DNA from: a virus
Strand: one strand, 5' to 3'
Length of the DNA: 57,263 nucleotides
Virus record (IMG/VR): IMGVR_UViG_3300034156_000030
Location: 1 to 57,263 of that record
Under the pieces are notes generated by a model. That model was not told the DNA's origin, ran no database searches, and was given only the letters and a program-made list of their open reading frames with translations. Shown one piece after another: positions 1-57,263 of this stretch; the stretch's first letter is position 1, and each line of letters starts with the position of its first letter. The position numbers were made by a program, and so were the translations under genes.

Positions 1-5
1 ATGAA

Positions 6-35
6 GGAGGGGGGCTTATATTGCGAGACCCCTCC
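6..35 (-). terminator. Hairpin after the last gene of the RNA polymerase operon
   Basis: GGAGGGG (6-12) pairs with CCCCTCC (29-35) around a 16-nt loop, starting directly after the TAG stop of the 36-269 gene. It is the most GC-rich stem in the left part of the window. No U-run follows before the window edge, so a factor-independent terminator is likely but not proven. Confidence 0.5.
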
Positions 36-269
36 CTATGTCATAACTTTTCTGTAAATTCCTAAGATGTTTTCTTTTATTATCTCATCAATTGCATCTT
101 CAATAGCTATTCGTTCATCTTCTTCTGATAATTCATCACTTGTCTTGGCAATCCTTGCTAAGTATGCACACGAGTTATAACCTTTTGATTCATCAAATGT
201 TTTCCACTTGTCAAACTCAGTGAAAGGATCATAAGGATTGTCTGTTGTAGTTAACATCACGGTAGTCAT
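36..269 (-). CDS. Small acidic phage protein, unknown function
   Basis: 77 residues counted from the second ATG, which lies 8 nt after AAAGGAG; the ATG two codons earlier is too close to that site. It opens with a Thr-rich stretch (LTTTDNPYDPF) and turns acidic and probably helical after residue 45 (SEEDERIAIEDAIDEII). I recognise no catalytic motif. It is the last gene before the edge hairpin and lies 80 nt downstream of the RNA polymerase-like gene, so it is probably read with it, although a weak hairpin separates the two. The N-terminal pattern is one I associate with phages of Gram-positive gut bacteria; that is recollection, not a search. Confidence 0.75.
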   Translation of the reverse strand: MTTVMLTTTDNPYDPFTEFDKWKTFDESKGYNSCAYLARIAKTSDELSEEDERIAIEDAIDEIIKENILGIYRKVMT

Positions 270-297
270 AGACATGTCTCCTTTTTAATTATTTAAA

Positions 298-337
298 AGA
301 ATCTTAAAGTTTTGTTAGACATTATCTAAAAGATTCT
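298..337 (-). terminator. Possible weak terminator after the RNA polymerase-like gene
   Basis: AGAATCTT and AAGATTCT form a perfect 8-bp inverted repeat with a 24-nt AT-rich loop, followed on the minus strand by TTTTAAAT. The stem is AT-rich and the loop long, so termination would be partial at best. Confidence 0.35.
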
Positions 338-348
338 ATTATATTGAT

Positions 349-2994
349 TTAAGTTTTTAAAGCATTAAATAATGCAGATGTAGAGATGCCTAAAGACTCA
401 GCAACTTCTGATTGAGTATAGCCTGAGGCAAGCATTGCTTTAGCACGACTAACACGAGAAGGTGACATCATAGTAGTTGTTCTAGGTGTTGCAAGTTGTT
501 TAATTCTATCTAAGTTAGTGTTCATTAATATCTGTGTTAATTTAGATGGACTAATAGCACCAGCTTGTATAGCCTCCCATTCTCTATCAGTAAGAGGAAT
601 TGGATCTTTCTTTGCTCCTGTTCTAACTCTAGATTCTGCTAATGCTTGATTGCGAACCTTCTTTAGATCATCAGACTCCATACCTGGATTAGCCTGTTTC
701 TTTCTATCTATAATGGAATTGGCTATAACATGTGCCTGTCTTTCTAAAGGTTTATTTTTAAGAGCATTATTCAACTTAGCATTTAATACATCTACTTCTT
801 TAGCATAAGCAAGTCTTGCTGATGGATTATATGGTGTGGGTATTGTTTCGGCAGCGTTCTTTCTAGATGCATTACCTAAAGACTTCAAATTATTAGCATA
901 GGCGGCATAAACTTCTTCTATTGGTCTTCCAGATGATAATGTAAAAGCATTAGAAGTTTCAGCTATTTTTGTAGATTTTATTTGTCTTACTATTGTTTTA
1001 CCATTCTTATCTACATAAGATTCTCCAGTTTTACTATATACTTTTTTTCCAGTATTAACATCAATTGGTCCACCTTCTGCAGCACTTCTAGGTTTTCTAG
1101 CATCTACTCTTGCCTGTGATGATGCTTTAGATATTAATGTTGATGCTCCACCGCTTGAACTATTCTGATATTTGGCTGATAATGAAGCAATTTTATGGTC
1201 TTTAAAAGATTGTCTATAATCCAAGTTATGCTTCTCACTATCTATAACTACCATAGAATGTCTAACAGCCATACATATCTCATCTAAACTAGCACCTTTA
1301 ATAGTCATATCTGTAATGAGATTACTTGCTTCACCCATTTTTGTCTGTTTAGTTTGTGGTTTAATTGGTTTAATATTAGAACCTTCTGGTATTTTATATG
1401 ATGTAATAGGATCAAAATCTTGTAAATTCTTTAATGATGCTGAAGATTTTATTAAACCTTTACTATTAGGTATTACTATTACGGCATCACCATCAAAGTC
1501 TGCTCCAGAAAGTTTTTGTGCTACTTTGGGATGCATACCTATAGCATCTGGTGCTCCTCCCATAACAGCTATTGCATCTTTATTTTTATTATTTACTATA
1601 ACTTGAGGTATTTCAAATGTTCCACCATGAGGATGTCTAATTAGTACAACTGGTTCACCATTATTAAATGTTGGCGCATATATTTCATTTTCTTTCATAC
1701 CTGGAATTGGTAATATAACTTTTGATGCTTGTCTAGGTAAAGCTGCAGCTTTTAAATGGACAGCTGAACTATCACAATCATCTGCAAATGCTTGTAAAAG
1801 TTGTCTTTTTACAACTGGATTGGTTAATTTATTTATTTCATCAAATTCTTCTTGTTTTAATTTTAGTGATAAATCAAGTTGTCTTTTAGCCAAAGGTACT
1901 GATTGTTTTGATAGGATTTGTGATGATATACTTTTAGACCAAGAGCTCCAATCGCCTTCTTCATTAACGATATTAAGTGCACCACTCTTACGTTTAATGG
2001 TTGCTCCAAACGGACTATCAGAATCGATGTTTGTTTGACCATTTTCATCAGTAGTAGTTTTAAGTTTTTTCATAGCACCTAATTTACCAACATCTTTAGA
2101 TTTATTAGTGTTAAACATAATATCCACACCAATAGGCATTTTATCATTATAAATGGCCATACCTTTTAAATAGTGTGTACCATCAACGCTAATACGAACT
2201 TGAGCATATTGTGAACCGCCCAAATCCAAATCTTTAACGCCTCTTCGAAGTTCTATAACGCCATCTTTCTGTGTTCCACCATCTTCGGAAAAATTAATTT
2301 TAATTCTATTAGAGTCAATGCTATGAATAGTTTTATCTATCTCATTAAATGTTCTTCCAAAATCATTAGAATATGCGTTAATTGCTTTTATTTTTCCTAC
2401 ATCTTTTACGACTTCTGACCAACTAGTATCTGGAGCGCCTAAAACTTTCATAATTGTAAATTGTCCAGGTAATCCAACTTGTTCAACGTTAACTCTATGT
2501 ACTTTATATCCTTGTTCTTGTAACTCAGCAACTGCATTATTTAATTTTGTACGGGTTACGCCAAGATATGTTTCAACACCTGCTCCAACATCAATAAATC
2601 TTTTTTGATCTACATTTTCTTTTAGTATACCAGCAGTTACTTTAGTAATAGATGCTCTTTCCGCTAATATGGGATTAAGTATAGAACGAACAGATGATTC
2701 ATTCATTCCCATTCTTCTGCCAATCTCCATATTAGAATAACCTTTATCTTTAAGTTTTAAAATTTCTGTTCTATCTCCTGCTCTTTTTTCTGATTTAACA
2801 AGTGACATTCTAGCTAATAATACAGTTGTAGTTATGCCTTCTCTTTTCGCTATTTCTAAATTACTTAAACCTTCATCACGAAGTTTTTGAATATGAGCTT
2901 TAAAATCAATAGCTCTTTCATAACCGTCTTTTCCGGAGCCCCATGGATACCTTCCAGATTTTCTAGGCATACCATAATGTTTTATCTCACTCAT
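349..2994 (-). CDS. Two-barrel (DxDGD) RNA polymerase-like protein with HTH segments
   Basis: 881 residues, ATG 9-10 nt after AGGAGG. Residues 496-503 read SGADFDGD. The DxDGD motif holds the magnesium-binding aspartates of two-barrel RNA polymerases: cellular beta' (NADFDGD), QDE-1-like RNA polymerases, and phage enzymes such as SPbeta YonO. About 50 residues upstream PVVLIRHPHGGTFEIPQV (448-465) resembles the arginine-proline motif that precedes DxDGD in QDE-1-like proteins. Helix-turn-helix segments are apparent at about 42-62, 84-106 and 857-880. The first 20 residues hold HYGMPRKSGRYPWGSG, a tag-like motif similar in style to tags on phage head proteins, so packaging into the virion is possible. 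It follows two nuclease genes in an operon headed by the promoter box at 3898-3923. Family membership is fairly sure; template, promoter and timing are inference. Confidence 0.75.
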   Translation of the reverse strand: MSEIKHYGMPRKSGRYPWGSGKDGYERAIDFKAHIQKLRDEGLSNLEIAKREGITTTVLLARMSLVKSEKRAGDRTEILKLKDKGYSNMEIGRRMGMNESSVRSILNPILAERASITKVTAGILKENVDQKRFIDVGAGVETYLGVTRTKLNNAVAELQEQGYKVHRVNVEQVGLPGQFTIMKVLGAPDTSWSEVVKDVGKIKAINAYSNDFGRTFNEIDKTIHSIDSNRIKINFSEDGGTQKDGVIELRRGVKDLDLGGSQYAQVRISVDGTHYLKGMAIYNDKMPIGVDIMFNTNKSKDVGKLGAMKKLKTTTDENGQTNIDSDSPFGATIKRKSGALNIVNEEGDWSSWSKSISSQILSKQSVPLAKRQLDLSLKLKQEEFDEINKLTNPVVKRQLLQAFADDCDSSAVHLKAAALPRQASKVILPIPGMKENEIYAPTFNNGEPVVLIRHPHGGTFEIPQVIVNNKNKDAIAVMGGAPDAIGMHPKVAQKLSGADFDGDAVIVIPNSKGLIKSSASLKNLQDFDPITSYKIPEGSNIKPIKPQTKQTKMGEASNLITDMTIKGASLDEICMAVRHSMVVIDSEKHNLDYRQSFKDHKIASLSAKYQNSSSGGASTLISKASSQARVDARKPRSAAEGGPIDVNTGKKVYSKTGESYVDKNGKTIVRQIKSTKIAETSNAFTLSSGRPIEEVYAAYANNLKSLGNASRKNAAETIPTPYNPSARLAYAKEVDVLNAKLNNALKNKPLERQAHVIANSIIDRKKQANPGMESDDLKKVRNQALAESRVRTGAKKDPIPLTDREWEAIQAGAISPSKLTQILMNTNLDRIKQLATPRTTTMMSPSRVSRAKAMLASGYTQSEVAESLGISTSALFNALKT

Positions 2995-3000
2995 AAAAAG

Positions 3001-3555
3001 TTAACCTCCTATCTTTAATTGTTCTATCCTTTTATCAAATTCGATAATTTTAATCATAATATTCCATATTTCTTCCGGTTCTGGAATATGAATTAAAACT
3101 TCATCCGATTGATATATTCTTAGTTCGGTTTCAATTTCAATAGGTTTAATATTATACTCTAAACAGAATAAAGCATTATAAACCAATAATTGTTTTATAG
3201 ATGCTGGTGTTTCTCCTGTTTTTAAATCATGTATTCTTAAAAAGTTTTTTTTGAAAGATATAGCATCTGCTGTGCCAAAACAATTATCCGAAAAATAGAG
3301 AGGTTGTTCTGTTTGCATTTTAAAACCTATAGCATCATTAACATAAATATTAAATGAATTTCTTGTTTTTGGTAATCTAACTCCAAGTTTTATACATTGT
3401 TTAGCAAGTTCATGTAATTCAGTTCCTTTGGCTGCTGCTAAGTATTTAGAAAATGTAGAAACAAGTTTTTCATCATCATAATTTATCCAATGATATTTAC
3501 TTGCACTTAGAAACGCGTGTAATCCGTCTAATCGAGAATGCTTGTTGAAGTTCAT
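3001..3555 (-). CDS. PD-(D/E)XK nuclease, RecB/Cas4-like
   Basis: 184 residues. Motifs in order: GTELHE (44-49), GTAD (94-97, D97), LRIHDLKTG (D110, K112) and KQLLVY (Q122, Y126), the H/E...D...DxK...QxxxY arrangement of RecB/Cas4-type nucleases. It lacks the four cysteines of Cas4, so no iron-sulfur cluster is expected. The likely role is exonucleolytic DNA processing in replication, recombination or host DNA breakdown. The start is fixed by AGAGGAGG six nt before the ATG, which makes the gene overlap the preceding VRR-NUC gene by 59 nt in another frame. Six nt separate it from the RNA polymerase-like gene, indicating one operon. Confidence 0.82.
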   Translation of the reverse strand: MNFNKHSRLDGLHAFLSASKYHWINYDDEKLVSTFSKYLAAAKGTELHELAKQCIKLGVRLPKTRNSFNIYVNDAIGFKMQTEQPLYFSDNCFGTADAISFKKNFLRIHDLKTGETPASIKQLLVYNALFCLEYNIKPIEIETELRIYQSDEVLIHIPEPEEIWNIMIKIIEFDKRIEQLKIGG

Positions 3556-3820
3556 ATAAAACCTCCTCTTTATTTTGAGGACATATCATAGATGCAAAAG
3601 ACATATCATCCATTTTATTTATGTAATATTCTTGGTTTGGTTGATATGGTTCGTTAAGACTTCTTTTACATTCTAATGCTGCCCAATGTTTTTTATATAA
3701 AATTAAAAGGTCAGGAATTCCTTGAACGTATTGTGAATCATTTTTTAAGACTATACATCCAGGAAATATATCTTTAAGCTCTTCAATTAAATCAGCTTGA
3801 AATTTATTTTCTCTAGTCAT
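3497..3820 (-). CDS. VRR-NUC family endonuclease
   Basis: 107 residues. GIPDLLIL (34-41) and AALECKRS (48-54 region, E50 and K52) give the PD...ExK core, followed by QPNQEYYINKM, typical of the small phage VRR-NUC proteins thought to act on branched DNA. The ATG follows GAAAGGAGATCAT. It is the first gene after the promoter box at 3898-3923, with a 71-nt leader that contains a small hairpin and U-run. Its last 59 nt overlap the next nuclease gene. Two nucleases next to a helicase and a replication polymerase suggest a role in handling recombination or replication intermediates. Confidence 0.8.
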   Translation of the reverse strand: MTRENKFQADLIEELKDIFPGCIVLKNDSQYVQGIPDLLILYKKHWAALECKRSLNEPYQPNQEYYINKMDDMSFASMICPQNKEEVLYELQQAFSIRRITRVSKCK

Positions 3821-3834
3821 ATGATCTCCTTTCT

Positions 3835-3857
3835 AAAAAAATAAGAATCCAATTCTT
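3835..3857 (-). promoter_or_regulatory. Leader hairpin with U-run, possible attenuator of the nuclease-RNAP operon
   Basis: On the minus strand AAGAAT-TGG-ATTCTT is followed by A and seven T, inside the 71-nt leader between the 3898-3923 promoter box and the VRR-NUC start. The stem is only 6 bp with a 3-nt loop, so it would terminate weakly; a role as partial attenuator is inference. Confidence 0.35.
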
Positions 3858-3897
3858 AAATTAATTCCTATTAAAGGGACATTTTTTATTCCCCTCT

Positions 3898-3923
3898 ATT
3901 ATAGGCCATGTTTTTCACGCGAG
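3898..3923 (-). promoter_or_regulatory. YTCGC-N15-TATAAT promoter box, copy 1 (nuclease-RNAP operon)
   Basis: Minus strand: CTCGC (3923-3919), 15-nt spacer, TATAAT (3903-3898). It shares the invariant TCGC, the AC in the middle of the spacer and the exact spacing with nine other sites, but TATAAT is followed by AG rather than GA. It lies 8 nt past the stop of the SF2 helicase gene and 71 nt before the start codon of the VRR-NUC gene, so it probably drives the operon that ends with the RNA polymerase-like gene. Confidence 0.6.
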
Positions 3924-3930
3924 TTTGATA

Positions 3931-5109
3931 TTATGATATAAATCTTTTTTCATTAAAATTCTTTTTACCATTAAATGCTTTTCTAATAGCTAAATCGATT
4001 TCTGATGTAGAATATAAATGATAATAATAAAGATTTGTAAATGGTGAGTTTAATCTATCTATTCTACCAGCTGCTTGAATGACTGCTTTATATGAATAAT
4101 TTTGAGAATAGAAAATTACAGTATCTGTTAATATACAATTCCATCCTTCTGCACCTGCAGCATATTGAACTATGTACATCCATTCATTAGTATCAGGAAT
4201 TAATTGATGATTATGACCATTCCATTCTGTTGTTGATATTTTAAGTTTATTACCTAATTCTAAAAGTAATTCTCTCTCATAATTAAAATTATAAAATACT
4301 ATAACTTTAGGATGTTTTTTTATAAGTTGAGCAACTGTATCAACTCTTCTTGGATCACTATTCACAACTCTGCGCATTAAATAACAAAGTTGAGCTACAT
4401 CTCTAACTGGTTCTTTTTCATAAACATTCCAACGTTTAATCATAACTGTATTAAATATTTCTCTATCAAAACCAACTTTAATCAATTTATCATTAGATAT
4501 TGTTCGCTTATTATAATGCATATTAATTATAATTTCATCTCTAAGACGGACTAATCTATTAATCTCTATATAGTGATCTATCTTTGGAAATTTTGAAAAA
4601 TTATTAAATACTACATGTCTACGAATAAATTCGGTACGGTTCTTATAATATCCGTTGGCTACAAATACTGGAATGTAATCAGACCATGTATCACCTGGAG
4701 TTGCACTTAATAAAATCCAGTTATTATTTTTAGTTACTTTAATAAAAGATTTTACCCATGTACCATTTCCTATAACTCGCTGTTCATCTAGTATGAAAAA
4801 TGCATTTTTAACATTAACATATTTTCTTATATTATTCCAAGAATCAACAGTAACTTTAATAGAAAACTTAAATAAACTACATTCTTTTTCCCATTCTAAA
4901 GTATCTCTTTTTCTTGCTGTTGTTATAATATATAAATCTTTTGGTTTCTTCATTTGTAATTTATTGTTATTAAAATCGCCACCACATTCTTTTAAATAAT
5001 ATGCAAGCGAAGTTAATGATTTGCCCGAACCAACACCACCAACTAAAATATTTCCATTTCGAAGTTTTTCTATAGCATCTTTTTGATATGGATATAGTTG
5101 TACAGCCAT
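3931..5109 (-). CDS. Superfamily 2 DNA helicase (SNF2-like)
   Basis: 392 residues. Walker A GVGSGKS (25-31), motif II FILDEQR (105-111), motif III LLSATPGD (133-140) and motif VI QAAGRIDR (345-352) give the two-RecA-domain SF2 layout. Motif II reads DEQR instead of DEAH or DEAD; D and E, which bind magnesium and activate water, are kept. The short length means only the helicase core, as in many phage SNF2-like proteins that remodel replication forks or recombination intermediates. The start is ATG after AAGGAGGATTGTTCT. It follows the SSB-like gene by 60 nt and comes before the nuclease-RNAP operon. Confidence 0.87.
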   Translation of the reverse strand: MAVQLYPYQKDAIEKLRNGNILVGGVGSGKSLTSLAYYLKECGGDFNNNKLQMKKPKDLYIITTARKRDTLEWEKECSLFKFSIKVTVDSWNNIRKYVNVKNAFFILDEQRVIGNGTWVKSFIKVTKNNNWILLSATPGDTWSDYIPVFVANGYYKNRTEFIRRHVVFNNFSKFPKIDHYIEINRLVRLRDEIIINMHYNKRTISNDKLIKVGFDREIFNTVMIKRWNVYEKEPVRDVAQLCYLMRRVVNSDPRRVDTVAQLIKKHPKVIVFYNFNYERELLLELGNKLKISTTEWNGHNHQLIPDTNEWMYIVQYAAGAEGWNCILTDTVIFYSQNYSYKAVIQAAGRIDRLNSPFTNLYYYHLYSTSEIDLAIRKAFNGKKNFNEKRFIS

Positions 5110-5169
5110 AGAACAATCCTCCTTAAAATATATGCCCGTCTAGCCGATAGCACAGCTTTATTTTTTTAA

Positions 5170-5706
5170 TTAATCATGATGTTTACAACTACCATCACAT
5201 GCTTCACAATTGCCACAACCACCAATAGAATCAACAGCACTATCTGGGGCGTCATAATATTGTTTTTCAAATTCATCTTCTGCTATTGTTATATACATGG
5301 CTTTAACATATGCTTTAACGCCGCTTTTTTCATTTGGAGTGCCTTTATGCATTGTCCAGTTATATGGACAAATAACTAGATCTATTTTAGCTATATCAGC
5401 CCAATCAATAATGGAAACTGATTCTTCGTCCATTAATGTTTTTCCTTTACTTGAGATTATTAATATTTTTGGCGGTGTATTATCATAAGCTACTTTTACT
5501 TGAAGATATCCTTGTTTCGGGGCACCATCATCTTTTGGAGTTAGCCACCTAACATTCCAGCCATCATCTTCTAACTTGGCTGACAAATTATCATCAAGAA
5601 ATACACAAAAATTTCGTTGTCCTTCTGGATTGAATCTACCTAACTTACCACTAAAATTACGGAAACCTATATCAGCATTAGCGATAGATATATTACTTTT
5701 AATCAT
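5170..5706 (-). CDS. Phage single-stranded DNA-binding protein-like
   Basis: 178 residues, beginning IKSNISIANADIGFRNFSGK, followed by a beta-rich central part (FCVFLDD, YLQVKVAY, KILIISSKGKT, IDLVICPYNW, AYVKAMYITI) consistent with an OB-fold. The C-terminus is Cys/His-rich (GGCGNCEACDGSCKHHD), a possible metal site and unlike the acidic tip of bacterial SSB. Position directly after the replication polymerase gene (15 nt gap) and before the helicase supports an ssDNA-binding role. I recognise the first half as a family often annotated as phage SSB; the biochemical role here is inferred. Confidence 0.7.
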   Translation of the reverse strand: MIKSNISIANADIGFRNFSGKLGRFNPEGQRNFCVFLDDNLSAKLEDDGWNVRWLTPKDDGAPKQGYLQVKVAYDNTPPKILIISSKGKTLMDEESVSIIDWADIAKIDLVICPYNWTMHKGTPNEKSGVKAYVKAMYITIAEDEFEKQYYDAPDSAVDSIGGCGNCEACDGSCKHHD

Positions 5707-5721
5707 TTAGTTATTCCCCTT

Positions 5722-8700
5722 TCAAAATGGCATACAATCGTAGCCTAATTTACATGAATTTGGTCCTGTACTATCTGTTGTCCAATTGATGCAGTTAACA
5801 CAATCAGTCTTTTTAGGACATTCCGGTAACCAAGGTGGAATATCATCAAAACCTATTGGCGCTAATTCTTGTTGCATTCTTTCTGGGTCATCAGATACAA
5901 ACCAATCAAAATCACCATATTTAGAAATATCTTCGACTGCACTATCAACTAATGTTTCATAATACGATAAATCTATATCAGAATTTCTATCTAATGATTT
6001 TACCATTTCTGCTTCTAACCATTTAAATCCTTTAGTTCCAGTAGCAGAATAATATTTATCATCTTTCATGCGATATAATGTTCCGCCACCACAACCAACT
6101 TTAATAGGACAAAATGCTCCAACTTTTCCGACGAAATGATATTCATGTTGTCCCTCTATAGTTTCATCCATGTCAATATATAAAGCGCCTTGACTCACAG
6201 ATTTAGTTTCACGCATATCTTCAAAACATAATTCTTCTTTAGAGAACAATGTTTTAAATACATAAGGCTGAGCAAATTGTGTTCCAGTAGCAGTCCAACC
6301 TCTTGATTCTATTAAATCTTTTGATTTAGATTCTTCCCAACCTTTAACCCGTGCAATATATACTGCATCGTTAACAAGACAGAATCTAGAATATGTGTCT
6401 TCCAATTCAAATTCATAACCATATTTTTTACCAAAAGCAAATATAAAGTCTATAATATCTGGGTCAGCATCTGGAATGGCTAATTTAATAGAATCTGTTT
6501 TGATGTGAATAGCTGCATAACCTTTCTCTTCAACTGCATATTTTAAGTCTATCATAAATAATGCACCACGTTTTGCAACTATGTTGTCTTTATTTCTAGG
6601 GTCTCTAAATGGATTTTCAAAAGAAGCTGATGTTAAACCATAAGCTGAATTAAGAGCAGTCTTTAATCCATTAGACACATCCTTTAAAGTAAACAAAGGT
6701 TTATCACTGAGTGCATTTTCAATAAATGGCCATATTTTACCATCAAGTAGAACTTTTAATGTATCAAAGTCTTTATGTTTAATTGCTATCCTACCTTTCT
6801 TTAAATCGGAATAATTTTTTGTATATGGGCCAAATAGATTTAATTCCTCTATACTGGTTGGGTGCATAGATGCTACATCAATAACAACTACATTAGAATA
6901 CATTCCAGGAATTGATTCTACATATCCACCCTCTCCAACTTCTATGCCTCGATAAGTACTTTTACCATTCTCAAATTTATATCCTGGAAACATAATACTT
7001 AAATCTGTATACACTAATTTATCTTGGGTCTTTCTATCCTTACCAAATACAATTCTAGTTGAGTGAGTGTTAGTTGTATCGTTAACTGTTAATCCACTTA
7101 ATGCAGCAAGAATTTGTCTAGCTGCCCAATCACCTGCTGTATAATTAAATACAGCTTCTGTAGCATCAACATCATTACCACAATAATCTGCAACTAAGTC
7201 CCACATATGTTCGGGTACTTCTTGGTCCCATGGTAAACCTAATTCTTGATGATGAATACCCAGTTTAATCTCCCACTTTTTAAGACTCATTTTATTACCA
7301 GCACTTAGATAATCATAAGCATCTGTATAAGATATATTATATGCTTCACCAAATAAACAATTTTTACTATCGCCAATAATCTTTTGAGATAGTAAATATA
7401 ATTGCTCATTCGAATATCCAATATATCTGGCATATAATATGTGATTATCATATCTCCGACAATTAAATCCTATTAATTTAAATTTCATTAACGCTTCAAC
7501 ATCTTTCGAAGAAGGGTTAATCATTTTAACTTTATTACCGCCTTTCTTTTTCCAAACAATTATAAATAGATTAGGAAATACTTCAACATCAAAAAATATT
7601 AAATCATCATTAATATATTCTTCTGTCGAATTGCTTATTTCTTCAGAAGCAAACTGCATTTTACTAATTAACTTAATACAATAGTCTGATTGATTACTTG
7701 AGTTATTAGCAAATGCTAAAATCTTCGGACGCATATCAGTCACATCATATTTTATACCTGATTTATAAGCATCCTCTAATATCTTTTGAATAAAGTCTAT
7801 AGATGGTTTTGTTCCTGGGTGTATTTCTTTGTGAAGATTTCGAGCAATTAAATCTCTTAAACCTTTTTCACTTTGAACAGCATTAAAATTTATCAATTTA
7901 CTATCTCCTTTCAAGGGTAGCCCACTATTGATAGTTGCAACTGGTGAGTTGTTGCACTTAGATAATTTTCTTCTCAACGAGGCTTGCCCGGTAAATATTT
8001 TTACTTCAATCCCTTCTGAATATACTCTACTTAATCTTTGTACATCACCATCATAAATATAATGAAGGTGTATGCCACCACCACTCTTACTAAATTCAGC
8101 ATAAGTTAGTGGCCATTTGCTAGCTTCTTCAATATTTAATTCAACTGATTTTTTACCAGAAGAATCTTTTAAGTCAAAATCTATTACTATGTGATTTTCT
8201 GGTGGTCTAACATAATGAATCTTTTTAGTATCAATACTTTTTAGTTTAATTTTTACTTTCTCCCATTTATTTTTAGGTATCTCTTCTTCTGTAGCATATT
8301 GTGCTTGACATTCAGATAATATTTCATCAATTATAGAATTAGTTTCTTCTAGAACAAAAGAAGCTTTTTTAATTATTTCAGATTTTTTATAAGTTTTATC
8401 ATGTAAAGCTTTACCTATAAAATCTTTATATACACTTCTTACTTGCTTATCGTCTATTCTAGTTACGTCATAAAATTCAAAGAAGTATGATTTTAACTCT
8501 TCTCTAAACTTATGCTTTTGCAGTTTATAAGTTATTAATGCTTCATCACAATATATTTTATACATAGAATATGCCTGTGATAATGTGGTCCATTCTTGTG
8601 ATTTAAAAACCTCATAACTATCTTCTACAAAATTGAAGAATATATCTGTTTGCATCATCATGTCTATTGGCTTATAATTAGAATAATATTTACTACCCAT

Positions 8701-9690
8701 AGATTGATATACAGTTAAACAATGATGGGCTATTGCACCTAATTCAAAATTTATTTTATTTACTAGTATATCATATCTTTCTGGTAATAAAAGTTTTCCA
8801 CTGGGTCTAACATCTATTAGTCGTCTAATAATACCAGACTTAGCATCTGTTATATGTATTGGTTTATTAGTTCCAATAAATAACATAGCATGTGATCTCG
8901 CACTATATGATGGTTTATATTTCTCAGTTATTATTATTTCTTCATGAGAAACTATTGAGTTTAATTTTGTATTATCTTCTATCCTTGATAAATCACCATC
9001 GTGTTCTATGGCTATTAAAGGATTAGTCTTAAATGCTTCCGTAGCAAATGATGTATTACTAGTTAATGTTTTAGCTACAAACATTCCATAATATCCTTCA
9101 AATAACTTTTGTAATATATTTAGAAATGTAGATTTACCAGCACCAGAGTCACCATATATCACTATAAATTTTTGTATGAACTTAGAATCACCAGATATTA
9201 TTGAACCAATAGCCCATTCTAACTTAGCTCTTTCTTCTGGAATGTATAATGTACTCATTAATTCTTCATATGCAGATATTGGTCCGGACTCTAGAGGATA
9301 TGATAATTTTCTACTAACATAATCAGTCCTTTTTATATCTGTATTGGAGAAAACTATCTTTGTATCTAGAGTAGTTGCATTATCTGATAATTCTTTCATA
9401 AATAGTTTATAATTCTTCCACATGTTTGATGATGAGCTCATCATATATTTAGTATCTATTTTTCCGTCATAATGTTTTTCTTTTTCTTTTGTGTATTCTT
9501 TTAATTCCATATCCACTAAAGTTTGTACATCATATTCATCATTAGACCATAACTGTTTATCATCATCCCATACAGCATAGAATGATTTTCCACGAATCAT
9601 TAAATCTTTAGAACGACATACTCTAAAGTCAGGAAATATTTCTAAAACTTTATTTTTACTTGTACGCTCTACTATCTTATAGAAATCCAC
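5722..9690 (-). CDS. SF3 helicase - AEP primase - family B DNA polymerase fusion
   Basis: 1322 residues, GTG start 7 nt after AAAGGAG. N-terminal SF3/D5-like helicase: Walker A GDSGAGKST (180-188), Walker B LIAIEHDGD (225-233), motif C FIGTNKP (271-277), arginine finger GIIRR (286-290). Middle part: VIDFDLKD (502-509), GGGIHLHY (537-544) and IEVKIF (561-566), matching the DxD, sxH and third motif of archaeo-eukaryotic primases. C-terminal family B polymerase: ExoI FFDVEVF (699-705, D701/E703), ExoII FNCRRYD (742-748), ExoIII YCGNDVDA (836-843), motif A VIDVASMHP (936-944, D938), motif B KTALNSAYG (1010-1018), motif C IHIKTDS (1061-1067). The first Asp of the usual DTDS is Lys. The C-terminus has six cysteines between 1291 and 1319, a likely metal site. 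The primase assignment is the least certain part. Confidence 0.85.
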   Translation of the reverse strand: MDFYKIVERTSKNKVLEIFPDFRVCRSKDLMIRGKSFYAVWDDDKQLWSNDEYDVQTLVDMELKEYTKEKEKHYDGKIDTKYMMSSSSNMWKNYKLFMKELSDNATTLDTKIVFSNTDIKRTDYVSRKLSYPLESGPISAYEELMSTLYIPEERAKLEWAIGSIISGDSKFIQKFIVIYGDSGAGKSTFLNILQKLFEGYYGMFVAKTLTSNTSFATEAFKTNPLIAIEHDGDLSRIEDNTKLNSIVSHEEIIITEKYKPSYSARSHAMLFIGTNKPIHITDAKSGIIRRLIDVRPSGKLLLPERYDILVNKINFELGAIAHHCLTVYQSMGSKYYSNYKPIDMMMQTDIFFNFVEDSYEVFKSQEWTTLSQAYSMYKIYCDEALITYKLQKHKFREELKSYFFEFYDVTRIDDKQVRSVYKDFIGKALHDKTYKKSEIIKKASFVLEETNSIIDEILSECQAQYATEEEIPKNKWEKVKIKLKSIDTKKIHYVRPPENHIVIDFDLKDSSGKKSVELNIEEASKWPLTYAEFSKSGGGIHLHYIYDGDVQRLSRVYSEGIEVKIFTGQASLRRKLSKCNNSPVATINSGLPLKGDSKLINFNAVQSEKGLRDLIARNLHKEIHPGTKPSIDFIQKILEDAYKSGIKYDVTDMRPKILAFANNSSNQSDYCIKLISKMQFASEEISNSTEEYINDDLIFFDVEVFPNLFIIVWKKKGGNKVKMINPSSKDVEALMKFKLIGFNCRRYDNHILYARYIGYSNEQLYLLSQKIIGDSKNCLFGEAYNISYTDAYDYLSAGNKMSLKKWEIKLGIHHQELGLPWDQEVPEHMWDLVADYCGNDVDATEAVFNYTAGDWAARQILAALSGLTVNDTTNTHSTRIVFGKDRKTQDKLVYTDLSIMFPGYKFENGKSTYRGIEVGEGGYVESIPGMYSNVVVIDVASMHPTSIEELNLFGPYTKNYSDLKKGRIAIKHKDFDTLKVLLDGKIWPFIENALSDKPLFTLKDVSNGLKTALNSAYGLTSASFENPFRDPRNKDNIVAKRGALFMIDLKYAVEEKGYAAIHIKTDSIKLAIPDADPDIIDFIFAFGKKYGYEFELEDTYSRFCLVNDAVYIARVKGWEESKSKDLIESRGWTATGTQFAQPYVFKTLFSKEELCFEDMRETKSVSQGALYIDMDETIEGQHEYHFVGKVGAFCPIKVGCGGGTLYRMKDDKYYSATGTKGFKWLEAEMVKSLDRNSDIDLSYYETLVDSAVEDISKYGDFDWFVSDDPERMQQELAPIGFDDIPPWLPECPKKTDCVNCINWTTDSTGPNSCKLGYDCMPF

Positions 9691-9712
9691 ATGTTGTCTC
9701 CTTTCTACTATT

Positions 9713-9908
9713 TTGTTACTGTTACACTTTTATTTTAAACTATATTATATATATACTTTTTTCTCACGTGTAAAGGTAAGAAAAAAAGTGTAACAATGTA
9801 ACAAAAAAGCACTAAAATAGACATTTTTTAACAAAAAAGCACTAAAATATCATAATTATACAAAAACACAAAAAACTCGAAAATAAAAGTGTAACAGAAA
9901 GTGTAACA
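9713..9908 (-). other. AT-rich iteron region, candidate replication origin
   Basis: 196 bp without a gene between the replication fusion protein and the next operon. AAGTGTAACA-type repeats occur at 9786-9796, 9887-9896 and 9899-9908 on the plus strand and once inverted at 9719-9731. A shorter GTAACA is at 9798-9803. A second direct repeat, ACAAAAAAGCACTAAAATA, stands at 9801-9819 and 9831-9849 with a 30-bp period. A run of alternating AT (about 9740-9757) could be an unwinding element. Repeats plus an AT-rich block next to helicase-primase-polymerase are typical of an origin. Operator function for a repressor is the alternative. Confidence 0.5.
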
Positions 9909-10442
9909 TTATATTGGATAATTTTCCAGCATATAAGCACTCATTTGATACCAAATCTCAACTTTTCGTTGGTCTTTTCTCGGATTCTTCAATGGAAATA
10001 ATCCACCATATCCATTCTTTTCATATCGTCTGTAGACTAGCACTTCTATTTTATCGTATATTAAATTATCTATACTTCTGTTAGGTCGCATAAATATATC
10101 ATCATATGGCGATAGTGATAAGTTATCTAATAATATAAAAATCCACTCACTTGGCGTCTTTTCCCAAGAGCTATCTATAGTCTCAAACTCAAGTCTATAT
10201 GATAATCCTATTAACATTTCAAGAACTGAACAACAATCCTCATCTAGGTGAGATAAAGAAAAGGCAGGGTTGTACCCAACCTCCTCTTCAAATTTTTGTC
10301 GCCATTGTTTACCATCTTCAATTCTATTATCATCATTCGGAACAAGTGAATAAAATTTTATATCGTGCAAACTGCTTAATAATATACTATATTCCTTTGA
10401 ATTATCCACTAAATTACAAAGGAATCCTAGATAATCAAGCAT
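9909..10442 (-). CDS. Conserved phage protein, unknown function
   Basis: 177 residues from an ATG that overlaps the TGA of the preceding gene (ATGCTTGA), the coupled start I prefer; a GTG 36 nt upstream is the alternative. The sequence is acidic and Tyr/Trp-rich, with EDGKQWRQKF, CSVLEMLIGLSYRLEFE and a C-terminal block GYGGLFPLKNPRKDQRKVEI that I recognise from many phages of Gram-positive gut bacteria, always without a known role. No transmembrane segment or catalytic motif is apparent. It forms an operon with the membrane protein gene just upstream and ends at the candidate origin. Confidence 0.78.
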   Translation of the reverse strand: MLDYLGFLCNLVDNSKEYSILLSSLHDIKFYSLVPNDDNRIEDGKQWRQKFEEEVGYNPAFSLSHLDEDCCSVLEMLIGLSYRLEFETIDSSWEKTPSEWIFILLDNLSLSPYDDIFMRPNRSIDNLIYDKIEVLVYRRYEKNGYGGLFPLKNPRKDQRKVEIWYQMSAYMLENYPI

Positions 10443-11283
10443 CTGGTTTATTGCCTTTACGCTTAGCATATCTTTCACGAGGGCTAAGATTCGCTTTTAT
10501 TTGTACAGGTGCTAAATCAGCAAATGAACCAATAACAGCAATGATTTCGTAGTCTACAGAATTGAATTCATTACGTACGTATAAGGCTTCATTAGGATTA
10601 GCGGCTATTTGAGTTAAGGCATTATACCCAAATACTATATCTGGGTCCTCTATTAATGACTCAGTTTCATCAGACATCTTATTATCAACGGTATGATAAT
10701 AAACAGTCTCTTTATCGTTATGGTCTCCACCCTCAGTAAATTCTAAGTAGTCTATTACGTACGGCTCAGGATTATTAAAGACGTTTCTGGCTATCATACT
10801 TTCTTCAGTTTCACCAGCATCATCTGTCTCTGGACCTTCATCTTCCTCATTATAGGAAATTTTATCTGGTTCTAGGGCAGGCTTTTTACTTGTTAAATTA
10901 TACATTTTTTTTGCCTGCTCATACGGATTAGCATCTAGAGATGAACGAACAAGTGGATTATTATTCGTCCGTTCTACTTGAGATTCACCATATTCTTCAT
11001 CAGTCATCCCGTTATCAACATCTAAAGCACCATTCGTCGCTCTCTTTCCTCGAGTATTTTCTGATATCATTTGTATCTCGGCCAAATCCTCATTATAACT
11101 TTTCATGGCACTTGCATAACCAGTTTGATAAGCCACATTTCGAACACTATCTATCTCCTCTTGTAAAAGGTTTTCATAGAATTCCTCATATTTCTTCTTA
11201 CCTACAAAGAATCCTATAGTTACTCCCAATGAAAATATTATAGCATTTATAAGCATAGTTCCTCTAGTATCAAAATTATTCAT
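10435..11283 (-). CDS. Membrane-anchored acidic phage protein
   Basis: 282 residues, ATG nine nt after GAGGAGG. Residues 10-27 (MLINAIIFSLGVTIGFFVG) form one N-terminal transmembrane segment followed by a charged helix (KKKYEEFYENLLQEEIDSV), then a long acidic, low-complexity region. The last 100 residues are more ordered (PYVIDYLEFTEGG, TVYYHTVDNKMSDE, ALYVRNEFNSVDYEII) and match a C-terminal pattern common in phage proteins of unknown function encoded near DUF6353-like membrane proteins. It would sit at the host membrane with its bulk in the cytoplasm or outside; the topology is not decidable here. Confidence 0.78.
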   Translation of the reverse strand: MNNFDTRGTMLINAIIFSLGVTIGFFVGKKKYEEFYENLLQEEIDSVRNVAYQTGYASAMKSYNEDLAEIQMISENTRGKRATNGALDVDNGMTDEEYGESQVERTNNNPLVRSSLDANPYEQAKKMYNLTSKKPALEPDKISYNEEDEGPETDDAGETEESMIARNVFNNPEPYVIDYLEFTEGGDHNDKETVYYHTVDNKMSDETESLIEDPDIVFGYNALTQIAANPNEALYVRNEFNSVDYEIIAVIGSFADLAPVQIKANLSPRERYAKRKGNKPDA

Positions 11284-11315
11284 CTTTATTATCCTCCTCT
11301 TATTTTAATCAGAAT

Positions 11316-11570
11316 CTACTTCTTTATCATTTTTCCTAATAAAGTGACTTTATAGTCATCTTTTTCATCTGGATTTTGTGACTCGATAACTGTTAATTTA
11401 AATTCCATTATTATCATACTTAAACTACTACCTCTTACTGGTATAGTGTTTTCAGCATTTTTGGATGCTTCTAAGAATCGCATTGCGGCATCAGCTTCAA
11501 TCTTGTTTTTACCTTGGTATATTACACAAGACGCTACCATGCCTTCTTGAAATTCTAATGAATTACTCAT
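11316..11570 (-). CDS. Small protein of a local paralogue family (a)
   Basis: 84 residues, ATG after AGAGGAGATGATTAA. Pattern: hydrophobic strand (VASCVIYQG), Ala-rich helix (EADAAMRFLEASKNAENTIPV), then alternating strands (IIMEFKLTVIES, DYKVTLLGKMI). The proteins at 11907-12194 and 13214-13477 share this order and an AAxxMFxF-like helix, so the three look like diverged tandem duplicates. Function unknown; no catalytic residues stand out. Confidence 0.75.
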   Translation of the reverse strand: MSNSLEFQEGMVASCVIYQGKNKIEADAAMRFLEASKNAENTIPVRGSSLSMIIMEFKLTVIESQNPDEKDDYKVTLLGKMIKK

Positions 11571-11590
11571 TTAATCATCTCCTCTCAGAC

Positions 11591-11845
11591 TTACAATATT
11601 AAATCTTTTAAAGAAATGACTTCTCCATTAATATCAATAATTTTATAATCTTTTCTTGATAAAACATGTACGATCTCTTTAAATTTATCTGGATTCATCA
11701 CGACGAATGATAATTCATAATCAGTTGCATCTTTATCGTGTCTTGGTGTTTTAGTTAATAATGATATCGAACTTTCAGTAATTAGACTTATCATTTTTTC
11801 AGTCAGCATAGACATAATATATTGTTTAAATTCATCTTCTGACAT
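11591..11845 (-). CDS. Small phage protein, start possibly at an ATT 36 nt upstream
   Basis: 84 residues from the ATG at 11845, but that ATG has no ribosome site close by. An in-frame ATT at 11881 lies 7 nt after AAAGGGG, which would add IDNEETLNHQKY and give 96 residues. The protein has an amphipathic first half (FKQYIMSMLTEKMISLI) and a C-terminus with FKEIVHVLSRKDYKIIDING. No function recognised. It sits in the array of small genes between 11.3 and 13.8 kb. Confidence 0.7.
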   Translation of the reverse strand: MSEDEFKQYIMSMLTEKMISLITESSISLLTKTPRHDKDATDYELSFVVMNPDKFKEIVHVLSRKDYKIIDINGEVISLKDLIL

Positions 11846-11906
11846 ATATTTCTGATGATTAAGTGTCTCCTCATTATCAATCGATATTCCCCTTTCGAAT
11901 TAAATA

Positions 11907-12194
11907 TTAATGTACAATATCCCAAACCCTTAGTTCAAGTAAAATACCCTTTGCTACTACTTTGTATGTTATTTTATTAGTATTTAAACCATCCAATTCA
12001 ATAACAACTTCTTCTATTTCCAATACAAAGTTACATATTTCATCTGGTACCTCGTCTATATAAGCACCACTCATCGTAATAGGAATAAATAATTTTTCTT
12101 TTCTCATATTTTCTAAAGTATTAAAGAAATGCATAGCTTCAGCAGCATTGGTGTCGTTATACATGATAACACGTGCATCATCACCATCTACCAT
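11907..12194 (-). CDS. Small protein of a local paralogue family (b)
   Basis: 95 residues, ATG after GAGGTGTTAAT. ARVIMYNDTNAAEAMHFFNTL is followed by strands FVLEIEEVVIEL and ITYKVVAKGILLELRV. The order matches the neighbours at 11316-11570 and 13214-13477, consistent with duplication and divergence of one small alpha/beta protein. No known motif; function unknown. Confidence 0.73.
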   Translation of the reverse strand: MVDGDDARVIMYNDTNAAEAMHFFNTLENMRKEKLFIPITMSGAYIDEVPDEICNFVLEIEEVVIELDGLNTNKITYKVVAKGILLELRVWDIVH

Positions 12195-12207
12195 ATTAAC
12201 ACCTCAA

Positions 12208-12414
12208 CTATCTTCCAATATCTATTTCTTCTACTCTAGAACCATTTAATAACTTATTTCTTTGACGTTCTAGGGTTTCTAGTGATTTTAGTAATAACTG
12301 TGTTGCTACACTTTCAGGAGTATCTAATTTTGTAATGGCATCTTTAACATTATGTATATCTTTATCTAGTTTTTCAAGAAAATCTAAAGCTTCTTTAAAT
12401 GTTTTAAAGTTCAT
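12208..12414 (-). CDS. Small coiled-coil protein
   Basis: 68 residues, ATG after AAAGGAGGTATTTGTT. Almost wholly helical and charged (FKEALDFLEKLDKDIHNVKDA, LLLKSLETLERQRNKLL) with leucine heptads, so a short dimeric coiled coil is likely. No function recognised; part of the small-gene array. Confidence 0.72.
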   Translation of the reverse strand: MNFKTFKEALDFLEKLDKDIHNVKDAITKLDTPESVATQLLLKSLETLERQRNKLLNGSRVEEIDIGR

Positions 12415-12428
12415 AACAAATACCTCCT

Positions 12429-12749
12429 TTAATCAAAACACATTCGCCATTTACCTTTTTCATATCTGTCGGCTCGTTCTCCATCGTCGTTAATATCCAT
12501 AGTTTCATAATCAGAGTCATCATCCAACCAGTATAATTCACAGACAACATTTTTTAATGTTTTATGATTTACTATCATGTAACATTTTTTCTTTTTAAAC
12601 AAGTATAAATCATTTGGGGTAATCATTGTAAATATCTCATAAATAGGAAAACCATCTTCGTCAACAAAGATATTGTTATCTCTATCATAATACATACCGA
12701 TTGAATCACCGTTATATTCCGGAGGTATATCAAATGGTTGCGTATACAT
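12429..12749 (-). CDS. Small ITPNDLYLFKK-family protein (a)
   Basis: 106 residues from the ATG at 12749, which has TAAGG nine nt upstream. The stronger site AAAGGAG is followed at the usual distance by ATA, and a GTG start at 12773 is also open, so the start is unsettled. YYDRDNNIFVDEDGFPIYEIF and ITPNDLYLFKKKK recur in the next gene (12770-13015) and, more loosely, in 13493-13702. The three are tandem paralogues. Function unknown; the acidic C-terminus (DDDSDYETMDINDDGERAD) is unique to this copy. Confidence 0.7.
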   Translation of the reverse strand: MYTQPFDIPPEYNGDSIGMYYDRDNNIFVDEDGFPIYEIFTMITPNDLYLFKKKKCYMIVNHKTLKNVVCELYWLDDDSDYETMDINDDGERADRYEKGKWRMCFD

Positions 12750-12769
12750 AGAATGATACCTTATAATAA

Positions 12770-13015
12770 TCACTCCTTTTTCTCATACATTGTATTATCC
12801 ACATCTATTGTTGGTAAAATATCATACGTCCATTTTAATTCATAAGTTATATTGTCATATTTTTTATGTTGAATTTTTATGTTAGTTTTATTTTTTTTGA
12901 ATAGATATAAGTCATTAGGAGTAATTGCTGTGAATATATCAAATAATATTATTCCATCTGTGTCAATAAATATATTGTTTATTTTGTCATAATACAAAGG
13001 AATATTATATATCAC
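12770..13015 (-). CDS. Small ITPNDLYLFKK-family protein (b)
   Basis: 81 residues from the second GTG, 8 nt after AAAGGAG; the first GTG touches the ribosome site. YYDKINNIFIDTDG and ITPNDLYLFKKNK align with the gene downstream, pointing to a local duplication. Lys/Asn-rich, no cysteine, no transmembrane segment. Function unknown. Confidence 0.7.
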   Translation of the reverse strand: MIYNIPLYYDKINNIFIDTDGIILFDIFTAITPNDLYLFKKNKTNIKIQHKKYDNITYELKWTYDILPTIDVDNTMYEKKE

Positions 13016-13034
13016 AGTAATCACTCCTTTTAAC

Positions 13035-13208
13035 TTATACTTTAGGATTGTTTAACTGTTTTTCAATTGAATCTATTTGTGCTTGTAACATGTCTACTTT
13101 CGTAGCGTATGTCGCAATTGCTATCCGATGTTGAACTTGAACCTCAGCAAGTTCTAATTTCTTAGATCTTAACTGAAGTTCAAGATATTTACTATCTGAT
13201 GTTATCAA
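13035..13208 (-). CDS. Small coiled-coil protein, TTG start
   Basis: 57 residues from a TTG that stands 7 nt after GAGGTG. The protein is one long helix (LELQLRSKKLELAEVQVQHR, ATKVDMLQAQIDSIEKQL) with leucine/isoleucine heptads, so an oligomeric coiled coil is likely. Leader (AGGTGATTATT then TTG) is nearly identical to that of the next gene upstream, which may be a duplicated initiation region. Function unknown. Confidence 0.62.
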   Translation of the reverse strand: MITSDSKYLELQLRSKKLELAEVQVQHRIAIATYATKVDMLQAQIDSIEKQLNNPKV

Positions 13209-13213
13209 AATAA

Positions 13214-13477
13214 TCACCTCACTTTTAGTATAAATATACCTTTTATGGTTACTTTAAATCTTAAATTAAGTCTGTCCTCTATTTGTTGATCATAAGTTTC
13301 AAATAAGACGTCTGTTACTTTAATCCGAATATTATTTTCAATAAACATAAATGGTTCTTTGGATTCTTTCACAGCTGAAGCAAAATTAAACATATTAGCA
13401 GCGTCATCATGTTTTTCTGTATCTATAATGATCATGGACACGTCAGCATAACAGCACTTATCTAATGTTATTCTCAA
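13214..13477 (-). CDS. Small protein of a local paralogue family (c), TTG start
   Basis: 87 residues from a TTG placed 7 nt after GAGGTG. DVSMIIIDTEKHDDAANMF and the strands RFKVTIKGIFILKV match the layout of the proteins at 11316-11570 and 11907-12194. Its stop codon overlaps the leader of the coiled-coil gene that follows. Function unknown. Confidence 0.66.
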   Translation of the reverse strand: MRITLDKCCYADVSMIIIDTEKHDDAANMFNFASAVKESKEPFMFIENNIRIKVTDVLFETYDQQIEDRLNLRFKVTIKGIFILKVR

Positions 13478-13492
13478 AATAATCACCTCTTT

Positions 13493-13702
13493 CTATTCAT
13501 CATAATAATCTACTAATATCTCACATAATATTTTTCTGTCATATCTATGAGGAAATACACAGTTTCCAGGATCTCTTCTAAATAAGAAAATATCATTGGT
13601 AGTTAGGAAATCAAATATATTGTATATCTCATTATAAAAATCTTCATAAAATATGTTTTTTTCTGTATCGTAAAAGATATACAATATACTATCATATCCC
13701 AT
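13493..13702 (-). CDS. Small ITPNDLYLFKK-family protein (c)
   Basis: 69 residues from the ATG at 13702, 7 nt after GAGGAGGG. An ATG at 13729, preceded by GGAGG, would add MINLEEGIE. YDTEKNIFYED and TTNDIFLFRRD align with YYDKINNIFID and ITPNDLYLFKK of the two paralogues downstream, and that alignment supports the shorter form. Function unknown. Confidence 0.66.
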   Translation of the reverse strand: MGYDSILYIFYDTEKNIFYEDFYNEIYNIFDFLTTNDIFLFRRDPGNCVFPHRYDRKILCEILVDYYDE

Positions 13703-13874
13703 TTCTATGCCCTCCTCTAGATTAATCATATTTCTAGTCCTCCTATTTCGGATAATGTGGAATAAAGGTCTAAGAAACATCCATCCTGATCTGTACTCAT
13801 TATACCATTATCAAATAAATACAAATCAGGATAATCAAAGATGTCTCTGTAGAAACTTCCACTACCTACAAAGT

Positions 13875-14825
13875 TTAGACCTTTTGTACTGTGAAAAGAT
13901 CGTAGATAACTCCGTCGACATTAAAGTCAAGTAGGATACTATTTTCATGACCATTTACGAAATCTCTAGCTCTTGGTCTGTCGCCATCAAATATTCCGAA
14001 GTCGATGAAGTCATCACCAGCGCCTAGAACCCAACCAACAACTGCTCCAGCTTGAGACCTAGGAATTCCGAGAGAATCATATACTTCATTTAGGAATACA
14101 TGACCTCTTGCTCTTAACATGTCATTGAAGTAGTTCTGCTGAGCTTTTAAGAACATGAGATTATATTCTGCGGTTTTAGTCCACTGAGAACACATCTGAT
14201 CAAAGAATCTAGCATATGTGCTGAGGCCATTAGGGTCTTGTTCCACGATAGTTTTCTTTTCAGCTTTATGCTTAACACCATCAGTATCTGTGTAGGCGGC
14301 TTGAGTTATTTCATTAGCTCTTAGACCATTTTTATACATGTAGTCAGCTTGTTCTCCATGTTCCTCAACAACTCTCTTACGATATGCTGCAAAGCCCTCT
14401 TCAACCGCTTTAAAGGCTGCTACAAGAGCCAAATTTCTTTTCTTCATGATATTATGCCCACCAATTATACAGGCGATAGACGCGGCTCCTATAGCGATAG
14501 GAAGGCCATACAATTTTAGTAGTTCTGCGCCAGTTTGAAGATATGTTACCGCCAAATCTTTTCTTTTGTCGTTTTCAGTGTACTCATCTCTAGATATGGT
14601 TCCGTCTAATACCATATCCCAGCCCTCATGAACTTTATCAATCTTATCTTTATGTTCGTCTAAAACATACTCAATCTTTAGAGTTGCTTGACAAGCTAAC
14701 ACGGTTGATGTAATTATGCCGATTACACCAACTCCCAATAATAACTCAGGACTATTTTTTTGCAAGGCTAGTCCACTAGTACCCTTTAATTTAGCAAGAC
14801 CGTTCGTAACTTTTTCGAAATTCAT
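13875..14825 (-). CDS. DUF6353-like phage membrane protein, copy 1
   Basis: 316 residues, ATG after GAGGAGAATATTATT. Two hydrophobic segments: 27-46 (LLLGVGVIGIITSTVLACQA) and about 107-124 (GLPIAIGAASIACIIGGHNI), separated by a charged helix (KIEYVLDEHKDKIDKVHEGW). A soluble C-terminal half ends with YDSLGIPRSQAGAVVGWVLG and FGIFDGDRPRARDFVNG. The protein at 24909-25748 has the same plan (NSPTILTGVAVAG, LGLVTIGCIIGANH, YYKLGLPDIQLGEQMGW), so the phage keeps two diverged copies. This family is common in phages of Gram-positive hosts and has no known function. A promoter box with a structured leader lies upstream. Confidence 0.8.
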   Translation of the reverse strand: MNFEKVTNGLAKLKGTSGLALQKNSPELLLGVGVIGIITSTVLACQATLKIEYVLDEHKDKIDKVHEGWDMVLDGTISRDEYTENDKRKDLAVTYLQTGAELLKLYGLPIAIGAASIACIIGGHNIMKKRNLALVAAFKAVEEGFAAYRKRVVEEHGEQADYMYKNGLRANEITQAAYTDTDGVKHKAEKKTIVEQDPNGLSTYARFFDQMCSQWTKTAEYNLMFLKAQQNYFNDMLRARGHVFLNEVYDSLGIPRSQAGAVVGWVLGAGDDFIDFGIFDGDRPRARDFVNGHENSILLDFNVDGVIYDLFTVQKV

Positions 14826-14863
14826 AATAATATTCTCCTCTCAAAATACGGTTAATGTTGGTG

Positions 14864-14931
14864 AAAAAAGAAGAGTGTTGATTATTTTACTAATCTTGAT
14901 TCCTGTCTGCACATGGGAATCCATACTCTTC
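14864..14931 (-). ncRNA. Structured leader with U-run, possible attenuator or small RNA
   Basis: Between the promoter box at 14932-14957 and the DUF6353-like gene. On the minus strand GAAGAGT (14931-14925) can pair with ACTCTTC (14876-14870), followed by six T. Inside, GATTCC pairs with GGAATC and GATT with AATC, a three-way junction. If transcription starts 6-7 nt after the -10 box, the first arm is mostly untranscribed and only the inner hairpins and U-run remain. A 27-codon ORF starting ATGGATTCC at the predicted +1 is also open. Confidence 0.35.
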
Positions 14932-14957
14932 ATTAAACACCATGTTATTTCTGCGAG
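14932..14957 (-). promoter_or_regulatory. YTCGC-N15-TWTAAT promoter box, copy 10
   Basis: Minus strand: CTCGC (14957-14953), 15 nt, TTTAAT (14937-14932) then GAAGA. The upstream element lies in the last codons of the 14945-15157 gene (TCG CAG AAA TAA). It faces the DUF6353-like gene 107 nt away. Confidence 0.55.
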
Positions 14958-15157
14958 TTTATTATAGTACTAATTGATTTTAACAATTCACACTTTCTGA
15001 AAAGTCTATTTCCTAAATCTTTTATATTATGTCGAAGTTTTGTTTTTGTTTCGGGTGCATTTGTTTCACCCACATTTGATAACTCGGTTTCTAGACTATC
15101 AATTTGTTTATCCAAATCAATTACATCATTTATTAACATTTCAATTTTATTAGTCAT
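14945..15157 (-). CDS. Small coiled-coil protein
   Basis: 70 residues, ATG after AAAGGAGGCATATAAT. MLINDVIDLDKQIDSLETELS and KLRHNIKDLGNRLF are amphipathic with heptad leucines. Its final codons are also the upstream half of a promoter box. Function unknown. Confidence 0.72.
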   Translation of the reverse strand: MTNKIEMLINDVIDLDKQIDSLETELSNVGETNAPETKTKLRHNIKDLGNRLFRKCELLKSISTIINSQK

Positions 15158-15175
15158 ATTATATGCCTCCTTTTT

Positions 15176-15385
15176 TTATTCATCATTCAAAGCTGTTACT
15201 TCCCAATGCTTAGCAGGCGTACTATAATATATGGTATTATCGTCGCCACGTACATCAAGAAGTATCTCTCCAAAGTCTTCAGGTTTTGGAGATGGAAATT
15301 TAGTAATAACAACACCAGTTGTTTCATTATTTTTGTTTTTTACTGTATCCATCAATGCTGGTTCTAAATCTTTAAAATAAGACAC
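15176..15385 (-). CDS. Small phage protein, GTG start
   Basis: 69 residues from GTG, after GGGAGGTGTAAT; the ATG one base earlier is in another frame. Beta-rich small protein (TTGVVITKF, GEILLDVRGDDNTIYYS, HWEVTALN). No motif recognised; located in the small-gene array. Confidence 0.68.
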   Translation of the reverse strand: MSYFKDLEPALMDTVKNKNNETTGVVITKFPSPKPEDFGEILLDVRGDDNTIYYSTPAKHWEVTALNDE

Positions 15386-15396
15386 ATTACACCTCC

Positions 15397-15591
15397 CTAA
15401 ATCTCATATAAATCAATTTTATTCACAGTTATTTCCACATCAAAATCTCTAAGTTTAATAGTGATTAATCGTTGGTCCTTATAAACAAAAGGATGTATTC
15501 GAAGTACAACTGCTGGTTGAAATGCGTATTCTTTAAAAGATTCTATTTTCTCATTTGAATTAGTAAAGATAACCGCACTACCCATTTTCAT
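15397..15591 (-). CDS. Small beta-rich protein
   Basis: 64 residues, ATG after AAGGAGTGCATATATA. Strands SAVIFTNSN, AVVLRIHPF, RLITIKLRDFDVEITVN suggest a small barrel; no catalytic residues are obvious. Function unknown. Confidence 0.7.
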   Translation of the reverse strand: MKMGSAVIFTNSNEKIESFKEYAFQPAVVLRIHPFVYKDQRLITIKLRDFDVEITVNKIDLYEI

Positions 15592-15605
15592 TATATATGC
15601 ACTCC

Positions 15606-16214
15606 TTAAGCTTTATTTTTCTGGCTCTCTAAAAATTCTTTTGTAGTAAATTCACCAAATTTTTCTTTCAACCATTTTTCCTGTGATTTGATTATAGCAT
15701 TAGCTAATTTATCGTCCAGTGGTTGTTTGTTCAGAAAATATTCTTCTAAAGGTTTACCATCTAAATAAGAAGTGGGTCTACCCAACTCATCAGCTTTTAA
15801 TCCATTTGTTGGGCAAGTTTGCCATAATCTTTTAGGAGCATCGTACGTATCATCTCCACCAACTTCCTGAATTACTACTATTTCTTCACCAGATGTCGGT
15901 GAGTTGTATATGTATATAACATCACCAATCATATTTTTTTCTTTATGTATTACTCGCTGTCCGATTTCAGTAGGTGTTGTAGTGTCAAGAGTGTTAAAAT
16001 AATTTATAACATCCTGACACATTACCTCTTCTTCAAATATAGTATTTAATGCCTCACCATTAGGAGACAGAATATATTTTCTTTCTATTACCTTTTGGTA
16101 CATATGTCCATCTTTGTAGAAGCATAAAACAAAAACTGCTGGGTTTGGATATTTTGGAGTATAATGTGTCTGCTCAATTTTAATACCCATACCCAATACG
16201 TTTAAAATATTCAT
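15606..16214 (-). CDS. Unknown phage protein
   Basis: 202 residues, ATG after AAGGAGATGAATTATT. The first 70 residues are beta-rich (AVFVLCFYKDGHMYQKVIER), the middle holds ERVIHKEKNMIGDVIYIYNS-type strands that may form a small SH3-like barrel, and the C-terminus is helical and lysine-rich (NAIIKSQEKWLKEKFGEFTT). I do not recognise the family. It is the largest member of the small-gene block between thyX and the DUF6353-like gene. Confidence 0.75.
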   Translation of the reverse strand: MNILNVLGMGIKIEQTHYTPKYPNPAVFVLCFYKDGHMYQKVIERKYILSPNGEALNTIFEEEVMCQDVINYFNTLDTTTPTEIGQRVIHKEKNMIGDVIYIYNSPTSGEEIVVIQEVGGDDTYDAPKRLWQTCPTNGLKADELGRPTSYLDGKPLEEYFLNKQPLDDKLANAIIKSQEKWLKEKFGEFTTKEFLESQKNKA

Positions 16215-16231
16215 AATAATTCATCTCCTTT

Positions 16232-16468
16232 TTATTTATCCCAATCATCTATTATGATGTCAAAACCACAAGATTGTAATATTTTCGTTGACTCTTCATA
16301 AGTTTTACCATAAAAAGTGTGAGTAGACAAATAGTGATGTCCATTCCAATTTTTAAATTCCAAATCATTTTTAGGATGAATCCAACCACATCCATCTTTG
16401 ATTTCAAGGATATGTGTTTCTGATTCGCACTCAGATAATTCTTCCCAATTATGTATTATTTTAGGCAT
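16232..16468 (-). CDS. Small phage protein, unknown
   Basis: 78 residues from the ATG at 16468, which follows AGAGGTTATT; an upstream in-frame ATG at 16483 has no suitable site. The sequence is Trp/His-rich (NWEELSECES, CGWIHPKNDLEFKNWNGHHY) and acidic. The 5' end overlaps the CSD-like gene by 13 nt, a sign of translational coupling. Function unknown. Confidence 0.68.
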   Translation of the reverse strand: MPKIIHNWEELSECESETHILEIKDGCGWIHPKNDLEFKNWNGHHYLSTHTFYGKTYEESTKILQSCGFDIIIDDWDK

Positions 16469-16668
16469 AATAACCTCTTCCAAAAGCTAGAGCGTTTAAT
16501 ATTAATAGCAGTATCAAAAGTAAACATTCTCGGCTCAATATCAAATTCAACATTATTACCGTTTCTTAATTTAGGATAATCTTTGATGTTAAAATCAAAT
16601 ATGGTACCTTCGATTGTTTGTATATAAGCAAAATCTTTACTCACTATACATACTTTACCATTACTCAT
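16456..16668 (-). CDS. Cold-shock-like OB-fold protein
   Basis: 70 residues from the ATG at 16668 (GGAGTG eight nt upstream). GKVCIVSKDFAYIQTIEG, TIFDFNIKDYPKLRNGNNVEF and DTAINIK follow the cold-shock order (GxVK...GF.FI...DVFVH...L..GxxVEF...AxNV), although the aromatic RNA-binding motifs are weak. A small nucleic-acid-binding OB-fold is the most likely reading. The C-terminus is basic (KRSSFWKRLLCLK). Confidence 0.55.
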   Translation of the reverse strand: MSNGKVCIVSKDFAYIQTIEGTIFDFNIKDYPKLRNGNNVEFDIEPRMFTFDTAINIKRSSFWKRLLCLK

Positions 16669-16699
16669 ATTAAACACTCCATTCTTTTTAATTTAGATA

Positions 16700-17317
16700 T
16701 TAAATATCATCAAAAACTATGGGTATAATACTTCTAAGAAGAGATAAAGCCATATCTGCAACTTCTCTCATTTGAGGATGTGCTGTTTGAGCAGTTCTTA
16801 ATTTAAAGAAATGTCTCCATTCACGAACATTACCAGTAACGATAATCTCAGTTTTAAGACTATTAGGAAGAACAGACCTGGCTTCTTGAGGTGAAGCACC
16901 AGCTTTAAGTAAGGCTAAATATGATTTTTCTGCATCATTCATAGCACTAAGCCAAGTGTAATACATTTGATCGGTTCTAATATTCCAGAACAACGGCTCA
17001 ATAACAGATATCTCATCTTGTTTTCCATAGTTGCAATATCTTGTAGATTCCTGTGCGAAACTGAAAAGACGATGTCTAACAATTTCATGTGATACACCAC
17101 GGTCACAAATGAATTTAATTGATATGCTAGGTGCATGTTCGATCATGGCTTCATGACCTCTATCTATTAATGTCTTAACAAATTTAAGAGCTGAATCATT
17201 TGTTATTTTATCCTCAGATTTGTAACATATGCGACCAGCCTTCTCAATGGCTTTAAGTACATCCATACCATTAAGGTCAGGATTCATCAGTTCAATAGAT
17301 GCTTTAACAATATTCAT
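16700..17317 (-). CDS. thyX: Flavin-dependent thymidylate synthase ThyX
   Basis: 205 residues. RHRLFSFAQESTRYCNY (81-97) is the ThyX signature RHRxxSxxxxSxRY; N-terminal EKAGRICYKSED and C-terminal WRHFFKLRTAQTAHPQMRE (flavin/dUMP-binding) complete the fold. ThyX methylates dUMP to dTMP with methylenetetrahydrofolate and reduced flavin, supplying dTTP for phage DNA. The ATG follows AGGAGGAATAAATA. It has its own consensus promoter 30-60 nt upstream, unlike the other phage genes here, so it may be read early by the host polymerase. Confidence 0.95.
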   Translation of the reverse strand: MNIVKASIELMNPDLNGMDVLKAIEKAGRICYKSEDKITNDSALKFVKTLIDRGHEAMIEHAPSISIKFICDRGVSHEIVRHRLFSFAQESTRYCNYGKQDEISVIEPLFWNIRTDQMYYTWLSAMNDAEKSYLALLKAGASPQEARSVLPNSLKTEIIVTGNVREWRHFFKLRTAQTAHPQMREVADMALSLLRSIIPIVFDDI

Positions 17318-17346
17318 TATTTATTCCTCCTAAAATTATCAACCTG

Positions 17347-17375
17347 AATATAATAACTATATCAATTATTGTCAA
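17347..17375 (-). promoter_or_regulatory. Sigma-70/A-type promoter of thyX
   Basis: Minus strand: TTGACA (17375-17370), 17-nt spacer, TATATT (17352-17347), 30 nt before the thyX ATG. The -35 hexamer is a perfect consensus match and the -10 differs at one position, contrasting with the YTCGC promoter boxes elsewhere. Confidence 0.7.
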
Positions 17376-17390
17376 TTTATCTTACTTATG

Positions 17391-17636
17391 TTAACTCTGT
17401 TCAATCACGGCGTCAAGTATTGTTTGTATATCTTTTGATATTATTTTTCTTTTAGTTACAGATATTTTCGCATTAATTTTGTTTAATATATTAATAGTCA
17501 TCAATTTTGCTACCATCTCTGTATCTATTTTACTATCATTTTTTGGAAATCTTATATTCTGTTCGCGATTACACTCTGGGCATAAATCTGTAGTAAATAC
17601 ACATCCACAGACATCACATGTTTTAGTTCGTTCCAT
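17391..17636 (-). CDS. Small zinc-ribbon protein
   Basis: 81 residues, ATG after AAGGAGGAATATATA. TCDVCGCVFTTDLCPEC provides two CxxC pairs 10 residues apart, a rubredoxin-like zinc knuckle at the N-terminus. The rest is a basic helix (NILNKINAKISVTKRKIISKD). Probably a nucleic-acid or protein adaptor; function unknown. Confidence 0.75.
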   Translation of the reverse strand: MERTKTCDVCGCVFTTDLCPECNREQNIRFPKNDSKIDTEMVAKLMTINILNKINAKISVTKRKIISKDIQTILDAVIEQS

Positions 17637-17686
17637 TATATATTCCTCCTTAAATTAAAATTGTTATCTTTTGTATATTAAATATA

Positions 17687-18355
17687 CTAATCTAATAATT
17701 GAGTCTTAGGTAGATTCAGTAAATATCCAGACCTTACTCTCTGTACGCTGGCGCTACGCAAATCAGTCCATCCGTACTTATTGTCCGTGAAGTCGCTGTT
17801 AATTCCCACTAACTCATACAAATCAGCAACAGTTGCTTGTTGATAATCAATGGTTAAATCTACAAGATGAGCTAATACCTCTTCAGCTTCGCCCCTGTTT
17901 TCAAGTATAATCTCATCAAAGTCATGTTTAGCTCTTCCGCTCCGTGTCATTTCTCTTCCACCACGGTCTCTATCTTTTCTATCTCTGGAATCATAGTAAT
18001 CTCCATAACTAGTACGACTATTACTCATTCCACCTCGTCTAGAAGAATTTCGACCACGTTGAGTCCCATATAAAAGCATTTCAAGTCCGCCACCAATCAT
18101 ATCATTTATTAATGCTTTTGCAGCCGGAACGAGCACATCATGAAAAATATAACTACCAACACTTTGTGTATCGTCGCCTAGAAAGGTCTCAGCCAATCTT
18201 TTACCAAAACCTCTTTTTTGTTTCTTAACAACACCGGTTATAATTTTCTCAACTTTTTTGTCTTCCACTTTTGATTGCGTGGATTCTCTTCTAGATGTCC
18301 TAGAATTAGAAGGGAAATTATTAGTTCTGATTATTTCTTTCTCGCTGTCTCCCAC
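17687..18355 (-). CDS. Basic phage protein with a C-terminal domain shared with 18614-18979
   Basis: 222 residues, GTG start after GGGGGAATAATT. Lys/Arg/Ser-rich N-terminus, then GKRLAETFLGDDTQSVGSYI and an amphipathic segment (FHDVLVPAAKALINDMIGGG), an RGG/RS-like low-complexity stretch (RGRNSSRRGGMSNSR, RDRKDRDRGGRE), and a folded C-terminal domain of about 75 residues (DFDEIILENRGEAEEVLAHL ... LYELVGINSDFTDNKYGWTD). I recognise the whole arrangement from phages of Gram-positive hosts; it is often called structural, without proof. The same C-terminal domain ends the membrane protein at 18614-18979. Confidence 0.78.
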   Translation of the reverse strand: MGDSEKEIIRTNNFPSNSRTSRRESTQSKVEDKKVEKIITGVVKKQKRGFGKRLAETFLGDDTQSVGSYIFHDVLVPAAKALINDMIGGGLEMLLYGTQRGRNSSRRGGMSNSRTSYGDYYDSRDRKDRDRGGREMTRSGRAKHDFDEIILENRGEAEEVLAHLVDLTIDYQQATVADLYELVGINSDFTDNKYGWTDLRSASVQRVRSGYLLNLPKTQLLD

Positions 18356-18357
18356 AA

Positions 18358-18522
18358 TTATTCCCCCTTCTTTTTAGAGTCTTTTTCTTTTCTTGACAAC
18401 CTACAAGAAGCGCATCTTTTGTATAGTTCTAAACCTTTATTAAAAAGCCAATTCGCCTCTTTAGAAGTAGTAGTGAATGCTTGTTTACAATCCTTACATT
18501 TACAACTAATATTTGCATCCAT
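18358..18522 (-). CDS. Small zinc-binding protein
   Basis: 54 residues from the ATG at 18522 after AAAGGAGAAATCACC. CKCKDCKQAF and RCASCR give two CxxC pairs about 27 residues apart, the spacing of small bacterial zinc-ribbon (zf-trcl-like) proteins. Basic C-terminus (RKEKDSKKKGE). Its stop lies 3 nt before the next start, so the two genes are coupled. Function unknown. Confidence 0.72.
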   Translation of the reverse strand: MDANISCKCKDCKQAFTTTSKEANWLFNKGLELYKRCASCRLSRKEKDSKKKGE

Positions 18523-18613
18523 GGTGATTTCTCCTTTCAATTTATGATGTTTAAGATTTAAGCCCTGAAATATACACATTTGTTTTACATTTATTCAATC
18601 AACTGTTAAAACA

Positions 18614-18979
18614 TTATTTAAACCAGTTTGGTTGACCTACCCGAAGTAAATAACCTTCTTTATGATGTGTTATTCTTATATGTAAAATATTAGTCCATCC
18701 ATATTTATGATATTCAAATTTAGTTGAGGTACCAACCATATCTGATAAATCAGCTAATGTTACTACACCATACTCTAATAAACAATTTTGCATTGAGTCT
18801 ATAACTTTTTCGGCATCTGCTCGCTCAGCAAACATTATGTCATAGTTATTATCGGAAGTTTTTACAACAACATCAAGCATTTTCTTCATTTGACATGTTA
18901 TTATTTTACGAGTAACATATATACCAATAAATGTTGATATAAGACAAATAAGAACTAAATTAATAATACTAATAAACAT
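18614..18979 (-). CDS. Membrane-anchored paralogue of the 17687-18355 C-terminal domain
   Basis: 121 residues from the ATG at 18979 (AAAGGAGAAATCACC). Residues 2-24 (FISIINLVLICLISTFIGIYV) form a transmembrane anchor; the rest (DIMFAERADAEKVIDSMQNC ... LADLSDMVGTSTKFEYHKYG WTN) aligns with the C-terminal domain of the basic protein downstream. The leaders of this gene and of the 18358-18522 gene are identical for about 20 nt, so recombination or duplication at the leader is likely. Function unknown. Confidence 0.74.
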   Translation of the reverse strand: MFISIINLVLICLISTFIGIYVTRKIITCQMKKMLDVVVKTSDNNYDIMFAERADAEKVIDSMQNCLLEYGVVTLADLSDMVGTSTKFEYHKYGWTNILHIRITHHKEGYLLRVGQPNWFK

Positions 18980-19009
18980 GGTGATTTCTCCTTTCAACTT
19001 TACGGTGAA

Positions 19010-19040
19010 AAAGAAAGAGACCTAAGCCTCTTCTTTATAT
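19010..19040 (-). terminator. Terminator with the stop codon in its loop
   Basis: AAGAAGAGGC-TTAG-GTCTCTTTCTT on the minus strand, followed by TTT. The stop codon TAG of the 19022-19360 gene forms the loop. The next ribosome site follows 8-10 nt after the U-run, so some read-through must feed the genes beyond. Confidence 0.6.
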
Positions 19041-19360
19041 ACCATTTCTAATCCACTATCTTTTAAATCTTCTTTGATTTTTTCTTTTGTTTCATCTGAA
19101 AGTTCATCATTATCTTCTGTAAACACACTTAACACTTTAGCTATTCTGTCTATAGTATTTCCAAATTCGTTCTTGGCTGCATTAGCAGCTAAACCCGCCA
19201 CAAAAAAACTTCCTACAGCTACGCATACTTTATTTAATGTCTTTGCGTCTACTGGTGTTGTTGTTTTGATTAAGTTTACTGTTACTGCTCCAATTCCTAC
19301 TGAAATTACTAGTCCTCCAATTAGCTTTACTGCCATTGTTCCTGTTTTTATCTTATCCAT
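19022..19360 (-). CDS. Small membrane protein under a private promoter
   Basis: 112 residues from the ATG at 19360, nine nt after AAAGG (leader AAAGGATGATTATT). Two hydrophobic segments (LIGGLVISVGIGAVTVNLI and VCVAVGSFFVAGLAANAA) and an acidic C-terminal tail (EDNDELSDETKEKIKEDLKD). The promoter box at 19388-19413 is about 21 nt before it and a terminator surrounds its stop codon, so it is a one-gene unit. Function unknown; membrane location is clear. Confidence 0.75.
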   Translation of the reverse strand: MDKIKTGTMAVKLIGGLVISVGIGAVTVNLIKTTTPVDAKTLNKVCVAVGSFFVAGLAANAAKNEFGNTIDRIAKVLSVFTEDNDELSDETKEKIKEDLKDSGLEMVYKEEA

Positions 19361-19387
19361 AATAATCATCCTTTCGATTTTATTTTC

Positions 19388-19413
19388 ATTATAGGACAAG
19401 TTATTGGCGCGAG
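19388..19413 (-). promoter_or_regulatory. YTCGC-N15-TATAAT promoter box, copy 2
   Basis: Minus strand: CTCGC (19413-19409), 15 nt, TATAAT (19393-19388) then GAAAA. The upstream half overlaps the last codons of the 28-residue membrane peptide (TCG CGC CAA TAA). Drives the 19022-19360 gene with a leader of about 21 nt. Confidence 0.62.
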
Positions 19414-19487
19414 TTATTTATGAGACGAACATAAAAACCAAACAATATACTTATTATTAAAAGAATACAACCTTGTTGATATGACAT
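19401..19487 (-). CDS. 28-residue membrane peptide
   Basis: Starts at the ATG 9-10 nt after AGAAAGGA, just behind the nrdD stop. Sequence in brief: SYQQGC, a hydrophobic stretch ILLIISILFGFYV, then RLINNSRQ. A single-pass micropeptide. A longer in-frame extension from 19634 lies wholly inside nrdD and is not credible. Function unknown. Confidence 0.6.
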   Translation of the reverse strand: MSYQQGCILLIISILFGFYVRLINNSRQ

Positions 19488-19506
19488 AAATATGTTCCTT
19501 TCTAAT

Positions 19507-21288
19507 TTATATTTTATAAGTTTTTCTGTCTTTGAATTCTTGTTGTTTACCATCATTCCAATTTTGTACTGGGCGATAGTAACCTGTAATACGGCTGAAT
19601 ATTTCTGTTTTTCTACCACATGTAGGACACACATCTACTTCTCCATTTAAGTATCCGTGCGAAGAGCAAATAGAATATGTAGGTGATAACGTAAAATATG
19701 GTAGTTTATAATTCTCAGCTACCTTTTTTACTATACCTGCTGCAGTTTGCCAATCAGGAAGTTTCTCACCAACAAAACCATGAAATACAGTTCCTGAAGT
19801 ATACAGGATTTGAAGGTCGTCTTGTATTTCAAGAGCATCAAACATGTTGTCTGTATATCCAACTGGAAGATTACTAGAGTTGGTATAATACGGCGTAATT
19901 TCTTCTCTAGCATTGAATATATTATCAGTCACAATATCTGGGTATAATGTCTTGTCTTTTTTGGCAAATCGATAAGCAGTAGATTCGGCAGGGGTAGCTT
20001 CTAGATTATACAAGTCACCATATTGTTCCTGGTAATCACTTAATCTCAAACGAATGTGATTTAGTATATCCTTAGCAAAGTCTTGACTAACCGCATTGTG
20101 TAATGTCTTACCAATCCAATTAGCATTCAAACATGCTTCATTTATCCCAACAACACCTATTGTCGAGAAATGATGGTCAAAAGAGCCAAGATATCTTTTT
20201 GTGTATGGATATAATCCAATATTCAAAAGTTTAGTGATATACTCTCTTTTGAGTTTAAGAGACCTGGCGGAAATATCAAGTAATACATCGAGTCGTCCAT
20301 AGAAGTCTTTTTCGTCTTTAGCCAGATATGCAATTCTTGGAATATTCACAGTTACAACACCAACTGAACCAGTTGATTCACCAGAGCCAAAGAAGCCACC
20401 AGATTTTTTACGCAATTCTCTAAGGTCTAATCTTAATCTACAGCACATCGAACGAACATCACTTGGGTCCATATCTGAGTTGATATAGTTAGAAAAATAT
20501 GGCGTTCCATATTTAGCAGTCATTTCAAAGAGAAGACCGTTATTTTCAGTGTCAGACCAATCAAATTCTTTTGTGATGGAATATGTTGGTATAGGATATT
20601 GAAATCCTCGTCCATTAGCATCGCCCTCTAACATAATTTCAAGGAAGGCTTTATTAACCAAGTTCATTTCTTGCTGACAATCTTTATATTTGAAGTCCAT
20701 TTGGAATCCACCAACCATAGCAGGAAGTTCAGATAAATCTTTTGGTACAACCCAATCTAATGTTATATTACAGAAAGGCGATTGAGTTCCCCAACGAGAT
20801 GGAGTATTTATTCCAAATATGAACGATTGTATGCATTGTTTTACATCTTTATAAGACATATTATCAACCTTAACAAAAGGCGCCAAATATGTATCAAAAG
20901 AAGAGAATGCTTGTGCTCCAGCCCATTCATTTTGCATTATTCCAATAAAGTTAACCATCTGATTACACAAAGTAAAAAGATGTTTAGCAGGTGCGGATGA
21001 TATTTTACAATCTACTCCGCCTACGCCTTCTTGAATAATTTGCATCAAACTCCATCCAGCACAATATCCAGTTAACATTGATAAATCGTGCAAATGAATA
21101 TCAGCCTTTTTATGAGCGTCGGCAATTTCTTTATCATATACTTTAGAGAGCCAGAATTCTTTAGTTATCTCTCCAGAATTTGAGATTATGAGTCCACCTA
21201 TAGAATAGTTGACAGTGCTGTTTTCTTTAACATTCCAACTGCTTCTATCGATGTAATCTTCTATCAACTTAATGTTTCTTATATTCAT
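19507..21288 (-). CDS. nrdD: Anaerobic ribonucleoside-triphosphate reductase NrdD
   Basis: 593 residues from the ATG at 21288 (GGAGGTTTCT). It holds the NrdD core (DIHLHDLSMLTGYCAGWSL, SMCCRLRLDLREL active-site region). The C-terminus has the zinc site (CSSHGYLNGEVDVCPTCG) and the glycyl-radical motif SRITGYYRPV. It converts NTPs to dNTPs anaerobically with a glycyl radical made by NrdG. It starts directly with the catalytic part, so the N-terminal ATP-cone of about 100 residues seen in bacterial NrdD is absent and activity control by dATP would be lost. Located two genes after nrdG, with a 38-residue gene between them. Implies an anaerobic or facultative host. Confidence 0.95.
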   Translation of the reverse strand: MNIRNIKLIEDYIDRSSWNVKENSTVNYSIGGLIISNSGEITKEFWLSKVYDKEIADAHKKADIHLHDLSMLTGYCAGWSLMQIIQEGVGGVDCKISSAPAKHLFTLCNQMVNFIGIMQNEWAGAQAFSSFDTYLAPFVKVDNMSYKDVKQCIQSFIFGINTPSRWGTQSPFCNITLDWVVPKDLSELPAMVGGFQMDFKYKDCQQEMNLVNKAFLEIMLEGDANGRGFQYPIPTYSITKEFDWSDTENNGLLFEMTAKYGTPYFSNYINSDMDPSDVRSMCCRLRLDLRELRKKSGGFFGSGESTGSVGVVTVNIPRIAYLAKDEKDFYGRLDVLLDISARSLKLKREYITKLLNIGLYPYTKRYLGSFDHHFSTIGVVGINEACLNANWIGKTLHNAVSQDFAKDILNHIRLRLSDYQEQYGDLYNLEATPAESTAYRFAKKDKTLYPDIVTDNIFNAREEITPYYTNSSNLPVGYTDNMFDALEIQDDLQILYTSGTVFHGFVGEKLPDWQTAAGIVKKVAENYKLPYFTLSPTYSICSSHGYLNGEVDVCPTCGRKTEIFSRITGYYRPVQNWNDGKQQEFKDRKTYKI

Positions 21289-21308
21289 AGAAACCTCCAA
21301 TATATAAT

Positions 21309-21425
21309 TTACTTGTTAAAAGTTGTATCATATGCTAAAATCCATTCAGTTTGTGAATCATGATTGATAAACAATCTTTTTGGGATAGTATACCATTTAA
21401 TATATATAAAATATATTGTGTTCAT
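21309..21425 (-). CDS. 38-residue protein between nrdG and nrdD
   Basis: The ATG overlaps the TGA of nrdG (ATGA) and sits 6 nt after GAAAGG, a coupled start. Sequence begins NTIYFIYIKWYTIPKR and continues DSQTEWILAYDTTFNK, rich in aromatic residues. Conserved coupling between the two reductase genes suggests an accessory role, but none is known to me. Confidence 0.62.
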   Translation of the reverse strand: MNTIYFIYIKWYTIPKRLFINHDSQTEWILAYDTTFNK

Positions 21426-21862
21426 ATCAATCCTTTCTCTATTTTTATTATTTGTTGGTTGCTACTACCATACATTTTACCAGTTATTATATTATTAATT
21501 TCAAATTTACCATCAACAATATAATCAACCATATTAGCTAATTCTGTATGTTTTATATCTTTATATTTAAAACCTGTATAAATCCATACATTTAAATGTT
21601 TAGGTAGAAGTTTTAAAAGTTCTATACACTTATCTTGCTGAAAGAAAGGATCACCTCCGGATAGAGTTATACCATCTAAGTAAGTATATTTTTTTATGTC
21701 GTCTAGAAGTTCCTGTGTTGATATCTCTTTACCACCATTAAAATTCCATGAGTCTGGATTCTGACACCCGTCACAATGATGTCTACATCCCTGACAAAAT
21801 ATGACATAGCGAGTTCCATAACCATTAATAAATGAGCAATTTAATGTTCCTGCTATTCTCAT
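21422..21862 (-). CDS. nrdG: NrdD-activating radical SAM protein NrdG
   Basis: 146 residues. FCQGCRHHCDGC contains CxxxCxxC (C26, C30, C33), which binds the 4Fe-4S cluster; ITLSGGDPFFQ is the SAM-binding GGE-like motif (here GGD). It generates the glycyl radical on NrdD using S-adenosylmethionine. Length is normal for the family. The start is the ATG after AGGTTAGGTTAATC; its stop overlaps the next ORF. Gene order (nrdG then nrdD) is reversed relative to most bacterial operons, which is usual in phages. Confidence 0.93.
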   Translation of the reverse strand: MRIAGTLNCSFINGYGTRYVIFCQGCRHHCDGCQNPDSWNFNGGKEISTQELLDDIKKYTYLDGITLSGGDPFFQQDKCIELLKLLPKHLNVWIYTGFKYKDIKHTELANMVDYIVDGKFEINNIITGKMYGSSNQQIIKIEKGLI

Positions 21863-21864
21863 GA

Positions 21865-22386
21865 TTAACCTAACCTTTTATTTTTTAATTTTTGTTTTAA
21901 TTTCTTTAATTGTTTATCTTTATACATTAAAATATCAGCCTCAAACATAGCAAAGCCAATAGTTTCGTTTGCTGTTTTATGTGTAGTTCCTATTGCAGCT
22001 TCTGAAAATATGTGAAATATCGGTGATACACTGAACACTAAGAATTCATCTCCTCCTAATCTAAATACTAATTCCGAAGTTAATTGTAACGTGTCAGCAA
22101 TGTCTCTTATCAGTATATCACCAGCCTGATGACCTTCTAAATCATTAATTTGCTTTAATCCGTTAATATCAATAATAGAAACATACATATCCATATTATC
22201 ATATTTATTACGGAATTCTTCCAACATATTTCTATTGTATACACCAGTTAATTTATCAGTAAAAGCAAGTTTATAAAGTTCGTCTTTAGTTTTATCAACA
22301 TACGTAGATGTTAAAACAAAAGTTGGCTTGTTAAATAGAACTTTGTAGAGAATACTTTTAAACAATGATAATACAGATTTTAACAT
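21865..22386 (-). CDS. GGDEF-domain protein (putative diguanylate cyclase)
   Basis: 173 residues, ATG after AAGGGGAGATTATA. Residues 1-35 form a hydrophobic, basic N-terminus (LKSVLSLFKSILYKVLFNK) that may associate with the membrane. A full GGDEF domain follows: DKLTGVYNR (44-52), DINGLKQIND (73-82, metal-binding D73), RLGGDEF (109-115), a strand AIGTTHKTANETI and ADILMYKDK. The catalytic GGDEF is intact and the upstream inhibitory RxxD site is missing. The predicted reaction is 2 GTP to c-di-GMP. It could alter host signalling or provide a decoy for defence systems that use cyclic dinucleotides; both are inference. It is encoded next to nrdG. Confidence 0.85.
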   Translation of the reverse strand: MLKSVLSLFKSILYKVLFNKPTFVLTSTYVDKTKDELYKLAFTDKLTGVYNRNMLEEFRNKYDNMDMYVSIIDINGLKQINDLEGHQAGDILIRDIADTLQLTSELVFRLGGDEFLVFSVSPIFHIFSEAAIGTTHKTANETIGFAMFEADILMYKDKQLKKLKQKLKNKRLG

Positions 22387-22408
22387 TATAATCTCCCCTT
22401 TTTTGTAA

Positions 22409-22446
22409 AAAAGAGAAGATGCTTAAATCTCTTTAAACATCTTTCT
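22409..22446 (-). terminator. Repeated hairpin with U-run before a ribosome site, copy A
   Basis: Minus strand AAGATGTTTAAA-GAGA-TTTAAGCATCTT followed by CTCTTTTTT, an almost perfect 12-bp stem. Seventeen nt later the GGDEF gene's ribosome site begins. A near-identical copy lies at 22653-22691. It reads as a terminator or attenuator, or an RNA processing site. Confidence 0.55.
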
Positions 22447-22459
22447 TGGTTAATGGTTA

Positions 22460-22630
22460 CTACAGTGAATACATATTTTTGCAATAGCAACGATGTGAAT
22501 AATTTGCTTCCTTTATTTTTTGTCTGGCCTCTGCTCTTTTAACTTGCCTAGATTTGGGTCTCAAGAAAACCACAACAGGATGAAATAGGAATTTAAAATA
22601 CTTAATAAACCTTTTAATCAATTCAATCAT
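22460..22630 (-). CDS. Small basic membrane-associated protein
   Basis: 56 residues from the ATG at 22630, eight nt after AAAGGTGG; the GTG upstream overlaps the ribosome site. IELIKRFIKYFKFLFHPVVVFL is an amphipathic/hydrophobic helix, followed by a strongly basic tail (RPKSRQVKRAEARQKIKE) and CYCKNMY. Flanked on both sides by copies of the hairpin element. Function unknown. Confidence 0.62.
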   Translation of the reverse strand: MIELIKRFIKYFKFLFHPVVVFLRPKSRQVKRAEARQKIKEANYSHRCYCKNMYSL

Positions 22631-22652
22631 TAGGATTACCACCTTTCAACTT

Positions 22653-22691
22653 AAAAAGAGAAGATGCTTAAATTTCTTTAAACATCTTTCT
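22653..22691 (-). terminator. Repeated hairpin with U-run before a ribosome site, copy B
   Basis: Same 12-bp stem as copy A (AAGATGTTTAAA...TTTAAGCATCTT, one base difference in 37), followed by CTCTTTTTAAGTTGAAAGG. It ends the unit with the 22707-22922 gene and directly precedes the ribosome site of the 22460-22630 gene. Confidence 0.55.
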
Positions 22692-22706
22692 GATTGATAG
22701 TTTCAA

Positions 22707-22922
22707 TTATGGATTTACTACATCACTTATGGTTTTCAAGCCATCTGTTAATTCTTCCGGATTTAAATCTTCAACCAATTCAAGGAGCTGTTCTTTACTG
22801 TTGTTTCTCAGGGTTACTATTACCGCTATTCCTGCTACCACACCAGCAACTATTAAAGTTCCTTTGATGATTGTTGATTTATTATCTCCTACAAATTTAC
22901 CAAACATGCTTTTTTCTTTCAT
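22707..22922 (-). CDS. Small membrane protein under a private promoter
   Basis: 71 residues from the ATG at 22922, nine nt after AAAGG (leader AAAGGATGATCATC). TIIKGTLIVAGVVAGIAVIV is the transmembrane segment; an acidic C-terminal helix (EQLLELVEDLNPEELTDGL) follows. Promoter box 22954-22979 gives a leader of about 25 nt; hairpin copy B follows the stop. Design matches the 19022-19360 gene. Function unknown. Confidence 0.74.
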   Translation of the reverse strand: MKEKSMFGKFVGDNKSTIIKGTLIVAGVVAGIAVIVTLRNNSKEQLLELVEDLNPEELTDGLKTISDVVNP

Positions 22923-22953
22923 GATGATCATCCTTTCAATTTTTATTATCTTC

Positions 22954-22979
22954 ATTATAGTCCTTGTATTTTTTGCGAG
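22954..22979 (-). promoter_or_regulatory. YTCGC-N15-TATAAT promoter box, copy 3
   Basis: Minus strand: CTCGC (22979-22975), 15 nt, TATAAT (22959-22954) then GAAGA. It stands 5 nt beyond the stop of the HAD fusion gene and serves the 22707-22922 gene. Confidence 0.62.
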
Positions 22980-22983
22980 TTAA

Positions 22984-23610
22984 TTAAGGTTCCATGTAGA
23001 TAATACCTTTACCTAGCTTTTTAGCATAAAGAATCTCGCTAGCAGTACCATCACCTATATACTTATTTTTGTTAACTACATAGATAAAATCAGACATATC
23101 TATTTTTTGAAGATGTAAATCAACAAGCATAGCTATTTGAAAGTCTGACATATCTAGATTATCTGCATGATCAAAGAAAGGTAATGATAATACCACGTGT
23201 CCAGCTAATGTTAGATTATACTGCACCTCAAGTATATCTTTTTTAAAACTTGTACCGCCACAAATTGTAATTACTAATGATTTTTCTTTTTCACTTCGTA
23301 ATACCGATTTATCATCCCAATATTCGTCAGCCATTATCTTTCTTGAATCACCTTGATATTTATCTATGATTTCTGGCAGATTCTCGTTAATACCTGACAG
23401 TTTAATATCAAAATGTTCACAGAAAGCCACTGCTTGTTCTAAAGCCTCACCCGTACGACAAGTCCATAAAACAATTTTTGCTCCTCTTTTTATTTCTTCT
23501 TTAACTTTATTAATATTATGTATAATTGGCTCACCAAGTTTTGGCCATTTATCAGTCATTAAACATCCGTCGAAATCAAGAGCAATAATTTTTGATTTTT
23601 TCTTTTCCAT
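22984..23610 (-). CDS. HAD-like hydrolase fused to a nucleoside deoxyribosyltransferase-like domain
   Basis: 208 residues from the ATG at 23610. Residues 8-105 are HAD-like: IIALDFDGCLMTDKWP (catalytic Asp pair DFD), LWTCRTGEALEQAVAF (motif II Thr), with ADEYWDDK where a C-terminal motif would lie. Residues 111-208 read LVITICGGTSFKKDILEVQY, SDFQIAMLVDLHL, MSDFIYVVNKNKYIGDGTAS and EILYAKKLGKGIIYM, the order of the nucleoside 2-deoxyribosyltransferase/SLOG-like Rossmann family. One protein may thus remove phosphate and cleave or exchange a nucleoside base. Neighbour genes (dUTPase, NrdD/G) fit nucleotide salvage; action on NAD-type signals is the alternative. Confidence 0.72.
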   Translation of the reverse strand: MEKKKSKIIALDFDGCLMTDKWPKLGEPIIHNINKVKEEIKRGAKIVLWTCRTGEALEQAVAFCEHFDIKLSGINENLPEIIDKYQGDSRKIMADEYWDDKSVLRSEKEKSLVITICGGTSFKKDILEVQYNLTLAGHVVLSLPFFDHADNLDMSDFQIAMLVDLHLQKIDMSDFIYVVNKNKYIGDGTASEILYAKKLGKGIIYMEP

Positions 23611-23628
23611 TAAAATCATCAACCTTTC

Positions 23629-24117
23629 TTAATTAGACGTTGAACCAAGCCCACCAATTCTTTCTTCACATAGCGGTATATCATCATCAGCCAGTAGGTA
23701 GTTATAGAATGTTCCTTGTGCAATAGCATCTCCAGCTTTTACATCAAATATTTTATTACCAGTATTTACTAGTTTTAGGAAAATATGACCTTCATTTTTT
23801 ATATTGTTATAATAGTCTGAATCAACTTTTCCTATGGTGTTAGCGATTTGAATTCCATATTTGAAACTTATGCCACTTTTTGGGAATATTAATAATTCCT
23901 CATCATCCAGCATATAAGCCTTTATTCCAAGAGGTATAACAATATCTTCTCCTGGTAATAGTGTAAAACTGCAAGGGGCATATAAATCATATCCAGAACT
24001 TCTTCTTGTTGCTCTTTTTGGTGTTTTTATATTGCAATAATCATGATTTTTATCCATACCAACATCTTTTAAATATTGAAGCATTGAAATTACTTCAAAT
24101 CCGCGTGTTTTGATCAT
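23629..24117 (-). CDS. dut: dUTP diphosphatase
   Basis: 162 residues from the ATG at 24117 (leader AAAGGATGATTATT). Five trimeric dUTPase motifs: ATRRSSGYDLYAP (I), FPKSGISFKYGI (II), NTIGKVDSDYY (III), a diverged IV (AGDAIAQGTF) and RIGGLGSTSN (V). It hydrolyses dUTP to dUMP, keeping uracil out of DNA and feeding ThyX. Motif III has K-V-D-S-D-Y, close to the usual GxIDxDYxG with the catalytic Asp kept. Neighbouring nrd, thyX and pyrophosphatase genes make a nucleotide module. Confidence 0.92.
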   Translation of the reverse strand: MIKTRGFEVISMLQYLKDVGMDKNHDYCNIKTPKRATRRSSGYDLYAPCSFTLLPGEDIVIPLGIKAYMLDDEELLIFPKSGISFKYGIQIANTIGKVDSDYYNNIKNEGHIFLKLVNTGNKIFDVKAGDAIAQGTFYNYLLADDDIPLCEERIGGLGSTSN

Positions 24118-24141
24118 AATAATCATCCTTTCAATTTTTAT

Positions 24142-24321
24142 TTAATTTTTAAGTTTCGCGTAATAACTTGCTGCAGACACGAATTCTGATGTTGTTATAA
24201 TGCCATCACGTAGACCATTACTATAAAGTCTAGTATAACATTTTTCATCGTTCGGGTATAAATCTTTTAGAATTTTAGTTGTATTTTCTATATTTTGTAC
24301 GACTAAAAGATATTCGTGCAT
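24142..24321 (-). CDS. 59-residue phage protein
   Basis: Starts at an ATG eight nt after AAAAAGGTAGG. Begins HEYLLVVQNIENTTKILKD; contains DEKCYTRLYSNGLRDG and ends SAASYYAKLKN. A small alpha/beta protein with no motif I know. It fills the space between the dUTPase and the next coiled-coil gene with normal spacing. Confidence 0.68.
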   Translation of the reverse strand: MHEYLLVVQNIENTTKILKDLYPNDEKCYTRLYSNGLRDGIITTSEFVSAASYYAKLKN

Positions 24322-24353
24322 AAAATCAACCTACCTTTTTTAATTTACAACAA

Positions 24354-24611
24354 TTAAACCTCTGTTGTTAATTCTTTAAAAAGTTCCAAGTAGTATTCAA
24401 AGTTATGAAATCTAGTTAACATCCTTTTTATATTAGCATCTTTAATTGCTTCTTCTGCCAATTTTATTTCTTTTTCTAGGTCTAATATAAGATCTAGAAT
24501 TTGAAATTGTTTAGTGTAATGTTTGTTCTCGTCAATTATTTCTCTTTCGTATTTTTCAATAGTTTTCTTCATAATTTCAATTTGTATAGGTAAATATTCT
24601 TGTACAGTCAT
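24354..24611 (-). CDS. Small coiled-coil protein
   Basis: 85 residues, ATG after AAAGGAGATATC. Highly charged helix (EIMKKTIEKYEREIIDENKH, LDLILDLEKEIKLAEEAIKD) with hydrophobic heptads, so a dimeric coiled coil. Function unknown. Confidence 0.74.
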   Translation of the reverse strand: MTVQEYLPIQIEIMKKTIEKYEREIIDENKHYTKQFQILDLILDLEKEIKLAEEAIKDANIKRMLTRFHNFEYYLELFKELTTEV

Positions 24612-24626
24612 GATATCTCCTTTATT

Positions 24627-24896
24627 TTAATCAGGAATTCTCATCCAATGTGTTATTTTTACTCCTCTATTGATTTCTATTGTTGTTCCGCCATAATGTT
24701 CAATAGAACGACCATTGTTTATTACTCGTGAACTTCTACTATGTTGTTCATACCATTCGCCGTCTACTAATTCAGCAATAAGTGGTAGAGAATACGCATT
24801 TGCCAGCGCATATCTTACTAAAAACCATTCCTCTGTATCAGAATCAGGTAAGCGCTCATCAACAGAAATACATACACCGAATGTAATACCACTCAT
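24627..24896 (-). CDS. Small phage protein, unknown
   Basis: 89 residues, ATG after AAAGGAGAGTTAAT. GVCISVDERLPDSDTEEWFL and VDGEWYEQHSRSSRVINNGR; Trp-rich and mixed alpha/beta. No recognisable motif. Lies in the same operon as the DUF6353-like gene upstream. Confidence 0.73.
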   Translation of the reverse strand: MSGITFGVCISVDERLPDSDTEEWFLVRYALANAYSLPLIAELVDGEWYEQHSRSSRVINNGRSIEHYGGTTIEINRGVKITHWMRIPD

Positions 24897-24908
24897 ATTA
24901 ACTCTCCT

Positions 24909-25748
24909 TTATTTTGGATATTTGGGCGTTACAGTATAATTAAGGACTAAACAAGGTTCTCCATCTTGTGATAATTGAGTACTGAATGTGATTTCAATCA
25001 TACCTTTTTCTACATCCCAACCCATCTGTTCACCAAGTTGTATATCTGGCAATCCGAGTTTGTAATACAACTCATTTATTGAAAGGAACATAGAACTCAT
25101 CAAAGTATAATTCAACTCGTTTACCGTTCTACGAATCTTTTCTATATCACTACGGAAATATCGTCCACTTAAGCTGTCATAACACATAACTGAACCATTA
25201 CCTGTAATTAATACTTCGTTCGTAGAAACTGGATTCTTTTTTATTCTGTCTGCTGATATTTCATCACGGATTTTAGTTTCTTTGTTGGCTCCGATAGTTT
25301 CAATAACTTTAGTCTGATATTCCTTAAATGCTGCCTCTGTGATGCCATATATGCTCGCTAGGGCTGCATTACGACGAAGAGAAATATGATTAGCACCAAT
25401 TATACAGCCTATAGTTACTAAGCCTAATACGGTCGCTGGTACGTATTCTCTCCATGTAAGTTGTATGATTTCTTTTTTTGTTAACATATGAGTAGTATCA
25501 CTCCACGTATAACCTTCTTCAACTCCTAGCCATTCTTCAAAAGTAAGATGACTACTAATACTATCTTCTTCATACATATCATATATATGATTATCTACGA
25601 TAGATAAAGCTTTTGGTGTTGCTCGAATAGCCATTATAGTCGTACTTACAAGTCCAGCAACTGCCACACCTGTAAGAATAGTTGGACTATTTTTAGAAAT
25701 GACTCCACCGAGATTTTTTATCATTAGTGAAATATTTGTTAACTCCAT
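24909..25748 (-). CDS. DUF6353-like phage membrane protein, copy 2
   Basis: 279 residues. Transmembrane segments at 20-42 (SPTILTGVAVAGLVSTTIMA) and about 105-122 (VPATVLGLVTIGCIIGANHI), then SLRRNAALASIYGITEAAFK and a C-terminal domain (LYYKLGLPDIQLGEQMGW, MIEITFSTQ, LVLNYTVTP). Same architecture as the protein at 13875-14825 with low identity, so an old duplication or two separate acquisitions. Location: host membrane. Function unknown. Confidence 0.79.
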   Translation of the reverse strand: MELTNISLMIKNLGGVISKNSPTILTGVAVAGLVSTTIMAIRATPKALSIVDNHIYDMYEEDSISSHLTFEEWLGVEEGYTWSDTTHMLTKKEIIQLTWREYVPATVLGLVTIGCIIGANHISLRRNAALASIYGITEAAFKEYQTKVIETIGANKETKIRDEISADRIKKNPVSTNEVLITGNGSVMCYDSLSGRYFRSDIEKIRRTVNELNYTLMSSMFLSINELYYKLGLPDIQLGEQMGWDVEKGMIEITFSTQLSQDGEPCLVLNYTVTPKYPK

Positions 25749-25767
25749 AGTGAGGATCTCCTTTCTA

Positions 25768-25896
25768 TTAACAGAATAACCAAGTTACAAGTTTAACGGT
25801 GATAGCAATAATCGACACTACAGCACAAACTAATATTGTTATGCAAAAAAGACTAACTGCAGAATCAACACCTTTATTATTTTCACTATATTTCAT
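25768..25896 (-). CDS. 42-residue membrane peptide
   Basis: ATG after GAGAAAGGAGATATTAAAA, overlapping the stop of the preceding gene by 11 nt. Polar start (KYSENNKGVDSA) and one hydrophobic helix (SLFCITILVCAVVSIIAITV). Single-pass micropeptide; function unknown. Confidence 0.62.
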   Translation of the reverse strand: MKYSENNKGVDSAVSLFCITILVCAVVSIIAITVKLVTWLFC

Positions 25897-26065
25897 TTTT
25901 AATATCTCCTTTCTCTACTTTAATGCTCATATTATCACATTTGAAATTTATCTTTATTCCACCTTCTGTTCCATTAGGAATAGTAATATCAGTATTAACA
26001 TTTTTTGCTTCATACATAATGCCTTTTTTAAGAAGTGCAGATATAATCATATCAGTGATTGTCAT
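25886..26065 (-). CDS. 59-residue conserved phage protein
   Basis: ATG nine nt after AAAGGGG. TDMIISALLKKGIMYEAKNV, then TDITIPNGTEGGIKINFKCD and NMSIKVEKGD. I recognise the pattern (KKGIMYEA...IPN...KI...MSIKVEKG) from many phages of Firmicutes; no function known. It overlaps the next small gene by 11 nt. Confidence 0.68.
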   Translation of the reverse strand: MTITDMIISALLKKGIMYEAKNVNTDITIPNGTEGGIKINFKCDNMSIKVEKGDIKNEI

Positions 26066-26090
26066 ATGGTTATTCCCCTTTCAAGTTATA

Positions 26091-26186
26091 TTATTTGTGC
26101 TTATTTAGACATTTAACGTATACAACTAAACCAACTATGGTTGAAAATAATAAGCAATTTAATATAATAGTATCTACAATTTTCAT
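26091..26186 (-). CDS. 31-residue membrane peptide
   Basis: ATG after AAAAGAGGTATACT. KIVDTIILNCLLFSTIVGLV is a hydrophobic helix with a short basic tail (KCLNKHK). Function unknown. Confidence 0.55.
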   Translation of the reverse strand: MKIVDTIILNCLLFSTIVGLVVYVKCLNKHK

Positions 26187-26207
26187 AGTATACCTCTTTT
26201 CTGTACA

Positions 26208-26318
26208 TCAATGTGTCCTCATAAATCGGATAGCGACCCACATTAACCAAAATCCTCCTGTACAGCATACCATGATAAAATCAAATACTAGACTACAAAA
26301 TCCATATTTCTTTTTCAT
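26208..26318 (-). CDS. 36-residue membrane peptide
   Basis: ATG nine nt after GAAGGG (leader AAGGGATGATTACT). Basic start KKKYGF, hydrophobic core DFIMVCCTGGFWLMWVAI, then RFMRTH. The GFWLxW pattern is familiar from small phage membrane proteins. Function unknown. Confidence 0.58.
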   Translation of the reverse strand: MKKKYGFCSLVFDFIMVCCTGGFWLMWVAIRFMRTH

Positions 26319-26345
26319 AGTAATCATCCCTTCAAGTTTTACTTG

Positions 26346-27119
26346 TTATTCTTTATTATTGATATGTATATCAGCAAGTGATTTATATTCAACTTTACCT
26401 ATAGCTTTTAAATTGTCGGAAAGTGTGTCATATTTAACATTTGGAAATTCAATACCTTTAAGAATATCATCTAACTCGGGTTTAGTATCATATGTCCAAT
26501 AAGCACAAAGCATATTCCAGACGAATGCTCTATCATGTGGTTCGTCCGTATCGCCCCTTAGATGTTTGAGAAAATGCCTAACACCAGAATCAATGTAACA
26601 ATGTAGTGGCATTCCTTTCATCCAATTATTTTCACAATATTTTTTAGCACCATCTTCAAAGTGTATTGATACTTCCAACATCAAAGTTGTTAAATTCGTT
26701 TTTTCATTATCCGCAAAAATACAAAGTGCCTGATTCAAAAATGCTGTATTTTTTGTTCTTTTGAAATGCTCAATAGAGTTTAATTCATCCCTCATAAGAA
26801 TTCTTGATAGTACACTTAATGGTAATAAATCACATCTACCTTTTCCATCACTGATATCTCTTACTGCACCTGTACCAAAATCTCTTCTTTCGCCATTGTC
26901 TTTTAAATCCATAGTTAATACCTCTCCTTCTTTATTTGTAAAGAATACTGTGTTACCAATATCATCTTGTAAGAAGTCTATGTGTCGACACGATTCATAT
27001 CTAACTCTAAATGTTGAAAAAGTGACTGCGATAACTTCCCCAAATATGGTAGTAGTATGTCCATTATAAGGTCTATATACTGTCGCCTTAATAAAATCTC
27101 CAATTTTAGCACTAATCAT
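26346..27119 (-). CDS. dATP/dGTP diphosphohydrolase-like (DUF5664) with SH3-like N-terminus
   Basis: 257 residues, ATG after GGAGGTGAAATA. Residues 1-60 (GDFIKATVYRPYNGHTTTIF, FGEVIAVTFSTFRVRYE, IGNTVFF) look like a small SH3-like barrel. From about 75 the sequence (FGTGAVRDISDGKGRCDLLP, HFEDGAKKYCENNWMKGMPL, FLKHLRGDTDEPHDRAFVWN) carries the E/H/D pattern of phage DUF5664 proteins, an all-alpha NTP pyrophosphohydrolase group implicated in dATP/dGTP breakdown. Likely tunes the purine dNTP pool. The MazG-like protein at 27734-28228 has a similar barrel at its C-terminus. Confidence 0.8.
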   Translation of the reverse strand: MISAKIGDFIKATVYRPYNGHTTTIFGEVIAVTFSTFRVRYESCRHIDFLQDDIGNTVFFTNKEGEVLTMDLKDNGERRDFGTGAVRDISDGKGRCDLLPLSVLSRILMRDELNSIEHFKRTKNTAFLNQALCIFADNEKTNLTTLMLEVSIHFEDGAKKYCENNWMKGMPLHCYIDSGVRHFLKHLRGDTDEPHDRAFVWNMLCAYWTYDTKPELDDILKGIEFPNVKYDTLSDNLKAIGKVEYKSLADIHINNKE

Positions 27120-27217
27120 TATTTCACCTCCATTATTATGATTTATATATTAAATATAACCTTATTTTGACCTTAAAATAGGTTAAAAATGACCAAATTA
27201 ACAATAGGGCATATAGA

Positions 27218-27328
27218 AGCCATTTTAAGCGTTTTTACCCTTTACAGGTCATATTATATTACCTACTAATCAAAAGTGTCTTAGAATCAATCCTCAGAGG
27301 TCGTTTTTTCTAAAAGTGCGAAAAAAAT
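27218..27328 (-). repeat. 111-bp duplicated intergenic element, copy 1
   Basis: 108 of 111 bases match 30637-30747 by eye. On the minus strand it contains AAGACA, 18 nt, TATAAT, a possible sigma-70-like promoter, and a conserved CTATTTT-AGGT-AAAATAG hairpin just after it. It lies before the DUF5664-like gene; the homology fades over the next 50 bp. Confidence 0.75.
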
Positions 27329-27408
27329 TAAAAATTATAGAAATAGTACGAAGTGCAGTCCTTTATTTTCGGATATGCACTCCCATATACTATTCTTGTT
27401 AAATTCAC
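27328..27408 (-). CDS. Possible 26-residue peptide
   Basis: GTG ten nt after AAAGGAG; NLTRIVYGSAYPKIKDCTSY then YFYNF. The only candidate reading frame after the promoter box at 27516-27541. The sequence also contains an imperfect hairpin (AGTGCA/TGCACT), so the transcript may act as RNA instead. Confidence 0.3.
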   Translation of the reverse strand: MNLTRIVYGSAYPKIKDCTSYYFYNF

Positions 27409-27459
27409 ATGATACTCACTCCTTTAATTACTTATGTGTGATATTAGAAAATATAAAAA

Positions 27460-27510
27460 GTAAGTATAGATATTTAACTATCTAATTACGCACCTTACAT
27501 ACGTACTTAC
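27460..27510 (-). ncRNA. Structured leader with U-run after promoter box 9
   Basis: Minus strand: GTAAGT (27510-27505) pairs with ACTTAC (27465-27460), followed by five T. Inside are TACG/CGTA and the perfect hairpin TAGATA-GTTAAA-TATCTA (27484-27467). Transcription from the box at 27516-27541 should begin at the first base of the outer stem. An attenuator or a short stable RNA would fit. Confidence 0.42.
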
Positions 27511-27515
27511 CTCTC

Positions 27516-27541
27516 ATTAGAGGATGTGTTTTTATCGCGAG
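27516..27541 (-). promoter_or_regulatory. YTCGC-N15-TCTAAT promoter box, copy 9
   Basis: Minus strand: CTCGC (27541-27537), 15 nt, TCTAAT (27521-27516) then GAGAG. The upstream half overlaps the stop of the 27532-27645 ORF (TCG CGA TAA). It leads to a structured leader and at most a very short ORF. Confidence 0.52.
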
Positions 27542-27645
27542 AATATTAAAAGTAATATGGAAAACATCATCAATGTTAATGCTAATGCTAATGCTATTAG
27601 AACTAATATAATTCCTTTAATAATATTATCAAAGAAGTTTTTAAT
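27532..27645 (-). CDS. 37-residue membrane peptide with an ATT at the start position
   Basis: The frame reads KNFFDNIIKG followed by a long hydrophobic helix (IILVLIALALALTLMMFSIL) and ends IFSR. The codon at the proper distance from AAGGAG is ATT, where relatives of this leader have ATG; the only ATG nearby opens a 16-codon frame. Either the peptide starts at ATT or a point mutation silenced it. ATTAGC is repeated in its core. Confidence 0.45.
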   Translation of the reverse strand: MKNFFDNIIKGIILVLIALALALTLMMFSILLLIFSR

Positions 27646-27667
27646 ATAATCATCTCCTTGTGAAAAA

Positions 27668-27741
27668 AAGAGTCTTCGGATTCGAACCGATTTCGCCATT
27701 ATTGCTAATGGTGTTTTACTTTTTTAAACTAGCTCACTCTT
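27668..27741 (-). tRNA. tRNA-like element, degenerate
   Basis: 74 nt. AAGAGT (27741-27736) then, after three extra bases GAG, C pairs with GACTCTT (27674-27668) as a 7-bp acceptor stem. A D-arm-like GTTT/AAAC, an anticodon-arm-like CCATT/AATGG with a 6-nt loop AGCAAT, and a T-arm with the B-box match GGTTCGAATCC follow in the correct order. The D-loop lacks GG and the anticodon loop is one base short. Seven T follow the 3' end. The MazG-like gene's TGA stop lies in the acceptor strand. A tRNA remnant or mimic, not a clear functional tRNA. Confidence 0.5.
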
Positions 27742-28228
27742 CACTATAGACTGTGTTATTCTTGCGATCTTGTATGAATACCCATTTACCAATATCTTGA
27801 AAATTAAAAGTTTCATAATGTCTTTCTCCCACATATGTAACTATAAAGGTATATTCATCCATTTGTGTGATTTTACCAAATCTCATTTTACTACCATTAT
27901 GAGGTTTCACACTAACTGAATCTCCAATAGAACAGACAGCCACTGCAAAGTGCATAAGATTTAATACTTTATCTTTTTTCTTCTGTATCATTTCTTTAAT
28001 AGAAACTGAATCACAATCCGTTACATATACGTCTTGTTTATCGCATTCCTCTTTAACTAGTTCATAGACAGCCCTAACGTCTATAAATTCTTGTTGCATT
28101 TTATCAACACTAGAGGGCTCTCGATTCCATTTGTTATCTATTCCAAAGCGTATAGCTTTAGAAGCTTCTTTTTGTAACTCACTACACTCTTCCATTAAAC
28201 AAACTAATAAATATTCTACTTTAGTCAT
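27734..28228 (-). CDS. MazG-like NTP pyrophosphohydrolase with SH3-like C-terminus
   Basis: 164 residues. LLVCLMEECSELQKEASKAI and QQEFIDVRAVYELVKEE give the ExxE...ExxD helices of the all-alpha NTP-PPase fold. Residues 95-155 (GDSVSVKPHNGSKMRFGKIT, FIVTYVGERHYETFNF, IGKWVFI) form an SH3-like barrel resembling the N-terminus of the DUF5664-like protein. It probably hydrolyses (d)NTPs or a signalling nucleotide such as ppGpp. Its last codons overlap the tRNA-like element. Confidence 0.78.
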   Translation of the reverse strand: MTKVEYLLVCLMEECSELQKEASKAIRFGIDNKWNREPSSVDKMQQEFIDVRAVYELVKEECDKQDVYVTDCDSVSIKEMIQKKKDKVLNLMHFAVAVCSIGDSVSVKPHNGSKMRFGKITQMDEYTFIVTYVGERHYETFNFQDIGKWVFIQDRKNNTVYSEE

Positions 28229-28241
28229 GTTTTATTCTCCT

Positions 28242-28757
28242 TTAAAAACGATATTTAATAGTAAACTGTATTTCTGGTAAATCAATTATTTTTTGTTTTG
28301 ATATATGAAACCAATCCTTGTCACAAATATCGGGTGTTAAGCCATATTCAGGGTTACTTCTAATTTCTTTTAATTCACCAGAAAGTCTTGCTCTTAGTAA
28401 ATAAAACCAACACGGTTCAAACGCAAAACTTAATTTATCAGCCCAGCATAATTTACTAATATCCACATGTACTAATTTAGCATAAGACCTCGAATGACCT
28501 GCACATAATAAATATTCTTTGTGAGAGAATAACATACCTGCTATTTTGGCGCCTAATGCTGGATGATATTTACCTTCATCCATTCGTTCACCATCTAAAT
28601 TAGGTTTACCAAAATATCCCCAATCATGTATGAATATACATATAAGTTCTTTAAAGGATGGTCGTCCGTATAAATATAACCAAGCTCTGCAGACTACAAA
28701 TGGATGCCAGAATATTTGGTGTATTCCAAATAACAAACTTTTTGTACCAATTTTCAT
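28242..28757 (-). CDS. HD-domain-like hydrolase
   Basis: 171 residues from the ATG at 28757 (AAAGGAGAAATAATT). FIHDWGYFG (HD), AGHSRSYAKL and SKLCWADKLSF supply His-Asp...His...Asp in the order of HD phosphohydrolases; N-terminal hydrophobic stretches resemble small membrane-proximal helices. Substrate is likely a nucleotide or cyclic nucleotide, which is inference. It lies directly upstream of the MazG-like gene, in the nucleotide module. Confidence 0.68.
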   Translation of the reverse strand: MKIGTKSLLFGIHQIFWHPFVVCRAWLYLYGRPSFKELICIFIHDWGYFGKPNLDGERMDEGKYHPALGAKIAGMLFSHKEYLLCAGHSRSYAKLVHVDISKLCWADKLSFAFEPCWFYLLRARLSGELKEIRSNPEYGLTPDICDKDWFHISKQKIIDLPEIQFTIKYRF

Positions 28758-28775
28758 AATTATTTCTCCTTTCAA

Positions 28776-29006
28776 TTAACATTGCCAATTTAATAGCTCG
28801 ATATGAATATCTAACTTTGTTAAAAATATTAAATCTTTTTTAAATTTAGCCCATTTATTAGTCTTTCCATAAATGTTTATTTGCACATAATCATCAGTTA
28901 ACATAAAATATGATACTGAAAAATCATATGTTTTAGCTAAATTAATAATCTTTAAATAGTCTTCATTTTTTAATCTAGTTTTTATGTCTGATATAAATGT
29001 TTTCAT
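28776..29006 (-). CDS. Small phage protein, unknown
   Basis: 76 residues from the second ATG, 8 nt after AAGG (first ATG almost touches the site). KTFISDIKTRLKNEDYLKI, FSVSYFMLTDDYVQINIYG, FLTKLDIHIELL: a small alpha/beta fold. No function recognised. Confidence 0.68.
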   Translation of the reverse strand: MKTFISDIKTRLKNEDYLKIINLAKTYDFSVSYFMLTDDYVQINIYGKTNKWAKFKKDLIFLTKLDIHIELLNWQC

Positions 29007-29036
29007 AAACATATCCTTCCTCTTATTAAATTACAT

Positions 29037-29189
29037 TTATTTCTTTGGTTTACCAATAGTTAGACTAGTGTCAATATTAGTAGTAATACTAAATGCTATT
29101 TTGTTACTAATGGACAGTCCTATACAAATACCACCGATAATAGAACCTCCAATGATTATCATATTTACCATAATAATAGTTTTAATCAT
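29037..29189 (-). CDS. 50-residue membrane protein
   Basis: ATG after AAGGGGGTTTATAT. KTIIMVNMIIIGGSIIGGIC is a Gly/Ile-rich transmembrane helix; the tail (SITTNIDTSLTIGKPKK) is polar. Function unknown. Confidence 0.6.
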   Translation of the reverse strand: MIKTIIMVNMIIIGGSIIGGICIGLSISNKIAFSITTNIDTSLTIGKPKK

Positions 29190-29201
29190 ATATAAACCCC
29201 C

Positions 29202-29333
29202 TTATCCATAATAATTTCGTCTGTATATAATCTTTGCTTTATAACCGTTAATACGTAATAACCAATAAGTAAAACGTGCATCTTCTGATATTGAATATCC
29301 TTCTATTCCATAATCCCAAATTACAATCCACAT
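29202..29333 (-). CDS. 43-residue aromatic protein
   Basis: ATG shares one base with the TAA of the FTR-like gene (TAATG). WIVIWDYGIEGYSISEDARF then YWLLRINGYKAKIIYRR. Coupling to the FTR-like gene suggests coregulation. Function unknown. Confidence 0.6.
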   Translation of the reverse strand: MWIVIWDYGIEGYSISEDARFTYWLLRINGYKAKIIYRRNYYG

Positions 29334-29518
29334 TATGTATTAGGTTTGATTTCTACGAACAATTTACAACAACATTGATTGTTTTCTCTCTTCTTTTTGC
29401 ATGGGCAAATAGTGTCTACTGACCACTCATGTGCCGGTACACATGGACATTGACCGTCTGTAATTCTTAATCGATCTTCTATTGCACTCACTATTTTCTT
29501 ATCTGGATTTAATTTCAT
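29333..29518 (-). CDS. Ferredoxin:thioredoxin reductase catalytic-chain-like mini-protein
   Basis: 61 residues, ATG after AAGGAGGAAATATA. CPC (24-26), CPC (38-40), then eight residues and CCC (49-51) reproduce the CPC...CPC-x8-CHC pattern of the 4Fe-4S catalytic chain of ferredoxin:thioredoxin reductase, with the usual CHC replaced by CCC. RLRITDGQCPC matches the typical lead-in. It is shorter than the plastid subunit but similar to reduced phage and archaeal forms. A redox role serving NrdD or a thiol protein under anaerobic conditions is inference. Confidence 0.65.
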   Translation of the reverse strand: MKLNPDKKIVSAIEDRLRITDGQCPCVPAHEWSVDTICPCKKKRENNQCCCKLFVEIKPNT

Positions 29519-29530
29519 TATATTTCCTCC

Positions 29531-29815
29531 TTAAAATTTTACTTTAATTAATTTCTCTGGATTTAATGCTGACCAATTTTCGTAAAGTTCTTTCAATTTT
29601 ATGTCAGGAAATTCTTGGTTACACCATTTCATTGTCTCTTCAAAACTGATTATCGCGCCTACTCTAACACCTTTCATAAATATTTTTTTACACATATAGA
29701 AAGTACCTAAAGTTAAAACCCCACAACCAGCCATTAATGCAATTATTTGTAACTCTCTTTTGTTTTTCTTTAAAAAATCAATTTTGTGATCTTTCATATT
29801 TATTACTTTTCCCAT
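29531..29815 (-). CDS. Small membrane protein behind a long structured leader
   Basis: 94 residues from the ATG at 29815 (AAAGGGTGATTATA). KRELQIIALMAGCGVLTLGT is the membrane segment; C-terminus has EETMKWCNQEFPDIKLKELY. Promoter box 30006-30031 lies 191 nt upstream and a leader with several hairpins separates them. Function unknown. Confidence 0.72.
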   Translation of the reverse strand: MGKVINMKDHKIDFLKKNKRELQIIALMAGCGVLTLGTFYMCKKIFMKGVRVGAIISFEETMKWCNQEFPDIKLKELYENWSALNPEKLIKVKF

Positions 29816-29844
29816 TATAATCACCCTTTCAAAATATTTATATA

Positions 29845-29999
29845 TTAGCGACAAAAAAAGAATCCGTAATCGCATCGAACGATTTTGCTGCCCAACTAAT
29901 TGTTTGGCTACCTATGACAGTGCCAAGACAGTCCGTATTTGAGTTCTAGTGCTACCTAGTCTTTATTCTATGGACATTTACATTCCATACAACTCTATT
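29845..29999 (-). ncRNA. Long structured leader between promoter box 4 and its gene
   Basis: No ORF of note. Hairpins on the minus strand: CTAG/CTAG, TTGGC/GCCAA with a 13-nt loop, and AATCG-TTCGATG-CGATT, a tRNA T-arm-like hairpin followed after 8 nt by seven T. I could not fold a complete tRNA. Regulatory leader, small RNA or tRNA remnant are possible. Confidence 0.38.
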
Positions 30000-30005
30000 C
30001 TTTTC

Positions 30006-30031
30006 ATTATAGTAAATGTAATTTTCGCGAG
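30006..30031 (-). promoter_or_regulatory. YTCGC-N15-TATAAT promoter box, copy 4
   Basis: Minus strand: CTCGC (30031-30027), 15 nt, TATAAT (30011-30006) then GAAAA. It begins immediately after the terminator of the 30046-30273 gene and drives the leader and gene at 29531-29815. Confidence 0.62.
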
Positions 30032-30033
30032 CC

Positions 30034-30054
30034 AAAGAAAGAGACTTATGTCTC
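30034..30054 (-). terminator. Terminator of the 30046-30273 gene
   Basis: GAGAC-ATAA-GTCTC then TTTCTTT on the minus strand; the TAA stop codon is in the loop. Two bases separate it from promoter box 4. Confidence 0.62.
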
Positions 30055-30273
30055 ATTTTCTTTTGATTCTAATTTCTTTTTTAATACTTCATTTTCTTTT
30101 GATGTTTTTATTAATTCTTTTTTAAATGCCTCTGCAACGATAGCCCAGGTTACTTCACTTTCTTTAGATTTGTTATTGGTTTTACTTATTATAACACATC
30201 CTATGAAAACTCCAAGTCCTAGACCCACTAATGCAACATTTAAACTTAATTTTGATAATAATTTATCATTCAT
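30046..30273 (-). CDS. Small membrane protein under a private promoter
   Basis: 75 residues, ATG after AGGAGGATATTTT. KLSLNVALVGLGLGVFIGCV is the membrane segment; then a charged coiled helix (EAFKKELIKTSKENEVLKKK) likely cytoplasmic. Own promoter box (30304-30329, leader about 24 nt) and own terminator. Function unknown. Confidence 0.75.
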   Translation of the reverse strand: MNDKLLSKLSLNVALVGLGLGVFIGCVIISKTNNKSKESEVTWAIVAEAFKKELIKTSKENEVLKKKLESKENET

Positions 30274-30303
30274 AAAATATCCTCCTAAAATTTATTTATC
30301 TTC

Positions 30304-30329
30304 ATTATAAGCTAAGTTTTTTGTGCGAA
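30304..30329 (-). promoter_or_regulatory. YTCGC-N15-TATAAT promoter box, copy 5
   Basis: Minus strand: TTCGC (30329-30325), 15 nt, TATAAT (30309-30304) then GAAGA. The TTCGC merges with the U-run of the terminator of the preceding gene (TTCTTTCGC). Confidence 0.62.
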
Positions 30330-30330
30330 A

Positions 30331-30347
30331 GAAGAAGCCTAAGCTTC
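30331..30347 (-). terminator. Terminator of the 30339-30512 gene
   Basis: GAAGC-TTAG-GCTTC followed by TTCTTTC on the minus strand; TAG stop in the loop. The same hairpin occurs at 31127-31140. Confidence 0.6.
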
Positions 30348-30512
30348 CACTACTTTTCTTTTTAATTTTTCCAGTTTCTTTTGTTGAACTTTTTGTTCTG
30401 TTTCTAAGAACTTGTTGTAAGCGTCAATACCATATTTACACGATGTGTTATTATAGCAATATCTGCATTTACTTCCATTAGTTTCTTTAAAACATATATC
30501 ATATTTTTCCAT
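30339..30512 (-). CDS. 57-residue Cys-rich protein
   Basis: ATG after AGGAGGAATTTTAT. C7, C16, C19 and C25 (CFKETNGSKCRYCYNNTSC) form a possible zinc site; the rest is a basic coiled helix (FLETEQKVQQKKLEKLKRK). Own promoter box with a leader of about 19 nt. A small nucleic-acid- or protein-binding factor is plausible; function unknown. Confidence 0.68.
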   Translation of the reverse strand: MEKYDICFKETNGSKCRYCYNNTSCKYGIDAYNKFLETEQKVQQKKLEKLKRKVVEA

Positions 30513-30537
30513 ATAAAATTCCTCCTAAATTTATTTC

Positions 30538-30563
30538 ATTATAATATATGTTTTATATGCGAA
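30538..30563 (-). promoter_or_regulatory. YTCGC-N15-TATAAT promoter box, copy 6
   Basis: Minus strand: TTCGC (30563-30559), 15 nt, TATAAT (30543-30538) then GAAAT. It lies 74 nt downstream of the duplicated 111-bp element, copy 2. Confidence 0.6.
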
Positions 30564-30636
30564 ATACATCAAATTAAGCCCTAAAAGACCCCTATTTTGA
30601 CCTAAAATAGACCAAATCAACGCTAAGGCCAATAGG

Positions 30637-30747
30637 AGCCATTTTAAGCGTTTTTACCCTTTACAGGTCATATTATATTACCTACTGATCAAAAGTGTCT
30701 TAGAATCAATCCTATGAGGTCGTTTTTTCTAAAAGTGCGAAAAAAAT
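30637..30747 (-). repeat. 111-bp duplicated intergenic element, copy 2
   Basis: Three mismatches relative to 27218-27328, two of them adjacent inside a CCT(NNN)AGG loop. Contains the AAGACA-18 nt-TATAAT arrangement and is followed by the CTATTTT/AAAATAG hairpin. No ORF. Confidence 0.75.
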
Positions 30748-30760
30748 AAGATAAATAGAG

Positions 30761-30790
30761 AAAAAAGGAAAAGCGTGTTATTACACACGC
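30761..30790 (-). terminator. Terminator of the 30781-31065 gene
   Basis: GCGTGT-AATA-ACACGC-type stem (GCGTGT/ACACGC) then TTTTCCTTTTTT on the minus strand; the TAA stop codon is in the loop. Confidence 0.68.
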
Positions 30791-31065
30791 AATTTAAGTA
30801 ACGTACTCATAGCCTTAGTAGTGATTATATCTATTTGCTCATGTTTCAGTATTAAAACTGTCTGAACTATTGTTCCAACTATTAACATCACTGTATTAAG
30901 ATCTATACTTTTATCTTTCTGATAGCTATTCGCTTTCATTAGTATATCCAAATTTTGTGACATATTGTTGTATTCAACAGAATCAGGTTTTACCTCACTC
31001 ATGCTAGCTATTAAATTGCTAATTACTTTGTCTATTTTATTGTCTTTCTTAAATGGGTTTTTCAT
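30781..31065 (-). CDS. Small membrane protein under a private promoter
   Basis: 94 residues, ATG after AAAGGATGAGCGAAT. Polar first half, then NTVMLIVGTIVQTVLIL as a membrane or buried helix, C-terminus KAMSTLLKLRV. The TAA stop lies in the loop of its terminator; own promoter box at 31097-31122. Function unknown. Confidence 0.73.
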   Translation of the reverse strand: MKNPFKKDNKIDKVISNLIASMSEVKPDSVEYNNMSQNLDILMKANSYQKDKSIDLNTVMLIVGTIVQTVLILKHEQIDIITTKAMSTLLKLRV

Positions 31066-31096
31066 ATTCGCTCATCCTTTCTATTTTTTATTCTTC

Positions 31097-31122
31097 ATTA
31101 AAGGATAAGTTTCTGACGCGAA
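31097..31122 (-). promoter_or_regulatory. YTCGC-N15-TTTAAT promoter box, copy 7
   Basis: Minus strand: TTCGC (31122-31118), 15 nt, TTTAAT (31102-31097) then GAAGA. Directly continues the U-run of the preceding terminator (CTTTTTTCGCG). Confidence 0.6.
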
Positions 31123-31140
31123 AAAAGAAGCCTAAGCTTC
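31121..31140 (-). terminator. Terminator of the 31132-31311 gene
   Basis: GAAGC-TTAG-GCTTC followed by six T, stop codon TAG in the loop. Identical stem and loop to 30334-30347. Confidence 0.66.
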
Positions 31141-31311
31141 CTTGTGATTGAGTTTCTTTAAATTATCGTTCTCGATAAATACTTCATTTTCAAATTGTGC
31201 AATGTAGTACTGGTCAATTTCTTGAATTGTACGTATAGCCGCATTTAAAGATGCTACCGTATCATTTTTATTATTGGTCATTACTGCAACTACAGTTCTT
31301 TTTGTTTTCAT
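31132..31311 (-). CDS. 59-residue phage protein under a private promoter
   Basis: Starts at the ATG nine to twelve nt after AAAGGAG. KTKRTVVAVMTNNKNDTVA, SLNAAIRTIQEIDQYYIAQF; small alpha/beta, no membrane segment. First gene read after the late operon ends; box 31343-31368 gives a leader of about 25 nt. Function unknown. Confidence 0.7.
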   Translation of the reverse strand: MKTKRTVVAVMTNNKNDTVASLNAAIRTIQEIDQYYIAQFENEVFIENDNLKKLNHKEA

Positions 31312-31342
31312 ATAAATCGTCTCCTTTAATTTAATGTATCTC

Positions 31343-31368
31343 ACTAAAGGGCAAGTTTATTACGCGAA
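31343..31368 (-). promoter_or_regulatory. YTCGC-N15-TTTAGT promoter box, copy 8
   Basis: Minus strand: TTCGC (31368-31364), 15 nt, TTTAGT (31348-31343) then GAGAT. Weakest -10 of the ten. It marks the switch from the late structural operon to the small-gene region. Confidence 0.52.
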
Positions 31369-31382
31369 CAGAAATCTCAATT

Positions 31383-31396
31383 TTCCCACCCGGGAA
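31383..31396 (-). terminator. Short hairpin after the holin gene
   Basis: TTCCC-GGGT-GGGAA on the minus strand just past the holin stop, followed by AATTGAGATTT. Only 5 bp with a weak T-run; it may terminate the late operon partly. Confidence 0.35.
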
Positions 31397-31399
31397 TTT

Positions 31400-31747
31400 T
31401 TAAGAAAGCTTTGCGTCCTTATCAACTGCAAATACTACTCTATTTTTATCAGCCAAAGTACTCACATCATCTTTTACTTGTAATCTATAAATATCTTTAT
31501 TTGGGTCACTTGTATCTATTTGTAATGTGCCATGAGTGTCTGCCCCACTACTCTTATATGCAGACGAGCTTATTGCTAAGATTACATTTAAGAATATTGT
31601 CAATGCAGATATAGTACCTAATGTTTCCTGTCCATATGGTAGTCCCCAAATAGATGTCAATGTAAAATAAAAAGTGCCTGATGCTGGTAAAATATAAGCT
31701 ACAAACAATTTTAGAAAACTATAAACTTTATCATTAAATATCATCAT
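31400..31747 (-). CDS. Holin, r1t-like
   Basis: 115 residues. FNDKVYSFLKLFVAYILPAS, FYFTLTSIWGLPYGQETLGT and SALTIFLNVILAISSSAYK give the two hydrophobic helices and the IWGLPY loop of r1t-type phage holins. The C-terminal part (GTLQIDTSDPNKDIYRLQVK) is a common soluble extension. Holins form membrane lesions that release endolysin and time lysis. The start overlaps the preceding gene by 14 nt. Confidence 0.82.
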   Translation of the reverse strand: MMIFNDKVYSFLKLFVAYILPASGTFYFTLTSIWGLPYGQETLGTISALTIFLNVILAISSSAYKSSGADTHGTLQIDTSDPNKDIYRLQVKDDVSTLADKNRVVFAVDKDAKLS

Positions 31748-32048
31748 GACTACCCCTTATCGGTAATTTATTTACTTCGCGCATTATTCTATCTGCAGAA
31801 CCGTTACCACCCATTTGTTTATATGGTTTAAATAGATAATGATTTAAATTTTCGTATTCGTCTTCAGTAACCCAACCTTTTTCTATAAATTTTAATCCAA
31901 GTCGTATTATTCTATCATGACCTAAACCTATTAACATTAGTGTTTTAGCATCTTTATTTTGCATACGTTTTTGTAGGAATATCCAGAAACCAGAAGAGGC
32001 CATCGCTGATAACAATCCCGTAATAATAAGTTTAACAATATCATCCAT
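31734..32048 (-). CDS. Second holin-like membrane protein
   Basis: 104 residues, ATG after TGGAGGTAGATCCT. One transmembrane helix (VKLIITGLLSAMASSGFWIF), then a soluble helical domain (LGHDRIIRLGLKFIEKGWVT, NHYLFKPYKQMGGNGSADRI). The pattern is frequent next to phage holins, where it is called holin or lysis protein. It may be an antiholin or pinholin; not decided. Confidence 0.68.
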   Translation of the reverse strand: MDDIVKLIITGLLSAMASSGFWIFLQKRMQNKDAKTLMLIGLGHDRIIRLGLKFIEKGWVTEDEYENLNHYLFKPYKQMGGNGSADRIMREVNKLPIRGSHDDI

Positions 32049-32070
32049 AGGATCTACCTCCAGAATAACT

Positions 32071-33315
32071 TTACGTTAAGTGATATTCTAGTTCATAACT
32101 AACACTCATACCATATCCAGCTGGTCTTACAGGTGCATCGCCTGGTAGATGATACATACAGAATATTCCTGGAATCATAATATTAGCAGTGGCTGTATCT
32201 GTTTGAGCAAAGGCTAAAAAGAATGTGTCATAGGCATATCTTGATATTTGTAAATTAGAAGTAGATGAACCAGTCCCTAAATAACCAACTACTGTTTCCG
32301 TTAGCAAATCAAATATGTAACCAACACTATTCATACCAAATGCTAAAATGAAGTTGTCGTAGTTGATACATTTAACATTACTTGGATTTATGGCTCCTTT
32401 ATCATATCCAGTTGCAGGTGCCATCGTCATATCTACTCCAGCAATATTATTTACAAAATCGTATCTTGTCATTGTGGTAAATATTCTATATGCTTTCCCT
32501 CCATGAACATAGAAAGGACTTTGAAAGTTAACAAGATTTGAAGGGGACCATGTATTTACTACAGTAGTAAATGTAGCATCAGAGAATTCTCTCATACGTC
32601 TATTACCAGCTGTACCATGATATGTCCATACAAAGAAATGACCTGTATCTGGCTCAAATCCCAAATATGTAGAATATCCACCACCCGGATAAGTTATAGC
32701 TGCTGTATTTATAGTAATATCTGAACCACTATATAAGTCACATATTCTAACTATACCAAGAGTATCTATGTTATATATTTTAGTACCAACGGCTATACAT
32801 TGAGTTGATGGATTTGATGCGAAAGGTCCATAATTAGGTATCATACCCATGGGGAACAAATTTACTTCTGGTGATGAACCGAATTGATGACCCATAGCAA
32901 CTTTTTTAACCACACCCAATGCTTGATATGGGAAAAAATCATACACATGTTTTGAGTAATATCCGTACGTAGTTCTTAGAAAACGTGTACTTAATCCCGC
33001 ATTCCAACCACCCTTATAATTACCACTTGCTGTTGCTAGAGGCATACCATATCCTATTGGTGTACCAGTAATATAAGGAAAGCTATTATCTAATGTATCT
33101 TTACCACCTGCGCCAGCCAAATATAAAGTGGCTGCAGCATTATAACTTGTGTCGTAAAAATATCTGTTAAATAACATCTTCTCATATATATGATTATTAC
33201 CTTTTACTTGTTCTTTTATTTTACCAGTAATAGGATCTGTATAATCAATACAAACTCGACCTATTCCAGTATTAGTTAATATTTTGTCTTTTGGTAGTAT
33301 CGCAATCTCTTTCAT
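32071..33315 (-). CDS. Tail-tip or receptor-binding protein candidate
   Basis: 414 residues, ATG after AACCTCC-complement GGAGGTTAATAT. Glycine/tyrosine-rich, with repeated short strands that look like beta-propeller blades (VGTKIYNIDTLGIVRICDLY, GGKAYRIFTTMTRYDFVNN, NYDNFILAFGMNSVGYIFDL). Last structural gene before the holins, the usual place for receptor-binding proteins in siphoviruses of Gram-positive hosts. No enzyme motif seen. Confidence 0.62.
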   Translation of the reverse strand: MKEIAILPKDKILTNTGIGRVCIDYTDPITGKIKEQVKGNNHIYEKMLFNRYFYDTSYNAAATLYLAGAGGKDTLDNSFPYITGTPIGYGMPLATASGNYKGGWNAGLSTRFLRTTYGYYSKHVYDFFPYQALGVVKKVAMGHQFGSSPEVNLFPMGMIPNYGPFASNPSTQCIAVGTKIYNIDTLGIVRICDLYSGSDITINTAAITYPGGGYSTYLGFEPDTGHFFVWTYHGTAGNRRMREFSDATFTTVVNTWSPSNLVNFQSPFYVHGGKAYRIFTTMTRYDFVNNIAGVDMTMAPATGYDKGAINPSNVKCINYDNFILAFGMNSVGYIFDLLTETVVGYLGTGSSTSNLQISRYAYDTFFLAFAQTDTATANIMIPGIFCMYHLPGDAPVRPAGYGMSVSYELEYHLT

Positions 33316-33327
33316 ATATTAACCTCC

Positions 33328-33939
33328 TTATGGATTATAAGTTACAGTAACATTCTCAATACCACTCAGATGAGTAAATACATCATTAACTATTGATGCA
33401 CCACCATAAGCTAATTCAGAGATTACAATAGATGTATCAAATTGTGTGTATGATAATGACACACTATAAGCATTACCTGTAAATGATGGTATAATGCCCA
33501 TATTAAATGTTGTGGATTCAAATATATATGCTTGTTTGATGTAGGAACTCAATCCAGCAACAAAGAAAGATACTGAGAATACTGGTAATTTAGCACCAGA
33601 TGCCAACTTAAGTAATGTTTCTGATTTATTGATGACTGTTATTCCAAATACCTGAGTTGAAATATCGACATATATCTTGTATGTGATACCATCTACAGAC
33701 TCTACTGCAGTTGGGGTTAAATAGGCATTATTACTGGTTATAATTATGCTTTCTCTAAACATCCCAAGACTAAACGATTGTACTGCTTGTTGGAAGTTGA
33801 TATAGAAGAAAGAATATACCCCAGAGTCATTATAAACTGTGGGAGTATAAACTATCACGTTTGTTTTGGCATTGATTAATCCTTTAGTTGCCATACCACA
33901 TAAGAAACCATTTTGAAATTCAATTTCTGCTGCACTCAT
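33328..33939 (-). CDS. Tail protein, probable baseplate component
   Basis: 203 residues from the ATG at 33939 (GAGGAGGTTATGCC); overlaps the Tal-like gene by 4 nt. AEIEFQNGFLCGMATKGLI is a pattern I know from phage tail modules; the rest is beta-rich (FFYINFQQAVQSFSLGMF, VFSVSFFVAGLSSYI). Position after Tal and before the fibre-like protein supports a baseplate role. Confidence 0.65.
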   Translation of the reverse strand: MSAAEIEFQNGFLCGMATKGLINAKTNVIVYTPTVYNDSGVYSFFYINFQQAVQSFSLGMFRESIIITSNNAYLTPTAVESVDGITYKIYVDISTQVFGITVINKSETLLKLASGAKLPVFSVSFFVAGLSSYIKQAYIFESTTFNMGIIPSFTGNAYSVSLSYTQFDTSIVISELAYGGASIVNDVFTHLSGIENVTVTYNP

Positions 33940-35906
33940 GGCATAACCTCCTCGTGCCAAGTTACTGGAGTAACAACCATATCTTCAGCAACTAATTGAG
34001 TTATTCGTCCGTCGCCATCTTTAGTCCATGTGAACTTTACAATTTCATCACTATAGACTGCCTTGAATCCATTTGTATAGAAGTCTAGACTATCCAACTT
34101 ATATGGATGTAATATTATACCACCATTAGTTAGAGCTATTCTTCTTAATGTACCGTCCGTAGAAGTGTAGTAATCTAAATATAATCCGTCTGTACCTTTA
34201 TAGATGAACGCTTTTCCATTATCACCTACACCAGTTCCAGCACCTAATGTAAGTTTTGGAATATATGCGCCACTCTCATCATGAAAAGATTGTTCCATTT
34301 TGACGGTTTCGTTGTACTTATAAATATAAACAGGGAAGTCAGTAACAGTACTAGACATTACTTCTTTTTTGTCATTCATCCAATAACAAACTTCACCATT
34401 ATGATTTCTGTATGATTCAAAGTTATCAAAATGATTCGTAACATTCATAACAACATATTTAACTTTATAATCTCTCGCACCACCACTCATTTGGTAATAA
34501 GATGTGGAATTAAGTGCTCTATATTGTCGACCAGCTACAAAAGCATCCCAAGCGTTCATCTCGGCGCCATTTGAGAATATAATTTCACCAGTTGTTTGAT
34601 TGATGGATACACTCATATAATATGTATCAGTGAATGGGTCTAATGTCATATCCCATACGCCAGATATACCTTGTATTGCTGCATATAAAATAGCAATATA
34701 TGCTTGTATGAATTGTATTGTCTGACCTACTATTTTGATATAATTAACATCACTTGTATCACTATTAAGATATTTATGTATCTTAACTGATGTATCTAAC
34801 TGAGAAACTGTAAGTTCTGCTATATTACCATTATCAGCATATAGATTTGGTGTGATAAGTACATTTGGATGTAATATACCATCAAATATAAGTGACATTT
34901 CTGAATGTTCAGGGTCATTAACGTCCTCGTATTCAAAGTACATTCTATCTTTCCATACAGTGCCACTACCATCACCTGATTGAAATTTCATCTCATCTGC
35001 CCGAAAATACGACCGGGCTTTTTTGTCAGCTCGAACATTCTCGAAGCCAAATTCCGGACCTATTCGAGTTCCATTATAAAGTTTATCCTTAACAACAGTA
35101 GATGTTTCTATCCTATACAGATGTTCTGCTAAACCATTCACATATTTAGAAAATTGGAAAGTAACATCACTGATATCATAAACATTTCGATTAATGCTGA
35201 CAACTCTCAGACTCTCTCTAATATGTAATTCGTTTTGTATTAGTATTATTTCATCACCTATATTATAAACATCTCCAGGTAAATATATAGGAGTGCAAGT
35301 ATATGTTATGGTTGGATTACCGTCCTTATCACGTTGTCTTTTATTAATTTCTTTAGATATAATCTTGACATTACGATTTTTAATAGCAGGTTTAACTGAA
35401 GTAGAACCTCTATGATGAACTATTGATACTGTAAATTTATCAAATACAATATCACCTGCAAGATAAGCAACAAACTCCATTAAAGTTGCACGTCTACTTT
35501 TAGTTTCTTCAATAGAATAAGCAGTATTATCTTCAAACTCTACTGTACCAACCGTAAAGGGTGTATCTTCAAGAATCTTACCTAGGATATATGTTGGTGT
35601 TCCCAATTCTGCAAAGTATTCTAAGTTGTATAGTTCCTGATTCAAACGATATGATATATGTTCCGATTGTATTACTACGGAAAAGCTACCATCTTCGTTC
35701 GAATTTTTCTTAATATATGCCGTATCAAACCAATCATTATCAACCTCAAATATAGAATCTTCATTTATTAAATCACTTAATTTTTGATCTAATATTGCAT
35801 CAAAATCAAGAGTATTTTCACCGTTTAGCTCTTCAATACGATTAGAAGAAATGGTGCTTTTTATTATACCCAATCTTTCAAAACTAGTATTAAGTATTCT
35901 AATCAT
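33936..35906 (-). CDS. Tail-associated hub protein (Tal-like)
   Basis: 656 residues from the ATG at 35906 (AAGGAGG nine nt upstream). The first 370 residues show the Tal/gp44-like hub pattern: early beta-rich domains, NRIEELNGENTLDFDAILDQ, SEHISYRLNQELYNLEYFAE, NIGDEIILIQNELHIRESLR. The C-terminal part (from about 400) is fibre-like with GAGTGVGDNGKAFIYKGTDG and aromatic repeats. It closes the tail and may carry peptidoglycan-cutting activity, but no catalytic motif is visible. Follows Dit as usual. Confidence 0.8.
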   Translation of the reverse strand: MIRILNTSFERLGIIKSTISSNRIEELNGENTLDFDAILDQKLSDLINEDSIFEVDNDWFDTAYIKKNSNEDGSFSVVIQSEHISYRLNQELYNLEYFAELGTPTYILGKILEDTPFTVGTVEFEDNTAYSIEETKSRRATLMEFVAYLAGDIVFDKFTVSIVHHRGSTSVKPAIKNRNVKIISKEINKRQRDKDGNPTITYTCTPIYLPGDVYNIGDEIILIQNELHIRESLRVVSINRNVYDISDVTFQFSKYVNGLAEHLYRIETSTVVKDKLYNGTRIGPEFGFENVRADKKARSYFRADEMKFQSGDGSGTVWKDRMYFEYEDVNDPEHSEMSLIFDGILHPNVLITPNLYADNGNIAELTVSQLDTSVKIHKYLNSDTSDVNYIKIVGQTIQFIQAYIAILYAAIQGISGVWDMTLDPFTDTYYMSVSINQTTGEIIFSNGAEMNAWDAFVAGRQYRALNSTSYYQMSGGARDYKVKYVVMNVTNHFDNFESYRNHNGEVCYWMNDKKEVMSSTVTDFPVYIYKYNETVKMEQSFHDESGAYIPKLTLGAGTGVGDNGKAFIYKGTDGLYLDYYTSTDGTLRRIALTNGGIILHPYKLDSLDFYTNGFKAVYSDEIVKFTWTKDGDGRITQLVAEDMVVTPVTWHEEVMP

Positions 35907-35950
35907 AACACCATTCCTCCTTATCATCCTTTAATATTTGTTTTGGGTAA

Positions 35951-36283
35951 TTACTCCACCGGGATTTTTTCAGAATCGTCTTTCATGAATTTACGTATTT
36001 CCTCGATATCGCAATTTTCATTAAAGCTACAGAAATTATTTTGGTCACCCATATTTGATAGAAGTTTTTTCTCGTCATCATTCAAGAAAAGTTTCACTGG
36101 TATTTCCGCTGAACTATTGTATGTTTTGTCCCCTATTTTGACCTTTATAGAGATGTCCTTATGATTGAACGTTAATGTCTTGTGTGATGTATTCTCTATA
36201 AATGTCTTAGCACTTGAATTCAAAACAAGTGCTATGGGCGTTTTTACACTGTTAAATTCGTCTGTACCTATTTTTACCTTCAT
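35951..36283 (-). CDS. Small protein between Dit and Tal
   Basis: 110 residues from the ATG at 36283 (GGAGGTAGTATT). Two similar beta blocks (KVKIGTDEFNSVKTPIALVL and KVKIGDKTYNSSAEIPVKLF) indicate an internal duplication; the C-terminus has CSFNENCDIEEIRKFMKDDS. Position suggests a baseplate accessory. Function unknown. Confidence 0.7.
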   Translation of the reverse strand: MKVKIGTDEFNSVKTPIALVLNSSAKTFIENTSHKTLTFNHKDISIKVKIGDKTYNSSAEIPVKLFLNDDEKKLLSNMGDQNNFCSFNENCDIEEIRKFMKDDSEKIPVE

Positions 36284-36297
36284 AATACTACCTCCTA

Positions 36298-37062
36298 TCA
36301 CATCCATAATGGAATATATTCAATTGATATTTCTACAAGGATACTGTCTCCTGATATTAATACTGTGTTTTCTCCAGGAACAATGGGTAAGAATGTATCT
36401 ATATCACCAGTAATAACAGAGAATTTGTTTTCATCATTCAAGATGACTTCCATCTCTATATTATCAATAATAAGTAAACCAGAACCTGATTCACCATAAT
36501 ATAAACTCTTACCATTCATACCTATACCAATGTTTTGCCAACTACCTAATATCTTGATAATAGATTTACTACCTTGAGGACTCTTAAAATTAATTCTACG
36601 AGTTCCAAGGTTAGTAAATGTATCATCAACTCCAGTAACACTAATCCATTGAGGTCGTCTTTCGTTGGAATAAGCAAAAGGTTGACAATCGAATTCAATA
36701 TCAGCAGAACCTGATTCCCACAAATTCTCCAAATCAATTGCGCTTGTAACCTTTGCTAGATAGTATTTATCCTCCTCATCATGCATTTTTAGTTGTGCCC
36801 AACTTTGAGTAGATAACCACGCGGCTATTTGACGAGCTCTCGTACGTAGTTCTTCATAAGATGTGCCAATATACTGTATCTTCATAGTAATCGTACGTAA
36901 TGAATACTCTTGACCGTCATCATCAAAATCATAGGATCCAGAGATGCCAGGCGGATCTATTCTACGTAACTTTGCTGCTGGTAGTAATGGACGTTTAACT
37001 GATTTACAAACCAATTTAAATGTACTACTTTCAACATTATTAAATATGAATGAACCTATCAT
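36298..37062 (-). CDS. Distal tail protein (Dit-like)
   Basis: 254 residues. N-terminal SFIFNNVESSTFKLVCKSVK and RRIDPPGISGSYDFDDDGQE, TMKIQYIGTSYEELRTRARQ, then FDCQPFAYS and a beta-rich C-terminus (galectin-like in the family) fit siphovirus Dit. Dit forms the hexameric ring between tube and hub. It overlaps the tape measure gene by 4 nt and precedes the Tal-like gene. Confidence 0.84.
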   Translation of the reverse strand: MIGSFIFNNVESSTFKLVCKSVKRPLLPAAKLRRIDPPGISGSYDFDDDGQEYSLRTITMKIQYIGTSYEELRTRARQIAAWLSTQSWAQLKMHDEEDKYYLAKVTSAIDLENLWESGSADIEFDCQPFAYSNERRPQWISVTGVDDTFTNLGTRRINFKSPQGSKSIIKILGSWQNIGIGMNGKSLYYGESGSGLLIIDNIEMEVILNDENKFSVITGDIDTFLPIVPGENTVLISGDSILVEISIEYIPLWM

Positions 37063-40000
37063 TTTACTTGCACCCCTTTCGCTAGATTATATCTATCTAT
37101 GAGATTTCTTTGGTCGTTGCTAATCTTACGTATGTCATTATCGTTACGTACAGTGTAGTAATTAGGTCCGAAACTAATCTTACTGTCATTACTATTATTT
37201 GTTGTATTATTAGTTCCTTCTGAAATGCCCCCATTTTGACCTTGAGTGGCTACCGTTGCAACTTGGTTTGTTGTTGCTGTTACATTAAGACCCTGTTGAT
37301 TAGCAAATGATGATTTAATACCACTTTCTACATCTGTCATATCAACAACAGGTCTGATGGTTGGTTGTAAATCAATGTTTCCATCTAGAAGGTCTTGAAT
37401 ATGACTTAGAGCACTACTCATAGAATCAACGGCAGTTTTACCCATATCTTCAGATGCACTACCTACCTTACCTGATATACCATATAAGCCATTAATCATA
37501 CCTTGACCCATATATACACCCATCTGTTCTGTTACTTTAGATGGTGAATGCATATCTAATAATTTAGCAATAGCTTCAATCGAACTACCAACAACATCTT
37601 TAGTTGCTGCGGCTAATTCTTTACCTGTACTAGCTATACCTTTTATTAATCCTTTTACTATGTTAGCACCAACTTCTGGTAACTTAGTTATAAGGTCAGT
37701 AAGTGATTCTATTATAGCAGTGATTAGATTACTACAAGCATCATAAACTAGATTATGATTCTTACGAATAGCATCAGCTAATCCATTAATTAATGTAATA
37801 ATAATCTTAAATGCCATGTCGATAATATCTGGAAGTTTTTGTCTGACACCATCTAAGAAATTAAGTATAACATCTATTCCAGCCTTAACTATGTCTGCTA
37901 TATTATTAGATATACCTTGGAGGAATCCAATAATAATCTTAGAACCAGTATCAATAAATTGTGGTAAGAATTCAAGAATCTTCTTTAATGTTTGTAATAT
38001 GAATTTCATGATTGTATCTATAAGTGGAGGCATTAAGTCGTTAATAATTTTAATTAATCCAGCAAAGAATACACTAATTGCTTGTACTATTACTGGCATA
38101 CCATCTATTATAACACCGGCAAAAGCTATTATCGCTAATCCCATCTGCTTGAATAAGAATGGTATTAAACCTATTAACCCGGTGACTATACTTATAAAGA
38201 CTGCTACTCCTGCCGCACCAGATACTGCTAATGCAGCTAATCCAGCAGAGAATAACAATAGTCCGCCACCAATTGCTAATATGGCTATGCCAAGAAGTCC
38301 AATAGCAACTCCTAATGCTAATATGACAGGTACTAGTGGTGCTAGAACAAGAGCTGCTACTCCTATTACTACAAACACACCAGCTAGTGCAAGTAACCCA
38401 ATACCAATTTGTATTAGTGACATATCGCCTAACGTTTTTAGAACCTTGGCTAGGATCGTTAATGCAAATGATACTATTAATAATGCGGCTGCTCCGGCTA
38501 AGGATGTTTGCATGAATTTCAGAGCAACACCAATTATAAGTAAAGAGCCAGCTAGAACAACAAGACCTTTTGCTATTTGTTCCCATGACATATTGCCCAT
38601 TTGAGATAGTGCTTTTGATAGAATTAGTAAGGACGCTGATATTGCTAGCATTCCTAGACCAATAGATATCATATTATTAGGCATTAACTTCATGGCAACT
38701 GTTATCGCGATAAGTGCACCAGACAATGTAAGTAGTCCCTTACCAATTTGGTCAAGTGATAAATTACCCATCTTCTCTATGGCAATAGCAAATACAATCA
38801 TTGCTCCACCTAAAATAGCTAGACCAAGTGCTGTAGAGATAACTCTTTTTGTATCTGGCATTACTCGTAAGAATAGACTAATCTCACCTAATAGTATAGC
38901 AATAGCCCCAAGACCTTTAGCTAAAGTTTTAATGTCTATATCGCCTAACTTTTTAACAGCAACAGCTAATATTTCTAATGCTACTGCTAATAATATAATC
39001 CCTACGCCCTTAGTAATACCCATTTGATTGAGGTTAGTTGCTTTCATGAATAATGCAAGTTCTGTCATAAGTATTGCAACGGATAGTAGACCTTTACCTA
39101 ATGTTTTTGTATCGAGTTTACCAAGTTTACCTACCGCTATGGCTAGTATATTAATTGCAATGGCAAATGCAATAATTCCAGCGGAGCCTTTAATCATACT
39201 GGCTGAATTGGTTGACAATAATTTTGCAGTTATAACTAACATCGCCAATAGACCACCAACGGCAGTAAGACCTTTCTTAATTCCGTCCCAATCAAGTTTA
39301 GCCATCTTAGCCATTGCAAAAGATAGCAATAATACTGCAACTGATATTCCCATCATAGATAACGTTAATTTACCCATAGACGTATAACCAGAAGACGACA
39401 TTATCTTAGCAAAGATAGCCATTGACCCAAATAGGTCTACGAACAAAGTAGTTATTGCAGCTAAAGCGCCAGCAAGTCTTTTAGGGTCTATAGCTGCTAA
39501 TACTGCTAAAGAAACTGCTAGTATACCGATTGCAATAGCTATATTTAATAGAACCTTGGCTTTTAAAGACGATTGCCATGCTTCTAGTGAACCTTTAACA
39601 CCATTAAGAATTCCAGCAAATCCACCAGTTACACTAGACATTGAATTAACAAACTTCTTAATACCAACTAAAAGAGCACCAAGTAATCCAGTATTAACAA
39701 TATCAAGTATAGAACTGAAATTACCCTTATTCATTGCATCCATAATTCTTTCTTGCATGTTAATGAGTGCTTCTCCGATTAGACTAGTAAATTTATAGAA
39801 TAATGGCGCTGTCTTTTTAAGTTCATTAACTATACTAGAAAATATACGTCCAATACCATCAAATAATTTAGAGAATGGACTTAAGCTGGCTTGTACTTTT
39901 CCAGTAAAAGTTTCTATTCCACTTGTATTTATTTCTCCGAATTGTTTAAAGAATCCAATCATGGCAGATATTCCACCACCAACAGTCTTTGCAACCTTTT

Positions 40001-42440
40001 CAATAACGTCACCTATTACTTGTATTACCTTGCCAAAGACATCTCCTTTTTTCAAGAAGTTATCAAATGATACAAGTAAGTCTCCAATACCAGCTGAGAA
40101 ATCAAGAATATTAGAAGTCCCCGGAGCCATTATCTTTATTAGTCTAATTATTCCACTAACTATAGCGGAAATAGCCTGCTTACCTATATCCCATACAGCG
40201 AAGAAACCAGCGTACGTACGTTTAATCTTGTCAGCCGTTTCTCCCCCTATTTTGAGGCTTTCAGTGAAACTTAATAGACCTTTAGTTAATGCTACCAGAT
40301 CTTGTCCAGTTGTTGCTGGAAATATTTCTCTAAATGCTTCACTAATAGGTTTAATTATTTTAACAATTGCTTCAAACGCATTTTGTAATGATTGTATTAG
40401 TGCTGCACGTCCGCCATTATCTTTCCAAATTTGTAGCATACCGTTACGAGCTTTTGATGTTTCATTAATAAATCCACCAACCACATCACTAATATTAGTA
40501 AATAATGATTTAGCTTCTTCAAAATTACCTAATAGAATTTCAAAAGTATTTGTCCAACCAGAACCTACAGCTTCTTGTAATGTCTCAATAAGTTGAGAGA
40601 ATGTTTTAACTTTTGTGGCTGCGTCATTTGCTGTTTGTCCTAATTTTAATATACCTTTTATTTGTTCCTCATTATAACCAATAGCTTTAAGTTGATCCGT
40701 TGTCATGTCACCAGTGAATTTGTTTAATGTTTCAAGAAGAATATCAGATGATAGCCAACCTTTGTCTAAAGATTCTCTAAATGATCCTTCTTTAGCTATT
40801 ATCTTATCAACTTCTACACCATGAACTTTGGCAGTTTCCTTCAAAGCATTTTGAAATACTTGACCACCAATTCCAGCATTAACTACTGAATTCCAATCCT
40901 GAAGTTTAACTTTTCCAGATGCTAATGCTTGAGATAATTGATACATTGCTGATGATACTTGGTCTGCATTTGAACCAGATAATGCACCTAGATTAGCAAT
41001 ACCCTTTATGGCTTTTACAGATGTATCTAATCCTACTCCAGCGGCTGTAAATGTACCAATATTTTTAGTCATTTCGGTAAAGTTATATATTGTTTTATCA
41101 GCATATGTATTTAACTGATCTAAAGCTTTATTTACGTCATCTAAAGTAGAACCTTTAGTTTTAACATTAGCAATATCATTGAGTGCTTTTATATCGGCAT
41201 CTCTTTTTTCTGTTATATTACTAAGAGCTGTTTTTTGTGATTGTTTAAAGTATTTTTCTTCAGCATTTTGTTTTTCTGTTAATGCTTCTCTATCACTTGC
41301 GTGTCTAGCATCCATTAATTCTTTTTCTGTTTTATAAGTATAATTTAAACTTTTAACTTTTGCGTTTTCTTGATCTTTAAGATTTTTAGATGTTACTGAG
41401 TATATATCATTTTCATTTTTTACCTTATTATCATAATCAGTTTTTAATTGATCCTTTTTAAGGTCATACTCAGTCTTAACAGTATCTTTCGCAGTTTCAA
41501 GATTACTAATTTGACTATCTCTTTGTTTGAGTAATGCTTTACGACTCATTTGATCTTGAAAATTAGCTACTGCTTGTTCTGCATCTTTTCTTTTTTGAAT
41601 TGTTTTAGCAAATGTAACTTTCTTTTCCAAATCTTCTAGTGTTTTCTTATCTTGAGCTACTGCTAATGAATCATTTTCAGCTTTAGTTAAACCTTTGAGT
41701 CCATTAATTTCATCATCTAAAGCTTTAATTTTATTATATTTTTCTTCATTTATGGCTTTAAGTTTCTGCATATATTCTTCATTATATATATCAAGAATTA
41801 CTTTATGAGCCTTCTGAAGAGCATCATTTTCGTTTTGAATTGCTGTATCTAAATCGTCTTTTTCTTTACTATGTTTATCTTGAATGATTCTGACTTCATC
41901 ATCTGCTGCTTTTTTAGCTTCTCTTACTTTCTTAGACTGAGCATCTCTGAAATCGCTAAGTGCATCTGCATTGGATGTTTTCATTGCTGCTGTTGCCGTT
42001 ACTGCTGATGTTTTAAGAGCATCTATAGTTACTTGATTAACTTTTCCTACGCCTTCTTGCGTATTGGCTAATATTGTTTGAACCGCATTCATCTGTGTCT
42101 CATATTCATGAAAGCCAGCCATTATTGGGTCTATAGTTAGTGAAGATATTAAATTTTTACCAGCTTCTAAAGCTGCATTAGTGATATTTTGAAGAGCGGT
42201 AACACCAATAAGACCAAACGTTGTAAATCTATTAGCTATTGTTTCTACACCATCGGCGATACCAGCAAGTGAGAATCTTTTTCCAGTTTCAGCCAAGTCA
42301 TTTAAACTTCTACTAGATTCATCAAGATTAAGTCCCTTCTTAAGTTTATCGAGACTATCGAGACTATCTTTTACACCAGATTCGAATTGGCTATTGTTAA
42401 ATTGCATATCAACAATTCTTTCATCAACAGACCTACTCAT
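37059..42440 (-). CDS. Tail tape measure protein
   Basis: 1793 residues. Residues about 160-440 form a long charged coiled coil (SKEKDDLDTAIQNENDALQK, KDAEQAVANFQDQMSRKALL). Residues 960-1460 are a chain of about seven hydrophobic modules of roughly 65-70 residues with a recurring K-L-G-x-x-D-x-x-T/Q-L/I-x-K-G-L motif. A C-terminal part with HSPSKVTEQMGVYMGQGMIN is typical of tape measures. It sets tail length; with the usual 0.15 nm per residue the tail would be about 270 nm. The gene is the longest in the window and adjoins Dit. Confidence 0.95.
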   Translation of the reverse strand: MSRSVDERIVDMQFNNSQFESGVKDSLDSLDKLKKGLNLDESSRSLNDLAETGKRFSLAGIADGVETIANRFTTFGLIGVTALQNITNAALEAGKNLISSLTIDPIMAGFHEYETQMNAVQTILANTQEGVGKVNQVTIDALKTSAVTATAAMKTSNADALSDFRDAQSKKVREAKKAADDEVRIIQDKHSKEKDDLDTAIQNENDALQKAHKVILDIYNEEYMQKLKAINEEKYNKIKALDDEINGLKGLTKAENDSLAVAQDKKTLEDLEKKVTFAKTIQKRKDAEQAVANFQDQMSRKALLKQRDSQISNLETAKDTVKTEYDLKKDQLKTDYDNKVKNENDIYSVTSKNLKDQENAKVKSLNYTYKTEKELMDARHASDREALTEKQNAEEKYFKQSQKTALSNITEKRDADIKALNDIANVKTKGSTLDDVNKALDQLNTYADKTIYNFTEMTKNIGTFTAAGVGLDTSVKAIKGIANLGALSGSNADQVSSAMYQLSQALASGKVKLQDWNSVVNAGIGGQVFQNALKETAKVHGVEVDKIIAKEGSFRESLDKGWLSSDILLETLNKFTGDMTTDQLKAIGYNEEQIKGILKLGQTANDAATKVKTFSQLIETLQEAVGSGWTNTFEILLGNFEEAKSLFTNISDVVGGFINETSKARNGMLQIWKDNGGRAALIQSLQNAFEAIVKIIKPISEAFREIFPATTGQDLVALTKGLLSFTESLKIGGETADKIKRTYAGFFAVWDIGKQAISAIVSGIIRLIKIMAPGTSNILDFSAGIGDLLVSFDNFLKKGDVFGKVIQVIGDVIEKVAKTVGGGISAMIGFFKQFGEINTSGIETFTGKVQASLSPFSKLFDGIGRIFSSIVNELKKTAPLFYKFTSLIGEALINMQERIMDAMNKGNFSSILDIVNTGLLGALLVGIKKFVNSMSSVTGGFAGILNGVKGSLEAWQSSLKAKVLLNIAIAIGILAVSLAVLAAIDPKRLAGALAAITTLFVDLFGSMAIFAKIMSSSGYTSMGKLTLSMMGISVAVLLLSFAMAKMAKLDWDGIKKGLTAVGGLLAMLVITAKLLSTNSASMIKGSAGIIAFAIAINILAIAVGKLGKLDTKTLGKGLLSVAILMTELALFMKATNLNQMGITKGVGIILLAVALEILAVAVKKLGDIDIKTLAKGLGAIAILLGEISLFLRVMPDTKRVISTALGLAILGGAMIVFAIAIEKMGNLSLDQIGKGLLTLSGALIAITVAMKLMPNNMISIGLGMLAISASLLILSKALSQMGNMSWEQIAKGLVVLAGSLLIIGVALKFMQTSLAGAAALLIVSFALTILAKVLKTLGDMSLIQIGIGLLALAGVFVVIGVAALVLAPLVPVILALGVAIGLLGIAILAIGGGLLLFSAGLAALAVSGAAGVAVFISIVTGLIGLIPFLFKQMGLAIIAFAGVIIDGMPVIVQAISVFFAGLIKIINDLMPPLIDTIMKFILQTLKKILEFLPQFIDTGSKIIIGFLQGISNNIADIVKAGIDVILNFLDGVRQKLPDIIDMAFKIIITLINGLADAIRKNHNLVYDACSNLITAIIESLTDLITKLPEVGANIVKGLIKGIASTGKELAAATKDVVGSSIEAIAKLLDMHSPSKVTEQMGVYMGQGMINGLYGISGKVGSASEDMGKTAVDSMSSALSHIQDLLDGNIDLQPTIRPVVDMTDVESGIKSSFANQQGLNVTATTNQVATVATQGQNGGISEGTNNTTNNSNDSKISFGPNYYTVRNDNDIRKISNDQRNLIDRYNLAKGVQVK

Positions 42441-42811
42441 AAGTTAGTTACCTCCCTCCAAATTTCATCTAATAGATTATCTAGTATAGGTTTTAATGCA
42501 GGATTAATATAATCTTGTCCTTGTACGTATCCACCATTTCTAGTGGCATGTCCATATTGTAGAATGATGGCTATGGGAACTCCATCCACAATATTTGAAT
42601 TTGTCCAGGTTATTTTATATGAATATTTAGAAATTTTAATATTATAGTTCCAACATCTAGCAGTTTCACCGGATTCGGAAGGAGTAGCAGCCGATAAAGC
42701 AGTTACCCCTTCTTTTCCATATTTATTTAATATGCTACTGAGGTTATCCATTTTACGATTTAAGAACTTTTCTGTACTATTAAAATTGCCATGATGCTTA
42801 AAAGTAATCAT
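42437..42811 (-). CDS. HK97 gp10-like tail or neck protein
   Basis: 124 residues. Pattern FLNRKMDNLSSILNKYGKEG, ATPSESGETARCWNYNIKIS and IAIILQYGHATRNGGYVQGQ DYI is that of gp10-like tail-completion proteins. It sits between the amidase and the tape measure, not with the other head-tail connectors, and overlaps the tape measure start by 4 nt. Confidence 0.75.
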   Translation of the reverse strand: MITFKHHGNFNSTEKFLNRKMDNLSSILNKYGKEGVTALSAATPSESGETARCWNYNIKISKYSYKITWTNSNIVDGVPIAIILQYGHATRNGGYVQGQDYINPALKPILDNLLDEIWREVTNL

Positions 42812-42833
42812 GATATAACCTCCTTATAATGAT

Positions 42834-43655
42834 TTAATATTTTTTATCAAGTAATCCAGCTTTGTTAAGAACTGTCGCTAATTCTTGACGTTTCAAAAAT
42901 GCCTGTGGATTATCAACAAGACCATCTTTATTTCCATCTGAAAATAATCCGCTAGAGATACCTTTAACTGATGAATCTTTTGCATAGTCTGAAACTGGTA
43001 ATGTAGCAAGTCTAGCATTAATTCTATTAACCAATTGGTCAACCTCTTGATCTGTTAAATTTGCAAAATCCATATTTTCAATCTCCTCTCTCCCATTTTG
43101 AAGTTCTTCTTTAAATCTCGCCCACATCTTATTACCAGTTATCCCGTAGCAAGTATTTATATCATCACCCATGAATGGACGAGGACAATACTTGTGTGTA
43201 ACATCATAATGTCGTACAACATTTTCTATAGGGATATTATACTTGGTAATTAATCCTCTAACAAACGTCATAAGATTAATCCAGACTTGTTCGTTGAAAT
43301 ACCAATCCTTATCTTCTGCATAATCTTGACGATTTGGAGTTAATTTAGATGGACGTACTTCAATACCAATACTATTAGTGTTCCTACAATAAGGATGAAA
43401 GTAAGGTCCATTAGCCGCACCAAGTCCACAGTGCCAAGCAATATCAGCATCATCAACACTTTGATATACTATAGGCAGTTCATCTATAGCATAATGAGCT
43501 GAAGCACCAACATATGATCCTGCAAAATATTGTGCCACTGATAAAGCAGTACCAAGATCACCAAAGAAATGGATGACTAAATATTGTATTCTGCTTACAT
43601 CATTATAATCAGAGAAGTTATACGGGGTCAACATCTTTTTTACTGTTAGTTCCAT
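42834..43655 (-). CDS. N-acetylmuramoyl-L-alanine amidase (endolysin or tail-associated)
   Basis: 273 residues. Amidase_2 fold with zinc ligands H29 (LVIHFFG), H149 and C157 (RHYDVTHKYCPRP) and K155. C-terminal part (DFANLTDQEVDQLVNRINAR, DGLVDNPQAFLKRQELATVL) resembles small cell-wall-binding modules. It cuts the amide bond between muramic acid and the stem peptide. It lies inside the tail module, before the tape measure, so it may be a virion-associated wall hydrolase as well as the endolysin. No other lysin is visible in the window. Confidence 0.9.
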   Translation of the reverse strand: MELTVKKMLTPYNFSDYNDVSRIQYLVIHFFGDLGTALSVAQYFAGSYVGASAHYAIDELPIVYQSVDDADIAWHCGLGAANGPYFHPYCRNTNSIGIEVRPSKLTPNRQDYAEDKDWYFNEQVWINLMTFVRGLITKYNIPIENVVRHYDVTHKYCPRPFMGDDINTCYGITGNKMWARFKEELQNGREEIENMDFANLTDQEVDQLVNRINARLATLPVSDYAKDSSVKGISSGLFSDGNKDGLVDNPQAFLKRQELATVLNKAGLLDKKY

Positions 43656-43785
43656 CTGATGTAGTCACCTCCTTACCATTAAACCCCATAAAATTAGGGT
43701 CAAGAGATTTTCTCCACTTTTCAAATTCTACAGGATCAGTTGGAGGTACTAATCCTGCTTTCTCTGCTTCTGACTTTTCTGCCAT
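43618..43785 (-). CDS. 55-residue protein overlapping the amidase start
   Basis: ATG nine nt after GAAAGG. AEKSEAEKAGLVPPTDPVEF then EKWRKSLDPNFMGFNGKEV; its last 38 nt overlap the amidase gene in another frame and include the amidase ribosome site. Acidic, probably disordered. It could be a small tail accessory. Function unknown. Confidence 0.6.
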   Translation of the reverse strand: MAEKSEAEKAGLVPPTDPVEFEKWRKSLDPNFMGFNGKEVTTSDGTNSKKDVDPV

Positions 43786-43790
43786 CATTA

Positions 43791-44330
43791 TCATCCTTTC
43801 GTATTTAATGTATTTCTACGAGCCGCATTAATAGCAGCATTACGACTCAATTGTTCTTTTTGACTCATCTTTTTTGGTGGATTGTTTTTTATATTAATTA
43901 CATTTACAAGAGTTAGTAGCCTATTTAAATGCCATTTTTGACATTCGAAAGGAATATTTAAAGCTACCATCCAATAATAGATAATTTCCGATGTAATAAT
44001 TTCTCTATTTAAGGGTCCTTTTTCATTGCGGATTATTGTTGCTGTCATAGGAGCTTCTATATATTGTGTTACTTGTCTTATATGATTATAAGTTATACCA
44101 GCATATGCTTCTGAATCAACATTTTGTATTATAGTCATACAACGAATGTAATCAACTGATTCTTCAAAAGTCTTTTCTTCTTTAGACAGAAATGGCTTAC
44201 ACCACTTTGCCTCCCATTTTGATATGGAGAGTAAAGAATGTTCAAGTTGTAATATTTGTTGTTTTGTATTAACAAACTCTTCTTTTATTTCATCGTATAA
44301 TTCGGTCGCCTGTATTATAATCTTAAACAT
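43791..44330 (-). CDS. Tail assembly chaperone-like protein, second gene
   Basis: 179 residues. ELYDEIKEEFVNTKQQILQL EHSLLSISKWE and FLSKEEKTFEESVDYIRCMT are a pattern common after the major tail protein in Firmicutes siphophages. It follows the first chaperone gene by 35 nt, with no sign of a slippery frameshift site joining the two. Confidence 0.72.
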   Translation of the reverse strand: MFKIIIQATELYDEIKEEFVNTKQQILQLEHSLLSISKWEAKWCKPFLSKEEKTFEESVDYIRCMTIIQNVDSEAYAGITYNHIRQVTQYIEAPMTATIIRNEKGPLNREIITSEIIYYWMVALNIPFECQKWHLNRLLTLVNVINIKNNPPKKMSQKEQLSRNAAINAARRNTLNTKG

Positions 44331-44365
44331 TCTGTCACCTCTCTTTTATTTGTTATGATTATTGA

Positions 44366-44794
44366 CTATTTAAAATTTGTGTATTCTCCTGATTTTAAAT
44401 TATTCTGTATAGTATTCACGTTGGCTATTGCATCTTTCATATTAGGTATAATACCTCGAACGAAAGTTGCTGCTGCATCTGCATCGCTAGCAAGTTCCAT
44501 GAATAATTCAACATATGCTTCTGTTTGAGAAAATTCATCTCGAAGTTCTTGAGTCTTTTTGAATACTTTACCATCTGCTGATTTAACGCCATATGCTTTA
44601 AGAATCAAATCTTTGAATGTGTCTATCATGCGTTTATTATCTTTTTCACCGATGATTTTCTTTAACATTTCAGATAAACCACCTTTTTCTGACATTTCCA
44701 TTTCAGTTATTTCTGCTTTATTCATATTAAAGTAAAAAACCTCAGTTCGTACATTACCATCATAATCTGTATAGGTGATTTCTTTTTTTAACAT
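44366..44794 (-). CDS. Tail assembly chaperone
   Basis: 142 residues. LKKEITYTDYDGNVRTEVFY, GGLSEMLKKIIGEKDNKRMI and ELRDEFSQTEAYVELFMELA match small helical tail chaperones that coat the tape measure. Placed between major tail protein and second chaperone gene. Start after GAAAAGGAGAAATTACT. Confidence 0.76.
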   Translation of the reverse strand: MLKKEITYTDYDGNVRTEVFYFNMNKAEITEMEMSEKGGLSEMLKKIIGEKDNKRMIDTFKDLILKAYGVKSADGKVFKKTQELRDEFSQTEAYVELFMELASDADAAATFVRGIIPNMKDAIANVNTIQNNLKSGEYTNFK

Positions 44795-44827
44795 AGTAAT
44801 TTCTCCTTTTCAATTTAAAATTAATAA

Positions 44828-44846
44828 GGCTCCCGAATAGAGAGCC
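44828..44846 (-). terminator. Terminator after the major tail protein gene
   Basis: GGCTCTC-TATTC-GGGAGCC stem followed by TTATTAATTTT on the minus strand, between the major tail protein and chaperone genes. It would reduce expression of distal tail genes relative to the tube protein. Confidence 0.66.
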
Positions 44847-44874
44847 CCATTAAATTATTAATAGTTTTTGTATT

Positions 44875-45837
44875 TTAGCTAATTGTCAAGAAATTCTTAA
44901 CAACAGGTGCTAGACTTTGATTGTAAATATCTGACACTCCACCAACAGTAACAATGTAAACCATATCATTTGCAAGATTTACTGTAGGATCAAATGTGAG
45001 AATCTTACCAGTTACATCAAATGTCTTTGAACCAGCAATAATACCACCATCTGCATCAGCAACAATGATGGATTCTTTACTGATTTTGTTATTGAATGTA
45101 AGAACTATATTAGCTGTTACAGCAACATTAGTAGCATCATCAGCAGGAGTAATAGTAGAAAGTGCTAAAGCACTAGGTGCTGCACCTGCAAATAAAGCGG
45201 CAATTTCATCTGGTAATGGAAGTCTTGGGTCTGCAACATCTGTACCATATAGGATATCAAGTAGCGTTGCAAGATCGCCAGCATCTACTTTTGTTGAATC
45301 GATTGTTAATGATGCAGTTGGTTTAAATCCAGCAACGGCTACAGGAATGGTAGATATTCCCCATGAGAATGTTATTGCTGCTGGACTATCGTTAATTGTA
45401 GCATAAGCTTTTTCTGATGGAGCAGCAGTAGCACCATATATGATGTGTATTTTATATCCATAGTCTTCACCCTCAATGTCATTACCAAGTGCTGTTCTAT
45501 AACAAAGACCAAATGCACTTCTCTTTTGCTGACCAATATTAACACCAGCAGCAATAGCAGCAGAACCATCACAAGCACCAAATTCATCAGGATAGGTATA
45601 TGCTTCGACTGTTGCTGCAAATACTTCAACAGAAATTAGATTGAGATATTTAATATCATCAGCGTAGATAGCAGTTGCTTCTGCCCCAGAAGGACTTTCG
45701 GTAACAGTTGTTAAACCATTCCAGGCGATACCAAGTGGATACAATCCAGTTGACGGATTCTGAGGATATAGAACTCCATGACGAATGCCTGTTTCATACA
45801 AACGTTGTCCTGATAAATCCCAAGCAAGTTTACTCAT
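44875..45837 (-). CDS. Major tail tube protein with Ig-like domain
   Basis: 320 residues from the ATG at 45837 (AAAGGAG). SKLAWDLSGQRLYETGIRHG, AWNGLTTVTESPSGAEATAI, VEAYTYPDEFGACDGSAAIA and NDSPAAITFSWGISTIPVAV are the tube-protein core known from many siphophages. Residues from about 230 (TPADDATNVAVTANIVLTFN, VYIVTVGGVSD) form an SbsA-type Ig-like domain exposed on the tail surface. A terminator follows the gene. Confidence 0.88.
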   Translation of the reverse strand: MSKLAWDLSGQRLYETGIRHGVLYPQNPSTGLYPLGIAWNGLTTVTESPSGAEATAIYADDIKYLNLISVEVFAATVEAYTYPDEFGACDGSAAIAAGVNIGQQKRSAFGLCYRTALGNDIEGEDYGYKIHIIYGATAAPSEKAYATINDSPAAITFSWGISTIPVAVAGFKPTASLTIDSTKVDAGDLATLLDILYGTDVADPRLPLPDEIAALFAGAAPSALALSTITPADDATNVAVTANIVLTFNNKISKESIIVADADGGIIAGSKTFDVTGKILTFDPTVNLANDMVYIVTVGGVSDIYNQSLAPVVKNFLTIS

Positions 45838-45862
45838 AATTTTCATTCTCCTTTTCGTTTAA

Positions 45863-46186
45863 TTAGAAATACAAGTTATAAATATCATGATTAAGGTTAT
45901 CTTTTGTAAAGTGTCTATCAAATGCACACTTAGACAGTTTTTCAATTTTATCAGGTATTAAACTATCTGGATTTGCATCGATTACTGTAATTTGATACTG
46001 TTTTGTTGACGAGTATGATATATCATCTGCAAAATTAGTTTTAATATCGTTACGCCTGTATACTATACAAGGATAGTCCATCTTTTTACTTTCTGGAGGT
46101 TGAAAATATACGTTCGCACCCCATAACGGATTAATCCCAGTCATAAGATCTCTGAGGATCTGTGATAATGCTAGGCGTTGGCCCAT
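45863..46186 (-). CDS. Head-tail joining or tail completion protein
   Basis: 107 residues from the ATG at 46186 (GGGGGTGTCTATA), overlapping the previous gene by 56 nt. NVYFQPPESKKMDYPCIVYR and STKQYQITVIDANPDSLIPD follow the pattern of tail-terminator-like proteins. Position before the tube gene supports that. Confidence 0.7.
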   Translation of the reverse strand: MGQRLALSQILRDLMTGINPLWGANVYFQPPESKKMDYPCIVYRRNDIKTNFADDISYSSTKQYQITVIDANPDSLIPDKIEKLSKCAFDRHFTKDNLNHDIYNLYF

Positions 46187-46493
46187 TATAGACACCCCCT
46201 ATAGTTAAGATGAGACGGGGTCTTTGAACTTCTACATTAGTAATTTTCCAAAGTGCACCCATCCATTCAACATATCTCATTGTAAGAAAGTTTTGGATAG
46301 CAAAGGGGTCGGCTACAATACTGATTAAATTATTAATGTTAATATTATCGTTTAAACCTTCCCCTGCCTCCAAACGACGTGTGTTCTTAACAATATCACC
46401 AAAATAATTTCGTTCGGTAATTACATCAGTCCACACATCCGGCGAAGTTTCAGAAGACTCAGCATAACCGATTTTTCCATAAAACTTTGCCAT
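46131..46493 (-). CDS. Head-tail connector protein
   Basis: 120 residues from the ATG at 46493 (AAGGTGATAATA). AKFYGKIGYAESSETSPDVW, ERNYFGDIVKNTRRLEAGEG and WMGALWKITNVEVQRPRLIL are typical of the small neck protein just after the capsid gene. It probably helps close the head. Confidence 0.75.
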   Translation of the reverse strand: MAKFYGKIGYAESSETSPDVWTDVITERNYFGDIVKNTRRLEAGEGLNDNININNLISIVADPFAIQNFLTMRYVEWMGALWKITNVEVQRPRLILTIGGVYNGPTPSIITDPQRSYDWD

Positions 46494-46524
46494 TATTATC
46501 ACCTTCCATTTTGACGTTTTAAGA

Positions 46525-47592
46525 TTAAGGTGCTACTGGTAAACTCTCAACTACGATAGCAGATTTAGGTCTAGTTAAAGCACCTGAAATACGAGTTTCA
46601 ATTAGGTATTTCTGTTGATTGTAGTCAATGTCAAAGTTGTCAAACATGCTAACTTGACCACCTTTGTCAGCACCAATTGTGTAATCTTTAAGATTAACAA
46701 CAATACCAAGAATTTTATGTGCAACATCACCAACCATACGAACAGCCTCATTCATTGGCTCAACTTCAATGATTTCACTAACACGAAGAACTGAAGCCAA
46801 CTCTTGTACTGTGGCATATAGTCTATGGCCAGTTGTATCCTTTAGAAGTAACATTTCAGTGAGTAAATCAGTTGAAATATACAAAGATGGTACACCTGAA
46901 CCTTTATAAAATTTTCTTGCTCTGATAAAATCATCAATAATAGCATCAGTGGTCTCATTACCAGGAACAATTACTCTGACAACAAACATATTATCGTTGT
47001 CAAGGGCGATAGGTCTAACATTCTGTTCATTGATTTTGCTTTCATCAGCAGGGCTACGACCATCACCAAGAAGAACTGCTCTAGCTATTTCCTCATCAAG
47101 CATTCCTCTCATTTCAGCTTTTAGCCAAACGACAACATCGAAGTCGGTAATATCAAGAACATCATCCCTATCAAGTTTCTGTTTCTTGTATATTGTAGTA
47201 GGTGTGGTTACACGTTTTGTTAATGTGATAACTTCCTCCAATTTAAGATTTCCAGTAATATAACCCTTGGCCCTTGCTTCGTCAGGTGTTAAATCGGCAA
47301 TACGAGTTCTTATTCTGGAGAATGGTGTGTGATTTGTGTCTGCAAGAACACTGGCTACCCATGCATTCTTACGACTAAGTGTATCCGGTCCACCAGATAA
47401 AACATCTTTTGCATCAGGGAAAAGGATATCAATTGGATTAAATCCATACTCTTCAGCATGAGCGATGAAACTTTCTTTTAATGAACCGCCATATTTAGAA
47501 ACATCTTTTATGATTGCCGCCATTTGGTCATGTGTTAATACATTTTTCTCATCTTCATTTTTTGTTCCTTTATCAAAAACATTATTTTTCAT
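46525..47592 (-). other. Internal in-frame start: free major capsid protein
   Basis: Within the fusion gene, AAAGGAGATTTGATT precedes ATG (M275) at 47592 with 8 nt spacing, in frame. The product would be 355 residues starting KNNVFDKGTKNEDEKN, the usual length of an HK97-type capsid protein without its protease. It would supply the many capsid copies relative to few protease copies. Confidence 0.6.
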
Positions 47593-48414
47593 AATCAAAT
47601 CTCCTTTATTATTTATATTTGTGTGCTTAACTGGTCCAGTTTTACCGGCAGTATCTCCAGTATTAGTAGATGCGGTGTTCTCATCTACAGCGGCGCCTAT
47701 CATGTAATAAACGACCTTTTTCTGATCTTCGCTAAGTGTATCAAATACATCTTTAACTGTTGGCTCAGTTTTTTTAGCAGCATGTTGTAGTTGAAGTGCT
47801 GGTTTAACATCAGTTTGTTTTCCAGTTGATGCATGTGCTAACATAGTGTATAAAACTGCTTTTTGGTCTTCATTGAAAGTATTAAATACATCTTCAATTG
47901 AAGGGATGTCACTATGTGCAGCTGTAGCATCATCATTGAAATTTAATCCAGTATAGATAATTGCTTCTGAATCATCAACCGTAGTAGAACCATCTTCATG
48001 TGCAAAAGCAATATTATCAATCAATGCTCCTGGATTGGCTCCGGAAAGAACTAAACTCACTTCTCTAATTGCACCATGAGAAACCTTTTTAGATTGCTCT
48101 TTAAGGTCATTGGCATAGATAGATAATGCTGAAATATCACCATGAGAAACAAGTTCTTTGGCGGTTTTTCCTTTTTCAGAATCATTAAACTTTCCATAAC
48201 AATATACGCCCTCTGCACGATTCTCAAGAACAGCATGACCAAGAATATTATCTGGCTCATTATGCATATGTCTCCATACTAGAGGTACAGTTGCCCCATC
48301 CTGATGTTTAAAAGCATCTTTAATGATTGTTCTACCGTCAGAGCATTTAAGATCATTTTTAGTGGCATATCCACTAAAGTCATACTGAGTTTTAGTTTTA
48401 TCATTCTTTGGCAT
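46525..48414 (-). CDS. Prohead protease - scaffold - major capsid fusion
   Basis: 629 residues. Protease 1-170: VPLVWRHMHNEPDNILGHA (H49 in the catalytic position), GDISALSIYAN (nucleophile S95 or S98), HGAIREVSLVLSGANPGALI. Linker 170-260 carries two copies of a DVFxTxxEDQKxVxYxM motif (172-195 and 218-242), as in scaffold (delta) regions. HK97-like capsid domain from about 290: SVLADTNHTPFSRIRTRIAD, EVITLTKRVTTPTTIYKKQK, KYLIETRISGALTRPKSAIV. A second start inside (M275) may make free capsid protein. Self-cleavage presumably also occurs. Position right after the portal is normal. Confidence 0.9.
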   Translation of the reverse strand: MPKNDKTKTQYDFSGYATKNDLKCSDGRTIIKDAFKHQDGATVPLVWRHMHNEPDNILGHAVLENRAEGVYCYGKFNDSEKGKTAKELVSHGDISALSIYANDLKEQSKKVSHGAIREVSLVLSGANPGALIDNIAFAHEDGSTTVDDSEAIIYTGLNFNDDATAAHSDIPSIEDVFNTFNEDQKAVLYTMLAHASTGKQTDVKPALQLQHAAKKTEPTVKDVFDTLSEDQKKVVYYMIGAAVDENTASTNTGDTAGKTGPVKHTNINNKGDLIMKNNVFDKGTKNEDEKNVLTHDQMAAIIKDVSKYGGSLKESFIAHAEEYGFNPIDILFPDAKDVLSGGPDTLSRKNAWVASVLADTNHTPFSRIRTRIADLTPDEARAKGYITGNLKLEEVITLTKRVTTPTTIYKKQKLDRDDVLDITDFDVVVWLKAEMRGMLDEEIARAVLLGDGRSPADESKINEQNVRPIALDNDNMFVVRVIVPGNETTDAIIDDFIRARKFYKGSGVPSLYISTDLLTEMLLLKDTTGHRLYATVQELASVLRVSEIIEVEPMNEAVRMVGDVAHKILGIVVNLKDYTIGADKGGQVSMFDNFDIDYNQQKYLIETRISGALTRPKSAIVVESLPVAP

Positions 48415-48454
48415 ATAGTATGCCCTCCTTCTTTTTAATTTTTAACACATTATG

Positions 48455-49678
48455 TTAAGCGTTTGAATTGTCCGCTGCCGAAGCATTAGGGTCATTGATG
48501 TTCTTATTTCTAAGTTCATCTGCTTTAGGATCTGTTGATGGTTTCCATCCAATTATAGATCTGATATCATTGGATGATAAGATTTCATTTCTTGTAAATT
48601 TATCTGCAATATTAGCGATTTCAGTAGCTGGAACGAAACTAAAGATATCTTTGAAATATTCAATAGATTGGTTTTGAGTTCTTGCTGTTTTAGTTAAGAA
48701 TTTTCGTTTGAACTCAGCTATGATCGCTAATAAAATTGGAACGACTGTTCTGTTATAATAATTAAGCATAGTTTTTTCGTCAGCTGTTCCGTTAAAGACC
48801 GCTTCTGTTAAACCTAATTGACTATATAACATAGATGTTAGATATTGAATTTGTGCCATTAGATTATTTTCAGCTGGTCTATTTAGTTGAGTTATTCTTT
48901 CTGTGCCGTCAGTATAGGCAATACCATATTTAGAACCTGAAAGTTGCATCTCAATATCCTTACGACGTTCTTCTGCTTGTAATCTTCTAGCTGGTGTTTT
49001 AATAACATATGGAAGTTGTATAATTAAATCAAGTTTACCAGATCCACTTTGTTCATCAATAGCATCCAGAATAGATAATTTCTTTAGAAGTCGTTTTAAG
49101 GTGCTATTGGGTTCATTCATAACTGAATATAATGGATTTTCTATGATAGCAACCATACTCTTTGGAAGTATGAGTTCTTCTTGTTTACCTGTTGACTCAT
49201 TATAAATTTTAACACGCACGTGCTTAGGATACCACGAAAGTATCCTAGCTGTACGCATTGTCTGAATATCAAAAGCTCCAGATATGGTTGGATTTATAGT
49301 GGTATCAACTGGAACAACAGCAACAACACCTTCATCAAATAGAGACATTACTACATCTTGTATGAATGCTCTATTAGTTTGATCAAGATTTGCTTCTAGT
49401 GTTAAAACATTATTTAAACCAGATGATATGGTTTCAGAATATTTTCCATTATCATCTAATCTAACATGTTGTATATTAGCCGATGCCACATCTAGGGCTA
49501 TTCTATTATAAACAGAAATAATAACAGATCTATCATTGGTTAGGCTCATTCTAACTCGGTCTTGTCTAGTATACGAACCATAACCAATGTCTCTCTGTTC
49601 TGTTGAGGATTGCGTAGGATCTTTATTCATAAAAGCATTCCATGCATGTTTTATTCTAGCTGTTAATGGTCCTGCCAA
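48455..49678 (-). CDS. Portal protein
   Basis: 407 residues. NDRSVIISVYNRIALDVASA, ARILSWYPKHVRVKIYNEST, LSILDAIDEQSGSGKLDLII, YLTSMLYSQLGLTEAVFNGT and FKRKFLTKTARTQ follow the HK97-type portal order. The dodecameric ring at the head vertex is the DNA channel. It lies before the protease-capsid gene and after the fibre genes. Confidence 0.88.
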   Translation of the reverse strand: MAGPLTARIKHAWNAFMNKDPTQSSTEQRDIGYGSYTRQDRVRMSLTNDRSVIISVYNRIALDVASANIQHVRLDDNGKYSETISSGLNNVLTLEANLDQTNRAFIQDVVMSLFDEGVVAVVPVDTTINPTISGAFDIQTMRTARILSWYPKHVRVKIYNESTGKQEELILPKSMVAIIENPLYSVMNEPNSTLKRLLKKLSILDAIDEQSGSGKLDLIIQLPYVIKTPARRLQAEERRKDIEMQLSGSKYGIAYTDGTERITQLNRPAENNLMAQIQYLTSMLYSQLGLTEAVFNGTADEKTMLNYYNRTVVPILLAIIAEFKRKFLTKTARTQNQSIEYFKDIFSFVPATEIANIADKFTRNEILSSNDIRSIIGWKPSTDPKADELRNKNINDPNASAADNSNA

Positions 49679-49712
49679 TCAAATAACCCCCTTTACCAGC
49701 TTAGTTTATTTA

Positions 49713-52487
49713 TTATGGTGTAGTTTCTATTTCAAAATAATCTCCGATGTCTAAAGCTATACTGAAATAACCAGTTGTGGCACTATACCATACAAATTCT
49801 ACGCCTTTTCTTTCTTGTGAACCATTTAATATAACTTTGTATCCTTTTCCATTATTAAATGATGTGCCGTCACCACCAAGATTTATCAAAGATGCATCTC
49901 CAGAAATGGAAGCAACACCATTGGCTAAGCCCAAACCAGTTGTAACATCAAATAACTCAGCTGGTATAAATGCTGTAGTTACTTCATACTTACCTATTAA
50001 TGGAAAAGTTGGAGATGTAGAATGCCAAATATTTGTATGATGTACTCCATTAACATCTACAATGAAATCCATAGTTTTTCCACTATCTAATGTGAATATA
50101 TTGGCACCAGCATCGTTCCAATTTTTAATTAAAACTGGTTTAGACGATAAATTTATTATTATGGTTGTTGTGGCTAATAAAAAATCGAAGAATAAACGAT
50201 ATCCATCATTAGGTATGCCCGATAATGTTATTTGCTGTGCATTTAGTTGACTTGGACTTAATTGTGTATAATCTAAATTTGTTATGTCTATATACACATT
50301 TTTATTTGTTAAGTCGGTGTATGCTCCAGAAAAGAAGGTTTCTGGTAATGTTGGTTTATCTGTTAAAGCATTATAACTACTTAAAGTTAATTTTGTAACT
50401 GTGGTATAATTGAAGAATGATGCAACTTCAGCTAGTCCTAATGTTGATGTTCCACCAGAATTATCATTAGTTATTGTTGCAACGCCATCTGTATTATTAG
50501 CAATGGTGTATAATCTTTCAGTATCGCCACTTGCATTTGGTAAAAATACATTAAATGGTGCTGCAGGCATACCAAATAATATTATATCTGTTACATTTAA
50601 TTGATTGGCTGGTACAATAACATCTCCACCAGCACTACAATCCAATTGGAGAGTTTTTAGTCTTCCAACAGATTCAAGTATGGTAGTTCCGTCACTAAAC
50701 AATTCTCTAACTTCTCCAACTTGTATTGGTTTTGAACTACCTCCCAAATCGGTCCTAAACTGGATGTATCCACTGCTATTATTAAATACAGTAAACTTTT
50801 TTACAGTTCCAGCATAGGGTTTTACGTTAGCATGTGTTCCATAAGAACCTGTAAAGATTAAAGTATTAGCTTTACTTTGTTCTTCCGTCATTTGATAATT
50901 ACCACTGGTTATTTCTATAGTAAGTATATCTACCACAGATGATGGTTTACCAGTTAAGTCATTATATGATCCTGAAATTGCCACAGGTGCTAAGTTATCA
51001 TGGTTTGTAACTAGATTAACATTGCCTCCAGCAGAATCTATTACCAAAGTACCGTTAGTATTAGCGGCTAATGTTGGTAATACCTGTGGTAAATAATTCT
51101 TATTTTTAATTGATATGGCATGATTAGTACGATTATACAATAGAATATGAGTTTCTATAGTCAAATCAAATTCTAAATCAACAACATCATCTGGTGTACC
51201 GTTTATATATAATGTATTCATTTTTTGTTCTGTAGGTGTTAATATTATTGCATCGTGTCCGTTAGGTATATATTTAGTCGCCGAGGTATTGGTAAGATCG
51301 CTATAGTTTCCAGAAAACCTAAATCCTACATGACATGAACCACTCAAATCAATGGCTATATCTATAGCCGAATTAGATGCTAAACTAAACAATTCCACAT
51401 TTCCATTTATTCTTATAGAGATTGTTTTTGATGATTCGTTAATTATAACAGCATTTGTCTGAACCGCAGTGTCTAATATTACTTGAAAATCATCTACAGG
51501 TGTGCCAGTTAATACTATTTTAGATGCACCTTGTTGAATTGCATTTAAACTAGTAGAGCTACCAGATGAAATATCTATTTCAATATTAGCATATATTAGA
51601 TCAACTAATCTTCCTGAGAACAATGATGGCTTATTGGTCAAATCATTATAATTACCCGAAAATCCAGCTTCAACAATACCTGTATGATTATCATAGAGTA
51701 CTGTTTTTACACCCCATGAAGGAATTATAACTGCCGGGCCAGATGGAAAATCAACTGACTTTATTGTAGCCACTTCTGGACCTGCATTTATAAATGTTAC
51801 TGGTGCGTAATTACCATTAGTCATTATAACATCAAATGGATTGGTCATTGCATAACCGTCTAGGTATAAACAGTTATATGATTCATCTTCTGCTGTTAGA
51901 TGTGTTACAGTTTGTGGATTCATGAATTTAGTTTTATTAAATCCACCATTCATAGCAATTATTTCTGTATATGTTGGTGTTAAACCAATATTTCCTTGAG
52001 GACCTGTTTCTCCTTGAATACCCTGAGCGCCCTGAGGACCTGTTTCTCCTTGAATACCCTGAATACCTTGGGCTCCAGTTTCTCCTTGAACGCCTTGAAT
52101 ACCCTGAGCGCCTTGAATACCTATTTCTCCTTGAATACCTTGGGGACCTTGAGTACCTGGTTCGCCTGGAATATCACTACTTGCTCCTTGAATACCTTGA
52201 ATACCTTGAATACCTTGAATACCTTGCGCTCCAGTTTCTCCTTGAGGACCTTGAACCCCCTGAGGACCTATTTCTCCTTGAACTCCCTGTATGCCTTGAG
52301 GACCTATTTCTCCTTGAACTCCCTGTATGCCTTGAGGACCTATTTCTCCTTGAGGTCCAACTGTGCCACCACTTTCATTTAATTCTTCTATTGTTGCTTC
52401 TAATTCATCACCAAGTCTAACCGATGCATTTCTTACTCTTGATAAATCATTCATTGCTTTGATTTCTTTCGGTGTTAATTGTTCCAT
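49713..52487 (-). CDS. Collagen-like putative head fibre protein
   Basis: 924 residues. N-terminal coiled segment (EIKAMNDLSRVRNASVRLGD) forms a probable attachment stem; residues 41-168 are about 40 Gly-X-Y triplets; the remainder is a chain of beta domains separated by SGxYNDLTxKP motifs (SGNYNDLTNKPS, SGSYNDLTGKPS, SGAYTDLTNK). The collagen part would trimerise. Its place between terminase and portal suggests attachment to the capsid rather than to the tail; a role in adhesion to host or mucus carbohydrate is speculation. Confidence 0.75.
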   Translation of the reverse strand: MEQLTPKEIKAMNDLSRVRNASVRLGDELEATIEELNESGGTVGPQGEIGPQGIQGVQGEIGPQGIQGVQGEIGPQGVQGPQGETGAQGIQGIQGIQGIQGASSDIPGEPGTQGPQGIQGEIGIQGAQGIQGVQGETGAQGIQGIQGETGPQGAQGIQGETGPQGNIGLTPTYTEIIAMNGGFNKTKFMNPQTVTHLTAEDESYNCLYLDGYAMTNPFDVIMTNGNYAPVTFINAGPEVATIKSVDFPSGPAVIIPSWGVKTVLYDNHTGIVEAGFSGNYNDLTNKPSLFSGRLVDLIYANIEIDISSGSSTSLNAIQQGASKIVLTGTPVDDFQVILDTAVQTNAVIINESSKTISIRINGNVELFSLASNSAIDIAIDLSGSCHVGFRFSGNYSDLTNTSATKYIPNGHDAIILTPTEQKMNTLYINGTPDDVVDLEFDLTIETHILLYNRTNHAISIKNKNYLPQVLPTLAANTNGTLVIDSAGGNVNLVTNHDNLAPVAISGSYNDLTGKPSSVVDILTIEITSGNYQMTEEQSKANTLIFTGSYGTHANVKPYAGTVKKFTVFNNSSGYIQFRTDLGGSSKPIQVGEVRELFSDGTTILESVGRLKTLQLDCSAGGDVIVPANQLNVTDIILFGMPAAPFNVFLPNASGDTERLYTIANNTDGVATITNDNSGGTSTLGLAEVASFFNYTTVTKLTLSSYNALTDKPTLPETFFSGAYTDLTNKNVYIDITNLDYTQLSPSQLNAQQITLSGIPNDGYRLFFDFLLATTTIIINLSSKPVLIKNWNDAGANIFTLDSGKTMDFIVDVNGVHHTNIWHSTSPTFPLIGKYEVTTAFIPAELFDVTTGLGLANGVASISGDASLINLGGDGTSFNNGKGYKVILNGSQERKGVEFVWYSATTGYFSIALDIGDYFEIETTP
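51984..52367 (-). repeat. Collagen-like Gly-X-Y coding repeats
   Basis: 384 bp encoding Gly-Pro-Gln, Gly-Ile-Gln and Gly-Glu-Thr-type triplets from degenerate 9-, 18- and 27-bp units; such tracts expand and contract easily. One interruption (SSDIPGEPGTQ) lies near the middle. Confidence 0.85.
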
Positions 52488-52516
52488 AATAACATTCCTC
52501 CTATTAATTTAATATT

Positions 52517-53683
52517 TTATTGCATGACAAACCATTGACCAGTACTACCTTTATATAATTTTAGCATTCCATAATTTGTATTTATGACTTTACTAGTTAC
52601 CCCTTCTATTGTATCCGTGCTACTACGTTGTATTGTTATGTTATTAACAGATGCTAATCCCGATTCATCTTTAATAATTATAACTGAACCTTCATTCATA
52701 AATGATGCAGTGGGTAGAAATACTGTCATTGGTACCGCTGTACTTGTCACGGCAATGATATAATCCAAATTAGTTGCATAATAAGGTGATGTATTTACTG
52801 TTATGCGTGGATTTACTATTCTAAGTGAGGATTCATTTCCACGTGGGTCCATAACAACTGTTGTTGCAATGCTTCTTTCAGCTAATGTTGGTAAACAACC
52901 AAAAGAATAATGTATACCAGACCAACCAGTAACAGTAAATGAACTTCTTATTTGAGTATTCATTAACCACACATCTATATATTCTGTACTTAAAGGATTA
53001 TTTACAGTTAAACCATTGGGTAAATAACTGTTAGAAAATATAGTAGAGCATGATGTTAATGGTAAACTAGAACAAGTTACTAGACCATTATATACACTAC
53101 CCATACCATGAACATATCCACCCATAGTATTTAAAGTACTAAATGTTTCACAGAAAAATGTATAAAATCTACTTGATGCTGCATACGCTTTAAATGTTAT
53201 AGCTTTATTGAACTGACAACCTCTGTTATACATTCTAGCATTAGTTGCAGTAACCGCAAACATATCAACATTTAGAATACCATCAATATAAATATTTATA
53301 AATCCAAATCTGTTATCCAAAGAACCTGCAAATGACGAATCTAATGAATATGTTCCTGAAAACACTACTCGAGTAGTATATGCAAAATCACCCATTACCC
53401 AAACATTTGGTTTATGTACAATATTTTGTGTTTCAGTAAAAAATCCAATACCATATTTTATGACATATCTTTTTGTAGGTGTTGCGTCAACTATTGTATT
53501 CATCGCGTGATATAAAGATGCAAATGGTTTACTAATGCTGCCATCACCAGTAGTATCATTACCTAACACATCTATAAATATAACATTTGTCATTGATAAA
53601 GCGTTAGGTTTATCTGATAGATCGTTATAACTACCAGATATAGCGACTGCTTTTAAATCTCGAATTTGTTTAGGACTCATCAT
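52517..53683 (-). CDS. Beta-helix putative virion fibre protein
   Basis: 388 residues from the first of two adjacent ATGs after GAGGTGATATAT. Begins SPKQIRDLKAVAISGSYNDL SDKP, the same SGxYNDL-KP joint as in the collagen-like protein. Middle part resembles pectate-lyase-type right-handed beta-helices (DGSISKPFASLYHAMNTIVD, WVMGDFAYTTRVVFSGTYSL). The C-terminus ends in a compact beta domain (YGMLKLYKGSTGQWFVMQ). Probably binds the same head or virion surface as its neighbour. Confidence 0.7.
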   Translation of the reverse strand: MMSPKQIRDLKAVAISGSYNDLSDKPNALSMTNVIFIDVLGNDTTGDGSISKPFASLYHAMNTIVDATPTKRYVIKYGIGFFTETQNIVHKPNVWVMGDFAYTTRVVFSGTYSLDSSFAGSLDNRFGFINIYIDGILNVDMFAVTATNARMYNRGCQFNKAITFKAYAASSRFYTFFCETFSTLNTMGGYVHGMGSVYNGLVTCSSLPLTSCSTIFSNSYLPNGLTVNNPLSTEYIDVWLMNTQIRSSFTVTGWSGIHYSFGCLPTLAERSIATTVVMDPRGNESSLRIVNPRITVNTSPYYATNLDYIIAVTSTAVPMTVFLPTASFMNEGSVIIIKDESGLASVNNITIQRSSTDTIEGVTSKVINTNYGMLKLYKGSTGQWFVMQ

Positions 53684-53699
53684 ATATATCACCTCATCC

Positions 53700-55445
53700 T
53701 TAATCAAACATTTCTTTATTTGCTTTATACGCAACCCATGAATCTATTAAAGCGGCAACACTATCAATCTTTTGATCATGTCGTTTCTTAAGTAATTTAC
53801 GATTACCGTTTGTATCTTCCATAGTAATAGCATTTCCCATAGCAAATGACATTAAATCTTGATCGAATACAAGCATCCTTTCTTCTGAGAATGTTTTTAG
53901 TTCACCAAGTGGAACTGATTCTGTTTTAGAACCTTGTATAACTTTTTCTATACCATATTCACCGTTCTCTTTACCCCATCTCTCAACAAATTCTTTAGCA
54001 TTATATGGGTCAAACCCAAAACAACGGACATCATATTCTGAATCTTGTATAAATTTATCAAGATCATCATAAACATCCATCATATCCAGGACGGCACATT
54101 CTAATACCATTAAGGAACCTTCTTCAATAAATTGGTCATATTTAATTCGCATAGATGGCGCCAATTTCATTAAAGTTAGAGAAGAAATATAACATCTGGT
54201 TTTAATACCAAAGTGATCTTTGGGTAAAGGAAATAAAAAAGTGAATGCACAGAAATCGTCACCTTGTGATAGGTCACCACCCATAGCACATGGCATATTC
54301 CAGAATGTACGTTGCTTGTGTGGCAATGTTTCTTCGTAAGTGAAGAAATAAGTAAAACCTTCCATAGGAATACCAAATCTTTTGGCAAGGATATCATTAC
54401 GAGTAGCTGGTGCTTTTTCAGCACGTTCTACATCGAGTTGATAAGCTTCATATGAAACAGTTTTTCCTAGATTAGGTTGAGCTTTCGGCCACATTGACGG
54501 GTCAGCAACTTCGCTAATATCATCCAAACGATAATACCAAATTGAAACATGAGGATTCGGATAATCTCCTCTAAGAATACTCATAAGTTCCATTTTTATA
54601 TTATCACCAGAAGCATTACGAACTGTTCCTTCTGAACTAATTGCTATTATAAGATAATCATCTATTTTAGTAGCACCTTGTTCTATTGCGCCTACAACAT
54701 CTTCTCTAACATCTCCGGATAACCATTCGTCTACTGTAGATATTTTTGGTCTTAAACCTTGAAGTTTATCTATAGTCATTGGTTTGATTGCCAATATAGA
54801 ACCAGTTAAGAAATTTTCTATACCTTGTTTAGTTGAAGTAAGTTTTACTCTATTGGCTCTTGAGCCGGTTGTATTTTGTAGTGAGCCTTCTGTCAGAAAT
54901 TTATATAATGGTCCTCTGGATCTTGTTATGGCAGTTCGAATTGGAGACATAACTTCATCAGCTTGCTTCATAGTTGGCGCAGTTGTTATTTGTTGTGTGG
55001 TAGATGTGTCTACATTCAGAAAATAATTTTGTATACAAGATGCATACATAGATTTGGCTCCGCCACGAGCAACAATTAAATATTGTTTATTGATAAGTCT
55101 TTTTTTAATCATTTTTTTTACATACTTACCACCATGGTTATCTTTATTAGGAACATAAATACTTTTTTCGACAAAATAGTACCACCCAAATATTTGCTCT
55201 GACCAGAGTTTAAAAGTATCAAGTAATATCAAATCAGCTCCATCAGTAAGAGTTAACTCGTGTTCACAATATTCGATGAAACCTTCCACTGCATCTTCAT
55301 AATAGAAAATACCACGATTTTTGATTAAATCATCTATTCGATTCATCTCCATCGAGATCTCTTTGCAGACTGGAATATTTCCTTGAAGAACATCTTCGCG
55401 AAACTGAGCATAATACTTAGGGGTCGCTGTATTTGATAGACCCAT
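53700..55445 (-). CDS. terL: Terminase large subunit
   Basis: 581 residues. Walker A ARGGAKS (126-132), Walker B ISTVDEW (235-241, D239/E240), coupling motif AISSEGT (268-274). The C-terminal RNase H-like nuclease has D391 (GGDLSQGDD), a middle acidic site (FGFDPYNAK) and a last Asp at KKRHDQKIDS. It packages DNA into the prohead and cuts concatemers. Length fits the T4/P22-like class; the family does not tell cos from pac cutting without comparison. Confidence 0.95.
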   Translation of the reverse strand: MGLSNTATPKYYAQFREDVLQGNIPVCKEISMEMNRIDDLIKNRGIFYYEDAVEGFIEYCEHELTLTDGADLILLDTFKLWSEQIFGWYYFVEKSIYVPNKDNHGGKYVKKMIKKRLINKQYLIVARGGAKSMYASCIQNYFLNVDTSTTQQITTAPTMKQADEVMSPIRTAITRSRGPLYKFLTEGSLQNTTGSRANRVKLTSTKQGIENFLTGSILAIKPMTIDKLQGLRPKISTVDEWLSGDVREDVVGAIEQGATKIDDYLIIAISSEGTVRNASGDNIKMELMSILRGDYPNPHVSIWYYRLDDISEVADPSMWPKAQPNLGKTVSYEAYQLDVERAEKAPATRNDILAKRFGIPMEGFTYFFTYEETLPHKQRTFWNMPCAMGGDLSQGDDFCAFTFLFPLPKDHFGIKTRCYISSLTLMKLAPSMRIKYDQFIEEGSLMVLECAVLDMMDVYDDLDKFIQDSEYDVRCFGFDPYNAKEFVERWGKENGEYGIEKVIQGSKTESVPLGELKTFSEERMLVFDQDLMSFAMGNAITMEDTNGNRKLLKKRHDQKIDSVAALIDSWVAYKANKEMFD

Positions 55446-55460
55446 ATAATACCTTCTTTC

Positions 55461-56003
55461 TTAAGCTTTGGTTATTAGCTTCTTTACTGCTTGTCCCATA
55501 GGAGTTGTACTAAGGGCATATATTGAAGTTAATGTTGTACCAATTCCTAATATGGTTTTTGCAACATCTGCACCTCTTGTTACATCAGCGGTTTTTAAAT
55601 CGCGTAATTGTTTTTCGAGTTGTAAACGTTTTGTAAGGTCTCCTAATTCTTTAGTTGATAAATTTTTTGATCCCTTGGCTTGTAACATCCTTGCTTCTGT
55701 ATAGTCTGCTGAGGGACTAGTTTTTGTAGCAGATTTATGTGAGTGCCACTTCATACCAGAAATTCCAAAGTGAGCAAGAACATCTTCAGCTGTATGATAT
55801 AGTTTATTAATTGGTTGTTCAGTACTAACATTAACAGCTGAGTCATAATATCCTCCTCCATTCATCATGTCAGAACTAGACATAGATCTTCTTTTGATAT
55901 CAGCGATTAAACTTTGAAGTTGACTTTCTTTTGATAATCTACTAATCAAATCATTTAGTTCCTGATCAGTTGCATCTTTAATTGTTACTGTTTTATCAGC
56001 CAT
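55461..56003 (-). CDS. HFGIxGMKW-tagged head-associated protein
   Basis: 180 residues. Contains LAHFGISGMKWHSHK (76-90), a form of the short HxGIxGMxWG motif found in many phage head-module proteins; here the final WG is WH. C-terminal half is helical (LSTKELGDLTKRLQLEKQLR) and ends with a hydrophobic segment (ADVAKTILGIGTTLTSIYAL), possibly a membrane or capsid anchor. Located immediately before the large terminase. The motif may be a scaffold or capsid-targeting tag; compare the RNA polymerase-like protein. Confidence 0.75.
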   Translation of the reverse strand: MADKTVTIKDATDQELNDLISRLSKESQLQSLIADIKRRSMSSSDMMNGGGYYDSAVNVSTEQPINKLYHTAEDVLAHFGISGMKWHSHKSATKTSPSADYTEARMLQAKGSKNLSTKELGDLTKRLQLEKQLRDLKTADVTRGADVAKTILGIGTTLTSIYALSTTPMGQAVKKLITKA

Positions 56004-56348
56004 TTAACTTCCTCCTTCTACTTGAACAAGTAATCTAAATTCTAATTCCCTAATCTGAGATTCTATTGATGTTACTAAATACCCCATTTGTGGTGGGTCA
56101 AATGTTAAACGAGTTTTAAGATAGACAAACATTTTTACTCCTTCCAAATCATGTCGTGTACTTATAAAATCCGACCAAGTTGCAGTGGCATCTTGAATAA
56201 TAAAACCAGTTGATGGTCCAACACCAAGTTGATTCAAATGCATTAATGCTCCGTTAATATACATTATAATATCTGAATCAAAGTGAGTGTATGATTCTTC
56301 TATTCCTAAAAGTTTTTTAATAGATGTTAATATACTTGGTATTACCAT
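56004..56348 (-). CDS. Head completion protein (gp6-like connector)
   Basis: 114 residues. SILTSIKKLLGIEESYTHFD SDIIMYINGALMHLNQLGVG and EGVKMFVYLKTRLTFDPPQM match the small all-helical connector adjacent to the portal in siphophages. Here it lies before the large terminase, upstream of its usual position after the capsid gene. Confidence 0.76.
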   Translation of the reverse strand: MVIPSILTSIKKLLGIEESYTHFDSDIIMYINGALMHLNQLGVGPSTGFIIQDATATWSDFISTRHDLEGVKMFVYLKTRLTFDPPQMGYLVTSIESQIRELEFRLLVQVEGGS

Positions 56349-56749
56349 AATCTAGTATCTCCTCTCTTTCGTTCTTTTGGAAGTTGTATTAACAAAGACT
56401 CATCTCCATAATGAATTGCATTACTTGTCTGGTGAGATGTACATATTAAATTATTGAGATCAAATACACAATCTTTTCCCAATTCGATATCTTCTACTGT
56501 GATTGGATTTATATGGTGTACAATAATTTTACCAAAAATTTCTCTACCTTTGATTCCAAGATCACAACCGTTATCTCTAACTATAGCATCTCGTCTTAGA
56601 TATTTCCATTCAATAGAATGATAGAAACTTTGATTAATATGTCGCTCGTATCCAAATGTTTCTCTGCCAACTATTCCACCAATCTTTAAATAATTATAAC
56701 GTTCTTCAAAAGTGTTTAGACGAATGAGTTCTCTATAAGATTTAATCAT
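56342..56749 (-). CDS. HNH endonuclease
   Basis: 135 residues from the ATG at 56749, which overlaps the TAA of the preceding gene (ATGATTAA). CDLG...IIVHHINPI...LNNLICTSHQTSNAIHYG is the HNH core (His-Asn-His with Cys zinc site partly present). HNH proteins beside terminase genes are needed for DNA maturation in HK97-like phages; homing endonuclease is the alternative. Confidence 0.85.
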   Translation of the reverse strand: MIKSYRELIRLNTFEERYNYLKIGGIVGRETFGYERHINQSFYHSIEWKYLRRDAIVRDNGCDLGIKGREIFGKIIVHHINPITVEDIELGKDCVFDLNNLICTSHQTSNAIHYGDESLLIQLPKERKRGDTRLW

Positions 56750-57098
56750 CGTTATCATCTTCTTCATCGTCGTCACTCCTTTTATTGCCTGAATAAGTTT
56801 TCATAGCATTTAACGCATCTTTATATAATTTTTCTACATTTTTTGCCGATTGTATGGCTTCGGTTTTAGCTTTTAATAATTCGTTTTGTTGTACCATCAT
56901 CTCTTGTTCTAATCTTTCTTTACTAGAACCTAGTTTTAGAAAGTGAGCTATTACTTGTGAGCTTGCTGTTCCCTTTTCTAATTGTTTTTCAGCAAGATCA
57001 ACTGCTAATGCTATTAATTGTTTCTCTCTTGCATCCGGTGTTGTAGCTGGAGGTCTCTTTCTTTTTAAGTTTTCATCTGGTTTCTTTGGTGAGCTCAT
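56742..57098 (-). CDS. Small terminase-like DNA-packaging protein
   Basis: 118 residues, ATG nine to ten nt after AAAGGAGG. REKQLIALAVDLAEKQLEKG and TASSQVIAHFLKLGSSKERL are predicted HTH helices, followed by a helical oligomer region (MMVQQNELLKAKTEAIQSAK) and a very acidic tail. This arrangement is typical of the first packaging gene in phages of Firmicutes. It sits immediately after the inverted repeat 57134-57238, which may be its binding site. Confidence 0.75.
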   Translation of the reverse strand: MSSPKKPDENLKRKRPPATTPDAREKQLIALAVDLAEKQLEKGTASSQVIAHFLKLGSSKERLEQEMMVQQNELLKAKTEAIQSAKNVEKLYKDALNAMKTYSGNKRSDDDEEDDNDD

Positions 57099-57133
57099 AA
57101 GTTAGGACCTCCTTTCAATGAGTTTTACTATAC

Positions 57134-57238
57134 TTTTAGGAGTTGAAAAGATACTATGTTAATGACCTTGAAAGGAGTCCCGGTCACCACTCCGGAATAA
57201 TACCAATCACCAACGTAGTATCTTCTCAACTCCTAAAA
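57134..57238 (-). repeat. 23-bp inverted repeat before the packaging genes (candidate pac/cos or regulatory RNA)
   Basis: 57134-57156 and 57216-57238 are inverted copies (22 of 23 bp pair) around a 59-nt loop holding a smaller GGAGT/ACTCC hairpin and GGTGACC. The minus-strand RNA would form one long structured leader ahead of the small terminase gene. Location directly before the packaging genes is where pac or cos sequences usually lie. Confidence 0.55.
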
Positions 57239-57263
57239 ATGTCCCTCCGGAGCTTTTTTGAAG

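Follow-up and report, generated by a model that had tools for sequence, protein, structure and literature searches.

A two-barrel RNA polymerase homologue of tailed phages, its constant small partner and a repeated promoter-like element

The phage gene studied here had been read, from its letters alone, as coding for an RNA polymerase-like protein which, if active, could transcribe part of the genome independently of the host. The questions raised by this locus are whether the protein belongs to the RNA polymerases and from which start sites it might transcribe. We approached them through the predicted fold of the protein, its gene neighbourhood and the intergenic regions of this phage and its relatives.

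The polymerase homologue and its predicted fold

The window, i.e. the whole stretch of DNA analysed (57,263 nucleotides, positions 1 to 57,263 of the IMG/VR record IMGVR_UViG_3300034156_000030), carries on its minus strand, at 349..2994, an open reading frame with an ATG start, coding for an 881-aa homologue of single-chain two-barrel RNA polymerases. It belongs to phrog_4291, whose profile it matches with 1207.9 bits (residues 3-880 of 881 on profile positions 11-906 of 909). Both motifs on which the initial annotation was based are present, SGADFDGD at residues 496-503 and, ahead of it, PVVLIRHPHGG at residues 448-458. The aspartates D499, D501 and D503 of the catalytic-type metal loop DFDGD (residues 499-503; 1486..1500, minus strand) were found in 172/172 full-length family members, the motif being SGADFDGD in 171 of them and SGADYDGD in one (L132); as the triad is kept in all these homologues, the polymerase motifs are more than a chance resemblance. 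R453, P455, H456 and G458 of the RHPHGG motif (residues 453-458; 1621..1638, minus strand) are invariant in the 106-row family alignment. A six-frame scan of the window for DxDGD returned one further occurrence only, in a minus-strand frame broken by stops, and a tape-measure-fused virion RNA polymerase like that of phage P23-45 was rejected, no second DxDGD of that kind being present in the window.

An AlphaFold2 model of the protein, for which the 106-row alignment served as the input, reached a mean pLDDT of 89.8 and a pTM of 0.83. When it was compared with the PDB by Foldseek, the best match was QDE-1 (4e-10), followed by maize RDR2 and the P74-26 phage RNA polymerase. VIA-align superposed the model on QDE-1 with Z 17.6 and an rmsd of 4.1 over 355 residues (model residues about 221-717), on RDR2 with Z 17.3, and on P23-45-type phage polymerases with Z 14.1 and 13.6. 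Because a confident model matches QDE-1, RDR2 and P23-45-type RNA polymerase, a catalytic core with two double-psi beta-barrel (DPBB) domains, the fold of the two-barrel RNA polymerase superfamily, is supported for this protein. Two such barrels around the DFDGD loop had been set beforehand as a test of the assignment, and both are supported by the model. The beta'-like barrel, DPBB-A, is predicted at about residues 415-510 (1465..1752, minus strand); the solved stand-alone DPBB domain 7dg9 matches residues 417-510 with Z 10.1, and Rpb1-type subunits are matched as well. The beta-like barrel, DPBB-B, is predicted at about residues 223-345 (1960..2328, minus strand) from conservation, model strands and structural alignments which, for this barrel, are those of the whole core only (QDE-1, RDR2, P23-45-type RNA polymerase). 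It includes the invariant K277 and K309 and the nearly invariant K298, as judged by conservation and without superposition on the QDE-1 lysines. PDB sequence searches, for which the protein itself and a 9-row profile were the queries, gave HTH proteins and other weak matches and no polymerase, so the relation to polymerases is visible by fold alone; the Pfam RdRP model (PF05183) scored 17.9 bits, under its gathering cut-off of 23.8.

The N-terminal ~220 and C-terminal ~160 residues, beyond the polymerase-fold match, contain helix-turn-helix (HTH) units. Three HTH segments had been counted originally; this was about right by Pfam, which gives three HTH_23 stretches (best 2e-10), and a slight undercount by the model, whose helices fit four HTH-like units at about residues 31-63, 74-107, 140-166 (winged) and 845-880. 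The three N-terminal units, the winged one taken as far as residue 186, lie at 2437..2904 (minus strand; Pfam HTH_23, HTH_24 and Sigma70_r4_2), and the C-terminal one at 355..462 (minus strand; HTH_3 and HTH_7). Full-length homologues throughout phrog_4291 have the same layout, so that HTH-barrel-HTH is the rule in this family and the earlier claim of an unusual combination falls. Arthrobacter phage Qui (MN183282) has two places matching the polymerase, and its free-standing 95-aa HTH protein A0A5B8WIH5 resembles part of the polymerase model (TM 0.75).

The family is widely spread. Searching 50,697 phage records with tblastn, we found the polymerase in 250, nearly always at full length and below 60% identity, in phages of Arthrobacter, Gordonia, Streptomyces, Lactococcus, Curtobacterium, Rhodococcus, Microbacterium and other hosts. 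Relatives occur on at least 506 IMG/VR contigs and at no fewer than 126 loci in GTDB bacterial genomes, mostly in prophages of Lachnospiraceae and other Clostridia. PHROGs names phrog_4291 'RNA-dependent RNA polymerase', and its members are mostly labelled 'HTH protein' or 'RdRP'. No literature on the function of the family or on its promoter-like element was found in a search that left subscription papers mostly out of reach. The polymerase adds a member to a family that was already known but is unstudied; the advance lies in the evidence that a constant small partner and a promoter regulon accompany this family.

The operon and its small partner

The polymerase gene is part of an operon whose first gene codes for a VRR-NUC-type endonuclease (3497..3820, minus strand; phrog_93, in 167/173 loci), annotated as VRR-Nuc in its homologues of phages RosaAsantewaa and Correa. 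An exonuclease gene lies directly upstream of the polymerase (3001..3555, minus strand; phrog_3953, 171/173 loci), and a gene for an acidic protein of 79 residues follows it (36..275, minus strand; phrog_4303). The order VRR-NUC, exonuclease, polymerase, 79-aa protein is preserved across related loci. The last gene is a constant companion of the polymerase: it was directly downstream in all loci with enough sequence (167/167), and the sequence of the six loci without it breaks off no more than about 90 bp from the polymerase stop codon. Conversely, when the search was started from the 79-aa protein, the polymerase was upstream in 79/80 loci, the exception beginning at a contig edge. In the phage collection, 250 records match the polymerase and 250 the 79-aa protein, with equal genus and host tallies, and in RosaAsantewaa the two genes share four overlapping bases. 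The model of the small protein (pLDDT 92.4) has a beta-alpha-alpha-alpha-beta order, and no solved structure matched it (Foldseek E 1.0 and VIA Z 3.5 at best), which does not imply a new fold. The simplest reading of this association is that the 79-aa protein would be a subunit or a dedicated regulator of the polymerase.

Other genes of the window deserve a brief description. A 1322-aa fusion (5722-9690) joins a P4-type helicase region to a family B (Pol II-like) DNA polymerase, and its residues around 500-600 are primase-like by eye (VIDFD ... SGGGIHLHY). A candidate replication origin is the AT-rich gap upstream of this gene (9691-9908), in which TGTTACA(C)TTT and TTTTAGTGCTTTTTTGTTA are repeated. 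Two copies of family phrog_2152 are found at 13875-14825 and 24909-25748. The large and small subunits of an anaerobic ribonucleotide reductase are encoded at 19507-21862, which indicates an anaerobic host. A large tail-fibre-type gene (49713-52487) occupies an unusual location between the portal and terminase genes.

A repeated promoter-like element in the early regions

When intergenic regions of the window were read in the direction of transcription, a repeated element was noticed, of the form TCGCR-nn-AAAAACAT-nnn-CTATAATGAAGAG or, written more fully over about 31 bp, TCGCR-nn-AAAAACAT-nnn-CTNTWAT-RRRR. It has 11 copies, all on the coding strand and all in the early region. The pattern YTCGCGNNANAAACWTNNCCTNTAATGA, with up to 3 mismatches, matched the window seven times, compared with 0.00 in shuffles; a looser pattern had 10 matches against 0.03 expected. 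A position weight matrix (PWM) scan gave 11 strong copies (at least 28 bits), all on the minus strand between 3.9 and 31.4 kb, one weak match (19 bits) at 44.0 kb, and no strong copy in the structural module (about 32-57 kb).

The copy TCGCGTGAAAAACATGGCCTATAATAGAGGG at 3892..3922 precedes the VRR-NUC/exonuclease/polymerase/79-aa operon. It was detected by both the pattern and the PWM, as were those at 19382..19412, 27510..27540 (hexamer TCTAAT), 30000..30030, 30298..30328, 31091..31121 (TTTAAT, 0 mismatches to the consensus) and 31337..31367 (TTTAGT). The copies at 14926..14956, 22948..22978 and 30532..30562 were found by the looser pattern and the PWM, and that at 27737..27767 (TATAGT) by the PWM; all eleven are on the minus strand. 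Right after the TATAGT copy there is a tRNA-like stretch (27620-27770) with an intact-looking T arm (CGGTTCGAATCCG); Aragorn and Rfam called nothing over the window, this stretch included. A scan of positions 1-16000 with the sigma70 consensus returned 92 sites where 91.4 were expected, and was thus useless here.

The element is not peculiar to this phage. Expectation-maximisation on regions upstream of the polymerase operon produced CTCGCGAAAAAAACATGGCCTATAATAGAAGGAGA (34.7 bits), with 145/164 regions scoring above the best shuffled sequence and the remaining 19/164 below this threshold; the procedure was seeded with the window copy, and for this reason the shuffles serve as the control. Among 30 related viral records, 22 contained the pattern, each on a single strand, and none the backward pattern. 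Streptomyces phage RosaAsantewaa (59% GC) and Arthrobacter phage Correa (7402-57401 searched) have 7 copies each, all on the coding strand and none in the structural module; in both genomes the copies begin at the end of the structural genes and recur immediately ahead of the VRR-NUC operon. In Lactococcus phage P118, where identity of the polymerase is down to 37-41%, a distinct variant, TTTTACATACCCTATAATGA / TTTTACATACCCTATAATGAAAGG, occurs in at least 8 copies, again confined to the coding strand and absent from the structural genes. The TCGCG box is gone from this variant, and the recognition helix of the second HTH is altered too (NESSVR to SPGSVT). That element and recognition helix may have changed together is only suggestive, as the comparison comes from one lineage.

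Linkage of the element to the polymerase was also visible on a larger scale. In IMG/VR the general pattern was present in at least 119 stretches, compared with 5 for the backward pattern, and the polymerase or a piece of it was on 60/71 of the motif-bearing records tested and on 0/5 control records. None of the 11 motif-bearing records without the polymerase has the 79-aa gene, and most carry several copies of the element; at least two (G046, G054) break off within the DNA polymerase gene and others seem incomplete, while in G088 an exonuclease relative is present but neither a polymerase nor any sequence coding for DFDGD. Exact matches in 12 whole bacterial genomes (about 46 Mb) numbered nine, and eight of these lie immediately upstream of a polymerase prophage or no more than about 10 kb away from it. 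This linkage reflects in part the common descent of the operon.

The leader that follows the element may have a function of its own. In the window (3821-3930, between the element and the VRR-NUC gene) the purines at its start can pair with pyrimidines further downstream, which are followed by a T run. A T run was present in 137/139 leaders, and a strong hairpin (z below -2) in 41.6% of those with the run; possibly the leader (also, e.g., in L009, L054, L137 and L103) is an attenuator. With arms swapped between loci as the comparison, bases 4-6 after the hexamer were slightly more self-complementary (z 3.9) and bases 1-3 were not, so that a transcription start nearer the hexamer than that of sigma70 is only hinted at.

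Candidate readers of the element

Sigma70 -10 boxes depend most on their second (A-11) and last (T-7) bases and least on the third. In 164 non-redundant copies of the element, chosen with the hexamer columns switched off, the frequencies were T 0.87, A 0.62, T 0.92, A 0.64, A 0.87 and T 0.93, i.e. A-11 in 62%, T-10 in 92% and T-7 in 93% of copies. With A at the second base in only 62% and T at the third in 92%, this profile is unlike that of sigma70. TATAAT is the commonest hexamer (54/164); TTTTAT, TCTAAT, TGTAAT and TTAAAT also occur, as does CTTTTATGA in whole groups of Clostridia prophages. No -35 box was seen in the aligned copies, and the element does not have the full set of features of bacterial sigma70 promoters (-35 TTGACA, strongly conserved A-11 and T-7). 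The non-sigma70 hexamer, the lack of a -35 box, the sameness across host phyla and the near absence from host chromosomes favour the phage polymerase as the reader, and the original suggestion of host-independent transcription of part of the genome has thereby gained promoter-level evidence in the form of a repeated candidate element.

We consider it probable that the phage has a sigma-independent polymerase which serves the early and middle genes through dedicated promoters of about 31 bp. The single-chain two-barrel enzyme, which we infer to be active with DNA as the template and to read the element, would cover the half of the genome that holds the early and middle genes (replication, accessory), its own operon included, and its terminal HTH units would make contact with the promoter, replacing a sigma factor in its recognition. 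The 79-aa protein may act as a stoichiometric subunit or a regulator. The first polymerase molecules would probably arise from weak host transcription, since many copies of the element still resemble a sigma70 -10 box, or might enter with the virion; the polymerase would then transcribe its own operon from the element, resulting in positive feedback. For the structural genes, read-through across the joined genome ends might suffice, or host RNA polymerase might serve them.

A different arrangement has to be weighed, in which host RNA polymerase with sigma70 reads the element, a phage activator binds its unusual -30 box (TCGCG) in the manner of T4 middle promoters, and the phage polymerase serves other, late genes. 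T4 middle promoters consist of a MotA box plus TATAAT, and they too have a box near -30, a TATAAT-like hexamer and no -35; the hexamer conservation of the element is, however, unlike that of sigma70, A-11 being frequently missing from the element and its hexamers divergent. Since TATAAT is the commonest hexamer, host RNA polymerase could read many copies, and because the element also precedes the polymerase's own operon, it may do so at least early on; copies in the early regions and before this operon are where a host-read early promoter would be, and transcription of the SPbeta late genes by YonO (PMC5467207) is a precedent for the rest of the scheme. On the other hand, the element is common to phages of Firmicutes and Actinobacteria and nearly absent from the host chromosomes, and the four genomes examined contain no candidate late-gene copy of a phage promoter. 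Thus, we regard this arrangement as rather unlikely.

The remaining explanations concern the protein itself. Synthesis of double-stranded RNA from phage or host transcripts by an RNA-templated polymerase would agree with QDE-1 and RDR2 as the closest folds and with the PHROG and RefSeq names; these names, however, derive from remote similarity (the Pfam RdRP score stays below the cut-off), four HTH-like units suggest DNA, all carriers are DNA tailed phages, and the solved QDE-1 complexes include DNA templates, which makes such an activity very improbable. We give equally little credence to a role in making RNA primers for phage DNA replication. The polymerase does adjoin genes for the exonuclease, helicase, annealing protein and DNA polymerase; yet another route of primer synthesis is probably present, because the 1322-aa protein has a P4-type helicase region and its homologues are annotated as DNA primase/polymerase, and the promoter-like elements would be left unexplained. 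Loss of catalysis, leaving a DNA-binding regulator, appears the least credible, in spite of HTH units at both ends and the 'HTH DNA-binding protein' annotations: 172 members, at identities down to about 40%, all keep the aspartate triad, RxPHGG and other core residues, and such a loss is hard to reconcile with this.

Among extant enzymes, single-chain two-barrel RNA polymerases are regarded as the most similar to the ancestor from which all cellular RNA polymerases descend. A proven DNA-dependent RNA polymerase of phage late genes is YonO of Bacillus phage SPbeta (PMC5467207). The 881-aa protein shares with it the single chain, the aspartate triad of the msRNAP type and the R-x-P-H motif; hhalign with a 43-sequence YonO set nevertheless aligns the RxPH...DGD region alone, with RHPHGG weakly placed opposite RSPH of YonO (probability 3%, P 0.013), and the candidate promoters described here lie in early regions, none of them in structural modules, whereas YonO serves late genes. 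The non-virion RNA polymerase of Thermus phage P23-45 transcribes early and some middle genes, and a DNA motif upstream of the early genes was proposed as the promoter of this enzyme, gp64 (PMC10770324). With gp64 and its P74-26 relative our protein shares the two-barrel fold (Z 13.6-14.1) and the GAD(Y/F)DGD loop; gp64 has 616 residues compared with 881, its sequence similarity is weak and centred on DxDGD (hhalign probability 14.7%), and its promoter differs. The division of labour proposed by us would resemble that of P23-45 more closely than that of SPbeta and YonO. QDE-1 and plant RDR2, the closest solved folds over residues 223-717 (11-17% identity), are eukaryotic RNA-silencing enzymes, and the match includes no HTH units. 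Arthrobacter, Gordonia and Streptomyces phages whose phrog_4291 protein is annotated 'HTH DNA-binding domain protein' have the same full-length protein and gene order, with no essential difference.

With somewhat less assurance, we favour the wider reading that tailed phages of Firmicutes, Actinobacteria and other hosts have a self-contained sigma-independent system, consisting of a single-chain two-barrel polymerase that reads promoters through built-in HTH units, a constant 79-aa subunit and a regulon of 31-bp early/middle promoters which would co-diverge with the polymerase. How single-chain two-barrel polymerases find their promoters is a largely unsolved problem, left open also in the case of YonO (PMC5467207). 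Hundreds of sequenced phages have a member of this family, mostly labelled 'HTH protein', and many of these phages are laboratory isolates (SEA-PHAGES; Arthrobacter, Gordonia, Streptomyces); a concrete candidate promoter, together with the enzyme and a candidate subunit, would make start-site recognition testable in an ordinary laboratory. Such a system might also provide orthogonal gene expression for Gram-positive bacteria, as T7 RNA polymerase does for E. coli.
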